The position numbers and the translations under genes are program-made. From contig CM060990.1 of the NCBI GenBank assembly GCA_030765065.1, forward strand, positions 278,221,341 through 278,285,340: a DNA stretch of 64,000 nucleotides, written 5' to 3'. The notes under the pieces are model-generated. The model did not search any database, was not told the DNA's origin, and saw nothing but the letters and a program-made list of their open reading frames with translations. Source of the stretch: Deroplatys truncata (lineage: Eukaryota > Arthropoda > Insecta > Mantodea > Mantidae). Shown here piece by piece: positions 1-64,000 of this stretch. Within the stretch, counting starts at the first letter, position 1. Every line of letters starts with the position of its first letter.

Positions 1-470
1 GGGAATTCTACAAACGATGACCAATGTCGTCTAATGTTTCTTCGGTAAGATCCGTATGCCGTTTTTTAGATTTCTTAGCCTGAACACTTCCTGTGGCCTG
101 AAATTTATTGCTAAGTTCATGGATTGTTGTAGGACCTGGAACTTTTACATCTGGAAATCTTTCTGCAAATCCTACTTTCACTTGGTGAGCTGACTGAGTT
201 AACACATACAAATCATAAATACATGCTGTGCAGTAGAAAACATATATTGAGCCATAATATACTTTGTGACTAAGTACAGAGCAAAATAATAAATAACTCA
301 TAATAATTGAACTACATCACATCACTGTCAACTCAATACTGCACTTCACACTGCAGAGCAAAACCACATCTACAGCGTGGCCTTCTTTATAGCAGCAGTG
401 TGTTGTGTTTCCACATGGCCAGTGGAAAAACACTGCACAGCCGGCTCGTAGTTTCTTGGCTTTCCTGTTA
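1..470 (-). mobile_element. DUF4817-type DNA transposon, 5' part, cut by window edge
   Basis: The minus strand at about 180-8 encodes a helix-turn-helix segment (KFPDV-like, TIHELSNKF, TGSV, LTEETLDDIGHRL) of the kind found at the N terminus of insect Tc1/mariner-like transposases with a DUF4817 domain. The outer end at 441-470 (AGTTTCTTGGCTTTCCTGT) is the same terminal sequence, in the same orientation, as the right end of the element at 994-1533, so it is the element's 5' terminus. The catalytic part would lie left of position 1. The region between the terminus and the coding part has no long open frame. Family assignment rests on recognised residue patterns, not a search. Confidence 0.65.
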
Positions 471-993
471 CAAAATTAATCAGCAAAACAGGCTCTTTCA
501 GGACATACACTTTGTACTTACTCCCAAAAACGTTTACTTTTCTAAAAATTGTCTTAAGGAGAACAGCAGCAAAAATTCACCAATAAAGTACATTGTTTTA
601 CAAGACTTCCAAACATGACAAGAGCTTTTGTTCTTTTGGTTTTTAGAGGTATGAATGGGTTAATTTCACATTCAGGGTGTGTGTTTTAAGATTGTATTTT
701 TGTGTAATGAAAGAATAGTTTTGAGACTTCTCCAAAATAATGTCAGTCCCAATTCTTACAATTACAAAAAATGTTTTAAAAACATAACACTCATATGAAT
801 GAAACGCACAGCTATTCTTTTTTCTATGCTACAAGTTTCTTATGCCCATGAAGTAATCACTGTTTAAAAAATTATTTATTTTATTATTTACACTAATTAA
901 TTTGGTCAGTCTGTTACCTTTTTAGCAGGGTATTATGCCTAGGGCTATTTACTTGCCTGGAATAACTACCTATGAAAGTAAATTTCTAGTATA
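471..993. other. AT-rich sequence, no gene seen
   Basis: No supported coding region. The only notable item is one copy of the 14-bp motif GTCAGTCTGTTACC at 905-918. The same motif recurs three times at 8783-9173. Confidence 0.5.
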
Positions 994-1533
994 CTACAGG
1001 GAGAGCCAAAAGATTATGAACCGGCTGCAGCTATCATAGAAAGGCATGGATGAAACCATACAATATTTTTAAAACTACTTTTAAAGGCTTTACTTAACAA
1101 CTTTATGAAAGTGTGTTTGACAAAAGAATTATTAGTAGAGATCTGTGGCCCCATCGGTCCCCCAACCTAACTCCTTGCGACTGCTATCTCTGGGGTAACT
1201 TAAAACATAAAATGTACAAGACAAACCCACACACCCTGGAAGAATTAAAAGAAAATATCTGCCAGGAAATTGCCAGCATTTCTCAATGTGCACTACGAAG
1301 AGTAATGGATAGTTTCCTAAACAGGTGCCAAAACTGTATGGACAATGACAGTGGCCAGTTTCAGCATCTCTTTTCATAAAGTTGGTAAGTAAAGCCTTTA
1401 AAAGTAGTTTTAAAAATGTTGTATGGTTTCATCCACACCTTTCTATGATAGCGGCAGACGGCAATAACCACCCAGGACGCAGACAGGAAAAACACCACGC
1501 AGCTGGTTCGTAGTTTTTTGGCTCTCTCTGTAG
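994..1533 (+). mobile_element. Foldback MITE derived from a DUF4817-type transposon
   Basis: A 540-bp element flanked by TA on both sides (992-993, 1534-1535). Its ends are inverted copies: CTACAGGGAGAGCCAAAA on the left, and CTACAGAGAGAGCCAAAA when the right end is read on the other strand. The inverted arms run over 100 bp inward and include the sequence just downstream of the transposase stop codon. The left arm therefore appears to be an inverted duplicate of the element's own 3' end, shortened by about 50 bp. Only the last part of a transposase gene is left between the arms, so it cannot move by itself. It is related to the element at 1-470. Confidence 0.8.
1113..1379 (+). pseudogene. 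Transposase C-terminal fragment (Tc1/mariner-like, DUF4817 type)
   Basis: About 88 codons ending in TAA. The reading contains the segment around the second catalytic region of DDE transposases (LWPHRSPNLTPCDCYLWG), then the helical C-terminal tail (TLEELKENI, ALRRVMDSFLNRCQNC, FQHLFS). The family's usual length is about 300-350 residues, so everything upstream, including the first catalytic Asp and the DNA-binding domain, is missing. It lies between the two inverted arms of the 540-bp element and shows that element's origin. Confidence 0.75.
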
Positions 1534-1642
1534 TATCTAGTTATATCATAACCAACAGCATTACCCTTCTTCTTTCTTCTATGTGCCATGAATTGTACGA
1601 AGAAAGTATGAGAGTGGATCCATGGAGAAAGTTAAACTGGAA

Positions 1643-1647
<5 letters not shown>

Positions 1648-1693
<46 letters not shown>
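1648..1693. repeat. (AG)n microsatellite
   Basis: About 46 bp of uninterrupted AG dinucleotide repeat. Confidence 0.95.
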
Positions 1694-1695
<2 letters not shown>

Positions 1696-1796
1696 TGCCA
1701 TGATTCAACTTGCTGAAAGTTCAGAACAGATCCAGAGGTGCTCAACAACTATTTCACTTTTCAGATGTTGCCCATGGAAAAAATGAAAGAACATTA

Positions 1797-2102
1797 AAAC
1801 TGCACTCCCTAATTATCCAACAAAGAGAAAACGTTCTATCGAGAAATTTGCCAAACAAGAGGGATTACTTCCTCCTTTACCAAAGAAAAAAGTTACACAA
1901 ATCCTTGATATGGAGGCAACAGCTTTAGAATGCATTGAGAGAGACTTTTGTATCAGTGATTCCATATCTTGGCAGTCAACTAGTATGAAAGGTGGAATTA
2001 ATGTGTAAACTCCATCTGGAAAAGAGAAACTACAGGAACATTACTTACTCTTAACCCTTAGAGGCACATTATCTTGCAATCTCAATATGATGTTAAGATA
2101 AG
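1797..2102 (+). pseudogene. Unclassified transposon-like gene, copy 1, N-terminal part
   Basis: An open stretch of about 70 codons (1797-2008) reads KRKRSIEKFAKQEGLLPP, then ECIERDFCISDSISWQ, where the F..xDSISWQ motif parallels FYQRNDIS.Q in copy 2 at 20475. A stop follows, then further recognisable reading (QSQYDVKI) up to the LINE insertion point at 2102. It continues in frame at 7979 as KISFSKFASLR. I cannot name the family. It resembles unnamed multicopy proteins I recall from arthropods, with a probable RNase-H-like nuclease core. Here it is broken by stop codons and by the LINE. Confidence 0.55.
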
Positions 2103-2522
2103 TGATGATGTGATGCGGTTTAAGGGCGCTAAACAGCTGAGGTCATCAGCGTCCTTACAAAGTATAAAATTTAAAATCCAAAAAGAAAAGACGGGTAAAA
2201 ACCGCATAGTTAAAAAACGGGACACAAACCCGCGATGTCCAAATAGCTAAAAAGCAAAACACCAAATTCTAAAAACCAACACACTAAAAGCATGGTCAAT
2301 AAGAGTAAAACAATGTGTCAAGAACTGTAGAATGCGAGGGACATGAGCGCCATATGTCCACTGGAAAGTAGAGGCCCCATTAAAAAGACAATATAAACTC
2401 ACACAGCCAAAAGACGCTCAGCGCATCAAATGCGTAGCCTTAAACCAATGTCACTGATAAAACGTAAAAGACATTCTACAGCATGCATGTCTGCCAAAAC
2501 GTTGGCTAGGCCAACAGGCAGA

Positions 2523-5500
2523 TCAACACGAACGCGCAACGGAGCTAAAACTTGACACTGTTAAAATGTGACGCACCGTTAAGGGCGCATCACACTGCTC
2601 ACAGAGTGGTGTGGGGTCACCACTGAGCAGATATCTATGACTAAAAACACAATGTCCGATTCGTAAACGAGCTAAAAGTACTTCTTCCCGACAACACGAA
2701 CGAGAAGAGGTACCCCAGACTAGCGGAAGAGGTTTAACGTCCCGCAACTTGTTCCCCCGGAGGGCCGTCCACTCATCGCGCCAAAGCGAGAGGAGGCGGT
2801 GACGTAATATAACACACAAATCTGACGAGGGAATAACAGAGGTAAAAATTCTGGGTAATAAAATCGGCGATTTGGCAGCGGCGTCGGCAGACTCGTTCCC
2901 TGACATACCCACATGACCTGGAACCCACACGAAGGAGACGCTGATGCCAGAGGCACCAAGCTCGTTAATACTCTGAAAGGCACTCAGAGTCCGTACAAAC
3001 AACACAGAGCCACAAGTCGTGCAGCTGAATATATAAAATGGCTTGATAAATGCTAAAAAGTTCGACGGTAAAAATAGAACATTGCCCGGGTAAACGAAAG
3101 GTAAAACTACGTTGACGAAAAACGAAGGCACACCCTACTCCAAGGGTGGCGAAAATGACTTCCTTCCGCGAGTCACCAAATATGCAACACGCACGGCGTC
3201 ATTCAGCAGCATGTGAAAATCAAACGGACGGTTGCAGAGAGGGAACGTGCGCCTGCGAGTCACGTTTTCGCCACCTCTGCCCTACTCCAACATCAGTCTT
3301 AGACCCAATAGTATATATAAAATGCAAGTCCTCGAATTGCGCCTGAAGTTCCAAAAACGCGGATCTAAGGACTAAAGAAGGGGTCGCATTCTTCGGCGTC
3401 AACGTTAACCCAAGGTGATAGTGGGCCTCAGCGCGCAACCATGGAGGAAAACGCGTTTCGCCTCTCGGAAGGGCCGGCACTGGCGTAACGTCCAGATGCC
3501 GAAGAAGCCGTCGAAATCGAACCCCTGGAGGGAGCAATGCAGAGGAGCTAATTAAATATTGCCGATCAAGCGACTCCGCGAAAAATAACTCCAAGGACGG
3601 GTGGTTAGGCAAGCTTGAGAGTCGACAGGCATAGCTGCACAAAAGTATCTGACGCCTGAAGGACAGCGGAGGCTCAGCAGCTTCAGCATATAGACTAGGT
3701 ACAGGGCTGGTTGGAAAGGCCCCTGTAGCGACTCTTATGCCGCGATGGTGAATGGCATTCAATCGACGTAACACAGATGGACGTGCCGACGAATAGACAA
3801 TGCACCCGTAATCAAGCCTGGATCGGACCAAAGAGCGATAAAAACGAAGGACGGTCCGATCAGATCCCCAGGATGTGCCACTTAAAACACGTAAAAGATT
3901 AAGAGAACGGTCACACTTTGCTTTTAAAAGGGAAATGTGAGGAGTCCAGCTCAGCTTTCGATCAAAGATCAACCCCAGAAATTTCACCTCGTCTGCAAAT
4001 GGAAGGACCTCCGACCCAAGATGGAGAGAGGGCGGAGGGAAAGCCTTCCGGCGCCAGAAATTGATGCAGAGGGATTTCTCGGCAGAGAAATTAAAGCCGT
4101 TGGCGTTACTCCAGGCGTAGAGACGGCCGATACAGCTCTGGAGACGGCGTTCGAGCAGACAAGTCCGCCGTGAACTACAATAAATGGCAAAATCGTCAAC
4201 GAAAAGGGACGATAAAATGCCAGGTGGAATACAAACAACAATGGGGCTGATAGCTATCGCAAAAAGTGACACTGAGTACAGAGCCCTGTGGTACTCCGTT
4301 CTCTTGAATAAAACGACGAGATAAAACCGAGCCCACACGTACACGAAAGACGCGGTCCGTCATAAACTCCCGAAGAAATATGGGAAGACGACCGCGGATA
4401 TTCCATGCGTGAAGTGTACGTAAAATGCCGCCCCTCAAACAAGTGTCATAAGCTTTCTCCAGGTCAAAAAACACAGCCACTGTTTGACACTTTCTCAGAA
4501 ACCCGTTCATAATATGCGTCGACAGACACACCAGATGGTCGACGGTAGAGCGATGGCGACGAAATCCGCACTGAGCGCTCACTAGAAGTTTCTGAGACTC
4601 AAGCCACCATGTCAACCGCCCGTTGATCATGCGCTCCATCACCTTGCAAATGCAACTAGTGAGGGAGATAGGGCGGTAGCTGGAAGGTAGTTGGCGATCC
4701 TTCCCAGGCTAAGGATAGGGACAATGGTGGCTTCGCGCCAAACCGAAGGAAAAACGCCGTCTTGCCAAATACGGTTATAGACCTGAAGAGAAAGAGTTTA
4801 AGGTTCTTTAACATCAAGACATGAATGCCGTCCGGCCTAGGAGCGGAGTGCCTAGAGTAATGTAGAGCATGCTCCAGCTCCCTCATTGTAAAAAGTTCAT
4901 AACACTCCGTATTAGCAGACCGAAAATTATAGGTCGCGGAATCAAGCCAGTCTTTGAGAGCGAGAAAGGCGGTTGAATAATGGTCAGAACTGGAAACCGC
5001 CTCAAAGGCAGCACCCAGAGTGTCAGCAATGGCAGCTGGATCCACTATGGTGGCATTAGAAACCTGAAGGCCAGAAACAGTACAATGCGACACTTTACCT
5101 GAGAAGCGACGAAGTTTATCCCAAACAGATGAAGGCGTGAAGCAATTAAAAGACTCGACAAAACGAGTCCAGGACGCCTTCTTGCTATCCTGAATAATGC
5201 GACGAGCCCTGGGTATAAAAGTAACCAAATTATCAAGTTAGGGTGTCGCCGAAACACCCTGAGTGCAGCTCTACGGGCACGAACGGCGTCCCGACAGTCC
5301 TCATTCCACCACGGCACAGGAATACGCCGAGGGTGAGAGGACGAACGGGGAATTGTGCGTTCGGCGGCAGATAGCATCGTAGAGGTAAGGTGCTGCACCA
5401 TTTGGTTAACATCAGTGAAGGACTGGTCCGCAAAACACACGAGGCTGGAATACAATCTCCAGTCGGCTTTTCTGAATAACCAGGTAGGTACTCCAGAATG

Positions 5501-6169
5501 CTGGACGTGGTGAGACAGAAAAGAAACGATGCAGGGGTAATGGTCGCTGGAGTAGGTGTCAGCGACGACGTTCCACTGCAGGCGACCAGCAAGCTGGAGT
5601 GAGCAATCGGCTAGGTCCAAGTGAGAGAATGTACCAGAAGAGTCAGAAAGAAAAGTAGGTTCACCTGTATTGAGGATGCAGAGGTTGAACTGATGAAAAC
5701 GTTCGGAAAGAAGAGTTCCCCTGGCGAAAGCCCTTGGCGAACCCCACAGGGGGTGATGGGAATTAAAATCTCCCAACAGAAGAAATGGTGTTGGGAGAGT
5801 GGACAGGAGATCTCGAATGTCCGCGTTAGCGAGGGGAGACGATGTAGGTGAATAGACAGAGCAAACAGAAAAGAAAAAGCCGGGTAATTGAAGTCTAATG
5901 GCAACAACTTGCAAGTCGGAGGTAAGAGTAAGAGTTTGAAAATGAACGTCATTACGCACTAACAACATGACACCTCCATGAGCAGGAGCACCCTCATCCG
6001 GTTCAAGGTCGTAGCGAACCGGAGTATACCCTCGGAGATTGAAAGGATCGTGAGGGCGAAGCTTAGTCTCCTGCAAACACACGACCATAGGTGAAAGGGA
6101 ACGCAATAAAAATTGCAGTTCTGCCCTATGCGATCGTACACCACGTAAATTCCAGGTCAGGATAGCCAT
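2523..6169 (-). pseudogene. LINE ORF2: endonuclease, reverse transcriptase, RNase H
   Basis: The reading begins MAILTWNLRG at 6169 and overlaps the ORF1 stop by 13 bases. The endonuclease shows VVCLQETKL, GDFNSHHPLWGS and SDHYPC (about 6170-5230). The reverse transcriptase follows in shifted frames: FFDLEKAYDT, NGVPQGSVLS, and FVDD as the YxDD box (about 4660-3700). RNase H begins as YTIGSK, where the family has TDGSK, so its first catalytic Asp is lost. It ends with WVPGHVGMSGNESAD and a CEQCDAPLTVRH zinc-binding tail near 2600. Frameshifts lie near 5230, 4780, 4650 and 4230. The 139-bp insertion at 3141-3279 splits RNase H. It is not functional. Confidence 0.88.
3141..3279. mobile_element. 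139-bp hAT-like MITE inside the LINE
   Basis: A short insertion in the RNase H region of the LINE. The 8-bp duplication CCCTACTC flanks it at 3133-3140 and 3280-3287. The ends are imperfect inverted repeats: CAAGGGTGGCGAAAA on the left and CAGAGGTGGCGAAAA reading in from the right. An 8-bp duplication with CA-starting ends suits the hAT superfamily. It has no coding capacity. Confidence 0.75.
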
Positions 6170-7463
6170 GAATAAAAGGGACAAATTGTGTACTTAGAAG
6201 GGCGACTTAAAATAACCTTTTGCTTAACCTTCGGGCTCGGGCTTTTTGTATGGAGTTGGTTAGACTCCATAGGCTCCTCGAAGGGAGGGCCCACGCGCTC
6301 AGTGCCAGAAACCGATTCAAGCGCCGAGAATCGGTTCTGGGTGGCAATGGGTGAAGGTGGCCGTTGAGTGCGGCTTGTCCCAGGAGCATCCTGGGACTGC
6401 GACCTTCGAGGAGGAGAAAGTGAACTCTTTTTACCGCGAGCACGCGGAGGGTCTTTTAGAAAACCTTCTCCACGAAATTTCTGCTTCTCTTTTTTCTCAG
6501 TGCCTTGTGACTTCATAACCTTTGGACCAGGTTTAGAGGGCTTGATAACTGTAGCTGAAATGGACGGCCGGGTAGTTATGGCGGTCAAAGCAGTTATGGT
6601 CCAGGTTTGAGTCTCTGCACCCTTCCGGGGTACTGGCGAGGTAACAGCACTGAATGTTCCCGATCGCAGGAGCGAAGTTTGGCGCGCATGGTAACGCCTC
6701 CGGGCTTCTGCGAAGGAGAGTTTCTCCTTTACCCGGATCTCCTTCTCGTCCAAGTACCGCGGACAGTCGGCAAAAGAAGCAGAATGAGACCCTTTGCAAT
6801 TAACGCAGACGGGTCCTGATGAACAGGTACCTTCGTGACGGCTGGCTATATGAGGCAGATGGATACGGCACTCTTACAAGAGACTTGCGTATGCCTAAAA
6901 CGCTGGCATTTGAAACAACGCAGAGGTCTAGGAATAAAGGGCCTCACAGCAACACGTTCGTACCCTGCTGAAATACTAGTGGGCAGATCGACGCCATCGA
7001 ACGTGAGAAACAGGGTACGAGTAGGTACCAACACACCGTCGCGTTTAGCCTGCACTCGATGAACCGCTGTAGCCTTTTGGTCGGAAAGATATTCGACCAG
7101 CTCATCATCTGATATTCCGTCGAGGCTGTGAGTGGTGACGACGCCTCGACAGGAATTCAAGTTGCGGTGCTTCTCAACACGGATGGGATAACCGTGGAGA
7201 AGCGTGGCGCTTAACAAGGACTTACTTTGTTATTCGGACTTGCTCTGAACTAACAAAGATCCATTCCGAAGTCGGGTGCAGGAATGAACAGAACCAGCAA
7301 TAGCATCAATCCCCTTTTGAATAATAAAAGGGTTCACCTTCTCAAAAGATTGGCCTTCCTCTGTTCGGCTAATTACTAAGTAACAACCAGATGTCGGTGG
7401 TGCTACTTCCGTTACTAAGACTTTTCGGCGCTTGTTATTTATAATGGAGAAAGAGGGCTCCAT
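6157..7463 (-). pseudogene. LINE ORF1: zinc-knuckle nucleic-acid-binding protein
   Basis: The first in-frame ATG on the minus strand is at 7463. The middle carries two retroviral-type knuckles: CFKCQRFRHTQVSC (CX2CX4HX4C), then CVNCKGSHSASFADC (CX2CX3HX6C). A basic, Ser/Pro-rich tail follows (KPGPKVMKSQ, SLSPPRRSQS). Such ORF1 proteins coat the LINE RNA in I-like elements. There is one in-frame TAA near 7230 and a frameshift between the two knuckles near 6840. The stop codon TGA at 6157-6159 overlaps the ORF2 start, a coupling arrangement seen in several LINE clades. Confidence 0.8.
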
Positions 7464-7978
7464 AGCGAAAGAAATCCTCCACCATTGCAACCGTCTCTGA
7501 CCTCGGGCTCTGACTTCCCGGACAATGCCCCCCCGCGGAACTGCAGTTGAACAGCAGATACGAACACATACCCTACATGACGACTCCGGGTGGTGGGGAT
7601 GACGCCATTACCCACTCACCCAGCTGCGCACCCAGTGCGCGGGTATCTGTCAGGCTGTTGTCCACGGAGGATTAAAATAAAAGGGTAAAATAAATAAAAC
7701 TGTGTGGGCGTTTCGCACGCAAGGTAGGCTGGCGAAGAAGTAATATAGATGTGTGAATGAATGGACGTGGGGCGAAATGTGCGTAAATAGAGTAGAGAAG
7801 AAAGACACGATGGTGAGGGGCGTCATGGAATGAAATGCACAGAACGCACGAGAGCCTACCTTGAGTCCCCCGGTCACGAGAACGAACCCACCTCGACCGG
7901 ACGGGGATGAAAATGGCGATGAGTAGCTCGGGCACCCCAAACCCGTACTCACAAAAGGTGAGCCCCTGGGGGGGAGTC

Positions 7979-8250
7979 AAGATAAGCTTTTCAAAATTTG
8001 CTTCCCTGCGATCTGTAAATGCCTTCCGGAAGAGAGGTATTCCTCATAATGTCTGCACCTGCAAGGTGCATGCAAATGTGCCCTTTTTACTTAATACTCT
8101 GAAAATTGCAGGCCTGTCTGTTGAAATTAATTCAAAGAATTTACCAGACAGGTAGTTTGTAACCAAGAATCCAAAATGTGCATGATGTAGAAGTGTTTGA
8201 ATTGTAATGGTTTGAATAAAATTGTCACTTCCTTGCACAAGGACGTTTTG
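7979..8250 (+). pseudogene. Unclassified transposon-like gene, copy 1, continued after the LINE
   Basis: Immediately after the LINE duplication the reading continues KISFSKFASLRSV, then IPHNVCTCKVHANVPFLL. This is a cysteine/histidine-rich pattern (CxCxxHxN) matching MPYHCCFCSYHENINLLL in copy 2 (20541-20813). A stop at about 8153 and a frameshift follow, then CLNCNGLNK-like reading to about 8250. Beyond that the similarity to copy 2 is lost, so the catalytic core present in copy 2 appears deleted or unrecognisable. Confidence 0.55.
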
Positions 8251-8782
8251 GATGAGTTTTGCCCGTGGAATCAATGGATGTCTGAACATGAAGTCAGCAG
8301 GGTGTAGCCATCTAAAGAAAACCTGAAGGGGCAACTGCAACAGGAAATTCAGCATAAACCAGTAATTAAGAAAGAACAATATTTTACTATCTACTATGAT
8401 ACTCCCTTCTTTGAGTGAGTCAAAGTGCATCAGAAACAAATAACCGTTAAATTTCTTGAGACTCTAGGAGATGCATTCCAGTGGCAAAGTAAAGAACAAA
8501 GAGAAGAAATCATTGGGAAGTTAATACTTTTTGGGGTGTTACAGGTAGTAGGAGATGGACCCTTTTCAATTCCAGAGTTACCTGCTGTGAGGAATCAGTA
8601 AAGTGAACTTGAGAAGTTCTGAACATTAAGTGTAAACAAATAATGAAAACTTAAGAACTCATGAAGTGAAATCATCTTATAGTGTAACAAACAATAAATA
8701 CATATCTCAAGACTGAGTGGATTATAATCAGCATTTAAAATCACATATCTATTACAATACAAAAAGAAAAAATTAAGAGTCT

Positions 8783-9173
8783 GTCAGTCAGTTACCATGT
8801 CAGACCATTACTTCATACCTTTAAATTAATTGCTAATGAAGATTTTAATTTAACAAATGATATTTATACAAGATATTTCCAGACATTAGTCAAGCAAATT
8901 AAGGTGGTAACCAGTATTCTCATTCCCCATATTTCAGAGCACCAACTGGCTGAACTTATAATCCAGAATCTGTGATTTATAAGTCAGTCCGTTACCTGAA
9001 TTTCAAAGGTCAGATAATACTTTTTCTTGGGAGATATTTCAAAATAATATATATCAAAATGAAGCTTAAAGTCCACAATTTAAAACAGTATAAAGACATC
9101 TTGAAAAATTAAACTAGAAGTAGCAGCATTTGAGGTTTTATTGAAAACAAATGTGCTTTGTCAGTCCGTTACC
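8783..9173 (+). repeat. Three direct copies of GTCAGTCHGTTACC
   Basis: The 14-mers lie at 8783-8796, 8983-8996 and 9160-9173 and differ only at one position. A fourth copy is at 905-918. All are on the same strand. They flank copy 1 of the unclassified gene. Confidence 0.85.
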
Positions 9174-10212
9174 CGTGGAATTGCCCTAAGCTAGTATTAT
9201 ACTCAGATCACAATGAAGTTGTAGACTATTTCGTAACTTGCTGTTGTAAATACACAACCTTCATGGAGGGAGTACCACACACTATATGCAGGACAACCCT
9301 CTCATCTCGATTATGTCACAGCTAAACCACAACAAACTATCTGATCAGCTATATGTTCGGGAACACAAATACTAACTCTGCTAATTAATAACCTCATCTA
9401 TATCTTCATTTGAAGTGTTACCAAATCTTGTTTCTGCCATTTTTATGTTTAAACACAGCGGCATTGATTGTTGGTAGCTGAGTAACTGCAGAACTATACT
9501 CCAACCTCTTCAAGAGTATTAAAAGGAGGAGCAGCCCAAAGGAGGAGGCGATAAAGATATTTTAATAAACATTAGCAGAATCATGGCTGTGGCTGGTTCA
9601 AAAACAACATTCCTTTAAATGTGATTGCTTATTATCTCCCATTTGCGGCATAAGTAAAATAGTCTACAGAATTCTCATCTCCACAATTTAGTGTGATACT
9701 ATCTGGCAAAGTATAAGATGTATGACTTACAAACTACAATGCTGACATGTCTCCTTCAAAGGGAACACCACTGCCTGGCTAACAAATGAGTGCCACTAGA
9801 TATCATCGGATTCTCCCAACTCAAGTTCTCACTTGATACTGTCTGATTAAATTTGTTTTGACAATTCTGCTCACTAAAAACCACAATTTTTTATACCTCA
9901 AACAAATCACAGTCATCTGCATCACTTGAACATCTACTTGGTACTTATGAAGCCCTCTATAGCTTTGTTAAAAGTGATTCTAGGTGATAAAGAATTTTTG
10001 TGCAACCAACTTTTGTTTACAGAAAAAAGAACAGGGTGTGATCTTTACTACACCTTAATGTCCATTGGAGTTGGGAGCACACACAAAGATGAGACAGGGA
10101 AAGCCACTGTGCAGAGAGAGACTCTCATTCTCGATCGCTATGCACTGGCAGGTCATCGACTCAAAGCAGTGCTACTGTGCAACCTGCACTCACCTGCCTT
10201 CATGTGTGCTCC

Positions 10213-10240
10213 CAGCTAGAGCACATATCTGCTCTAGCTG
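10213..10240. repeat. Perfect 11-bp inverted repeat with 6-base loop
   Basis: CAGCTAGAGCA and TGCTCTAGCTG flank CATATC. It could be a transcript hairpin or the end structure of a small element. No function is implied by its context. Confidence 0.8.
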
Positions 10241-11017
10241 AGGACGGAGTGTCAAATGGAAACAACTTTCTGCCTTAAAACACAAGCTTTTTTTTTTTTT
10301 TAACAATGTGAGAAACATGCAGCTAATGTGGGTTTCAGTAGACTATAAATGCAATGTTGACCTATACACCAAGAGCTTTACTTCTTGTTACACAAATTGT
10401 TTACGTTTTCCTCAAAATTGAGTTCTTTCACTTCGCTAATAATTTCTCCAAAGTAAGTTCTAATACAAGGGCACATGTTCCAAATATTTGATCATATAGG
10501 TGTTTCTGGAAGACAAATCACTAGGGCTAGGATTTTTATGATAGAGCATATATTTTTGGTAGGACTGACATGCTCCTTAAATACATATAAATGCTTCTAA
10601 TGAAACAGCGAAATGAATTAACCTAATTTGTTAAGTCATATTTTTGCATATATGGCCATTTCTCTCTGATAGAGCATATTTTAGTATGTAAATCGTCATA
10701 TTTGTCATATTTTCATTCTTTCAAGAAGAAAAGAACTTTCTCATGCAATTTATTTCTTCCGTGTTACATTTTGCAGAATTGCGCACCTCATTTTGTTTCC
10801 TGGAAAACGGCAAGTAATCTACCTTCCTTCCCTGTTTCCTTTGAATTCACAATATGGACTTCACCCTTACGCATTAGTGAGTTTGTGTAAGCTATTGTTA
10901 CTCTATGAGCAGGTAGCTGATTAAGTCATTCTGGACCCTGGACTGCAGACAAGTGTAATTCACTCATTGTGTTATTCAGTCTTATTGAAGTCGTGTGTGC
11001 AGCACAGTTCAGAAAAA

Positions 11018-11715
11018 ATGCCTAAAGTGAAGCAAAATGTTCAAGTAAAACTAAAAAAGTTTGTGTCTCAATATGGTGAGAAAGTATTTTCAAGTGATGG
11101 TAAAATATTGTAAACTGTGCGACGTAAGAGTAACTGCAGAGAAGTCATTTAACGTTCAGCAGCATGTGGTGACAGATAAACATAAACGCAGAGTACAACG
11201 GATTGAAAATGAAAAATCACTACAGCAAATGCTCCTAGGGGAATCCTGCCAGTCTTATTCACCATTCTGCAAAGAACTTTCTAAAGCTTTCCTTTGTGCT
11301 GATATTCCCTTAAGTAAACTAAACCATCCAAAATTTCATGAATTCTTAGAAAAATACACAGGCAAATCTCTTCCTGATTCTTCCACATTAAGAAAGAACT
11401 TTGTCAGCTGAAGCTACAAAAAAACAATACAACAAATCAGACAACAGCTTGTAAATAAAAAAATTTGGGTATCAATTGATGAAACTAGAGACTCTATGGG
11501 AAGATATATTGCAACTGTCATTGTGGGAACTTTGGAAGATGGTCCAGGCGAAGAGTTTCTAATAAACTGTGAACACTTAGAAAAAATAAATTCTTCCACC
11601 ATTTCTAAGTTGTTCAACAGATCTATGGGTGCCATATGGCCTGAAGGTGTTAAGCATGACAATGTACTTCTCTTCGTAATGGATACTGCACCTTATATGG
11701 TGAAAGCTGCCAATG
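11018..11715 (+). pseudogene. hAT transposase, BED finger and first catalytic part
   Basis: ATG at 11018 (MPKVKQNVQVKLKKFVSQYG). After a one-base frameshift near 11100 comes a BED-like zinc finger (CKLCDVRVTAEKSF..QQHVVTDKH). A second break near 11411 leads into WVSIDETRDSMGRYIATV, the strand holding the first catalytic Asp of hAT enzymes, and then FVMDTAPYMVKAANE, where the LINE enters. The same protein resumes at 14870 (SLKALYSKMVHVTCLAH). Two frameshifts plus the LINE make it a pseudogene. Confidence 0.82.
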
Positions 11716-11721
11716 AAACTA

Positions 11722-14113
11722 GACCAAGTAGTAGTTGCAGCAGGTGACCTAAACGCGAAACATGGAGCCTGGGGATGCAGTATAGCCAACACAGAGGGCA
11801 ATGCACTCTACACACACATGCTTACCAATGCATACATAATCGACCACCCAGGGCGACCAACCCACATACCAGCGCAAGCGAACCATATGCCACACACGAT
11901 AGACATCGCCCTTTTTCAAAACATTACGTTTAACTATCACATGCAAATAGTCGACGCCCTAGCTTCGGATCATTACGCAGTGCAAATAGACATTGAAGCC
12001 ACACCAGAGTTCCAACCACCCCCGACTCGCCTACACTACAACAGAGCGAATTGGGAAACCTTTGCACAAATCCTTGACGCAGAAATAGCACAAACACAGA
12101 CACCTAAGGATCACCAAACTACAGACCTGGCAGCGGAATCACTAGAAAAAGCGATAAGAACAGCAATGACAGAAGCAGTCCCAATCAAGCCGCCGAACAA
12201 GCATGTTAACACTTACCCCCCGGATGTCATAGCACTCATACAGGAGAGGGACCATGAGAGACGCAAGTGGCAGCGCACGCGCAGTCTGGTTCACAAGGTA
12301 AACATGGCGACCCTCAACAGCGCCATCAAAACACGAATTAATGCACAGGCACGACAACAGTGGCAACACACACTTGAAGGCCTTCAGCCGGGGAACACCA
12401 AAGTCTGGCAACTAGTCAGAGCAATAAAGCGACAGCCTATAAACGTGCCACCTCTCAAAATACCTAATACCAACACATATGCAGAAAACAAAACTGAGAA
12501 AGCAGACTTGTTGGCTGACACACTACAAAACAAATGCACACCCAACGATAGCCTGCACGATCCTGAATTTCATGACATGCTAGAGAATGAAATGCGCAAC
12601 ATCTTGACAAGCCCCGCATATAACAAATGTAGGAAAACCAACCCAGGAGAAATAAGGTGGATCATAAAGCATCTTAAAGACCACAAGGCCCCAGGACCTG
12701 ATCAAATACCAAATTTGGTACTCAAACACCTAACGGCAAATGCGATAAATCTCCTGAGCAATATTTGTAACTACTGCCTGCAAACCGGGTATTACCCAAC
12801 ATGCTGGAAGCAAGCGAACGTGCTCATGTTCCCGAAGCCGGGCAAGAACAGGGCAGAACCAAGTAACTACAGGCCAATTAGCCTCTTAAAGACGATCAGC
12901 AAAGTAGCAGAAAAAATTATCCAGAAACGCATAACAGCGCATATCAAAAAACATGAACTACTGTTAAACGAACAATATGGCTTCCGAGCGAAACACTCGA
13001 CGACTCTACAACTGACAAGGAAAATAGAGAACATAACCCGTGGTTTTAATGAAAAGAAGTCGACAGGTGTAATATTCCTCGATGTGCAGCGCGCATTTGA
13101 TACTGTATAACATGCAGGACTGGTACACAAACTAAAAAGTCTCCACTTCCACAATGCCATGGTCAAACTACTCGCCCACTATCTCACGGGCAGAACGTTC
13201 ACGGTTACCAGCGAAGGCCGAACCACCACCTCGCGCAGTATAGCAGCCGGAGTCCCGCAAGGAAGTTTGCTAGGGCCGGTGCTTTTCACCACTTACATAA
13301 ACGACATTCCAAAGACGAACGGCACACAATTATACATATATGCGGACGACACTGCCATCTCTGCTCAATCTTGGAAGCCCGAAATGATAATCCGGAGGTT
13401 ACAGAACTCGCTCACGGAACTGGAACCATGGCTGACCAAGTGGAAAATTAAAGTAAATGCAGACAAGGCACAAGCAGTCCTCTTCTCAAAAAGAACAAAG
13501 CACTTCAACAAAACTCTACCACCAAAATTATTTGACGACACCATTCACTGGACAAACAAAGCAAAGTACCTCGGAGTGATGCTTGACTCCAAACTCACCT
13601 TCTGAAATCACACCGCAGAAATACGCCGCAGAAATACGCCGCAAAGCAAATCAACAACTAGGTGCCATATACCCAATACTCAATCGCAACAGCTCCCTTA
13701 GCAAAAATATGGGACTCACACTATACAAAAGCCTAATTAAGCCCGTAATGACGTATGCTGCACCAGCGTGGGGCCACTGTGCCAAAACCCACATACAAAG
13801 TCTACAACTGCTCCAAAACAAAGCCCTAAGAACAATAGCCAGGGTCCCCAGGACAATCCCATTGGATGTACTACACGAAAACACCAACATGCACACTATA
13901 GAGGAGTTTATCAAAACACTTGCACATGACATGTATAAGCAAGCCCACAGTAATCAAAGCCCAACCATACGAGACCTAGGCACATATGACACAACCAAAG
14001 ATAAGCACAAAAGACCACTGTCGCTGTTTGACAGAAAGATACCCCTCAACAGACACATCTCAGATGACAATGCTGCCATATTAACTTATCTGAACAACCT
14101 AGTGCCACCATAG
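11722..14113 (+). pseudogene. Jockey LINE ORF2: partial endonuclease and reverse transcriptase
   Basis: The open reading starts in the endonuclease (AAGDLNAKHGAWG, then SDHYAVQ). Reverse transcriptase motifs follow: APGPDQIPNLVL, NYRPISLL, DVQRAFDTV, AGVPQGSLLGPVL, and an intact YADD box at about 13340. An in-frame TAA at 13108-13110 replaces a residue just after AFDTV. A frameshift sits at about 13605-13640, where a short duplicated run (ACGCCGCAGAAAT) alters the frame. The C-terminal thumb/tail (KANQQLGAIYPIL, RTIARVPRTIPLDVLH) ends at 14113. The catalytic residues survive, but the reading does not. Confidence 0.85.
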
Positions 14114-14872
14114 ACCACGACAGATGCCCGCAAGACCTTGGGAGAAGTACAGTCCCATCCCGAGGCAGCCCAGGGTAAACGGGCAACCCCAAAAATATGA
14201 CGACCGAGCAGGGCCAAGGCACAAGAAATGGAAAGCAGAAAATATATATATATATGTATACATATAAATAAGTAGAAAAGGAATAATAAAAAAAAATACA
14301 TAAATAAAAAGAAATCAAAAAAAAAAAAAGGAAAGAAAAAGAAACTATATTTATGTACGCAAATAAATGTAAATAACCCTATATCCCTTGTACATTTTCC
14401 TCCACCCACTGCATGTACCCTTCCCAAAGCTCACTTTTTGTTTCAGGACCAACAGCATCACGCTGAGGACAACTAGACGACTCAACTCCATCTCCAGTTG
14501 AAGCCACATCACCGGTAATGTACCTACATCCTTAACTCAGCACGACACCTTAACCTTGCTCCTTCTGCATGAGCATGAATACCACCACTAACAATAGGTC
14601 CCTGGTCTGGGCATCTGTCAAGACCAGTACCTACTCCCCACTCTGTCTGTATACTCTCTTGTATACAGGCATCTTTTTAGCAATCACCCACTAACCTTCG
14701 GTTTGCTTCGGCGGTACCGGACACCACCTTACCTTCGTTTTCCTTCCATCACTGTAGCGTAGCTAGTGCATGGTAGGGGAGGCGATGTAGATCCCTTTCG
14801 GATGATTGCCACCTGGTGTGGCGGAGGCGGGGCCACACCATTAAATAAATTTAAAATTTTTAAAAAATTTTT
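11722..14872 (+). mobile_element. Jockey-type LINE, 5'-truncated
   Basis: It begins inside the endonuclease domain and runs through reverse transcriptase to a long 3' UTR ending in an A/T-rich tail (AAATAAATTTAAAATTTTTAA region, 14846-14872). There is no RNase H domain, which points to the Jockey clade. It inserted into the hAT transposase between ANE and SLKALYSK. A clear target-site duplication could not be fixed, so the end coordinates are approximate. The 3' UTR has AT-rich microsatellite-like stretches at 14240-14340. Confidence 0.85.
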
Positions 14873-15651
14873 CTCTAAAAGCATTGTACAGTAAAATGGT
14901 GCATGTGACTTGTTTAGCTCACGTCTTGCACCGAGTTGCAGAGGAGATTCGTAGTAAACTCAGTGACGTTGACAAATTTATTGGGTGTGTCAAAAAGGTA
15001 TTTTTGAAAGTCCCTTCACATGTTGCAGCATTTAAGTTGTTAGCTCCAGACATTCCCTTGCCAGCATCTCCCATTTTGACAAGATGGGGGTCCTGGATTG
15101 ATGCCTGCAACTATTACTGCCAGAACTTCAACGTTGTGAAAAGCATCATTGATTCATTCAATAGCAGTGAAGCTACTTCAATAGGACTAGCTCAAGAATT
15201 AATGTCTAATGGTGAAATTTCAGGCAAACTTTCATACATAAAATCAAATTTTGGATTTATTTCTGCTGTCATAACTGCTTTGGAGGAATCAGAAGTGCCA
15301 CTAGTGAAGCAGATAGAACAAGTGAAAGAAGTTGTGAATAAATTAGAGGGTGTTTGTGGTAAAGTGGGAAAAGAAGTGTCAAAGAAAATGGAAAAGGTGT
15401 TAGAAAAAAACGAAGGGTATCATACACTGTGTTCCATTTCAATGATTTTGTTGGATGAAAAGTTCTCTCTTGATCATTTAGATTTAGATTCAAATGATAT
15501 TGTTCATTTTAAATATGCTCCTCTTGTGTCAGCTGAAGTCGAAAGGCACTTTTCGAAGTACAAGACTTTGTTGGCTGACAATAAGAAATCTTTTTCATTT
15601 GAAAATTTACACAAGGTATTCATTGTGTATTGCAACTCAGAGCTTATATGA
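14870..15651 (+). pseudogene. hAT transposase, C-terminal part
   Basis: A continuous open stretch, SLKALYSKMVHVTCLAHVLHRVAEEI onward (shown here in two motifs: MVHVTCLAHVLHRVAEEI and LTRWGSWIDACNYY), closes with the hAT dimerisation motif (SAEVERHFSKYKTLLAD) and a TGA-type stop at 15649-15651. CLAH and TRWGSW are typical of the hAT catalytic core. This half is free of stops, so the element may have been fairly young when the LINE inserted. It completes the gene begun at 11018. Confidence 0.85.
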
Positions 15652-15954
15652 AGTAGAATGAGGATGTAAAAAGCACATAGGTTCCTATAATGTTAATAAA
15701 AATCATACTGGAATGTCTAATTGCATAGTTTAGCTTGCTTCTCATGTGCATGTTATTCTCAAATAAATAGTTCATTATCAAAACTGACTTACTAATTTAT
15801 TTTGCAATAGAAATTTTACCTGATTTTAATATTGTTAGGTCTTATTTATTATGTTATTGTGCATATTTTTGTAAATGTTTGGTCATAACAGCATATTTTT
15901 TTGTGCATATTATGGTGATTTTTAGGTCATAAATATCCTAGCCCTACAAATCAC

Positions 15955-16463
15955 ACAGATGGCACTAACCTGGATTTAGTCTGTTACAATTGTGTTTCAA
16001 ACCATTCCTGTTAATTATGCGTAAGAAAGGAATTTGAAAAAGCAGAGTTAAACGTCATCTTACTAAGAGAATTTAATTTGATGTTCTTAAAACTACACAT
16101 GAGAGACTTAAATTTGACGTGGTGGGTGTAGTTACCAGGAAATAACAAGCCCAATGAAAGCACTGAAACCTGTGGATACTAAATTTAATCCTGCTTTATG
16201 TTAATGTGTGTGTGTGTGTGTGTGTGTGTGCGTGGGTGTGTGTGTGTGTGTGCGCGTGCGTGTACATAAGCCGACATTTGGGAGCTGCAATATACGGGAC
16301 AAACTTTGAAAAATGTTGCACTAATAATGTGCATTGCAAATTAAAATAAAACACATCATAGCCCCTAATAGTTTTTTTAATTGTCAAACATTTAGGACAT
16401 AGACTATGATTCATTGAATAGATACATAACTGAATATTTTTATACCCATTACATTGCACTTTT
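15955..16463. repeat. Intergenic stretch with (GT)n microsatellite
   Basis: A (GT)n tract with CGTG interruptions runs from about 16203 to 16262. Nothing else is recognisable in this stretch. Confidence 0.85.
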
Positions 16464-16558
16464 TCAGGTGTCCATTTGAACTGTCAACTGTTTGAAATCT
16501 GATTGGTGACTAGTTAATGCAGTTTGAAGAAATTCACTTAAATGTTCATCACTTATAA
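16464..16558 (-). pseudogene. hAT (GTF2IRD2/FAM200-like) transposase, last 30 codons
   Basis: The minus strand reads ISDEHLSEFLQTALTSHQ to a TGA at 16464-16466. SDEHL is the hallmark near the C terminus of this hAT group. The preceding codons lie at 18868 onward, on the far side of the piggyBac. The two parts join in one frame if one ATAA duplication is removed. Confidence 0.65.
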
Positions 16559-16828
16559 CCCTTAGTTGGTAAAAACTGACTCTTAGGCATATATAAAATT
16601 TCTCAATGTATAGTTGGCACACGTGCATTGTTAGTTTTATATTATATCTCAGCTATGCTTCAGTTGAGAGTTGAACTTTCTATTGTGTGGACGTCATTGT
16701 TTTACTTCAGCAATAATATTGTTTCAATTGTGTACACACGTAAGACACATCGTCTCACAGGCAGATATTACTGTAAAGGTAAGATTTCTTTCTCCATCTG
16801 ATAACAAATAACTTTTTGGTGTTATACA

Positions 16829-18565
16829 TTCGATGAGAGCAATGATGACTATCATTCATATCATTCTTATATTCCTGAAGAAGATCATGTATTAGATTCA
16901 GACCATGACAGTGATTCTGAAATAGATGTGAATAATATTTTCAGCATGTCCAAGACTGATGAAGGTGACGTTGGCTATGTTCAGAATAGGGATAGTGATG
17001 ATACCAAAATTGATAGAGCTTTTCATGGCAAGATGAAATGTTTCACTTTGAGTTCCAGACCGCCCAATTATGGTATTAAAATGCCACACAAGAATATAAT
17101 AAAACTTAGATTGTCTTTGTGGTTAGGGCTTGCCAATCAGTTAGGTAATGATCCAGACCCAGAAGAAATACGGCATGTTTTTCAGCACTGAGATTTTGGA
17201 TGAGATTGTAGTACATACCAACTCAAAACTACAAGCCATAAGGAATAAGTTACAGAATTCTTCCTCCTCCAATTATAAAAATAGAGACAGAACTGAAATT
17301 CAGGCATTGATTGGTTTGATGGTTCTATGTTCCATTTTCAAGTCTGGACGTGAAAATTTAGTGTCACCTTTTGCAAATGACTATACTGGACCTCCCATTT
17401 TTTGTGCAACCATGTCTCTAAAATGATGTGTTTTACTGGTGGCTCTCAGGTTTGATAATGCATCTACTTGCAAACAAAGGAACAGAGATGATTCTGCAGC
17501 AGCTATATCCAACAATTCAACATCTCTATTTCTGTCAGAAAGTATATTCCATTGGGGCTCATGCATGTGTTCATGAGTGTCTAATCCCATTTAGAGGCCT
17601 ATGCCGTTTCAGAATCTTATGCCTAAGAATCCTACAAAATATGGCATAAGTTATGTGCCTCAAGATGCACATTCATCATATTTATATGCTTACATTTGGG
17701 GAAAGACAATGATGGACCAAAACTATCTGAGGAAGAGAAAAAGTTCCAAATGCCAACTTAGTATGTGATTCGTTTTCCAAATATACATATGGAACAAACA
17801 GGAATATCATAGCAGATAATTGGTTTTCCTCCATTGAATTGTGTAAGGAGTTGCTGAAAAACAAGTTGACATAGGTATGTTGGGATGGGACTCTAAAATC
17901 CAACAAAAGAGAAATTACACCATGAGTTTCCTCCAAACCGAAATAAGGAAATGGGCTCCAGTATGTATAGATTTAGCAAGGAGCTTATACTACTGCCTTT
18001 TGTTCCAAAAAAATCTAAGACAATTATAGTGCTTTCTTCAATTCACCACTCTATATACCAATGACAACAAACAAAAACTGATCAGTTTCTATAATACACA
18101 AAGTCTGGCATAGACACTCTAGACATGAAGTGCAGTACCTACTCAGCTAACCGGCAAACAAGGAGATGACCACTAGCAGTATTTTTCTTTCTAATATCAG
18201 TCAACTGTGCAAATGCCTATGTTATGTATCTCCATAAAGGTAAGATGTAAAGATTTGAGTTCATGAAGAGTATAGGAAAGAGTATAATCAGAGGACATAT
18301 ACAGAAAAGGCACCAAGTTCCGAACTTACTTGATGACCTCGAGAAAATTATTATAAATATGTTGGGTGAAGAGCAAAGAGGTGGTAGTCCAGCAAAAACC
18401 GAAAGAAGAGACAAGCTAGAAAAGAGGAAAAACTACCATTGTCTCTACACATGGAAAAGAATGACTGCATACAAGTGTGGGAAAAGAATGACTGCATACA
18501 AGTGTGTGAAGTGCAATACACCAAATTGCTTACAATGTTCCATGAAAATATGTAAAACGTGTTAA
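16829..18565 (+). pseudogene. piggyBac transposase, degenerate
   Basis: An acidic N-terminal stretch (FDESNDDYHSYHSYIPEEDH, SDHDSDSEID) is followed by the catalytic-domain start (ALIGLMVLCSIFKSGREN, about 17300), further pieces in other frames (YLYAYIWGK), and a cysteine-rich C-terminal finger (YKCVKCNTPNCLQCSMKICKTC minus its ends, about 18490-18565). Breaks occur at about 17190 and 17425 and repeatedly after 17580. Domain order matches piggyBac enzymes of about 550-600 residues. The number of stops shows that it has been inactive for long. Confidence 0.78.
18453..18506 (+). repeat. 27-bp tandem duplication in the piggyBac zinc finger
   Basis: Two identical 27-bp units (9 codons, ending TAYKC) lie head to tail and keep the frame. 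This adds an extra cysteine-containing block to the finger. Confidence 0.9.
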
Positions 18566-18867
18566 GAAAGCTTGTAATTCTTCCCTTCATTTTCATATAG
18601 ATCAAAGAATCTGTGATAATACATAGCAGTAATTTCAGAAATCATTTAATGTGAAAGACTAATATTTAATTTTGTAATTTTTGCAGTTTTATTGCAAAAT
18701 ATGTAAATAGAATCAAAATATTTGTATTAATAATTCAAAAGTTTTTAAATTATTTATTTTTGAGATTCACTAAAGTGGACATAAAATGCAACATTTTAAC
18801 ATCTTAGTCTCTCAGACGCATGTTACTGTTAGCGCCAAACTTTCTCATGTTACCAACTAAGGGATAA

Positions 18868-19581
18868 CTTGTTGCTTAGATGTAACAAATTTAATTGATG
18901 AATACAATGACTCTCACAAATTTTGTCTATCTAGAGATAAACCTCTTAGCACATTGTATTAACCTTGGATACTTTTGTTCAAGTATTTGTTTACAAAATT
19001 GTACGGTTGAACACCCACTTAGTTTGAACTGTCTTAGTATTTCATCCTTAACTGTGAGGGGAGTCTCTTGTAAATGCACTGTGATGCATGAATTGGTGAT
19101 GTTTGGGGTCACTGGCCTTGAACCCTGACGATACTGACTCAAACAAAATACACAATAGTTTACCATTTTTCTTCACAAAAGCAAACTCCTCCTCTCAATG
19201 CACCTTAAATGAATTACTCTTATTGTGTTTTGAAAAAAAAAAAAAAATTTAAGATACAAACTACTCATCCTACTTTCACAAGCAACCATGCAACACCAAA
19301 TGTGAACCCACGTGAAACTATAAGTATGGCAGACCTGACTAAAGGATGCAATACAATGTGCAACACCTAGCGACAAACAACAAAACTCCAAGTACCTGTA
19401 TTATGACGTGTTCTGTACTACACCATTTGGAAATTGCCAGGCATGTTACAAGGCTATTACAGTTGCAACAATAACAAAATGTTTACATGAATTCACTGTT
19501 TCAGTGTAAGGATTTTTGAGGAGCTGCACAAGAAATGCAGAAGTCACATACAACTCACAAGCCACACTGTGGCCACCCCTG
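18868..19581 (-). pseudogene. hAT (GTF2IRD2/FAM200-like) fragment with terminal end
   Basis: The minus strand at 19166-18868 reads LQETPLTVKDEILRQFKLS, KQILEQKYPRLIQCAKRF and SSIKFVTSKQQV, resembling the C-terminal helices of hAT transposases. It runs directly into ISDEHL at 16558 across the piggyBac. A hAT-type end, CAGGGGTGGCCACAGTGTGG, starts at 19581 on the minus strand and is probably this element's 5' terminus. The expected other terminus was not found near 16200-16460. The bulk of the gene is deleted or decayed. Confidence 0.55.
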
Positions 19582-20474
19582 CTATAGATATGCAAGACAA
19601 AATGATAACTTTTTCTTGTGTCTCTTATAATGTAAGTCTGAAGAAGCGTGTACAAACTAATTTTGTTGAGAAATATGGATTTTTATATAATAAACTTTAT
19701 AAAAGTGTAATCGAGATGTTGGTATTTTAATTAACTTTTTTGAGCAGGCAAATTTATGCACAATTACCTTATTTCACATTAAAATGTACTTAATAATAAA
19801 ACTATTACTTGCAATTTGTAGGTTGCAAAAAATAAAACTTGTGGACTCTTACATGAAAACATAAACCAAGATGGACAACTTTTTTTAATAAGTCAAGGTT
19901 TATAGGTGTTAAATTTGAAGTCAAATATATTTGTGAGAAACTGTGTGAACAAGTGGGAACATTGTTACCTCTCTAATATTGTAATTTTACTGCAAGGTGA
20001 CAACAAATTTGGAAGAAGTGTTTGGGCAGCTATATTTTAGAAAGGTTTCTTAAGGATAAGTTTTAAATAATTTTGAAAATTAATGTTTTTTACCAAAATA
20101 CAGACTCTTCAACTAAATTTACATTGAATTTATTGGTCACTATAACTTCATATTATACCTCATTGTTTAAATGTTCCATTCACAGAAAAAGTGTAATTTT
20201 TGCATTATTTTGAAACAATATTTGTGCAATGCTGATGTGTGTGACCAGTGAACTTTGTGATAAAACATCCATCAAAAGCCTAACCTCAAATAACTCAAAA
20301 ATATAACACTGGAGAAAGCTTTTAATAGCTGTCCAATTCTGTCACAGACCAATATATGTGCATCATTAAGTTCAACATAGCATATTTTAATTTAGATTCT
20401 GAGTAACACTTAGTTTATAAGTGCGCTGCATATTTTAAAATATGCAGGTTATGCCTTTGCAAGTATTGTACTGT
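19582..20474. other. AT-rich sequence, no gene seen
   Basis: No supported coding region. A weak match to the TGTCC...TCAC motif lies at 20330-20345, just upstream of the next gene remnant. Confidence 0.5.
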
Positions 20475-21700
20475 GGGCATATACCTTACGAAATGGCCTG
20501 TGTGAAATTAGTGATTTAGTTAAGCAATTTTATCAAAGGAATGACATATCATTACAAGCTCCTGGGGAAAAATTATGTTCTGACAGTAAGAGAGAATGAA
20601 GAAAAAGAAAATTTTCATAAGAGATTTATTATACCACTATTGCAGAAGTATATTGGATATGAAAAAACGAATACTCTGATAAGAATGTGGGAAATCAAAA
20701 TTCATTTCATGCGACCCAAAGTTGCCCTTCCAGTCAGTGAAATGCCTTACCACTGCTGCTTCTGTAGCTATCATGAGAACATCAATTTACTCTTGACTGT
20801 TCTGTGTGGGTAAAAGGAGGATAATTCTAAAACATCACAACTAATCAGTACATTAGTATGCAATCCTGAAAATAACTATGTGATAGTTGTGGCATCAGAA
20901 ACCTGCTCATTCAGCATAATACCTTAACAGATGATACAAATAGGCACCATTTGTTTGGAAGACCATTGATGGAAAAATTGGAAAAGTTCTGAAGGAGAAC
21001 ACTATCTGTGAAGCATTTGAAGAACTTATTGAAAAAGTACCCCGGCATTTAAAACATTGCTTCTTGGTAAAAACTCAGTGTACATATTTTCAAGAGAAGA
21101 AAGGTGCTGTAGATGGCAAAGAAAATATAGTAGAGATTGATTTTGGTGAAAATTTCATTGCCAGATTTCAAAATGAAATTCAATTGGCATATTGGAACTC
21201 CCAACAGATCGGAATCTTTTCAGCTGTTGCCTGGATAAGTCCTGGAATGGTACGAAGTTATGCAATTGTCAGTGATCAAACATCACATGACAAATACGCT
21301 GTCAAAACATTCCTTTGAAGGCTGGTTTCTCAACAATTAACATTTTTTCAGGCGGTACAGCAAGCCACTTTACACAGCATTATTCTCTACGTAATTCAAC
21401 TCACCTTTCGGAAGAGTTCGAAGTTCTGTTAATATGCAACTTTCTAGCTACAGGTCATGGGAAGGGCAGTGTCAATGGTGTTGGTAGAGAACTGAAAAGA
21501 TTAGTATGACATGGCGTATTAGGTGGAAAACACATAGTTACCAATGCAGTCTTTTTACTGGTGTGCCAGAAAAGTGTCAAAATCAGTGATGTTTTTATTT
21601 TCTCTGTAAATATGAAGTGGATCAACATGACACAATTAATTGATGCTAATGAGTGATAACTTACACTCATTACAAGCGCTACATTTAAGCTGTATCCCCT
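20475..21700 (+). pseudogene. Unclassified transposon-like gene, copy 2 (more complete)
   Basis: In several frames the strand reads LVKQFYQRNDISLQAPG (20510), MRPKVALPVSEMPYHCCFC and SYHENINLLL (to 20813). It continues KTQCTYFQEKKGAVDGKENI, VEIDFGENFIARFQNEI, QLAYWNSQQIGIFSAVAW and SDQTSHDKYAVKTFL (21064-21318), then FLATGHGKGSVNGVG (21315-21509) and VTNAVFLL. The D in VEIDFGEN, the D in SDQTSHDK and the HGKG..NGVG block look like a nuclease core of the RNase H fold, perhaps a DDE/D transposase. Stops at 20814, near 20930 and elsewhere make it a pseudogene. The family is one I recall only as unnamed multicopy proteins. Confidence 0.6.
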
Positions 21701-23458
21701 TATAATGTGGTTTACAAAGAGCATGCTCTGTCCAAAAAAGTTTCAACTTTATTTTATGACTGGCAGAAGTGTCCAAATTTAAGCAATGAAAGGAAACTTA
21801 AATGTAGGTGCTTTTTTAGTGGTGAAGTTTATGACAAAAAAGACAGCTAAAAAACTGCATAGGATAAACCTTAAAAGTTGGCAATACTGAATGTGAGATC
21901 AGTTTATGAGAAATCTCATCACAGATTTCAAATTTGCATTTAAAAGTAATGATACTTCATCAGTTGCAAATTCCAATGTATTGAAAGTACCTACTTCAAG
22001 TTCTTGATGTAGATAATCATAGAGATTTTTATTTCCTGGTGTAGACATCACTTGTATATCACATTGTGAGTTATGATAAAGAATACAACATAGTAACACT
22101 GGTATGGTAATTTTATGAAAAATGCAGTTTCAGGAGCTTTCATTTTGTACATGTCCCTTTCCATCACACTAACTGTCCCATTCCATAACGTAAGTAAAAA
22201 ATGATAACTAAAAATGATGATTTCCATGTAATTCTCCATGCTCTTATATTATTACTTGATATATGGCTATTCATTACTGAAATGATGAGACAGCACATTT
22301 GTATAGTTTCACAGAACTTCGCAGTTGTTTTAAATCAAAGGGAACTTTCTTTTTGTCCATGTTTCTTTCTACCACAGGAACATTACTTCATATTTTTTAC
22401 TTCAATTAACAAGATATTTTCTTTTTTATGTTTTTTGTGTTAACCTTAGGATCGAAATCCTCTGTTAAGAATAAAATAAACATTCACAATTTGTTTTAAG
22501 TTATTTTTGGAACAATACAGAGAAACAAAGCCTTCTAACTGTCCCACTCCATCACATGGAATGGTCCATATCACACCTACAGTATTCTAAACAAAGACAC
22601 CATATAAATTATTAAATACACTTACATTACCACATATTGCATTAAAATTCCTTATGTATGATTTTGAAGAACCTTATGTTTATACAAGGACACTGTACAA
22701 TTATCACAAGAATATGTCCACACCCATTTTCTTTAGCCACACCCAAAAGCAGTGCAATCACGATTCTTTTGGGCATTTCCGTTATTTGCAGCAGAAAACA
22801 CAAAATAGGTATATCCTAAAAAAATTATGTTATACTTACTGTTTTACTCTCTGACCAGTGTAACCTACACTGTGATGGAAGCAATTACAAAGACATAGGT
22901 GCCATTTAGAACATACCAGCATTTGACGCTCTGAAAACTAGCTATGATACTGTAGCAATATTCATGCAATACAACAGCAGCAAAATATTTGTATTGCAAA
23001 TACTGCTTATGGTTATACTTAAAAAAAATAACTGGGCTAGTTTTAACTGTCGAAGTGTAAGTTGCTACTATACAGGTAAACGGCAACGAATTTCACACAT
23101 ACATGCTAATACAGGCACTCTTTATAATTCTGCGGGTAAAAGGATATTTAAGACGAGAAGAGTAAATCAGTACTTAACTATACGTCAAAATACACTTACG
23201 TCAAAACACAACCTACCGCTTCAAGTTATGTATCACGTATCAAAATTTAAACAATTACTAGCGGGCTAGCATATCAATATTCGACGGAATAACAGCAGCA
23301 AAATTAAAATTTGGGGTTTCAATAACATTTACACGTGCACTTGTGTGTCCAGAGGGCCATACTCGAACTATTACCCCAGAAATTGTTTATTTCTTTTATC
23401 TAGACATCAGTAAACTCTACAACCATTTCTATATATTTTAATTCCTCTTATCGCACTT
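21701..23458. other. AT-rich stretch, probable flank or intron; motif copies
   Basis: No supported coding sequence. The part next to 23458 should be intron 1 of the host gene, if the exon at 23461-23532 is real. Copies of a TGTCCC motif occur at 22152-22555. Confidence 0.45.
22152..22555 (+). repeat. Three direct copies of a TGTCCCNYTCCATMAC motif
   Basis: The copies are TGTCCCTTTCCATCAC (22152-22167), TGTCCCATTCCATAAC (22174-22189) and TGTCCCACTCCATCAC (22540-22555). A weaker relative is TGTCCAATTCTGTCAC at 20330-20345. They bracket copy 2 of the unclassified gene. Confidence 0.75.
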
Positions 23459-23460
23459 AC

Positions 23461-23532
23461 CGCTTTAAATTGCTCCTCTAATTCGCTTCTTTCTTCAGGA
23501 TTTAACGTCACATTCCCACCTATCGACGCCAT
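23461..23532 (-). CDS. Probable first coding exon of a host gene
   Basis: The minus strand carries ATG at 23532-23530, then 24 stop-free codons beginning MASIGGNVTLNPEERSELEE and ending QFKA. A consensus splice donor (GTAAGTGCG) starts immediately after at 23460. The exon ends exactly on a codon boundary (phase 0). The peptide is acidic and probably helical at its end, as at the start of a coiled coil or helical domain. No gene name can be given. Upstream is an E-box and sequence that also forms one arm of an inverted repeat. The rest of the gene would lie leftward on the minus strand but was not recognised within this window. Unlike its surroundings, it shows no sign of decay. Confidence 0.6.
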
Positions 23533-23569
23533 TTTTCCCTTTCCATAAGTTCATTTCATATGGTAGATA

Positions 23570-23577
23570 TCACGTGA
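23570..23577 (-). promoter_or_regulatory. TCACGTGA E-box upstream of the host exon
   Basis: The palindrome lies 38 bp upstream of the ATG at 23532. TCACGTGA is the core bound by MiT/TFE factors (Mitf in insects) at lysosomal and V-ATPase genes. The same 8-mer is in the mirrored arm at 24776-24783. Function is inferred from motif and position only. Confidence 0.45.
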
Positions 23578-23854
23578 TGACTCAACTTCCCGCATACATT
23601 TGAAACTTCGACTGTCAGTGGTATACATATTTCCTAATAAACTCAAGTCACACAAATAAACAGTGGTGGCTGCTGTGTAAGAGCACGTGAACACCCTAAT
23701 TTTTGATACCTTATTGGTTATTTTTTCCTTAAACGCTATTACACGATGTGGTAATTTAATATATACGGCGTTATACACATGTATTTCTCTCATATGTAAT
23801 TACGTCATACCAATTGCGCATGCGCAAAAGCTCTTAAAACCGTGCAAATCAATG

Positions 23855-24135
23855 GAATTAATTGTTCTTTCACACAATTAATTAATTAATTAATTGACCT
23901 AATAGTGGTAGAAACTATGAAGTCCGGGACTTGAAGTACTTACAACATCGTAAGTCGCCATTGGAGTATGTCATCTCAATACAAAATGCGAATGTTGGAG
24001 AATTTAATGTCATGCCGGCACATTGGCATGATAGCTCAGGGGGCTTACACCAACCAGACGTAGACTGGGAGATCCGTGGTTCAAATCATTGAATTTTTCA
24101 GTCGTCTGATTCTACCTTTCCATGCAAATCAAGGG
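23855..24135 (+). repeat. tRNA-like dispersed repeat, copy 1
   Basis: A box A-like TAGCTCAGGGGG (24033-24044) and a box B-like TGGTTCAAATC (about 24079-24089) sit at tRNA spacing, followed by TTTTTCAGTC.TCTGATTCTACCTTTCC. The upstream 170 bp (with GTAAGTCGCCATTG and GTCATCTCAA) also match the minus-strand copy at 45725-46030, so the repeated unit is longer than the tRNA-like part. It is a SINE or a satellite containing a tRNA relic. Confidence 0.7.
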
Positions 24136-24315
24136 CAAATCTGCTGTAGTTGTGGCCCGTCGAAGTAGCCTAAATTAGCCAAAGAAAAGCGAATAATTTA
24201 CCTTGTGAAGTGAGTTTAGAAGTAGATGTGATCTGTTCAATAGCTTGTGTCCACCTACCCGCCCCTCGACGGTGTTTTACTTGTATAGGCGAATCCCGTA
24301 CGAAACAAAACAAAC

Positions 24316-24419
24316 GTAGCCTTAGGTTGGGATTACTTCTTTTTATATAAGCTTACGTTTCTGAATTCAGGGAAGGTTAGCCTTAGGTTAGGGTTTTTTT
24401 TTTATGTAAGCTTGCGTTA
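24316..24419 (+). repeat. Short direct repeat, two units
   Basis: Two units of about 44 bp start GTAGCCTTAGGTTGGG and GTTAGCCTTAGGTTAGGG and end AAGCTTACGTT / AAGCTTGCGTT. Confidence 0.8.
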
Positions 24420-24917
24420 ACTATGTACCACTGTTACGGTAAAGCAACTTCTTTAAAACGACCTAATCGTCATCGCTGTGTTGGACAGTGGGATCGTTGT
24501 GCGGGCCACAACTAGAGCATAATGACGAAATCAAGTAATGCACATGTCTCTGTCATGTCTCGGGGAGAAGCGCGGTAATTTTAAATGCTGTAGATTTTTA
24601 ATTACCGTATCGTGGAATAGCACTCAAAGAAAACAAGGTGTCAAAAATTAGGGTGTTCACTGCTCTTGTGCTCTTACACAGCAGCCGCACTGTTTATTTG
24701 TGTGACTTGACTTTATTAGGAAATACGTATACCGCTGTCAGCCGCAGTTTCAAATTTATGCGGGAACTTGAGTCATCACGTGATGACTACCACATGAAAT
24801 GAATTTACGGAAAGAAAAAACATCTACTATCTACATTAAAACATCGCGCAACGTTAGTATCTCAGTGTATTTCACTTGGACAGTGTGTGTGTTTTTTATT
24901 GTGATTTATAAAGTTAT

Positions 24918-25160
24918 TTACAGTGGCCAGTAAGAAAGGAAGAACTCTTCACAGTCAAGTCCTAGAAATAGGTGCTAACGTCGTTAAAATCCGTGACGAG
25001 GAAAGCAACTGGCCATTCAGCATTACTAGCAGAAGAGCGTATGTTTTCTAAGAGGCCGTAAGTCTTATTGCTATATTGAAAGCAGAGCCGCAATCTTTCT
25101 CAGATAGCGATAGAATTGTTGATATCAATACATTCCTTACAGACACATTCTCGTGAGAGT
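24918..25160 (+). pseudogene. Possible HTH transposon protein N terminus
   Basis: The reading KKGRTLHSQVLEIGANVVK, followed after a stop by LKAEPQSFSDSDRIVDINTF, resembles the start of insect helix-turn-helix transposon proteins (KGR.L.SQ.REI..NV). It lies just outside the right arm of the inverted repeat. The resemblance is short, and the stop near 25050 argues for decay. This is a weak call. Confidence 0.3.
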
Positions 25161-26239
25161 TACACAGCACGAGTCGTGCACACTTGAAGACGTGCACCTG
25201 CCCTTACGACCCATCTCTCAGCAACAAGTTTACGTCAATGCCACAAGGTGGTAGCACTCCACCTGCAGAAGTTTTATTTATGCTAGATTGAAAGGGCGGG
25301 AAGTTGTCAAACCCCTGATCCTTTTCAGTATGACAAATCCCGCTGGATGGTAGCATACTGAACAGTTATACAACTCACTCACTGAACAGCAAAATTTAGA
25401 TCACTTGTAAGTATACCTATGTTACAGATATACGGATAGACACGCTTGTTTTCTATATTATGGATTTCTGTGTGAGTTATGGTATATTATGTTATGACAC
25501 TAAACATTTCAATCATAGAGTGATAAAGACATTTGCGCGTTTGAAAAATATATGCATAGATTTTCTTTATAAATAGCTTTAGCCATGATGCAGTATTGTT
25601 TTTCCCATTTAACATGTACCCACGGTGCAGTGTAACGTGTATTTATATTTATTAAATTTTGTGTGGACTATATGGAGGTGCAGGACATTTTATAAGAAGA
25701 AATTATGCCGTTTTCCTGCTTCAGAAAATTAGACTTGGTGAGTGTTAATAAATTAGTAATATGAATATTTGACTGGTGAACGAATGCAAATGGAGAGCAC
25801 TGAAAGCAGTACCGCGAAAGCTTACACATTACTTTGTTCTTGCTCTAAACTGATTTAATTATGTAGAAAACAATAAAAATCCACAAAACAACCTTTTCTT
25901 TTGTCAGACAACTTATGCATTATTATTATTATTGTTATTATTATCATCATCATTGTTGTTGTTGTTGTTGGGATCGGCTGCAGCTATCTAACATTTTGTG
26001 AACACCCAAAATGTATACTCACAACCCGCCACTGCAAATAAATAAAGTAACCAGACGTCCCATTATGAACCAGACAGTGTCGTTTTTCAACCTGTTGTCC
26101 GTGTGTCCCGATAGATATTGTCGGGATGCCTCTTTGTCCCATTTTGTTAGAAAATAACCTTTATTCCTTATTTTATGCTGCGTTATTGCTTACAGTGACC
26201 ATTTAAAATTATGTCCATAATTGCTAAGAAGACATGGAT
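25161..26239. other. No gene; trinucleotide microsatellite
   Basis: A (TTA)n/(TCA)n/(TTG)n tract spans about 25919-25972. An outward hAT-like end CAGTGGCGGG (minus strand, near 26033) has no confirmed partner. Nothing else is recognised. Confidence 0.6.
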
Positions 26240-27168
26240 CAGGGGCGATTCCTCAGGTGAAGCTAGTGAAGCGTCGCTTCAGCTGTTTTCTAACTAGATG
26301 CATTCGAATATAATTTTAGCTCCATTTCAAACGTTTTATATTAAAATATTTCAACACTCACAAACAGGAATATAATTTTAGGAATCACTTTTATATGCAA
26401 GGGCGAAAATCGCCCATTCCAAACTGTTACCATGGCAGTAGCAGGGAATGCAGGCCAATGGGTTGTAAGCGAGCGAAATGGGAAAGCCGCATCGTCCATG
26501 AGCAGGTATAGAGGGTTGGTGAAGCTACTCTCAGCTATGAAATATTCAGCTACATGTTTAAAAAATATATGTTTCGCAGTGGACTAAGGACGAAACGTGA
26601 TATTTATGGGTAGACCTAAGCCAATTCTTAGCGTATCGCCACATTAACTGGAAAAGAAAGGTACAAAGTGTTACATAAGACATTTTAAAAACTGGCGGTA
26701 TAGTATGAGGGGCTGTGCAGTAGTAATTGTTTGCAGAAGCTCTTTTGCTGGGCTTGCCTATTGGAATAAATAAAAAAAACGTGTGAAATTCTGATAGCTT
26801 TTATGACATTCTGAGTATCATTCGGACATTACATAAACAATCAGATTCTACCAAACATCTCAAATGTTGGCTGCAATTAAAACAGCTCCAGAAAAATCAG
26901 AATACAATAATCGAGGATGTTCTAAAAGAAAATTCGCGTCTTTATGTCGCGCAATATAATAATAATGTTAGGTGAACAGATTATTCTTTAAGACACTAAT
27001 CGAAACAGTACTGTACTAATGGAAAGGCAGCCATTTCACGACATTATCGAGAAGTACGCCAACCGAAAGGATAGGAGAGTCAACTTATTATACAAGAAAT
27101 AGGCAAGCTGCATATCTTGTTTTGTGTGAAAGAGCTTAACCTATCATTTAGACTACGAGCCGCCACTG
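26240..27168. mobile_element. Candidate non-autonomous hAT element, 0.93 kb
   Basis: The left end is CAGGGGCGATTCCTCAGG at 26240. The right end, read inward from 27168, is CAGTGGCGGCTCGTAGTC. Flanking octamers (ACATGGAT, TGATGGAC) share only ATGGA in register, so the duplication is imperfect. No transposase is visible inside. Confidence 0.4.
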
Positions 27169-27338
27169 TGATGGACAACATTCGTTAAAAATAACAATCA
27201 ATATTAGGCAATATAATGGCTAAACTGCCGGCATTTCTTTTGTTTCTCGCGCTTCACTTCGAAAATTCGATCCCATTCACTTAGTGACAGTCGGAGTGTG
27301 ATGTGCATTGTTTCGGCAGTTCCGTGCCAAGATTCAAG

Positions 27339-28020
27339 ATGCCGAAACGAAAGTGCATGTTCACTCCTGCGTTGCGAAAAAGGAAGGGGCTTAGCCTAAG
27401 ACTTAGGCATTGTAATGTATAGTGAATTTTAGTAAAATTTAAATTCAACTCCCGGCGATTATGCACAAACCAACAAATAGGTACTTAGTCTTTCTTAGAC
27501 TGATCTTCTATTGTAGGTAAAAATAACCAGTCCGATTCTGATGTTCGTTGTACCATTTGTAACACCAAGCTTTGAGTGTCCCATGGAGGGAACAACGACA
27601 CTGAGCAACATCTAATATCAAGAAAAAAACGCTGAAATTGCTGCAGCGTCGTCCAGAATAGTAACTTTATTCTTTCGGGCAAATTCAGCAACAGTTCGTG
27701 AATTGCACTTGATTGCAATTGAAAAAGTCTGGATATGTTACAGTGTCTTCAAATGCTTCTAATCACAGAGAGAAGAAGATTTTCCCTGTTATGGTTAGGC
27801 ACCTCTTATCGCTACAGGGTGGCCGTGTTCGAATTTTGGAAACTGAAATTGCGAAACAGCAGATATTGTTACCGGTTATCTGATTGATGTGCCCGCAAAA
27901 AACAATCTAGACAGTAAAATAATTTCATTCTGTGGTGATAATACCACCAGTAGCTCTGGTGGGGCAGCGCTAAGGGAACTAGAAACATTTTTCACAAACT
28001 TAAAATGGTATTAGGTCGTG
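27339..28020 (+). pseudogene. hAT transposase, N-terminal half, target of the 16.7-kb element
   Basis: ATG at 27339 (MPKRKCMFTPALRKRK). After a gap comes a BED-type finger (CTICNTKL, then HGGNNDTEQHL) at about 27540-27640. Then SNHREKKIFPVMVRHLLSL (27755) and CGDNTTSSSGGAALRELE (27930) represent the catalytic core, ending LKMVLGR at the insertion point. The protein resumes at 44749 as EILG..GYAAYIVHDN. In-frame stops (one inside the finger) and small frameshifts show it was already dead or died soon after. This broken gene fixes the boundary of the large element. Confidence 0.75.
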
Positions 28021-28049
28021 AGTAGGAAAAGGATGGGGGTCTGGGCCTC

Positions 28050-28440
28050 AAAGAAATACCGCCGACTCCACCCCCTTCCTTTGTGGTCTAACCTTTAAAA
28101 GCCGCCGAATCCACCCCCTTACTTTGTGGCCTTACCCTTAAAGCCGCCGAAGACGACCCCTCCTTTGTGGCCTCACATAATGTCGCCAGGCTCTGTGCCG
28201 CCGACTCCACCCCCTTCCTTTGTGGCCTTATCCTTAAAAGCCGCCGACTCCACCCCCTTGCTTTGTGGCCTTACCCTTAAAGCCGTCGAAGACGACCCCT
28301 CTTTGTGGCCTCACCTAATGTCGCCAGGCTCTGTGCCGCTGGCCACACCCCCTCCTTGTGGCCTTACACAGCTGATCACACCCTCCCCTCCACTTTGCGG
28401 TCTAACCCCGTACGCTGTCTACACCCTCCCCCCTTTGAGT
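28050..28440 (+). repeat. Subterminal array of CCACCCCCTT / CTTTGTGG boxes, left
   Basis: Eight copies of TTTGTGG/CTTGTGG-type boxes (about 28079, 28123, 28166, 28218, 28260, 28303, 28355, 28393) recur every 38-52 bp with CCGCCGACTCCACCCCCTT-type sequence between them. Mirrored at about 44320-44720. The apparent Pro-rich frame is a by-product of the repeat. Confidence 0.85.
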
Positions 28441-29884
28441 GTGCTGGTCTGAATGGCTCCCTGTAGAGTAGTGGGGGAACGCTGGCCACACCGCCTCTTA
28501 CGTTTGCTGTAGAGGAGTGTGGGTAATATGATAATGTTCCCGCACGCAGACCACTTCCAACCCTCTCTTATGGCCTGACCTATACTGCTAACGTCATGGC
28601 ATCGCGCCTCTGAAGGGCTGGACGCAAAAACTCGATCGAAGTATCCCCGCCGCATGTATCTTGATTAATGTAATTAAACGATGCTCCTCGATCGATGAAT
28701 ACGATTAAGTATGTTTGATTGATTAATGTAATTAAGTGTATATGAATTGACTCGGGCGCTCCCGGTCGACATCGTATATGTGTGCGTGGATGTTAAGGTG
28801 ATTATAACACGTGTATAATTATTACGACTAATAACATTTTGTTTAACTCCAAGGAAAGCGAGCATAAATCATTTGAAATGTCAGATAAGGAACTTCACGT
28901 TTCAAGATATTTTTCCAAGGTTTGTTTACACATAGGGGTGGCTCTGAAAAATAAATACGGTTAACATTATAGCTAAATATTACATATGTTATTAAACATA
29001 AATGATGCCGGTTAACATTATAGTTAAATATTACATGCGTTATTAAAAAATAAATAATGGTCTCGCTGATCGGTGAATACAATTAAATAGTTTTGATTGA
29101 TTGATTAATTAAGTGTATATGAATTGACTCACGCACCTTGGCGCCATCGTATATGTGTGCGTGGATGTTAAGGTGATTATTACACGTGTATAATTATTAC
29201 GACTAATAACATTTTGTTTAATTCTACTTTTGAGGGAAAATATATTTTGGGTTTATAAGAATATTACAACACTTAGATGAATCCATGGCTGAAAGGACAG
29301 AGTTCTCGTAACGAGGCGTTAACGCGTGATAATTTCGCTGAAAGCCCTTCCTCTATGCAGTGTCACACTCGAGTGCCGGTCGTCACACGGCAGCGAGCAA
29401 GGTAGCTGGCATCCCCTCCCTCCCTCGTGGTACAGATCGCCTCATGCAGCGCGCGCACTCTAGCCGAGAGAGCAGAAAGCTGGCTCTTCCGCTGAACGAC
29501 GAAGATGCCGGAAGTAGACATTTTAAAAGTTTAACGAATACACGGCGGCGGCCATGTTGACTCCAAGGAAAGCTAGCATAAATCATTTGAAATGTCCGAT
29601 AAGGAACTTCACGCTTCAAGATATTTTTCCAAGGTTTGTTTACACGTAAGTATGGCTCTGAAAAATAAATACGGTTAACATTATAGCTGGATATTACATA
29701 TGGTATTAAAAATAAATAAATACGGTTAACGTTATAGGTGAATATTACATGTAATTAATAAATAAAAAATGAACTAAATAAATAATGAAATATGCAGAGT
29801 ATCCTAAACAAGACACCTTCCTTGTTACTCTTTACCAAATAGCTGAAAAGGAGCACAAATATATCAAGACAGACGATAAAGCAC

Positions 29885-30395
29885 TCCACACACATAGATA
29901 TGGAGTTTAAAACAGCCATTTTCGATAAAGTACCCCACCCGCTCACGCATGCAAGCGCATAGGTAGAGTCTTTAAAACAGACGTTGCCGATAAAGTACCG
30001 CACTGCCAGCGCAAGCACGCGCGTAGGCATGGACTTTAAGCAGATGTTGACGATAAAGTACCGCACTGACAGCGCAAGCATACGCGTAGACATGGACATT
30101 AAAACAGGCATTTTCGATAAAGCATAGCATTGCCAGCGCAATCACTCGCATAGACATGGACTTTAAAACACACATTTTCGGTAAAAATAAGCATCCATCA
30201 CACACTCTCTCTGTCTCTCTCTCCCCTTTGCATGCATGGACTTTAAAACAGACATTATCGATAAAGCACCATAGCCCGCTCACACATGCAAGCGCATAGA
30301 TAGGGACTTTAAAACAGACATTGTCGGTAAAGCACCGCACTGTCGCCGCAAGCCTCCTCGTAGGCATGGACTTTAAAACAGTCATTGCCGATAAA
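29885..30395 (+). repeat. 64-bp tandem array in the left arm
   Basis: About eight units with core GACTTTAAAACAGACATT and CGATAAAG, spaced 61-65 bp (one at 81 bp, where a CTCTCTCTGTCTCTCTC stretch intervenes). Mirrored at about 41995-42510. Frames read through it in both arms because the array is open by chance in one frame. Confidence 0.85.
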
Positions 30396-32344
30396 AACAC
30401 TCCTCCTTCACGTAAACACTGTATCTCTCTGTTTCTCTCACACGCTCTCTCTCTACATTACGCCAACGATTTATATAACGGTTTACACACCCTTCAAAAA
30501 CATATTGTACAACGTTGAAGAGGGTAAACCCAAGCACTAGCTGACTTAATGGCCGGGATTCCTCAGAAATATAGCATCTAAAGGGTGTAAATGGATCTTC
30601 CCCAAGACACTGCAAAGTACATCGAGAGAAAACAAGGATAATTTATTTTCATTACTAACGCAAAAATTATATTATCGTCAAGAAAGCTTATTTGTTTATT
30701 CCATTTAAAAAGACTGGTGCTTCAGCCGCCATATCTAAAAATTATTTCATCCCCATCATTGGAATGTATACATATCATAATTCTATGAGAGATTACGTAT
30801 CTATTCACATTCGAGATGTCGAGGCTTCGAATCCCGGTTAGGTGATTTACTGTGCAAAGAAAGCCCTCCCATTAAGAGCTTTATAAGTGTTGGTGTAATA
30901 TTTTCCTACGGGGTGTGATGCATAGATCCTGTACGTAAACATTCGTTACATGTACAAGTATTATTCCCGTAACAAAAACGAAAATGATTCGTGTAATAGA
31001 CTCTGATTGTTTAGATATGTAGCGTCTAAAGTGGCATTGAATACAAGAGTGAAATCGAACTCTGAACTCAAAACACTAAATACACGGAATTTTTAAAAAA
31101 TGCATTATTCTCTTACTAAACATAGGACGAGGACGCTTTTAAACATCCCTCCCTTTGAAAGATATTTTGAATATTCCAGCAGAGAGATCGAACCATTTCG
31201 AAGACTTCAAATTATAAATTTCATATTTGTTTAAAAGCGTTTTCTTCACTGGGGATCTTCTAAAAATTCGACCTATTATTCGGTTGCACACCCCTTGCAA
31301 AAATAATTTGTATAACCTTTGAAGAGAGTTTACCTGGCTGGGGGTCTCGGAGATTCCTCAGGCGACCGGCTACCGTCATATAGCCCATTTAGGACAATGT
31401 GAAACCCTTCTTCATTAAGGAATCTATTGTGCTTTAAAATGATTTCTCTTCCCCTGAAAAACCCGTACGGCTCATACAGACGACTGTGTAAATATCATAA
31501 CTTAATTGTTTGGACGATATCGATAATTAAACTAATTTTTATGGAATGGTAAACTAATAAATATGATTTGTAGAGGGTGATATGAAAAGTATGGCATTTT
31601 AGAATTAAAATGGGAGAAAGAATTCAAATTAAGCGATCGAATGTATCTGATAGTTTTTCTTAATTGGTCTTTGAAGCTAGCCAGTTTTACGGTATACTTT
31701 ATAGATGAATGAAATATTTGATGAATGACAGTCTTATTTAACATGGGTAAAAGGTGTTAAAAGGATGTTTTGATAAAAATTACGTCATGGTAACGTGTGA
31801 GGTTTGAATTGGAGAGGTCACCGGTTCGATTCCAGGTGACCGCCATGTCTGACTTTAGAACCTGCATGAAGGTCTACGAATACATAGCCCGCCCATTAAC
31901 GATTTTTATAACCGTGGGTGTAACCTTACAAGGAAAATTATATCAACAGAAACAATACCTTCTTTTTCGTTATTTTCACTCTAAAATTATTATTAAATAA
32001 TACTTGTCAGACGGACACTTCAAATAAAATACTAGCGCGAATATTTATTTTTTGGGGTGATAATAAACATTGAATTTTAGCGTTTTATAAGCGAGGGTGT
32101 ATCCTTACAAGGAAAATTATATCAACAGAAACAATACCTTCTTTTTCGTTATTTTCACTCTTAAATTATTATTAAATAATACCTGTGAGGCTGGTGCTAG
32201 CCTCAGCGTCACCATTCACATCCATATGATGTTAGAATAATACTTTGATTTGCAGACGGACGCTTCAAATATACTACTGTAGCGAATATTTTGGTAATAC
32301 ATAGATACAGGCAATCCATCCCATTAACGGTCTTTATAAGCAAG

Positions 32345-32550
32345 GGTTCAGTCGGTAACGTCTGTGACTTGCATTCGAGGTCATGCGTTCGATCCCCAGC
32401 AGCTGACGCTCCTGATCCCTGGATTTCTCGGTTTCCCTGGTTGTTGGCGAATGCTGTGAAGGTTCATTACAATCGCGAAGTTTTTCCTCCACCCTGTTTC
32501 ACCGATATTCTCCTTTTACTCAGGCTTTCGTCTCTCCGGCTCTGACTGGT
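32345..32550 (+). repeat. SINE remnant inside the left arm
   Basis: GGTAACGTCTGTGACTTGC and a box B-like GCGTTCGATCCCC are followed by TTTCTCGGTTTCCCTGG and GGCGAATGCTGTGAAGGTTC. The same SINE family occurs at 37900-38062 and 47300-47440. The tRNA-like head is missing from the matching place in the right arm (near 40060), where only the body survives. Confidence 0.65.
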
Positions 32551-32855
32551 AATATTTACTACTGAACGTCGGCACTCATGCGATACAGATGCTTTATGAA
32601 TAAAGAAACGTATATGTATGTAGCTAAAACGACAGGGATGTCGTAGTGTTTAAAACAGAAATTTTTCGCAACCTCGAGGTAAAATACAGGGAACACCTCA
32701 AAACACGCATCCGGAGAAGCTAAATGTAAAGGTCCTGTATATAGAGTGCTATCCTTAAACAGACGCAGGAGGAAGGGAAAGCCATTCGAGTGTATGGTTT
32801 TTACTTCTCTTTTTGATGTGACAGCATATACAGCTAGTAATTCCACATTCTTAAA

Positions 32856-33035
32856 TGCCCACCCATTAACGATTTTTATAAGCGAGGGTGTAACCTTATA
32901 AGGAAAATTATATCAACAGAAACAATACCTCCTTTTTCGTTATTTTCACTCTAAGATTATTATTAAATAATACGTGTCAGACGGCCAATTCACATATAAT
33001 ACTAGTGCGAATATTTTTTGTGATAATAAAAATTG
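32856..33035 (+). repeat. Extra copy of an arm-internal AT-rich repeat
   Basis: CCCATTAACGATTTTTATAAGCG and TTATATCAACAGAAACAAT recur here as in 31885-32010 and 32080-32290 of the left arm and twice in the right arm (40240-40510). This copy lies just inside the core and is interrupted by the SINE at 33036. Confidence 0.8.
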
Positions 33036-33409
33036 GGCGGCGCCGTGGTCGAGTGGTTAGACCACTCGCCTCCCACCGAGGCGGCCCGGGTTCAATTCCA
33101 GGGACCTGCATGTGGGATTTGTGGTGCACGAAGCGGGGTCTGGGCGAATTTTCTCCGGGTTCTCCGGTTTCCCCCGCCATTCATTCCACCAACTGCTCCA
33201 TCATCACCTTTCCTTTCATCCACTTCACCAACTTTTCATTTCATCTACTTCCTTCATCCCATACTAGGCATCGGGCTGATCACCCATCCAGGATGCTCTG
33301 TCTGATCCATGAGTGTCTGGTCCTCGATGGGCCTCTGACCCCAGGCACCCGCTTGTATGTCCTGGGGGGTGTAAGTCCTACATAAGAGGAGGGTAAACAG
33401 ATAATGAAT
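33036..33409 (+). mobile_element. tRNA-derived SINE with 14-bp duplication
   Basis: A 374-bp insertion flanked by perfect GATAATAAAAATTG copies (33022-33035, 33410-33423). Box A-like GTGGTCGAGTGGTTAGAC (33044-33061) and box B-like GGGTTCAATTCC (33089-33100) mark the Pol III promoter. The perfect long duplication indicates LINE-machinery insertion after the giant element had formed. Confidence 0.9.
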
Positions 33410-33611
33410 GATAATAAAAATTGAATTTTAGTGATAATATAAATATAATATATATATTATTTTCTAGCGTCATATATAGAAGCATTTCCCGTACAGAGCG
33501 GTGGCGTGATTGAGGGATTTCCCAGCGTCATGTTTAAACATGTTTTATGAAATACCCCCTGTGCGTGACTAGCAGCCTCCCCCACGACGCTTTCTGTTTG
33601 ATGGGTGGAGT

Positions 33612-33717
33612 AGCCAATCAAAATCGCTGTATTATATACCATCACACCTCTCACCCCCTTCAGCCTTTATCGGGGGAAATTAAATAAAAGCAGGAGCTTC
33701 TCCGGCAATTTTCACTC
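33612..33717 (+). promoter_or_regulatory. Pol II promoter for the spliced core gene
   Basis: A CCAAT box (33614-33618) and TATATA (33633-33638) are followed by a better-placed TATA-like TAAATAAAAG (33681-33690), with an initiator-like TTCACTC at 33711-33717, 30 bp downstream. The start codon follows at 33789. Confidence 0.5.
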
Positions 33718-33788
33718 GTATTGTGAGAACACAGCGATCTAAGTACTCTTCAACCTTTACTTCACGTCGTGAACTTTCATCAAACATC

Positions 33789-34810
33789 ATGTCTGGTAAG
33801 TTGTAACACCAATTCATTTTCTTTGAAAAAGTTAACTTATTACTCAGTACATTTAACTTATAATTGCGTTCTTGTTTTCAATGTCGTACATTTATATGTA
33901 AATAGTTGAGCATTCTAAAAGCTAATAGCTAGACGTGTGAATTTTCTGAAATGCAAGGGGTTTAGTTAAGTATTCACTTTAGGCAGACTCATCCTACATT
34001 TAATAGTTAGTTGCGCGAATTCATTTTCTCAAAAAATGTGAACAGTTTAGTTAAGTATTCATCTTGTTGAGCAATTATTATTCCAGATGTTTAAATACAG
34101 GACTTCACAGAGTGAATTATATTCCTTTTAGAGAAAATACAATTATTTGAATACCTTATTAACGTTTTTGCTTTAGAATATTACAAAAAAGTCTGTTGCG
34201 CGAATCATTCGCTCTAATACAGTAAATGTTTACATTATATTAAAATATTTAAATCGAAAAATGCAGTACTTAGTGAACTTCATTAGTGAATCAGAACCTC
34301 AGTTATATTTACACATATTATCATTTTTATTATTATTATATTATACAGAAAAAGTTAATCATTTTGTACCTTTCAAATAAATGAAATTTTGTTATGTAAT
34401 ACGTTCTCTAATAAAGAATATGTTTTTCTGTTCCTAATGCAGAAAGTTTGACATCTCAACTTAACACATTGGCTAGGGGCAGTATTTTCCCGTCCGTTCA
34501 AAGACTACAAGATCTTCAGCCAGAGGAGCCTTATAATATAAAAGCCATAAGAAAAATTGATACGAGAAACGGTGCTAGAGTGTTTGCAGTTTTAGGTGAT
34601 AAGCAGGTTTTTCTCCCGACAAGACATTCAACCACAGCAAGGCAACAGTTGGAGGAAATGCCAGGGAAGTTCCAAATGGTATATCATGGATTAGTACCAG
34701 CCGGCAAGTTTAAGACATTTAAATTGTCTTTTCTTCCTGTTAAGGTTTGTAGAAATAATTCAGCTATCCTTTCAAAGTTTCATTTAGAGTTACAATCGTT
34801 GAGTTTATAA
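33789..34810 (+). CDS. Two-exon gene for a 124-residue possible OB-fold ssDNA-binding protein
   Basis: Exon 1 is 33789-33795 (seven bases, ATG-TCT-G) followed by the donor GTAAGT. The intron is 33796-34442, ending CTAATGCAG. Exon 2 is 34443-34810 with a TAA stop, giving 124 residues. The reading is clean. Key segments are LARGSIFPSV, a five-strand-like stretch YNIKAIRKIDTRNGARVFAV, and VFLPTRHS, then MVYHGLVPAGKF near the end. The pattern (hydrophobic strands, TRNGARV, VFLP.R) is like short proteins I recall in multiple copies in arthropod genomes and reminds me of OB-fold single-strand DNA binders. That function is inference. It is the only intact gene of the giant element, which suggests selection or recent origin. 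Confidence 0.65.
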
Positions 34811-34819
34811 ATTCACACT

Positions 34820-35135
34820 TCACTAGGATAACATTTGCCTAAAGTATACATCACTGTGTAAATGACGCCTAGGATGTAGTCTGGGTGAGGTCATGAAGAA
34901 AGAAGTTTAATAGTCTATTGAATGATTCTTTACCTCAAAGCAGATACCTACAAGTTGCAAATAATTTGCAGTAGGATAACATTTGTCTAAAGTATGCATC
35001 ACTGTATTAAAACAAATATGTGTAAATAACGTCTAGATTGTGGTCTGAGTGAGTTCGTGCAGAAAGAAGTTTAATACCCCTTTCAATGATTCTTCACCTC
35101 GAAGCATATACCTACAACAAGCTGCAAATAATGTA
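34820..35135 (+). repeat. Tandem duplication of about 150 bp after the spliced gene
   Basis: Two diverged units each hold AGGATAACATTTG.CTAAAGTAT, CATCACTGT, AGAAAGAAGTTTAATA and CAATGATTCTT/GAATGATTCTT. They probably lie in the 3' UTR or just downstream. Confidence 0.8.
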
Positions 35136-35488
35136 AAAGTTTGTTACAGGAATGCACAGATGAATGTAAATGAAGAGGAAGAACGAGATAGCTTAAAACA
35201 ACATAAACAGAAATGTGATAGGAACATTCTCAACAACTCCCAGTGATCTTATTCAATGAAGAGTTCCAGCACCGTGCAGCGTGGAACCTGCAAGGAAAAA
35301 CATTCGCGTGTGTAGAATATAGCAATAATACATAAATTATGTACTCATTATTACTGCTATACCTGCCAAGACCATTCATTTCATAAATAATTTCATAATT
35401 GTTTAAAGGAGTATGCAATATCTTAAAGCATTGATGCTACATGAAATCTAAACAAAACAATTATTGAACTATTACTGAAAGAAACTTG

Positions 35489-35565
35489 AATAAATGGGAA
35501 TCTAGAGGCCAGAACCATCTTAATATTTGATTGTGTGATATGATGTGTATAATAAGATTAATAAA
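35489..35565 (+). terminator. Candidate polyadenylation signals of the spliced gene
   Basis: AATAAA occurs at 35489-35494 and again at 35560-35565. Either could serve the upstream gene. The assignment is based on position only. Confidence 0.35.
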
Positions 35566-35854
35566 AAATGAGGACTATGTAACATAAACAGCATTTATTT
35601 TTATAAACATTATCCTATTACATTCCTTCACAAAAACCCATACATATTTCCTAAAGACAAAGGTGATAGTCTAGACCTTCTAAACACTCAGTTATATAAT
35701 TATATACATCACAGAGAAAGAGACCTGCATTATCCGTAAAAAATTAAACATCTCAACAATGTCTGGATGATGTATTTTATAAATACAAGTTCTTGATATT
35801 TCAAAGTTCCTGTTAACCATGGTCGAAATTGATTAACACAATTTCTCGATCCTG

Positions 35855-36247
35855 TCATGCTATTACTTTAGAAGCTTTCAGCTTACTTATAATTTCCTCA
35901 ATCTCTTGTGTGTGACTATTATTACCAGCGTCCCTCGATGCAATTAGTAACCTCAATATATTTACGTCTATTCGGATTTTCAAGCGTAGATATCACTGAA
36001 TCATCATCATATGAAGACTTCATATTCTCGCGACTTCCGCTGTATCCAGATTCCTCACCAGCAGTAGACTCGAGTGAAGGATAGAGGCCCGATCCGGTAT
36101 ATCTTGCTCTATGAAGCTTAAATCTTGACAAAGAACGGTTCCTAAAATCCCATCGCATATACAGCATTTAATAACACGTTTTCCTTCATGTGCAATGTAT
36201 GAGTTTCTCATCTTTGGTTGCACAGATTTTCTCCGGCAATAGCTCAT
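35855..36247 (-). CDS. Possible second core gene, frame-shifted or spliced
   Basis: On the minus strand, ATG at 36247 opens MSYCRRKSVQPKMRNSYIAH, with CCICDG after it. A second frame (36167-35922) has GYSGSRENMKSSYDDDSVIS, an acidic Ser/Tyr-rich segment. A third gives a helical, charged end SHTQEIEEIISKLKASK before TGA at 35855-35857. An acceptor-like TTTCTTTTACAG precedes the ATG, and a TATATA sequence lies near 36340. The three open pieces in one direction suggest a small spliced gene or one broken by two frameshifts. No family is recognised. It faces the spliced plus-strand gene, tail to tail. Confidence 0.35.
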
Positions 36248-36639
36248 GCTAAAACTGTAAAAGAAATTAAATGAATACGTAAATGCTAACGCTCGAAGGA
36301 ATTAAAAGCGAATGAATGAATTCATAACACGCAACTATGTATATATCTCACATGAGCACAGCGGAGGGAACCTCGATCTAGGCATAGCAGCGGGAAAGGA
36401 TACTCTCCTGAAACATTAGTCATCTAGACAGCAACTGTTCATGGAGCCGGTAGACGCCAGGTTGGATGGAACAGACTCCAAGTTCAAATCTTTAAAGGGT
36501 AGGCCCACCCCGCCTTTTGCCTGTCATGTCTCCTGAACCGTCCTAACAGTGTAACATTACGTTACAACACCACGTAACCAGAAGATTGCGAGTGCGAGCA
36601 TGGGAAAAGGCTGTTCTCTGGAAACACTCGTCATCCGCA

Positions 36640-37510
36640 CAACGGATTGTCCCTAACATTTCCAGATCTCGGACCGTTCAACATCGTGACGTGTCTCTGT
36701 CATCTACATTTCGACGAACTGTTACCTCCTGAATTAAAGTTTGGTGGTCTGTATAGATCTGTAGAACTTGCATTGCGCTGTGTGTCCCTAACGCTTCCAG
36801 CTCCTGCATCGTTCCAGCTAGTTGCAGGTCTCTACCATCTACATTTCGACGAACTCTTATCATCTGAAGTAAAATTTGGTGGTTGGTTTAGATCTGTAAA
36901 GCTTGCATTGCGCTGGATGTACCTAACACCCCCAGCTCCTGAATCGTTCCAACATGTTGCGCGTCTCTACCATCTAAATTTCGGTGAACTGTTACCCTCT
37001 GAAGTAAAGTTTGGCGTTCTGTTTAGATATGTACAGCTTGCATTGCGCTGTGTGTCCCTAACGTTTCCAGATCTCGGAACGTTCCAGCTAGTTGCGCGCT
37101 TCTACCATCTTCAGGTCAACGATCTGTTACCTTCTAAAGTAAAGTTTGGTGGTTGGTTTAGATCTGTACAGTTTGCATTGCGCTGGATGTCCCTAACGTT
37201 TCCAGATCTTGGATCGTCCCAGCTAGTTGCGCGTCTCTACCATCTACATTTCGACGAACTGTTACCTTCTAAAGTAAAGTTTGGTGGCTGTACAGTTTGC
37301 ATTGCGCTGGATGTCCCTAACACCCCCCCAGCTCCTGAATCGTTCCAGCTAGTTGCGCGTCTCTACCATCTACATTTCGACGAACTGTTACCTTCTGAAG
37401 TAAAGTTTAGCGGTCTGTTTAGATCTGTATAGGTTGCATTGCATTGGGCGTCCCTAACGTTTCCAGATCTAGGAACGTTCCAACTCGTGCCGCGTCTCTG
37501 TCACCTGTGT
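36640..37510 (+). repeat. 132-bp tandem array, seven units, open in frame
   Basis: Units begin near 36648, 36786, 36919, 37053, 37185, 37311 and 37450 with GTCCCTAACGTTTCCAGATC-like sequence and contain CATCTACATTTCGACGAACT and TTGCATTGCGCTG. Because the period is mostly a multiple of three, the plus strand is open for 261 codons (36647-37432), and parts of the minus strand are open too. There is no start context or splice evidence, so I treat it as a minisatellite with a chance frame. Confidence 0.8.
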
Positions 37511-37534
37511 GATGATGATCAGGGGCCTTCTGAA

Positions 37535-37646
37535 TGTTGTTACATAGCGTGACGGCGTTGTTACATAGCGTGACGATGTTGTTACATAGCGTGACGACGT
37601 TGTTACGTAGCGTGACGACGTTGATACGTAGCGTGACGACGTGACA
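37535..37646 (+). repeat. 21-bp tandem array, about five units
   Basis: Units of GTTGTTACATAGCGTGACG plus two bases, with later units carrying TACGTAG. Confidence 0.92.
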
Positions 37647-37899
37647 GTAAAAGGGTAGGGGGGCAGGGCCTCTATCTTTCACGGTTAAAAATTCCCTGGT
37701 GGCAGTTGACGCAATCCATGGCTCCTCTCGAGGACTACAGACTTACACATCTCCTGAGAGGTCCAGGATTCGGGGCCACACTCATTCAATGGATGAAAGT
37801 TACAGAGAGCATAAGCTCTGCTTATGCCGAGAGTCCCTCTCCGCTAGTTTCAACCCTGAAACAACCAAGAGGATAAAAAAAGTAAAATGAGGATGGAGG

Positions 37900-38062
37900 T
37901 GAAACGATGAGAGGAACAATTCAGAGGTGGAACGAGCCTTCACAGCATTCGTCTAGTGAGCGGAAAACCTTGAAGAAAAAAACCTCTGGAAATAAGGGGG
38001 GTGTGGGTTACTGGGATTGAACCCTCGATCCGAATACAAGTCACAAACTTACCACCTGAGCC
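37900..38062 (-). repeat. SINE fragment (tRNA-like head), minus strand
   Basis: The minus strand carries ATGGCTCAGGTGGTAAG (box A-like) and GAGGGTTCAATCCC (box B-like). The body follows, with GGTTTTCCGC and GACGAATGCTGTGAAGGCTC. Confidence 0.7.
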
Positions 38063-38104
38063 ATTCTACTCGATTAGTTAGTGTGTTACACACAAGTGAC
38101 CTTA

Positions 38105-38300
38105 GCTGTGTGTCGTCGTCCGTGGTGTAGTTGTTACCACGCTAGCATCTAGTTCCCAAGGTCGCGGGTTCAAGCCCGACGGAGGGCGATGGATTTTTTG
38201 GGGCGTAGAAATCCTTAGCATGGCTTCCTTCGGAAGGGAAGTAAAGCCGGTGGTCCCGTGTCGTAGATTTACGCCACGTAAAAGAACCTCAAGCCTGATA
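38105..38300 (+). repeat. tRNA-derived SINE, plus strand
   Basis: The head GTCGTCCGTGGTGTAGTTGT folds roughly like a tRNA (acceptor GTCGTCC pairs with GGGCGAT) and has box B-like GCGGGTTCAAGCCC. The body has GGGAAGTAAAGCCGGTGGTC and GTAAAAGAACCTC. The 3' border is not clear. It is a SINE rather than a working tRNA gene, because the sequence continues into a conserved SINE body. Confidence 0.65.
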
Positions 38301-38419
38301 GAGGCCTCTGAGCAAAATTACCAGTCTTTCACGCCCAATATAGATTTCTCAAGCAAAACCGTGAACAAATTAGTTGATTGTCGGATACATGCATACGAAG
38401 TCGCGAACTCGCTATTGTA

Positions 38420-39044
38420 AGTCTATGTAAGAAGCATTATCTGGCAAATGTTGCATGTCATGCGTTCCTTTAAGAGAATCCTCGATAAAATTATCTTAAC
38501 TTTAAGAGCGGCCTAAATTGCCAACAATTTTTTTCCGAAATGTAAGTTTGGAACCTCTATTGAATCTAAACAAGCGAATAGCATACATAGCGTGTCTTAA
38601 AGAGAAAGTTCCTGTCTAAGACAGTGTTTAGATGTGATGTGTTCTTGTTATGGTTGTAAATAAATATCTACATTAAAACCTGTCATTCCAATCTGATTAT
38701 GAGTTCTGATAAGCACATGCCCGTATGTCTTCCTGCATGTTCGAGTATTTAGAGAGTCGGTTAGAGGTGTTTATGAGTGATTTTATGTATTCATAGGTCT
38801 TCGTATAGCTTCGCGTGCTTAAAGTGTGTGAGCAAACATTGCAACGATCATGTATTGTTCGGCGGTGTTCGGACGTCTCCGTACAGGTTCGAATGCTTAG
38901 AGTAAGTGCAAAGTATTGTAAACATGTATGTATTGTTCAGGTATAATCACGCAGATTCGCGTGCTTAACTCGTGAGTTTGTCAACCGAGGAAGGGACAAG
39001 TATCCTTGTGAGCAGGCATTCACCATGCCCAACGAAACCTAGAA
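38420..39044. other. Core sequence without recognisable gene
   Basis: AT-rich, with partly repeated phrases (TTCGTATAGCTTCGCGTGCTTAA-like, about 38810, 38890 and 38955) but no coding signal. Confidence 0.5.
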
Positions 39045-39612
39045 GCAAAAAAAGATGTGAATGAAATGAAAGATGCAAATTATATAGAATGAAAGGAAAT
39101 CGTGGTAGAATACGTCACTCAGACATTCGCCGCAGACCAGGGAAAACCACGAAAAATCTCAGGTCTGAGCGAGTGGCCGACGGTAATCCAAACAGAGGGC
39201 CTTAGAAGCACGTGTTAAAGATGCGAATGAAATAAAATGAAAACGCGGCAGCATACGCCACTCAGGCATTCGCCTGCAGACAAGGGAAAACCACGAAAAA
39301 GCTCCGGTCTGAGGGAGTGGTCGACGGTAATCCAAACAGCTGCCTAAGAAGCATGTGTTAAAGATGCGAATAAAATAAAATGAAAACGTGGTAGCATACG
39401 CCACTCAGACATTCGCCTACAGACCAGGGAAAACCACGAAAAATCTCAGGTCTGAGCGAGTGGTCGACGGTAATCGAAATAGAGATCCTAGAAGCATGCA
39501 TAAAAGATGCAAATTATACAGAATGAAAAGAAATCGCCCTAGCATACACCACTCAGGCATTCGCATGCGGACCAGAGAAAACCGCGAAAAAAATGCGAGA
39601 CCAGAGTACGCG
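39045..39612 (+). repeat. Array of about 145-bp units built from a SINE body
   Basis: Four units carry CAGGGAAAACCACGAAAAA-type sequence at about 39136, 39279, 39423 and 39571, with CACTCAGGCATTCGCC and GTGGTCGACGGTAATC. Read on the other strand, this is the TTTTTCGTGGTTTTCCC...GGCGAATGCC body of the SINE family seen elsewhere in the window. Confidence 0.85.
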
Positions 39613-39619
39613 GTCGATA

Positions 39620-42600
39620 TGTTTAAGAATGTGGAATTACAAGCTGTATATTCTGTCACATCAAAAAGAGAAGTAAAAACCATACACTCGAATGGCTTTC
39701 CCTTCCTCCTGCGTCTGTTTAAGGATAGCACTCGATATACAGAACCTTTACACTTAACTTCTCGGGATGCGTGTTTTGAGGTGTTCCCTGTATTTTACCT
39801 CGAGGTTGCGAAAAATTTCTGTTTTAAACACTACGACATCCCTATCCTTTTAGCTACATACATATACGTTTCTTTGTTCATAAAGCATCTGTATCACATG
39901 AGTGCCGACGTTCAGTAGTAAATATTACCAGTCAGAGCCGGAGAGACGAAAGCCTGAGTAAAAGGAGAATATCGGTGCAACGGGGTGGAGGAAAAACTTC
40001 GCGGTTGTAATGAACCTTCACAGCATTCGCCTAGCAGCCAGGGAAACCGAGAAATCCAGGGTTATAAAGACCGCTTATAAAGACCGTTAATGGGATGACT
40101 TGCATTGTATCTATGTATTACCAAAATATTCGCTACAGTAGTATATTTGAAGCGTCCGTCTGCAATCAAAGTAATATTTTAACATGATATGAATGTGAAT
40201 GGCAACGCTGTGGCTAGCACCAATCTCACAGGTATTATTTAATAATAATTCTAGAGAGAAAATAACGAACAAGAAGGTATTGTTTCTGTTGATATACTTT
40301 TCCTTGTAAGGTTACACCCTCGCTTATAAAACGCTATAATTCAAAGTTTTTTATCACCCAAAAACATAAATATTCGCGCTAGTATTATATTTCAAGTGTC
40401 CGTCTGACACGTATTATGTAATAATAATTTTAGTGTGAAAATTATGAAAAAGAAGGTATTGTTTCTGTTGATATAATTTTCCTTGTAAGGTTACACCCTC
40501 GCTTATAAGAAATCGTTAATAGGCGGCCTATGTATTCGTTGACCTTCATGCAGGTTGTAAAGTCGGGCATGGCGGTCACCTGGAATCGAACCGGTGACCT
40601 CTCCAATTCAAACCTCACACGTTACCACGAAGTAATTTTTATCAAAACAGCCTTTAAACACCTTTTACCTATGTTAAATAAGACTTTCATTAATCAAATA
40701 TTTCATTCATTTACAAAGCAGACCGTAAAAAACTGGCTAGCTTCAAAGACCAATTAAGAAAATCTATCAGATACATTCGATCGCTTAATTTAAATTCTTT
40801 CTCCCATTTTAATTCTAAAATACCATACTCTGCATATCACCCTCTACAAATCATATCTATTTGTTTAGCATTCCATAAAAATTAGTTTAATTGCCGATAT
40901 CATGTAAACAATTAAGTTATGATAGTTACACAGTCATCTGTATGAGCTGTACGGGTTTTCCAGGGGAAGAGAAATCATTTTAAAGCACAATAGATTCCTT
41001 AATGAAGAAGGGTTTCACATTGTCCTAAATGGGCTATATGACGGTAGCCGGTCGCCTGAGGAATCTCCGAGACCCCCAGCCAGGTAAACTCTCTTCAAAG
41101 GTTATACAAATTATTTTTGCAAGGGGTGTGCAACCGAATAACACGTCGAATTTTTCGAAGATCCTCCGGTGAAGAAAACGCTTCTAAACAAATATGAAAT
41201 TTATAATTTGAAGTCTTCGTAATGGTTCGATCACTCTACTGGAACACTCAAAATACCTTTCGAAGGGAGGGGTGTTTAAAAAGGTTCTCGTCCTATGTTT
41301 ACTAAGAGTATAATGCATGTTTTAAAATTCCGCGTATTTATTGGTTTGAGTTCAGTGTTCGATTTCCCTCTGGTATTCAATACCACTTTAGACGCTACAT
41401 ATCTAAACAATGAAAGTCTATTACACGAATCATTTTCGTTTTTGTTACGGGAATAATAACTGCCCATGTAACGAATGTTTACGTACAGGATATATACATC
41501 ATACCCTGTAGGAAAATGTTACACCAACACTTATAAAGCTCTTAATGGGAGGGTTTTCTTTGCACAGTAAATCACCTAACTGGGATTCGAAGCCGCGACC
41601 TCTCGAATGTGAATAGACAAGTAATGTCTCATAGAATTATGATATGTGTTCATTCAAATGATGGGGATGAAATAATTTTTAAATATGGCGGCTGAAACAC
41701 CAGTCTTTTTAAATGGAATAAACAAATAAGCTTTCTTGACGATAATATAATTTTTGCGTTAGTATTGAAAATAAATTATCCTTGTTTTCTCTCGATGTAC
41801 CTTCTAGTGTCTTGGGGAAGATCCATTTACACTCTTTAGATGCTATATTTCTGAGGAATCCCGGCCATTAAGTCAGCTAGTGCTTGGGTTTACCCTCTTC
41901 AACCTTGTACAATATATTTTTCAAGGGTGTGTAAACCGCTATATAAATCATTGCCGTAATGTAGAGAGAGTGCGTGAGAGAGAGAGACAGTGTTTACGTG
42001 AAGGAACTTTTTTATCGGCAATGACTGTTTTAAAGTCCATGCCTACGAGGATGCTTGTGGCTACAGTGCGGAACTTTACCGACAATGTCTGTTTTAAAGT
42101 CCCTATCTATGCGCTTATATGTGTGAGCGGGCTATGGTACTTTATCGATAATGTCTGTTTTAAAGTCCATGCATGCAAAGGGGAGAGAGACAGAGAGAGT
42201 GTGTGATGGATGCTTATGTTTACCGAAAATGTGTGTTTTAAAGTCCATGTCTATGCGAGTGATTGCGCTAGCAATGCTATACTTTATCGAAAATGCCTGT
42301 TTTAAAGTCCATGTCTACGCGTATGCTTGCGCTGGCAGTGCGGTACTTATCGTCAACGTCTGTTTTAAAGTCCATGCCTACTCGCGTGCTTGCGTTGGCA
42401 GTGCGGTAATTGATCGTCAAAGTCTGTTTTAAAGACCCTACCTATGCTCTTCCATGCGTGAGCGGGTGGGGTACTTTATCGAAAATGGCTGCTTTAAAGT
42501 CCATATCTATGTGTGTGGAGTGCTTTATCGTCTGTCTTGATATATTTCTGCTCCTTTTCAGCTATTTGGTAAAGAGTAACAAGGAATGTGTCTTGTTTAG

Positions 42601-44748
42601 GATACTTTACCTTTTTCATTATTTATTTAGTTCATTTTTATTTATTAATAAAATGTAATATTCACCTATAATGTTAACCGTATTCATTTATTTTTAATAA
42701 CATATGTAATATTCAGCTATAATGTTAACCGTATTTATTTTTCAGAACCATTCCTACTTGTAAACGTACCTTGGAAAAAATATCTTGAAGCGTGAAGTTC
42801 CTTATCGGACATTTCAAATGATTTATGCTAGCTTTCCTTGGAGTCAACATGGCCGCCGCCGTTCATTCGTTAAACTTTTAAAATGTCTACTTCCGGCATC
42901 TTCGTCGTTCAGCGGAAGGGCCAGCTTTCCGCTCTCTCGGCTAGAGTGCGCGCGCTGCAGGAGGCGATCTGTACTACTAGGGAGGGAGGGAGGGAGGGGA
43001 TGCCAGCTACCTTGCTCGCTGCCATGTGAGGACCGGCACTCGAGTGTGACACTGCATAGAGGAAGGATTGCGCGCGGGCTTTCAGCGAAGTTATCACGCG
43101 TTAACGCCTCGTTACGAGAACTCTGTCCTTTCAGCCATGGATTCATCTAAGTGTTGTAATATTCTTATAAACCCAAAATATATTTTCCCTCAAAAGTAGA
43201 ATTAAACAAAATGTTATTAGTCGTAATAATTATGCACGTGTAATAATCACGTTAACACCCACGCACACATATACGATTCCGACCAGGTGCGCGAGTCAAT
43301 TCATATACACTTAATTACATTAATCAATCAAAAATATTTAATTGTATTCACCGATAAGCGAGACCATTATTTATTTTTTAATAACGCATGTAATATTTAA
43401 CTATAATGTTAACCGCCATCATTTATTTTTAATAACATATGTAATATTCAGCTATAATGTTAACCTATTTATTTTTCAGAGCCACCCCTATGTGTAAACA
43501 AACCTTGGAAAAATATCTTGAAGCGTGAAGTTCCTTATCGGACATTTCAAATGATTTATGCTAGCTTTCCTTGGGGTCAACATGGCCGCCGTGCATTCGT
43601 TAAACTTTTAAAATGTCTACTTCCGGCATCTTCGTCGCTCAGCGGAAGAGCCAGCTTTCCGCTCTCTCGGCTACAGTGCGCTCGCTGCAGGAGGCGATCT
43701 GTACCACGAGGGAGGGAGGGGATGCCAGCTACCTTGCTCGCTGCTATTTTAGGTCCGGCACTCGAGTGTGACACTGCATAGTTGAAGGATTGCGCGCGGG
43801 CTTTCAGCGAAATTATCACACGTTAACGTCTCGTTACGGCAACTCTGTCCTTTCAGCTATGGATTCATCTAAGTGTTGTAATATTCTTATAAACCCAAAA
43901 TATATTTTCCCTCAAAAGTAGAATTAAACAAACTGTTATTAGTCGTAATAATTATACACGTGTAATAATCACCTTAACACCCACGCACACATATACGATG
44001 TCGACCTGGTGCGCGCGAGTCAATTCATATACACTTAATTACATTAATCAATCAAAAATACTTAATCGTATTCATCGATCGAGGAGCATCGTTTAATTAC
44101 ATTAATCAAGATACATGCGGCGGGGATACTTCGATCGAGTGTTTGCGTCCAGCCCTTCAGAGGCGCGATGCCATGACGTTAGCAGTATAGTTCAGGCCGC
44201 AAGCGAGGGATGGTAGTGGTCTGCTTTCGGGAACAATACCATATTACCCACACTTCTCTACAGCAAACATAGGAGGGGGTGTGGCCAGCGCTCCTCCACT
44301 ACTCTACAGTGAGCCATTCAGACCAGCACACTCAAAGAGGGGAGGGTGTAGACAGCGTACGGGGTTAGACCACAAAGGGGAGGGGGTGTGGTCAGCTGTG
44401 TAAGGCCACAAAGAGGGGGTGTGGCCAGCGGCACAGAGCCTGGCGACATTAGGTGAGGCCACAAAGGATGAGTCGTCTTCGGCGGATTTAAGGTAAGGCC
44501 ACAAAGCAAGGGGGGTGGAATCGGCGGCTTTTGAGGGTAAGGCCACAAAGGAAGGGGGTGGAGCCGGCGGCACAGAGCCTGGCGACATTAGGTGAGGCCA
44601 CAAAGGAGGGGTCGTCTTCGACGGCTTTAAGGGTAAGGCCACAAAGCAAGGGGGTGGATTCGGCGGCTTTTAAGGGTAAGACCACAAAGGAAGGGGGTGG
44701 AGTCGGCGGCAATTCTTTGAGGCCCAGAACCCCCATCCTTTTCCTACT
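39620..44748 (-). repeat. Right terminal inverted repeat of the giant element
   Basis: The mirror of 28021-32855. It holds the AT-rich segments with TTATATCAACAGAAACAAT-type repeats (40240-40510), the 64-bp array (41995-42510), two related blocks at about 42660-43380 and 43380-44100 (each with a GC-richer part containing AACATGGCCGCCG and CTTTCCGCTCTCTCGG), and the CTTTGTGG-box array near the end. The second block keeps the 325-bp segment missing from the left arm. Confidence 0.9.
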
Positions 44749-44754
44749 GTCGTG

Positions 44755-45540
44755 AAATCCTGGGTTGGATATGCAGCATATATAGTGCATGACAATTAAG
44801 ACTGCTGCAGATTGTTTACCTATTAATGCAGAACTGGTGTTCACAAAATTTACTACCATTTTTACACAAAAACCGCGAGAATATAATTACTAAGAAATGT
44901 CTACAGCTTTGTTGAGCTTGAGTACAGGAAATTGTTAGGTTACAGTAACACTAAATGTTTAGCATTAATACCAGCACTTGGAAGAGTTATTGCACTTTTT
45001 GAAGGACTGATATCCTATTTTCTTAGTCAGAAAAATTTGCAGTGATAATGAAATATATTTTTTTTGAAAATGTGCTTTACATGAATTACAAGATGAAGGC
45101 GAGATGAAGGTGGAGTATTTCCAGAAAGTATCAAATGGTTCCTGTGATTCATTTACTCAATAATTAAGAGTCTGGACGGACGGATATGAACTGTGTGAGA
45201 AATTTGTATGTACCTTGCTTAACAATATCAAAATGGAATGCTGTTGAAATACGTATACCAATAATCAGAAATGTATCCGTTGAATCAAATGTTGATTTTC
45301 AGTGAACTTGTTTATGTTAAGCAGTTTGCTATTGCAGACAAAATTACGCAGTGGAATAATGAGGAAGCAGTCTATCTGGGAATGGGTAGAAATGTTTCAG
45401 TATTTCTTCCCTCAAAGTTATCATTCAATACATTTTCTAAGGTTGTAGAAGTTGGATTATCACTGTAAGGTACTAATGTGCCTATAGAGAGAGGTTTTGC
45501 AAGCATGAACAAAACGTGAATATCTTTAAAAAAACTGAAT
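44755..45540 (+). pseudogene. hAT transposase, C-terminal half, beyond the giant element
   Basis: The reading resumes as GYAAYIVHDN and KTAADCLPINAELVFTKF (44770-44860), then LLHFLKD-like pieces. It ends with FSKVVEVGLSL, then GTNVPIERGFASMNK (45430-45510), the hAT dimerisation region. Stops and frame changes are frequent. It completes the gene begun at 27339, and SINE-like repeats follow at 45725. Confidence 0.7.
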
Positions 45541-45724
45541 TGAAAGTTAAAGCGCTGAAAGCATCGTTGCTTACCAAGGTAAGTTTAAAATACAGTTGCC
45601 TTGCGTTTTTCAATTACTTTAAGCAAAATAAGGAACCACTGAAGAAAATCCTTCAGGAATATATGTCCAGTAGCCAACAGCTTTATGAGTTTTATAACAT
45701 GATTATTTTATTTGATAATTAACT

Positions 45725-46110
45725 GATCTTTCACGCAAGCCGTGTGTAGGACAAGGTTGGAAAGGTAGAATCAGACTGAAAAATCCAATACCATTGCCAG
45801 GATTTAAACCACAGATCTTCCTGTTTCTGTCCGGTTGCTCTATCCAGCTGAGCTTATACCATGGTAACATGTCGGCAGGGCATTAAATTCCCCAACTGGC
45901 CCGCAATTTTTTCGGTAAATCACAAAGAGATCTCAAATTCATTTTGAGATGACATGTTTCAATGGCGACTTACAATATCGCAAGCACTTTAAGTTCTGGG
46001 TTTAACCAATTATTAAGTCAATCAATGGTAATTAATTGTTCTTTCAAGCAGGCTGTGTGTATGATAAGATTGGTAATGTAGAATCAGGATGAAAGGTTCA
46101 ATACCATGAT
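45725..46110 (-). repeat. tRNA-like dispersed repeat, copy 2 plus part of copy 3, in tandem
   Basis: On the minus strand, AGCTCAGCTGGATAGAGC (box A-like) and GTGGTTTAAATCC (box B-like), then TTTTTCAGTCTGATTCTACC. The upstream half matches 23900-24020. At about 46035-46110 the beginning of a further unit (CTTTCAAGCAGGCTGTGTGT) repeats 45735-45800 in direct order, so the units are arranged head to tail. Confidence 0.7.
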
Positions 46111-48055
46111 TATATCTTTCCAATTTTATTTGGTGTTTATATTTATAGTAATAGCAATGTTACATGTTGTGTATTGTAATATCATTGCCTTTAGTTACCG
46201 TAATGTAATATGCTGAGTATTCTGATAAATATGCATTATATTTATAATACGTAGATAAACAGGCTTTAACATTTTCTAATTGTATTAAATTTCAGGCAAA
46301 ATGCTAATTAAAAAACAATCCGTTGGGAAGTGTTCCGTTTTCAACTTCATAAAATATGGTCGCATTAAAATAAAGTAAACGTCGCACCAAATTATGATTA
46401 TTATCTTTTACTCTGAAAAATCCATATATAAATATAGATACTATGTAATACAGAACAAGGCAAGGCATGTGTTTTACAGACATGTGCACTAAATTCCAAT
46501 AGTTTGTTTTTTTCCAGAACTAAGGAATTGTGAATACGTCATGCCGGAAACAACACCTGGGAATAACATATGACCTACATGTTTCAGCGGGGTGCGCCCT
46601 AGTCACGCTACCTTAAACATGAGTCCTCCTCTGGTCACCTGGGCGTTCTGGTTTGATGTCTGCTGCTCGTTCTCGGAAATGCTGAAAGTAAACCTAGTCC
46701 TATCGTTGCAATCTCAGGGGTGTGGATGAAGACACATCATGACCACGTGTTAAGCTCTAAAACTGGACTTTATTCCAGGAACAACAAATAAAATTATTCA
46801 CAATTATTATTAGGTACTCTATTTGTTTTACGTCACTTTAACTACAGGGTCCTATCGCGATCAGATCTGTTAGTGGATAAATCTTAGATCGAGGTGTGCT
46901 GGACAGTTAGCCTTCTAGGTCTCATCCCTGTAACTACCCGCTCGTCGTGTCCACAGAGACCCTAATGCATAGCAACTGGATCTTCTGCTTCGTGTCATGC
47001 AGATGACATTGGGGTGCCGTCCAGTCTAACTGCTGCTCACCATATAGAAATGCGGACAGTTAGCCTTCTAGGCCTCATCCCTGTAACCACCCGCTTCGAC
47101 GTGTCCACAGAGACCCTAGCGCATAGAAACTGGATCTTCTGCTTCCTGTCGTGCAGATGGCACTAGGATGCCGTCCAGTCTACCTGTTTACATTGTCTGT
47201 GGATAGATAGCACAGCATTCGCTATTACCACCTATGTTTCATTTTTACTGTTGTTTTAGACTTACGGTGGAATTAAATATTAAAGTATTAAATATCCAAT
47301 CCGATATTTACCTTAGCGGCTGAGGGAAACCACGAAAAAAGCTCAGTTAAATTGGTGGGCCCACTGGATTTGAACCCGGGACCTCACGAATGCGGGTCAC
47401 AGACGTTACCGCCTGAGTCAGCCCGCCCGGTTCCTTCACAACGTACTAGATCCAGCATCTCTTCTCACTGTCAGTAGCAAAGCAAAGGTGTGTCAAATTT
47501 TGCGCGAATTCCTGCTTTTATACACAGATGTCCTGACGCGAACTTTTGCGCCACTATTTGTATCTTTTGATTAGCAACTGCTTAGCATAATGTGATAGTT
47601 ATTTTTTTTTTTCAATTTTTAGAAGTCGGGCTTCAATTGACTCTTGGGAAATCGTCTCCTATCTCCATCCCTTTCACACCGACTTTCTCTCTCGTACAGT
47701 CTCTCATTTTACCCAACTTGCCGTTCTGCAACTGATGCTTCCAGGAACTTCACTCTATCCCTTTTCTTTTTCTACCACTGGTCCTCTCTCTCTCTCTCTC
47801 TCTCTCTCGTTGCAGCTGCTGTTTTCCAAATCAATACAATGTTATACACATGATATACACGATATTCTGATATTTTATAATATGTACTATTCACAATGAT
47901 ATTTACAATCCTTCTTTTCATTATATGTATTCTATTTACATCTTATATCCCTGTACTTAATCTTCCGTGTAATTTATTCTCTGCTGTATTGTTTAGCATA
48001 TATGTGCTTATTGATTATTATTGATATATGTGAATCTTGATTATTTACATATCTA
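46111..48055. other. Intergenic; tandem duplication, SINE piece, (CT)n tract
   Basis: No gene is seen. A unit of about 152 bp is duplicated at 46899-47195 (GGACAGTTAGCCTTCTAGG starts each). A minus-strand SINE lies at 47300-47440 with TGACTCAGGCGGTAACGTC and CCCGGGTTCAAATCC. A (CT)n microsatellite is at 47783-47808. Confidence 0.7.
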
Positions 48056-48479
48056 CAGTGCCTGGCCGTATTATTAGATGCACATTGCCTATTTTACATT
48101 TCACTGAATTCTGAGGACTAGCTTAATAATTATGCTCATCTATCATTGTGAACCTTACTGAACAATGTTAGGGGACTATTGTTGTCTACAATGAATGTGT
48201 AATATGCTGTTTTTGTGTTCTAAGAGTTGAAATTGTTGCTTCCCAAACATTAGTTGCGGTAGTGCTAACAAAATAGAAGACACATTTTAAGCTTGTGCTA
48301 ACAATACTTAAATTTGTCAGTTCATTTATAATTTGAAAGGTGAAATTTGTGATTTTGCATTTTCTTAGTATGAATCTTTTTGAAAAATATTAAATGCTCA
48401 CAAACATAATTGGTAAATCATTTGATATGACATCTTAAAAAGTTACAGAGGTAAAAACACCATTCAATACTAATTTTTC

Positions 48480-49800
48480 TTCAAGTTTGAAATTTATCGA
48501 AGATTGGAGTGGATGATTCAACTGTGAGACGAATTAAAACGAAAATTGAATGTAGTATGAAACTAACCCCACAAAGAATGAAGATGTGGGTAGAAATAAA
48601 TTTTCACACCAAAAGCAGTATGTTGCTTAAAAAAGATTTCTGAAAGAAATAGGTTTGCCAGTGCAAAATAAATTAAATTCAAGTTTCTTGAAGATAGTGG
48701 GATTGCTTCATCTGAAAGAACTGTTAGGTCGACCTTTCAGAAACAAATTTAAAAGCCCACAGGCATACCAAGGAGCCCAAATTAACGGCTTCTGTGGCTG
48801 CAAAACGATAAAGGAACACAAGGACAAAGAGTTGAACTTATGGAAATTGGTAAATATGATAATCTTCATTATAAAAAAATCCTCTATTGAATCGAACTTC
48901 ACATTTGAAATGCATTATCATGAACCAAAGTTCACACTTGAAACAAATTTACATAGACTTTTTTTTGTTTCAAGTTGGTTTTAGTGATGAAAGCCCTTTT
49001 GAAATTCTGGCAAACAGAACTGATCCAGTAGAACGTGGTTTCCGGGTTTATAGGCCGTGGTGCAGTCGATGAGATTTCACCTGACGTTTTGCTCCAGCTC
49101 CGTCGGGCACCTTCAGAGTAAGCAAATCCTGGCTGGTTTACAATTACACTAGTTGTAAACCGGCAGAAGTCACTGCAACTACACTCTTGTTGTAAATCAG
49201 CCAGGAGTCACTTACTCTGAAGATGCCCGACGGAGTTAGGGGCGAAACGTCAGGTGAAGTCTCAGCGATTGGACCATGGCCTAGAAGCCCGGAAACTACA
49301 TTCCACTAGATTAACGCTGGCCGTGAAAACCTAAGCACGTACAAACAAAGCTAAGTTTGTCGAAGGCATTCTGGTGAAAGGTATCAATCAGATTGTGTTG
49401 TGTAGACTGTAAAACATCCCATGAAAGTCGTGGTAAGGTCAGTCATCATCGGCAAAAGCACTGGACATTCTAATATTTTCCAAAGGACAATGCGGCAGGA
49501 TCAGTATAAGGGAATGTTGAGAAGTAGGCTGCTGCCTCAAACAGACTAATTCCCAAATGGAGAACCATTTGTTTTTATGCAAGATGGAGCAAGATGTCAC
49601 ACTGCAAAATCAATGATAGCGTTTTTGAGAGAGAGCAGATCATGCCTTTGTTGCCCTGGCCTGGAAATTCACCGGATATAAACCGCATTGAAAATGCCTG
49701 GAAGCTAGTGAAGGAAAAAGTGACAAAGAAAACGATTACTACGAAAACTCAATTTATTGAAAAGATAATAGAAGTCTAGAATCATCATTCACATATACAA
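48480..49800 (+). pseudogene. Tc1 transposase, decayed
   Basis: The N-terminal helix-turn-helix reading has VDDSTVRR (48500-48530). The first catalytic block reads FSDESPFEIL (about 48983), after which the MITE interrupts. The rest reads VKHPMKVVVRS, GTMRQDQYKGMLRS-like, GEPFVFMQDGARCHTAKSM and PGNSPDINRIENAWKLVK (second and third catalytic blocks), to about 49780. Several frameshifts and stops. The order and length match Tc1-family enzymes of about 340 residues. Confidence 0.78.
49031..49306. mobile_element. Palindromic MITE in the Tc1 transposase
   Basis: Arms of about 95 bp mirror each other (TTTCCGGGTTTATAGGCC / TTTCCGGGCTTCTAGGCC; TTTCACCTGACGTTTTGC / CTTCACCTGACGTTTCGC; CTCCGTCGGGCACCTTCAG / CTCCGTCGGGCATCTTCAG). 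A small loop holds a further hairpin around TTGTAAACCGGCAG. The ends look like TA-flanked. I recall similar palindromic units as common in arthropods. Confidence 0.8.
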
Positions 49801-50416
49801 CAGACAGTTCAGGCATGTATAAGTAGTCTGCCAAAGTGAATCAAAGCATTAATAGCTTTCAAAGATGGCTAGAATTAATACTAAAAGTTCACTAAATTGT
49901 AAGCATTTGGCAGCAATTCATAAATATATCCAGTCATCACCGTAGTGTATATATTATACTTTAAATTCTTCATCAATGTTTAAAGAAAGGTAATTGTACA
50001 ATGCAGGCAAGTAGAAATAAAACTAAAAACCAAATTAGTTACGTTTTTGCCTCCTAACCTCATACTGTTTTGAAAACTCATCGTGCGTCTAATAATGTGG
50101 CCAGGCACAGTGTGTGTATTGGTTATGCGTAGGTATTCCCCTATAACGCATATCTCTGGTATATATCACCATTAAACCATAAACAACTTAAGAAATATGT
50201 CATGCAACTTTACATAGAATGACCAAAGAATTGCATGAGCACATTCATTAAGTAAGTGGCTAGTGCAGCATTTTAAACTTAAGCTTAGGGAGATAAGTTA
50301 TTATATTATCAACATAGCCGACAAAAATCTTATATACACCATGGCCGAAACAAGGGGGTTCCAAATGTATCTCCAGATCGCGGATCTAGAGAATGTAGGT
50401 TCCCGACCCGAATATA

Positions 50417-51745
50417 CGAGGGCGGATCGAAAAGTAACGCAGAATAATTTTTTTCTGCCTTGGTATTGCAGCTGGAATGTTGCAATTTCACACAGATATA
50501 GCTTGAAGTTTTCATTACAGAGAGTATTTTCTGTTTCATGTGCAGCTCTAGCGAGAGAAGCGTGAACTACGCAACAAAGATGGCGCACATGTTACTGTCC
50601 TCCACGTGTGAAGAACAGAGGGGTGTGGTTCGATATTTGTGGGCCAAAAGGTATAAACCAAGTGACATTCACAGGTACATGCGTGGCGTGTATGGGGATG
50701 ATTGTATGGACCATAGCAATATCTCCAGGTTGTGTGCATTCTCCCTAGAGGGCCGTGTGAACTCTAGTAATTCGCCACGCTCCGGGAGGCCGGTAACAGC
50801 TGCAACCCCGCAGAATGTCAGAGGCATTGAGGCGGCAATTTTGAACGACCGGTGTGTGCAACTGCGAACCTTATCGCAACAGTTCAACATTTCCTATGGT
50901 GCAGTGTGCGATATTTTTCATGACACGTTGAAATTCCCTAAAGTTATAGCTCGCTGAGTGCCTAAGAAACTGACAGACAACCACAAGGGCCAACGAATGA
51001 TGAGCTTGGATCACCTAACGCGCTACACCGCAGAAGGGCATGACTTTCTGAAAGGAATCGTCACTAGTGATGAGCCGTGGACATACTACTACACGCCCGA
51101 AACCAAGCAGGCAAGTATGGAGTGGAAACATGCTGGTTTCCCAGTGAAGAAAAAATTCAAAGATACTCACTTTGCAAGGAAAGTGCTTGTGACGATGTTC
51201 TGGGATATGCATGGTGTTGTATTGGTGGACTTTGCTGAACACGGGACCACTGTGAATGCTGCAGCTGTATGAAAACTTTGGTGAAGCTGCATCGTACGCT
51301 TCGTGACAAACGCCACAACATGAATGCTGACGATGCCAATATTCTTCATGACAATGCTCGCCCCCATGTTGCTGCTGCTGTTCGTCAGAAAATCACCAAA
51401 TTTGGTTGAGAGGTGATCCAGCATCCACCATACAGTCCGGACCTTGCACCGTCGGACTTTCATCTGTTTGGATCCATGAAGAAATTCCTGGCCGGCCAAC
51501 GCTTGCGACAGACGCGGAAGTGAAATCAGCAGTCCACAGATGGATATAATCCAAGGAAACGGACTTCTACGAACAGGGCATATTCAAACTGGTATCACGA
51601 TAGGAGAAATGTGTTGAGAAACTTGGTGACTATGTCGAAAAGTAGGTAAAAGGAGTAAGTTCATTTGTGATGGTTTTTTTGTTGTTTTAACTATTAAACT
51701 TTTTTGTAAAAAAGCTATTATGCATTACTTTTTTATTCGCCATTT
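50417..51745 (+). mobile_element. mariner transposon
   Basis: 1,329 bp flanked by TA (50415-50416, 51746-51747). The ends are CGAGGGCGGATCGAAAAGTAA at 50417 (one base over the core repeat) and AAATGGCGAATAAAAAAGTA read inward from 51745. It holds one decayed transposase gene. Confidence 0.85.
50581..51650 (+). pseudogene. mariner transposase, decayed
   Basis: ATG at 50581 (MAHMLLSSTCEEQRGVVR). An N-terminal HTH region is followed by a second HTH. An in-frame TGA at 50955-50957 interrupts, then the reading continues through VTSDEPWTYYYTPETKQ (first catalytic block). A frameshift near 51270 precedes HDNARPHVAAAVRQK and HPPYSPDLAPSDFHLFG, the second and third catalytic blocks of the DD34D enzyme. 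A further TGA splits these. All motifs are in the right order for a protein of about 350 residues. Confidence 0.85.
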
Positions 51746-51962
51746 TAGCCTGGTTATTTAATGTGCTGGAAATATTTTTGTTTCAAAGATTTTTTTATTA
51801 AGAATAAGATTCTACGGACGATAATCTATTGACAAACTCGTGAACATTTGGAAAAGGAAGAATAAATCCAACTGAAGGACAAAAGCATGAGATGCCTAAC
51901 TCACTATCATGATACTCTCAAAATTAATTTATTTCCCTATGCTGTGAAAAACTTTTGAAACC

Positions 51963-52385
51963 ACAAGGAATCTGAAAGAAGAGGCAAATTTTTATGGTAT
52001 TATTGATGCGAATTCCAACGTCTTCCACCAAGAAGAGAATTTTCTCATTCTGTGTTATGCTTTTCAAAACAAAGAAGTACATTCATTTGAGTATGTGAGA
52101 GATTTATTGAATTTAAGAACTTCAGTAGGAAAACAGGTGAGGCAATAACTGATGAAATACTATCCACCTTAGAAGCTCTTAAATTTCCGCTTGGATATTG
52201 CCGAACACAAGGTTACGACAACGGCTCGTACCTGCGGAAACAAATCGGTGGACTTCAATCAAGAATACTTGTTTGGGAGGGAGACGAATTTTCCATGTTT
52301 CCCACTGCGGAGCACACTTATTGAACAGTGATTGATGTTAACGCGGCCAAGCTGAATCATAAGCTACTGACATTTTTTTTGCAAA
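51963..52385 (+). pseudogene. hAT (ZMYM1/DUF4371-like) transposase fragment
   Basis: The reading KTGEAITDEILSTLEALKF, GYCRTQGYDNGSYLRKQ and IGGLQSRIL matches the QGYDNG...GVQ.RI core of DUF4371-type hAT enzymes. HTY and LNHKLL-like remnants follow. Stops and a frameshift near 52140 break it, and no N- or C-terminal regions remain. Confidence 0.65.
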
Positions 52386-53218
52386 GAATGGAAATCTGTG
52401 CTCTTTAGATAAAAAATATACAATAGTTATACTGCAGTTTTTATTTGAGCGTTATTATACACAGTATCTTTTACAGTAAAACCACATTCCGCACAACTCA
52501 TTGACATTGGCGCATGTCACAGGGATAGCCACAATAAAAAATGGGAGGGCCATCAGCATATTTCTCTCCTTAAAAAAATTACGAACAAATTACGAAAAGA
52601 GGGGAGTGGCTTAAAACTCTGGGTCCAGGGCCCACAATTTCATATGGGGGCCATAACGCTCACACAACAGCTCGGATATTATATTAATAGCGATTTGAAT
52701 GTAGCAATCACGCAATATAACACCGTATTTATCTACCATATACCTAGAATGTAGGGGAAATATTGCATTGTACTAAAAATTATATGTAGAGATTTCACAT
52801 AAAATTCATGTTTTTAGACCCCCTGAATAAAAAAGCATTTTTATAAAAAATCTCCGCGCGTGTGCGTGGGAACAAAATCACTCAAAAACGAACGGTCGGA
52901 TAAATACGAAAATTGGTATTTCTTTTGAAGTATGTCAGATACACATCCGCAGTGTTTTGTTTTCTGAGTGTGGGGCATTTGTTTCTCTGTATCACACAAT
53001 TGGTATGTTGCGTTCTGGCGTGGCCATGTATAATAACGCGGAGACACAGCGTCTCGCATACTCGTAGGGCCATGTCGTACCTCTGAAGCTAAAACAATGT
53101 TAATAAATCTCTATTTAAACCTTTACTTCTCGTGACTCTTGATGCATTAAACAGTTCACATGATACCTTAATATGTTATGGGTCCAGCGTAGTGTGACTT
53201 TTGATTTGAGGGACGCAA
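52386..53218. other. AT-rich stretch, no gene seen
   Basis: No supported coding region or recognisable repeat. Confidence 0.5.
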
Positions 53219-53222
53219 TTAA

Positions 53223-55140
53223 CCCATTAGTTCCCGAATTAATATTTTTACGTTTCTAAATTTATCACCTTTTCCTTGCTTCTTAGACAGAAAATGAATC
53301 ATTAAACGTGAAAGTGCAGTTTTTACATTTTCAGTTTTAGCATAATATACTATATCATATATGTACCACTAAGCACCAATGGAAGCAAAACATAAATGCA
53401 CTTGAAAAGACTGCAAACGTTTGTAAAGTAAGTATACAATTTTACACGAGTGTATATAAATAATAAATAAAAACAACAAATTATTTGGTGTGATAAGCAA
53501 CAAAACATTCAGCATACAGTCCTAGATTACACTTCTTGAACTGGTTACGCGCTTTTGTCTTGCAGTTTATTCCAACACATCGTCTTCTTTTAGGTTCCTA
53601 TATTTTTACAATCAGGTGGTTCAGTCTACCAAACTGGAGCTCTTCTGCTGCAGTACTGAAGTTTGAAGTTCGTCCAGGTCCTTTCGGTGGTGTCGCATAC
53701 GTCTTCAAGTGCATCTGCACAATTTCTCTTCGAAAAGTTACACGAGAAGTTGTATTTCTATTTTTGCGGTGGAGTATCCGGGAATTGTGCACAGTGGTAT
53801 ATAATAACCAACTGAAAGGAGCCCAGTATCATTTCCAGTTAAAGATATTTATCCAGTACTTATTTACGTTTTGATCCTTACATCAGTTCCAGGATGTACT
53901 TATTGTATTCTGTCTGGAGGGAGGGTCGCAGAACTCCAATGTATTTCCTTGAACTCTGTGAAGATTTTTTTAACATTAGTTACTGCATTCACACTTGTTA
54001 TATTTGATGCTGCAGGAACAACAGAGTTGTTCCATTTATACAGAGGCAGCTCATTTCGCTTTTGTATGGCAGAATAAATAGTCCCTCTTTCATGTTTCTC
54101 TATTTCCTTCTTCTTTGGAAAACGGGGCAGTTTTGGGGAACGCCATCTTTCTCACAGTCCCGGTGCTCCCACAACATTTTTCTCTGAGTAAAATTAACAA
54201 ATTGAAACTTGTAAACCAGTTGTCTAAACAAAAGTGAGATGGAAGTGATTTCATTTCTGTAGGCAAACCATCAATCATTCTTATGAGCGGAACAGTTGCT
54301 TTTCTAAAATACTTCTGGTCTGGGGATTCTGAATAGTTGACCGGCCTTGATATACATCAAAGTCTACTAGGTAACCACAAGATGTATTCAGTGACCAGTC
54401 CTTGTATCAGAAGAGCAAATTGGTTTATCTCGGATAAACTGTTTCAGCCTATGCCTCCCGAAATACCTCAGCATGCTTTCATCATAAGGCAAATGCTTTT
54501 CAGGCACAAAATATTTGGAAAAATTTCTTCTACCTTTTTCATAATAGATCTAATTTTACATAATTGATTTCCTTAGAGGCTGTACAAGGATCACCATAAT
54601 TCTTAAGTAAAGCGTATCTATTAGTTTCCTTGGTAATGAAATGGATAACTTCATCAATAAAGAATAGTTAAAATGACTCAATTGCATTACTGGTTCCTTG
54701 TAGCTAAAATTGAGAAGCATCAAATTGTATCAAGCTCGTTTCAAAATCTCCTTCAATCCAGGTAGATCTTTTATCAGAATGAGTGTACGACTTGTCCGGA
54801 ACTGTTGTTAGTGCTGATGGTGGTGTTGGAGCTGGAATTGGCATTGGCGAAAGAAGTACATCTTCGTTTAGCAAGTTCGATGTTTGTGTATCTTGTGAAT
54901 GAGATAATATCTCCACTCTATCTCCAGTTCTAACTTCAGCATCAGCAAGAAGTTGTCTTCGACTAAGATTGTCAGGAGTATCTCCTTCTTCTTCACCCCC
55001 AGAATCTTCGTCTGTCAAAATATTCAAATCAGGCGGCGGAATCAAAATATCCTCAAAGTCAGGTACATCTTTAAATAGTGTGTCCAAAGCTTCCTGGACT
55101 GAAAATCCTGGCTGTAGAATCTCAGCCAAGCCTTTGAATG
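53223..55140 (-). mobile_element. piggyBac-type element, decayed, minus strand
   Basis: A TTAA target site (53219-53222) is followed by CCCATTAGTTCCCGAATTAA at 53223, a likely terminal repeat. The transposase reads leftward from 55129. The partner end with TTAA was not located to the right of 55140, so the right limit is only the start of coding sequence. Confidence 0.6.
53560..55129 (-). pseudogene. piggyBac transposase
   Basis: An acidic N-terminal region (54704-55129) is open for 141 codons: LQPGFSVQEALDTLF, PDLNILTDEDSGGEEEGD, DKRSTWIEGDFETSL. After a stop come FFIDEVIHFITKETNRYALL and NYGDPC, then DNWFTSFNLLILLREKCC (54090-54278), ASNITSVNAVTNVKK, WAPFSWLLYTTVHNSRIL-like reading, and FRREIVQMHLKTY near 53700. 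This order is that of piggyBac transposases (about 550-600 residues). At least six breaks are present. Confidence 0.72.
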
Positions 55141-55689
55141 AAATAAGTAAGAGTTTACGTCACAACAGCAAGAGGCAAAACAGAGTAACACATAACAAGC
55201 ATTCAAAACAAACTGCTCTCATTAGTTCTTAGCGTACCTTTTATGTAACACTGAAATTAGGGCATGTATCCCCACCGCAAACACAATGTTGCATAAATTT
55301 AAACGGATATCGCATTATTATTAGTACATTAAGGAACTACTTGCAGTTTGTGAATTTTTAGTATAAAGTAGTTCAATAGTTATACTTGCTCTAAAGTCCA
55401 TGGCATGTTGAGATTCAGGCTGTAGGAAAAATGTTTAATTTCAAATGCCACTTACTCCACCTAGTGTACTGGTTCGCACAAGAACTAAGTCAGGAATGAA
55501 ATAACGGATATTCAACAATGCGTAAATAAGCCCAACAAAATTATATAAGTTCATTGTTATCCAAACAATTAGTTTAAGTCTAGTCCTGTCACGCGTATCA
55601 TTAATACAACGCTGGGCAATCATGGCTTAATAAATGTCTCCAAAGTTAAATAAAGATGACGAAACGTTTTTACACTAATAACGAATATT
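55141..55689. other. AT-rich stretch, no gene seen
   Basis: No supported coding region. The missing right end of the piggyBac may lie here in decayed form. Confidence 0.45.
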
Positions 55690-56223
55690 ATTTGTGTTTC
55701 AGTAAGTAAATGTTTATGTTAAAAATGTTAACTAACTTTTTTGTAATGCAGCTCAATTCTCGATTTTTCTTTGCAAATAGGTCGATAACATCGTCCTGAA
55801 TACTCGGTGTGCACTGCAGTTTGGCTAACACGGACTTCATCACTGCAAGGGATGATAATCTACTCTGCCTCTTGGAGTTTCTAAAATAGTTTTTTGTTCT
55901 GTTTAAAGTGGAAAATTCCATTTGCCGCACCAGTTCCTAGTATGTTTAATATTAACTCACAAAGTTTTGATGTTTGTGTCGGCTCTAGTTTTTGCGTGCA
56001 CTCGAATAAGTCATGCACACTGTTTTTAAAAATGTCAGGATCCAAATACATTACCATAAAATCAAAGAAAGTTCCGTAATTCTCTTTTAGACATGGAAGC
56101 GCTCTTTCTTGGAATGATATTTTATGATCATGAAAATGCTTTGAATCAACGAGAGTAAAAAGGCAAGGCTTTGTGTCCTCTGAAAATCGTTCGGAAACGT
56201 TATGGTAAGTTGTATCGATGATT
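55690..56223 (-). pseudogene. hAT (ZMYM1-like) transposase, C-terminal half
   Basis: The minus strand reads DTTYHNVSERFSEDTKPCLF, DHKISFQERALPCLKENYG and SKLCELILNILGTGAANGIF, then SRLSSLAVMKSVLAKLQC and DVIDLFAKKNRELS at 55840-55740. These match the C-terminal dimerisation region of ZMYM1-like hAT enzymes. The expected SVERSFS-type motif is altered to AANGIF. The upstream half lies beyond the LINE at 61381 onward. Confidence 0.68.
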
Positions 56224-56620
56224 CCTCCCCTAGGAGCCACAGGACCTAGTAGTTGGTGGGGAGGCTTCCGTGTACCAGTGATTTACTAAGCTGTGCTGGT
56301 AGAGGTACTTATGCCAGAGAGGTTCGTAATGAGGTACCAGACTAAGAAGTGGCTCAACAGAAAATCCAACCCAAAGGGACTCCCAGTTGGAGAACCTTGA
56401 GGAACTCCCAGTTGGAGGACCTTCCAGGGGCTCTGGTCCACCCAATCCAAGGTGGGAAGGCATCGTGCCGAGGGATGAATGGCACTGGTGTGGTAAAAAT
56501 GCAGTGTCGTGAACGATCTCTTCAGGGCACCAGGCGACACCCTGAAGTAATTAGCCTTCCCAATATATACGGGGCTCTGTATTGGGTGACTTTTATTTCC
56601 CTGCTACTCGTGGGACCAAC

Positions 56621-57661
56621 ATGGACCAAAACAAAATAATTATTACCAAGGCGGGTGAGAGAGACTCTCCAGTTGAGAGAAATCTCTCACCTGACAGAGA
56701 AAAGTCGAGTGACAGAGACTCTCCAGCAGACAGAAATCTGTCACTAGATAAACAAATGGGTGTAACAGCATCTGGAATTAATACAATGCACCTGGACACT
56801 AAGAAGTTGTCAGGGGCAGCTAGAAGAAGAATAAAAAAAGCTAAAAAAATGAGTGAGGTCACAGGTAATGTAAACCCACAGAGTAAAGGGGTGGAGGTCC
56901 GTACTGATCCAGGGACTTCTAAATGAACCAGGACAAGTGTGGATACTCCTCCTTCGGATAAAGCCAAACCTGTTAAGAGGACTAGGGGCACTGAACCTGG
57001 TGTCACTTACAGGGAAGCTTTGGCCGCTTTTAAGATGGCAGCTGTTGAAGAATCCTATCCTTAGAGAAAGCTAATTGGGGAGGACATTCGACCCATTCAG
57101 GCTGAGATTCTGAGGAAGATAGATGAGGCGCCAACTAGTGAATCTGTACCTAAACTCAGGTCCTTTTCTCTACAGGACGGGGCTCTGATATATTATTGTG
57201 ATGATGAGCAGTCATGTAATTGGCTCCAAAAACATATTCAGGGAGCTAAAATCAAGGAGAGATTAGTTCTCAAAGTAGTAGATCCAAAAGATCTACCTAA
57301 GCCAGTCAAGGTGGCCCTTAGAACTCGGGACATTACAACCGATGATCATAAAGTGCTGCTAAGACGCATCCAGAGATTAAACCAGGAGCTGAATATAGAG
57401 CACTCGAAAATCATTGACAAGCAGGCAGACCCCTCTGGTCAACGCCTAATCTTAATGGTGGACCAAGAGTCTGCTAAGAAGATAAAGGAGCTTGGCATGT
57501 CGGCCTATACTGGGGTAGACAGGGCCCTTTTTAAGATCCTGTCTGATCCGGAGAGGAAGGCAGTAGCAGACAAAGCGAAGAAGGCAGGCAGCGATGGCAG
57601 AGACAGTCCGGAGACGATGGAGATAGGGGACTCTGGAGGATCCGCATCGGGTACTGCTTAA
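56621..57661 (+). pseudogene. LINE ORF1 (DUF4780-like)
   Basis: A 347-codon frame starts MDQNKIIITKAGERDSPVE with a Ser/Asp/Arg-rich repeat-like head (SPDREKSSDRDSPADRNLS). A basic stretch (ARRRIKKAKK) follows. The folded C-terminal part has GVTYREALAAFKM, SFSLQDGALIYYCDDEQSC and NWLQKHIQG, resembling the DUF4780 nucleic-acid-binding module of such LINEs. Two in-frame stops lie at 56924-56926 and 57062-57064. Otherwise the frame is kept to its TAA at 57659-57661. Confidence 0.75.
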
Positions 57662-57689
57662 GGTAAGTGTTGTGGGTTAATGTAATTAT

Positions 57690-60600
57690 GAAAATAGTTT
57701 AAATTAACTTACAGCACTGTAAGGCAGCTTCAGCCATTCTAAGTAAGAGACTTGTTGAAGACAATGTTGATATTGCTTTCATACAGGAACCTTGGCTTTT
57801 CATAGGTTCAATTAGAGGGATCAGTTGTACTAAGGGCACTATATATAGACCTAGTAATAATAATCCAAGATTATGCATTTATGCTGAGAATTGGATAAAC
57901 GCATTACTTCTTACTGAGCACTGTTCCAAGGGATGTAACTACAATCCAAACAACAGTGGAGGAGGCAGGAGAGAGAAGAGTTTTAATACTCTCTTCCGTC
58001 TACCTCCCTTACGAAGACTCTGATCCACCATTGATAGCGGTGAGGGACCTTGTGACCCACTGCGGAGAGAATGGAAAGGAGTTAATCCTGGGGGTTGATA
58101 CCAACGCACACCACACACTGTGGGGAGCACTGATATCAATCCCAGAGGAGAAAAGTTAATGGAGGACTTGGTGAGTACAGATCTTAATATACTAAATCGA
58201 GGTAATGAACCAACCTTTGTAACTTTGTGAAGGGAGGAAGTCATTGACATAACGATAGGGACTAATATTATTGAGGACCTAATTACAAGTTGGCATGTAT
58301 CCTCGGAGATCACTCTCTCTGATCATAGATGCATATGCTTCAATATCAAAGCACAAGTCACTCTACCAGTGATTTACAGAAATCCGAGGAAAACTGACTG
58401 GGACGGATATAGACGAGACCTATCAGCATTGACATCGGGTATCTCAAGGAACATTCGTTCGATATTGGATGTGGAGTTTGCCGTTGATGAATTACAACGG
58501 TCAATTCTCCTATCCTATCATCAAAATTGTCAGCCTAAGGTAGCTTACTCGCCAAGGCTTGTGCCTTGGTGGACTAAAGAGTTAAGCAGACTTAGGAAGA
58601 AAGCAAGGAAGGTATTTAGACTTGCAAAAAGAACTGGTGATTGGGATTCATACAGACAAGCCCTCACCAATTATTACAAAGAAATACGCAAAGCCAAAAG
58701 GATTTCGTGGAGGGAGTACTGCCAGGGGATGGAGAATGTTCCCAGCAGTGCAAGATTCATGAAACACATAGCAAAGGGTATTAAAAAATTTGTGAGCACT
58801 ATTAAACTGCCTGATGGCACGTACACACACTCTGGTTCTGAGACGCTCCTGCAACTTGCGAGGGCTTACTTTCCAGACTTTGAGGTAGACAATGACAGCA
58901 ATTCTGTGAGGGGGCAACCAAATCTGGACCATCTTTCTTTGGACAGAGAGGATTGGAACCTAATCAGGAGCGTAGTCATTGTCACTAAAATACGATGGGC
59001 TGTCAAGTCGTTTGGACCATATAAATCGGCAGGCCCTGATTTAATCATTCCTGCATTTCTACAATATGGTATTGATTCAGTTCAATCCCTACTTTGTGGT
59101 ATTTTTAGAGTTTGCCTAGCCTATGGATATATTCCCATGGCTTGGGACAAACAAAGGTGGTGTTTATACCTAAACCAGGGCGTCCTAGTTACGCCCAGGC
59201 CAAGGCTTATCGCCCTATAAGTCTCTCTTCTTTTATGCTTAAAATTCTGGAGAGGTTAGTGGATAGGCACATTAGGGATTTTGTTTTAATGGAATATCCA
59301 TTAAACAAGTACCAATTTGCCTATCAAGTAGGGAAATCAACGGAAGCAGCACTTCTTCAAGTGGTCTCGGCTGTTGAGAAGGCGCTTAATACCAGAGAAA
59401 TAGCCATTGGTGCTTTTCTTGATATTGAAGGTGCGTTTGACACGACATCTTGTGATGTGGTGTAGAACGCCCTCTATGGACACGATGTACCTTCACTTCT
59501 TTGTGAGTGGATACGTTTTGTCTTACAACATAGGCAGATAACCATGAATCTATGTGGGGAGACGCTGGATGTGTCCACGGAGAGGGTCTGCCCGCAGGGA
59601 GGTGTTCTATCACCCCTGCTATGGAACCTTGTAGTGGACACACTTCTTTGCGCACTCAATAGTGATGGTTACTTCACAGTTGGTTTTGCAGATTATATTG
59701 CAATAATCATAAGAGGGATATTTCCTCACATAGTTTCTCAAGTGCTACAAATGGCGCTTAAGAAAGTGGAAGCTTGGTGCAAGATGAATAATATAACTGT
59801 TAATCCAAGCAAAACAGTAGTGGTACCCTTCACCAGGAGAAGGGGGCCTGATTTAACCAGACTCTCTCTCTTTGGTGAAGTAGTGCCCTATTCAACACAA
59901 GTTAAATATCTTGGGCTTGTATTAGACAAGGAATTAACTTGGAAACATCACATGGAATTATGCATTACCAAAGCCTACAGAGTCTTTTGGACATGTAGAG
60001 GTATGCTTGGTAAGACATGGGGTCTGAAACCTAGCATAGCGTATTGGATATACACTGCCATGGTGAGACCTATATTCTCTTATGCCGCACTGATGTGTGG
60101 CCTAGAGTTAATTTAAAGGTGTGCAGAAAGGAACTCTGTAAATTACAGAGAACCTTCAGCATTTCAATTATGGGAGCCTTTCAAAACTACTCCAACTGCG
60201 GCAATGGAGATGCTGATTGGGCTCACACCTCTCCACATATGGATGAAGGCAGAAGCCATGATCGCGCATCACCGTATTTGTCGCCAAACCAAAGTGTCTA
60301 ATACTGGTCATATTAATCATCTCAATCTTCCTTGGAATAAGAATATATAACAGATACTCAACATGGGAACTGACATTCTTGAAAGAAGATTCAAGTTTGA
60401 TTTGAAATTTACGGTCTCCTATCCACAGCGGAGTGAATGGGAAAGACTGGTGAAACCTCATAACAAAGGCCCAATCTGGTATACTAACGGTTCTAGAACC
60501 AAATCGGGAACGGGGGCTGGGCTTTACGGTAATTGCACCAAGATTTCTTATAGTCTTGGTACCTTAGCTACAATTTTCCAGGCTGAGGTTTATGCAATCC

Positions 60601-61298
60601 TAGCCAGTGTCATGGAAAGCATTAAAAGGAGTTATAAGAATAGAAGTGTTCTTATCCTCTCAGACAGTCAAGCTGCTCTTAAAGCACTTGAATCACCATC
60701 AATAAAATTAAAGTTCGTCTCAGAATGCCGGTAATCCTTAATGACACTGGCTGAACACAATAAGGTTCAACATATGTGGGTGCCAGGACACACAGGTATA
60801 CCAGGCAATGAGAAAGCAGATGAAGCAGCCAAGATTGGCAGTGAAATCCCATTTTTTGGTCCGGAGCCTGTACTGACAGTGTCCTACAGACCAGTGAAAC
60901 ATGCCATTAAGTGCTGGGCTCAAGCAGCACACAAGAACTACTGGAACTCCATTGAGGGTTGCAGACATTCCAAGTTTTTTATTACAGACCTGGTTAACAG
61001 CCGGGCAAAATACTTGCGTGGTCTTAGTAGAAGAAGACTTGCTTGGGCAACAGGATTCATTACAGGACACTGTGCCCTAAAGTTTAATCTATACAGAATG
61101 GGATTGTTTAACAACCGTATCTGTAGTAGATGTCTAGAAGGAGATGAGACTGTTACTCATCTACTATGTGATTGCCCTGCTCTTGCGAATCAAAGAGCAA
61201 GTATTTTTGGCAATCACTTTCCAAAGATAGATGAACTATCGAAAGCCTCAGTTAGCAGTCTGGTTAAGTTCATATCGAGCAACAGACTACTTAACTGA
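57690..61298 (+). pseudogene. LINE ORF2: endonuclease, reverse transcriptase, RNase H
   Basis: The endonuclease starts INLQHCKAASAIL and VDIAFIQEPW, then GVDTNAHHTLWG and LSDHRCICF after frameshifts near 57960, 58140 and 58230. The reverse transcriptase has SAGPDLIIPAFLQYG, AYRPISLSSFMLKILERL, DIEGAFDT and CPQGGVLSPLLWNL. Its active site is FADY where family members have FADD, and an in-frame TAG at about 59463 follows. RNase H begins WYTNGSRTKSGTGAG (TDGS expected) and ends WVPGHTGIPGNEKAD, then CSRCLEGDETVTHLLCDC. Frameshifts at 59140, 60115 and 60735. Both catalytic changes imply it is dead. Confidence 0.85.
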
Positions 61299-61380
61299 TG
61301 AAAGGAGGGATGCGCAATAGATCTTAAGGTCGCAGTGCTTGGGCATAATACCCACCCCTTTTCAAACTAGAACTAGAACT

Positions 61381-62070
61381 GTATCGATGATTTCATTATA
61401 TATCCATGTGTAGGAACATTTTCTTTCTTCCCCTTTGATTGAATCAATGGGAATTCTTTTGATACATAATGGTAAATCTGATTGAGTGGTATCTTCAGTT
61501 TTTGTTCAGAGCTGATCAACGTTGTTTCTCAAACGTTGGAGTTGGTCTTTAAGCTACTCCTTTTTTACTTCAAAATACTACGTTAAGTCTTTTGGTTTGG
61601 AGGATTTCAAGGATAGCATCAGAATGGGAAAAATCAAGAAAAAGGTTTTCAATATGAAATCGAAATCGCTTAAAAGCGAAAGAAGACCACCAGCGGAAGA
61701 AATTGTTACCATATTCCGTTCCTTTGGAATTTCAATAATAGAAACCACAAGACTTTCAGTCCCATCTTTATATCGTGGACAGTTTCAACTAGGCGACTTT
61801 GATATTGCCAACGACTTGTGCCACGGATGGAAATCGTATCCTAAGATGCCTGTCCAAAGCCGTTATTATCTTAGTATACCTAAAAATAGGATGATTCCAA
61901 AGCTAGGAAGAATGGCAAAGAACATCCTTACTTCTTTAATGAAATGTGTGGACTGCAAAGGTACTAGATTTAACTTACGTGGGTAAAAGTGGACAAATAT
62001 GGCATTTTTATAATGATCCCGAATATCTTCTTGCAAACCACCATACTGCCCAGTCATTACAGCAGCCCAA
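61381..62070 (-). pseudogene. hAT (ZMYM1-like) transposase, central part
   Basis: The minus strand reads AAVMTGQYGGLQEDIRDHY, AIFVHFYPRKLNLVPLQ and HFIKEVRMFFAILPSFG (62070-61860), the DGA.VM.G...G.Q and H.Y.H.LNL core of ZMYM1-like enzymes. Further pieces lead to YNEII at the LINE junction, where the reading passes to DTTYHNVSE on the other side. Upstream of 62070 the frame is lost. In the canonical motif DGAAVM the first residues are DWAAVM. Confidence 0.65.
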
Positions 62071-63599
62071 TCATTGATTGACTGGTTATGAAATTGGAGG
62101 TCCCTTTCTGGAGCCCTGCACGTAAACCAAAAGAAGGCCTATTGTGCCCCTTGGAATACGGAATCCCTTCAAGTTCCAAGGTACCAATGACGGAAACCAA
62201 GCTCTTAGGTTTAATCCCTTTAATATCCTGCAGTTCCAAAAAAGGAGATCCCAGAGAAACCATCCTCTGCTGTGCATATGCCACAACTTACAGAGGATCA
62301 GAGGATGTGCATGGAGGCTTCATCTTCCTCTCTACACTTCCTATTCGACGGGTTATCAATCAACTCCATTATGTGCAGATGCCTGCGAAGAAACCTGTGG
62401 CCGCTGTACATACCTATGGCACCAAAATAGGTCTGTGCCATACCCACAGCACCAAAATAGGTATTTGCTACAAGTTTAGAACCACATTCATAATGGCTTA
62501 ACAGTCCAACAGCGTGATCATAAAGGGAAGTAGCAGAACGGTCACCGCTCATATCTATGAAACTAAAAGTCCTTCTTCAACCTCACCATCGCTTGCGACA
62601 TGCGTAATAATTGAAGACATTTGTCACTTCATACTATTATCTGAAACCTCGTCAAGGATTTAAGCCACAAAATTAGCATAGGAAATTTCCTTTTTATATC
62701 AAGGATCATTCATTCGAAACAGCTTGCACTAACTTGTTTTGTATATCAGGAGAAGAGCCTTGAAATAAACTTGATGACTAAATGATTCAACGAATAATGC
62801 CTCAACAATTTTAAATCATTACGGCCTAGCCTTTGAGAAGTTCATTGTAATTGTCTCTTTTGGGAGATGAGTTGCTTCAATCGTGACTCCTTGCGACCCT
62901 AAAAAGCAGACTACAGTGATCAAATGTCCGACAAAGTTTTTATGTTGCCTCGCTAATTCATTGTGGTTTTAGATCGAAGTTTTATATTGACTGCTGAGAG
63001 CGAATTCAATTCTTGTATTATTCTTGCCAAAAAGCCAAATTATTTAAGACAAGCAATATTACTAGTAGCATTCTGATATCTTTGCCCGCCTTATAAATAT
63101 TATTTAGATCGTCGTATCCAGTACTATTAAAACATGTCCTTCTTTGGAAAACAGTAGGCATGGCCAACAGAATATTTTGTTAAGCTTTTCGCACTCCCAC
63201 ATCCAAGGAATTCCCTTATACAAATTCATATTGAAGGTATAAAGCTTGTGTTTTTCTTTGTTTGCAAGTTAAAAAAAGTGCTTTGGGGTACCACACTCTA
63301 ATAACTGAAGTTTACCACTATGTGTCATTGCATAAAATGGTGTTTGTAAAGGTAATGTCGATAGACCTATTAATGTGAACGCGAGTGCTATTATTGTGTT
63401 AACAAGCACTATGACAGAAAAAAATATTCCGAGGATCACCAGATTTCAAAATTCAAGAGATGCTTTGTTGGAGTTACGCAGGCTGCTTTAAATATCATCT
63501 TAAAGTCAGCTGTATGATATTTGCATGCAGTTACTTCAGTTCAAGTAGAAAGAAAGCGAAGGCATGGAAACTTACCTGTCCAAGCTGAAAAACTTATGG
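62071..63599. other. No recognised gene; short 30-bp tandem duplication
   Basis: A 30-bp unit with GCACCAAAATAGGT is duplicated at 62408-62467. The open stretches at 62057-62552 overlap on both strands and show no family motif. The rest is AT-rich. Confidence 0.5.
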
Positions 63600-64000
63600 A
63601 ACAAATTGAATAAGGGACTTCAGAGGGAAAATGAAGAAAGGCTACCTGATATGTTATTTAATTGCAAGGCTTTAGATGGACTAGCAGAATAACATAATTA
63701 ATCTAAGTCAAGCTGGCTGCATCTAAGCGAAGATAAACGAACAGTTGATGAAGTAACCGCACAGTTATACTCTCTTTAAAGGGACATGAAGATATATGAC
63801 AACCCCAAGGAAGTGGTATTGGACGCACTTGTAATGAAAACGGAAAACCGAGTAAACATTAGAATTTCAAGAAAAGTGAAGACTACAACTTACTGTTGTT
63901 CCAGAGGACATTGGGTTAAGGCACGTAAAATGAAATGCAGATGTCAGACCACGAAAGTCTGTTTCTGACTCTCGAAAGTCTGTGTCAAACAACAATTCTT
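63600..64000 (+). pseudogene. Possible Ty1/copia gag fragment
   Basis: The reading WLHLSEDKRTVDEVTAQLY, a stop, then RDMKIYDN and TYCCSRGHWVKARKMK resembles the end of a copia gag region, with TVD.LT..L and a degenerate CCHC-type knuckle (the second cysteine and last cysteine are shifted or lost). It runs off the right edge. No LTR, integrase or polymerase can be seen. Confidence 0.4.

Follow-up and report, generated by a model that had tools for sequence, protein, structure and literature searches.

Evidence for a mirror-image, non-autonomous derivative of an adintovirus-type Polinton in the genome of Deroplatys truncata

In the available passages of PMC8097293, vertebrate Polinton/Maverick elements have a mean length of 16.9 kb, terminal repeats of 46-1,447 bp (mean 402 bp) and (AGT)2//(ACT)2 as the commonest end motif. 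The element analyzed here lies at positions 28021-44748 of a 64-kb window, the whole stretch of Deroplatys truncata DNA under study. It resembles the elements described there in its 6-bp duplications, AGT-type ends, length of 16.7 kb and gene-bearing relatives with polB, integrase, ATPase and capsid (E9 and E11), but differs in that it lacks viral genes and has arms of 4.8-5.1 kb, reaching 10.6 kb in the related copy E12. Adintoviruses, in the insect examples of PMC8363768, are likewise similar to the gene-bearing copies, having polB and integrase, capsid and an FtsK-type ATPase; no mention of a mirror-image or non-autonomous adintovirus was found in the available sections of that article. Teratorn, characterized in the accessible text of PMC6431247 as a herpesvirus combined with piggyBac, 41-182 kb long with 18-bp terminal repeats, is different in enzymes, size and terminal repeats. 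No matching passage on non-autonomous, long-armed or copy-back Polintons was found in the available part of PMC3671162. Among the matches listed for the open-access literature, non-autonomous or long-armed Polintons were represented only by the wording 'Polinton-derived' and copy-back or snapback Polintons were not mentioned, both being weak signs of absence.

Defective genomes of the copy-back or snap-back type are known from negative-strand RNA viruses, as snap-back genomes of AAV and as mirror-end variants of adenovirus. The elements described here are similar in that one end is inversely duplicated, the other half is lost and a full virus would provide help. Unlike those genomes, they lie integrated in an animal-type genome between target-site duplications, where one of their lineages has amplified into a repeat family. 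The Foldback/Galileo elements of Drosophila also combine inverted arms of great length with tandem repeats inside them, and their arm length is variable; however, they use other transposase families, produce duplications of 7-9 bp and are not known to have viral relatives.

The element starts at 28021 with AGTAGGAAAAGGATGGGGG and ends at 44748 with CCCCCATCCTTTTCCTACT, so that its termini read AGTAG...CTACT in inverted orientation, the 5'-AG(T) type. The exact GTCGTG duplication and matching inverse termini reported in the preliminary description were confirmed, the duplication occupying 28015-28020 and 44749-44754 (both on the forward strand) in the sequence and being corroborated by paralogous empty sites. 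A 600-bp query consisting of both flanks joined with one GTCGTG was searched against the genome, and 31 of 45 rows were continuous across the junction, with query positions 285-315 inside the match. The window's own locus split the query into 1-301 and 295-600, an overlap accounted for by the 6-bp duplication and one chance base. The empty site is therefore independently supported by the joined-flank matches. Flank sequence and the empty-site search showed that 27721-28020 and its continuation at 44755-45054 (both forward strand) are one decayed hAT-like repeat, presumably hAT to judge by its motifs, although a Pfam search with a 53-aa piece of its frame gave no match at E <= 1. A hAT frame had been thought to run across the junction as LKMVLGR followed by EILG; the joined reading held, but those peptides did not, the better frame being ...ELETFFTNLKWY*VVKSWVGYAAYIVHDN with one stop.

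Self-BLAST and global alignment bore out the long inverted arms and 6.8-kb core of the original account. The left arm spans 28021-32855 on the forward strand (4,835 bp) and the right arm 39622-44748 on the reverse strand (5,127 bp), enclosing a core of 6.77 kb. By self-BLAST, the inverted repeat pairs 28021-28849 with 44748-43921, 28843-32341 with 43580-40073 and 32417-32855 with 40061-39622. The global alignment of the two arms contained 273 mismatches in 4,749 aligned bases (5.7%, or 94.3% identity) and 25 indel events. The repeat is far beyond chance, and its length of 4.8-5.1 kb is outside the Polinton/Maverick range of about 0.05-1.5 kb.

Larger copies in which ends of the same AGT type enclose polB and integrase were found, a search for them having been proposed in the preliminary description. 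These are E9 (C16:15234915-15257601) and E11 (C16:479679048-479699626), which encode polB, an rve integrase, an A32-type ATPase, a double-jelly-roll capsid and PLA2, the last being an adintovirus trait. All 13 viral query ORFs, seven of them taken from one or other of these two copies, were matched in both. Their terminal arms are short and within the Polinton range (829 bp in E9 and 728 bp in E11), and E11 has no target-site duplication. The left ~5.3 kb of E9 and E11 is collinear with window positions 28021-34155 at 74-92% identity, the collinearity covering the left arm up to about 32190, whereas only ~0.8 kb of the window arm is common to their right ends. This sole shared stretch, 28021-28849 on the forward strand with its counterpart at 43921-44748 on the reverse strand, represents the ancestral terminal inverted repeat. 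The rest of the right arm is the left end copied inversely and occupies the place of the capsid-side right end of E9 and E11. The segment 32190-32855 is present in both window arms, and E9 and E11 give only short matches of ~50 bp to it. The Polinton population of this genome is large, with at least 100 open capsid genes.

Across the 64 kb of the window, none of the 13 viral ORFs was matched at E<=1e-3. Sequence comparison showed an extra copy of a ~180-bp unit (the unit itself lies at 31887-32072) at 32856-33035 on the forward strand, and in E9 and E11 such units directly precede the segment that begins at 33409. Between them the window has a secondary insertion, 33036-33408 (forward strand), SINE-like by eye and missing in E4, E5 and E10, where the flanking matches overlap by 13-15 bp. 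The first part of the core segment C1 (33409-35780, forward strand), 33409-34155, matches subterminal sequence at the left of E9 and E11 (81-89%). Scraps of the region 3' of the capsid gene occur on the reverse strand within 35291-35640 (35291-35492 at 66-67% identity and about 35593-35640 at 85-89%), and a scrap of the region beside the integrase gene on the forward strand at 35854-35955 (L025 4821-4920, 86%). Six copies of a 135-bp tandem repeat at 36693-37499 (forward strand) belong to a region common to other family copies; a 284-aa ORF inside this repeat gave only sub-threshold Pfam matches. The segment C3 (37653-39621, forward strand), which contains a 143-bp tandem repeat, is part of both arms in E2 and E6. 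The possibility was considered that a 120-aa ORF at 34448-34810 (forward strand) is a kept gene. A protein search returned eight candidates, none at E <= 0.001. Because the E4, E5 and E10 copies have 1-2 gap columns and differ from it over all codon positions (10/8/7, 10/6/4 and 8/8/6 differences at positions 1/2/3, respectively), this idea was rejected and the ORF is regarded as a decayed relic.

The genome of 4.29 Gb was searched, and both ends were read in 15 copies. Inverted pairs at C16:339.8M, 434.6M and 255.0M and on C72 were left out of this set, as were unpaired, partial and clustered end matches, including eight single ends. Of the 15 copies, 12 are bounded by AGT-type ends and have a 6-bp duplication without mismatch, a share that describes a non-random sample since E2-E11 were chosen for end matches in opposite orientation; the duplication matched at 5/6 positions in E8 and was absent from E7 and E11. 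The further copies also have ends of the AGT type (AGTAGG, AGTAGT and similar); in E6, E7, E9, E11 and E15 one end shows a point change or has lost 3 bp, and inner changes occur elsewhere. The ends are thus shared, and duplications recur at other loci. Nor was a segmental inverted duplication without the shared termini encountered, as three inverted pairs located via the capsid gene and not via the ends (E12-E14) also have AGT-type ends and duplications. In these respects the preliminary description withstood the outcomes that it had named against itself.

The core segments of the window are common to E2, E3, E4, E5, E6, E8 and E10 at different sites with different duplications, and because these seven copies share core segments at different sites, the gutted form must have been mobilized in trans. 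The spread of the window family followed the formation of its arms. The 13-ORF search found no viral ORFs in E2, E3, E4, E5, E6 and E10, and only pieces in E8. The latter combines long left-type arms like those of the window with a core containing integrase pieces (83-88% identity) and a 3' piece of polB (90%), and is the missing link between the gene-bearing and gutted forms.

Young mirror-image copies are also present and point to the likely origin of such forms. In E12, the right half makes up a near-perfect palindrome of 21.3 kb. Its arms of ~10.6 kb are 99.9% identical, and at its center a loop of 18 nt is enclosed by AAAA and TTTT, matching ends of 4 nt; at the position of this hairpin, the related strand in E13 continues without a turn. 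The arms of E13 are 5.5 kb long and 99.7-100% identical, and its switch point has an overlap of only 1-2 nt. E14 has arms of at least 7.1 kb at 99.9% identity, and its center, the 2.1 kb in which the inner part was read, holds a further capsid-side stretch. All three have a perfect 6-bp duplication, immediately after which the flanks start, and the two sides differ. The duplicated end is the left one in the window and the right one in E7, E12 and E13. Since E7 has a PLA2/penton-like block that is reversed relative to E9 and E11, and E14 has the extra capsid-side center, neither is a plain single snap-back.

The best reading of the window element is a non-autonomous, mirror-image derivative of an adintovirus-type Polinton/Maverick. 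Gene-bearing E9 and E11, the shared ends and the collinear left end agree with the earlier view of a non-autonomous Polinton derivative, and the other option then offered, a distinct giant element, is unsupported, as the long arms reflect an inverse copy of one viral end in place of the other. The moving was probably done by an integrase from a Polinton of this kind. We estimate a probability of roughly 70% that the element is a gutted Polinton in which a mirror image of one end has replaced the other, derived from snap-back (copy-back) defective genomes that integrate. In line with this reading, left and right arm interiors are sisters within all six copies that have both (support 0.978-1.0). 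A linear Polinton genome would replicate from its ends by a protein-primed polymerase, as is held for its relatives. The growing strand would change template, turning either to itself or to the opposite strand, and run back to its starting end, yielding a product that has one viral end twice, inverted, and lacks the other half of the genome. Because each end would retain the replication origin and integrase site, enzymes supplied in trans could copy the defective genome and integrate it with a 6-bp duplication. In the window family the left end would have been duplicated, and the remaining core, including polB and integrase, lost stepwise thereafter. We infer both the replicative snap-back step and the identity of the element that supplies the enzymes; in the left-type family, no founder junction showing the snap-back turn survives. 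Overall, the related copies in this genome suggest that mirror-image genomes of this type arise repeatedly, insert and multiply.

Alternatively, the long arms may postdate integration. A break inside an ordinary integrated Polinton would have been mended by inward copying from the opposite terminal repeat, through gene conversion or break-induced replication, which would turn one end into an inverted copy of the other and leave the outer terminus and the duplication unchanged. The 0.7-0.8-kb repeats of E9 and E11 would provide the homology needed, and the arms do seem to convert each other. Their overall divergence is 2-6% (window, E2, E4, E6-E8 and E10), with one E5 stretch at 0.7%, and is uneven in E2, E4, E5, E6 and E7 (p 6e-8 to 2e-27, to which end repeats may add alignment noise). 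In E4 and E6, difference-free tracts of ~0.9 kb adjoin 300-bp bins at 6-10%. In E2 and E6, core sequence has been incorporated into the arms, which have grown from ~5 to ~7 kb. From sequence comparison, the grown arms of E2 and E6 and the presence of 32190-32855 in both window arms point to later conversion between arms, and, as the uneven divergence shows conversion at work on arms, conversion alone might have produced them. Since the arms convert, their divergence was not relied on for an insertion date. However, at the center of E12 lies a short intrastrand hairpin whose ends match over 4 nt, the structure that a single strand folding back should leave, the mirror forms lie at separate sites with a duplication of their own, and the window family multiplied after arm formation. 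An origin by repair after integration is therefore considered unlikely.

An assembly or amplification artefact, in which molecules fold back into chimeras, is very improbable. Artefacts are known to take the form of perfect palindromes like E12, and E12-E14 were read in the assembly, but a chimera formed by folding back would also carry a mirrored flank, and the flanks of these copies differ between sides; moreover, arms that differ by 2-6% in the window and six other copies are not laboratory-made. An unrelated long-armed transposon of another superfamily was rejected, for although 5-kb arms with internal tandem repeats bring Foldback-like elements to mind and IS3EU and GingerRoot also make 6-bp duplications, the available text of PMC10045372 gives TA..TA ends for IS3EU and mostly for GingerRoot, against AGTAG..CTACT here, and E9 and E11, with the same kind of ends around Polinton genes and collinear left ends, refute it.

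The mirror-image copies offer a route to giant foldback-like transposons whose arms have lacked an explanation, and they raise the question whether defective copies of this kind keep the numerous Polintons of this genome in check. Although Polintons are placed close to the origin of many eukaryotic DNA viruses, there is to our knowledge little direct evidence for their replication as free, protein-primed linear genomes; a snap-back hairpin preserved in an integrated copy would thus be a fossil of replication through a single strand. More tentatively, and at slightly less than even odds in our judgment, Polintons in this genome may keep giving rise, from either end, to defective mirror-image genomes that integrate like the parent. 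Some lineages, including that of the window, would then become independent DNA satellites, amplifying at the cost of the parent and regaining identical arms with each round. If so, they would constitute an integrated, heritable counterpart of defective interfering particles and the first transposon family known to us to be born from them.

An element with inverted arms, matching ends and a 6-bp duplication had been proposed at 28021-44748 in the preliminary description, and all of these features were present as claimed. The target-site duplication GTCGTG lies at 28015-28020 and 44749-44754, the termini are AGTAGGAAAAGG...CCTTTTCCTACT, and arms of 4,835 and 5,127 bp (273 mismatches in 4,749 aligned bases, 25 indel events) enclose a core of 6.77 kb. 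The target is a decayed repeat with no Pfam match, putatively hAT-like by its motifs. An empty-site query, in which 300 bp of each flank were joined through a single GTCGTG, was searched against the genome (4.29 Gb, 818 contigs). Of the 45 rows, 31 lay elsewhere in the genome and continued across the junction at 71-84% identity; 12 others were partial matches stopping short of it. The remaining two were the window's own locus, matching query positions 1-301 and 295-600, so that 6 bases are duplicated. The window insertion passes this paralogous empty-site test. Elsewhere in the window, a 289-bp sequence matching its own reverse complement (49023-49311, 78%) is a small hairpin element, reverse transcriptase ORFs of non-LTR retroelements lie at 4196-4708 and 11704-13110 (RVT_1, 4.5e-20 and 5.5e-14), and a Mos1-type HTH trace below cut-off was seen at 50502-50957.

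The genome was searched with the first 430 bases of the element (54 rows; best 40 of 1,046 candidates scored). Both ends were read in 15 copies including the window: ten opposite-strand pairs from this search (E2-E11), three pairs reached by the capsid search (E12-E14) and one reached by the arm-interior search (E15). The common ends and duplications anticipated for other copies were found, with a perfect 6-bp duplication in 12 of the 15: GTCGTG in the window, TCTACA (E2), GTCACA (E3), CCACTG (E4), GATATA (E5), GATATT (E6, left AGT missing), AATGAG (E9), CACCAC (E10), CGTGTC (E12), CATGCT (E13), GGTGTC (E14) and AATGTG (E15). E8 matched at 5 of 6 bases (CGAGTC/CGGGTC), and no 6-bp duplication was found at the ends of E7 and E11. 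The chance expectation, assuming even base use, is 1 in 4,096 per copy. In the arm-interior search, 34 of 40 main rows fell on contig C16 (707 Mb, about 16% of the genome), an enrichment that might reflect a sex chromosome or a local burst and that candidate choice may bias; capsid matches were widely spread, with 23 of the best 100 on C16.

Longer copies carrying polB and integrase between ends of the same type were identified as E9 (22.7 kb) and E11 (20.6 kb), the terminal repeats of which are just 0.83 and 0.73 kb. When single ORF pieces were compared with Pfam, DNA_pol_B_2 exceeded the curated cut-off in E9 (2.7e-6) and fell just short of it in E11 (7.5e-6; 25.5 bits, cut-off 25.8). E11 also matched rve (3.3e-8), Pox_A32 (1.1e-5) and, with the gene divided between two frames, the double-jelly-roll capsid (3.9e-62 and 4e-26), and E7 matched capsid (1.6e-102) and PLA2 (4.2e-12). 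Several of the 20 ORF pieces had no Pfam match, among them the ORF that we take to be penton-like. By these gene matches, E9 and E11 are decayed, full-layout Polintons of adintovirus type. Thirteen viral ORFs, 7 of which originate from E9 or E11, were searched individually; the 64-kb window gave no match to any of them, and E9 and E11 each matched the full set. The earlier reading of a non-autonomous Polinton derivative thus holds, and it is virtually certain that the window element derives from a Polinton, lacks the viral genes and is flanked by a 6-bp duplication.

Read inward from the left terminus, the window element is collinear with the corresponding ends of E9 and E11 in pieces of 74-92% identity: first the terminal repeat, next about 4 kb in which no gene is recognised, and finally core segment 33409-34155. 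With the right ends of E9 and E11 it shares no more than the terminal 0.8 kb or so. Its right arm therefore occupies the position of the capsid-side right end and is the left end copied in inverse orientation. Viral scraps persist in the core, from behind the capsid gene (35291-35492 and about 35593-35640) and from beside the integrase gene (35854-35955). E8 has 4.6-kb arms, and its core retains parts of the integrase gene (83-88%) and a 3' fragment of polB (90%); it therefore bridges the gene-bearing and gene-less forms.

A search with the E7 capsid protein (best 100 of 13,523 candidates scored) returned 100 matches open for at least 416 residues, many equal in score; the Polinton expansion in this genome is large and appears recent. 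Three pairs of these matches lie in inverted orientation no more than 25 kb apart and mark young mirror-image copies. In E12 (C9, 21.3 kb) the viral right half, comprising right end, capsid, penton-like ORF, PLA2, ATPase, integrase and 3' polB, forms a palindrome. The arms of E12, about 10.6 kb long, match over 2,982 bp (99.93%) and 7,600 bp (99.91%), and at the centre they meet in a hairpin closed by a loop of 18 nt. In E13 the related strand runs ...TTGTAAAA-18 nt-TTTT and continues straight; the 3' TTTT could therefore fold onto AAAA and be elongated. E13 (C10, 16.4 kb) has 5.5-kb arms (3,250 bp at 99.72%, 2,249 bp at 100%), a 5.4-kb loop and a switch with 1-2 nt overlap. In E14 (C16, 28.7 kb) the arms extend for at least 7.1 kb (410 bp at 100%, 6,600 bp at 99.92%); an additional capsid-side stretch in + orientation at the centre of this copy (L045) makes it more complex than a single snap-back, with no simple turn. 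E7, whose arms span 4.4 kb and which has no duplication, is an older form of the right-end type, and its PLA2/penton-like block is inverted relative to E9/E11, which requires a further rearrangement. The integrase search (best 150 of 10,116 candidates scored) gave a further inverted pair on C72, 5 kb apart.

A replicative origin of the long arms is the simplest account and is favored, with a probability of roughly 0.7. A replicating linear Polinton strand would fold back and copy itself, yielding a genome with one end present twice; both ends would still be usable, allowing integration, and in the window lineage the mirror genome would have multiplied with help. The strongest rival, which we regard as unlikely, places the origin of the long arms after integration, with conversion running inward from one terminal repeat to its partner. 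It fits the growth of the E2 and E6 arms, which segment 37653-40061 extends to about 7 kb while core segment C1 (33409-35780) is gone, but it accounts less well for the hairpin of E12.

A tree built on 1.17 kb of arm interior (E3, E4, E9 and E11 with a single arm each) placed the two arms as sisters in all six elements having both (support 0.978-1.0). In the terminal-region tree the two ends were not sisters in E7, E10 and E11, and support was weak in E5 (0.696); the non-sister termini suggest exchange between elements. The ends of E7, E10 and E11 (L020, L021, L027, L028, L029, L031) look as if drawn from different Polinton lineages. Arm divergence was uneven in E2, E4, E5, E6 and E7 (p 6e-8 to 2e-27) and milder or non-significant in E1, the window copy (0.011), E8 (0.04), E10 (0.1), E9 (0.1) and E11 (0.26), with E4, E5 and E10 compared in part and near-end repeats possibly adding alignment noise. 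The arms of the three young copies are near-identical, and conversion seems to act after the arms have formed.

Segment order in E4, E5 and E10 is that of the window, with gaps and with the E10 core reversed, and E8 is similar. E3 is a 7.2-kb deletion form, and E4 reaches 39 kb owing to later insertions with long retroelement-like ORFs, as judged by eye. The E5 left arm carries an inserted stretch of about 4 kb with a 347-aa ORF (L016 5000-6040) that had no Pfam match at E<=0.01. A 284-aa open frame spans a 135-bp tandem repeat at 36578-37432 of the window, with a similar 162-aa frame in E2 (L009 8314-8799); Pfam gave nothing above the cut-off.

Vertebrate Mavericks are described with 6-bp duplications, ends of AGT type and terminal repeats that measure 46-1,447 bp (PMC8097293), compared with 4,835 and 5,127 bp for the window arms. 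IS3EU identity is excluded by the TA..TA ends given for IS3EU in PMC10045372. Among the open-access papers listed, no report of mirror-image or non-autonomous Polintons was found. The common core, found at different sites with different duplications, shows that the gene-less form itself moved, which requires enzymes in trans.
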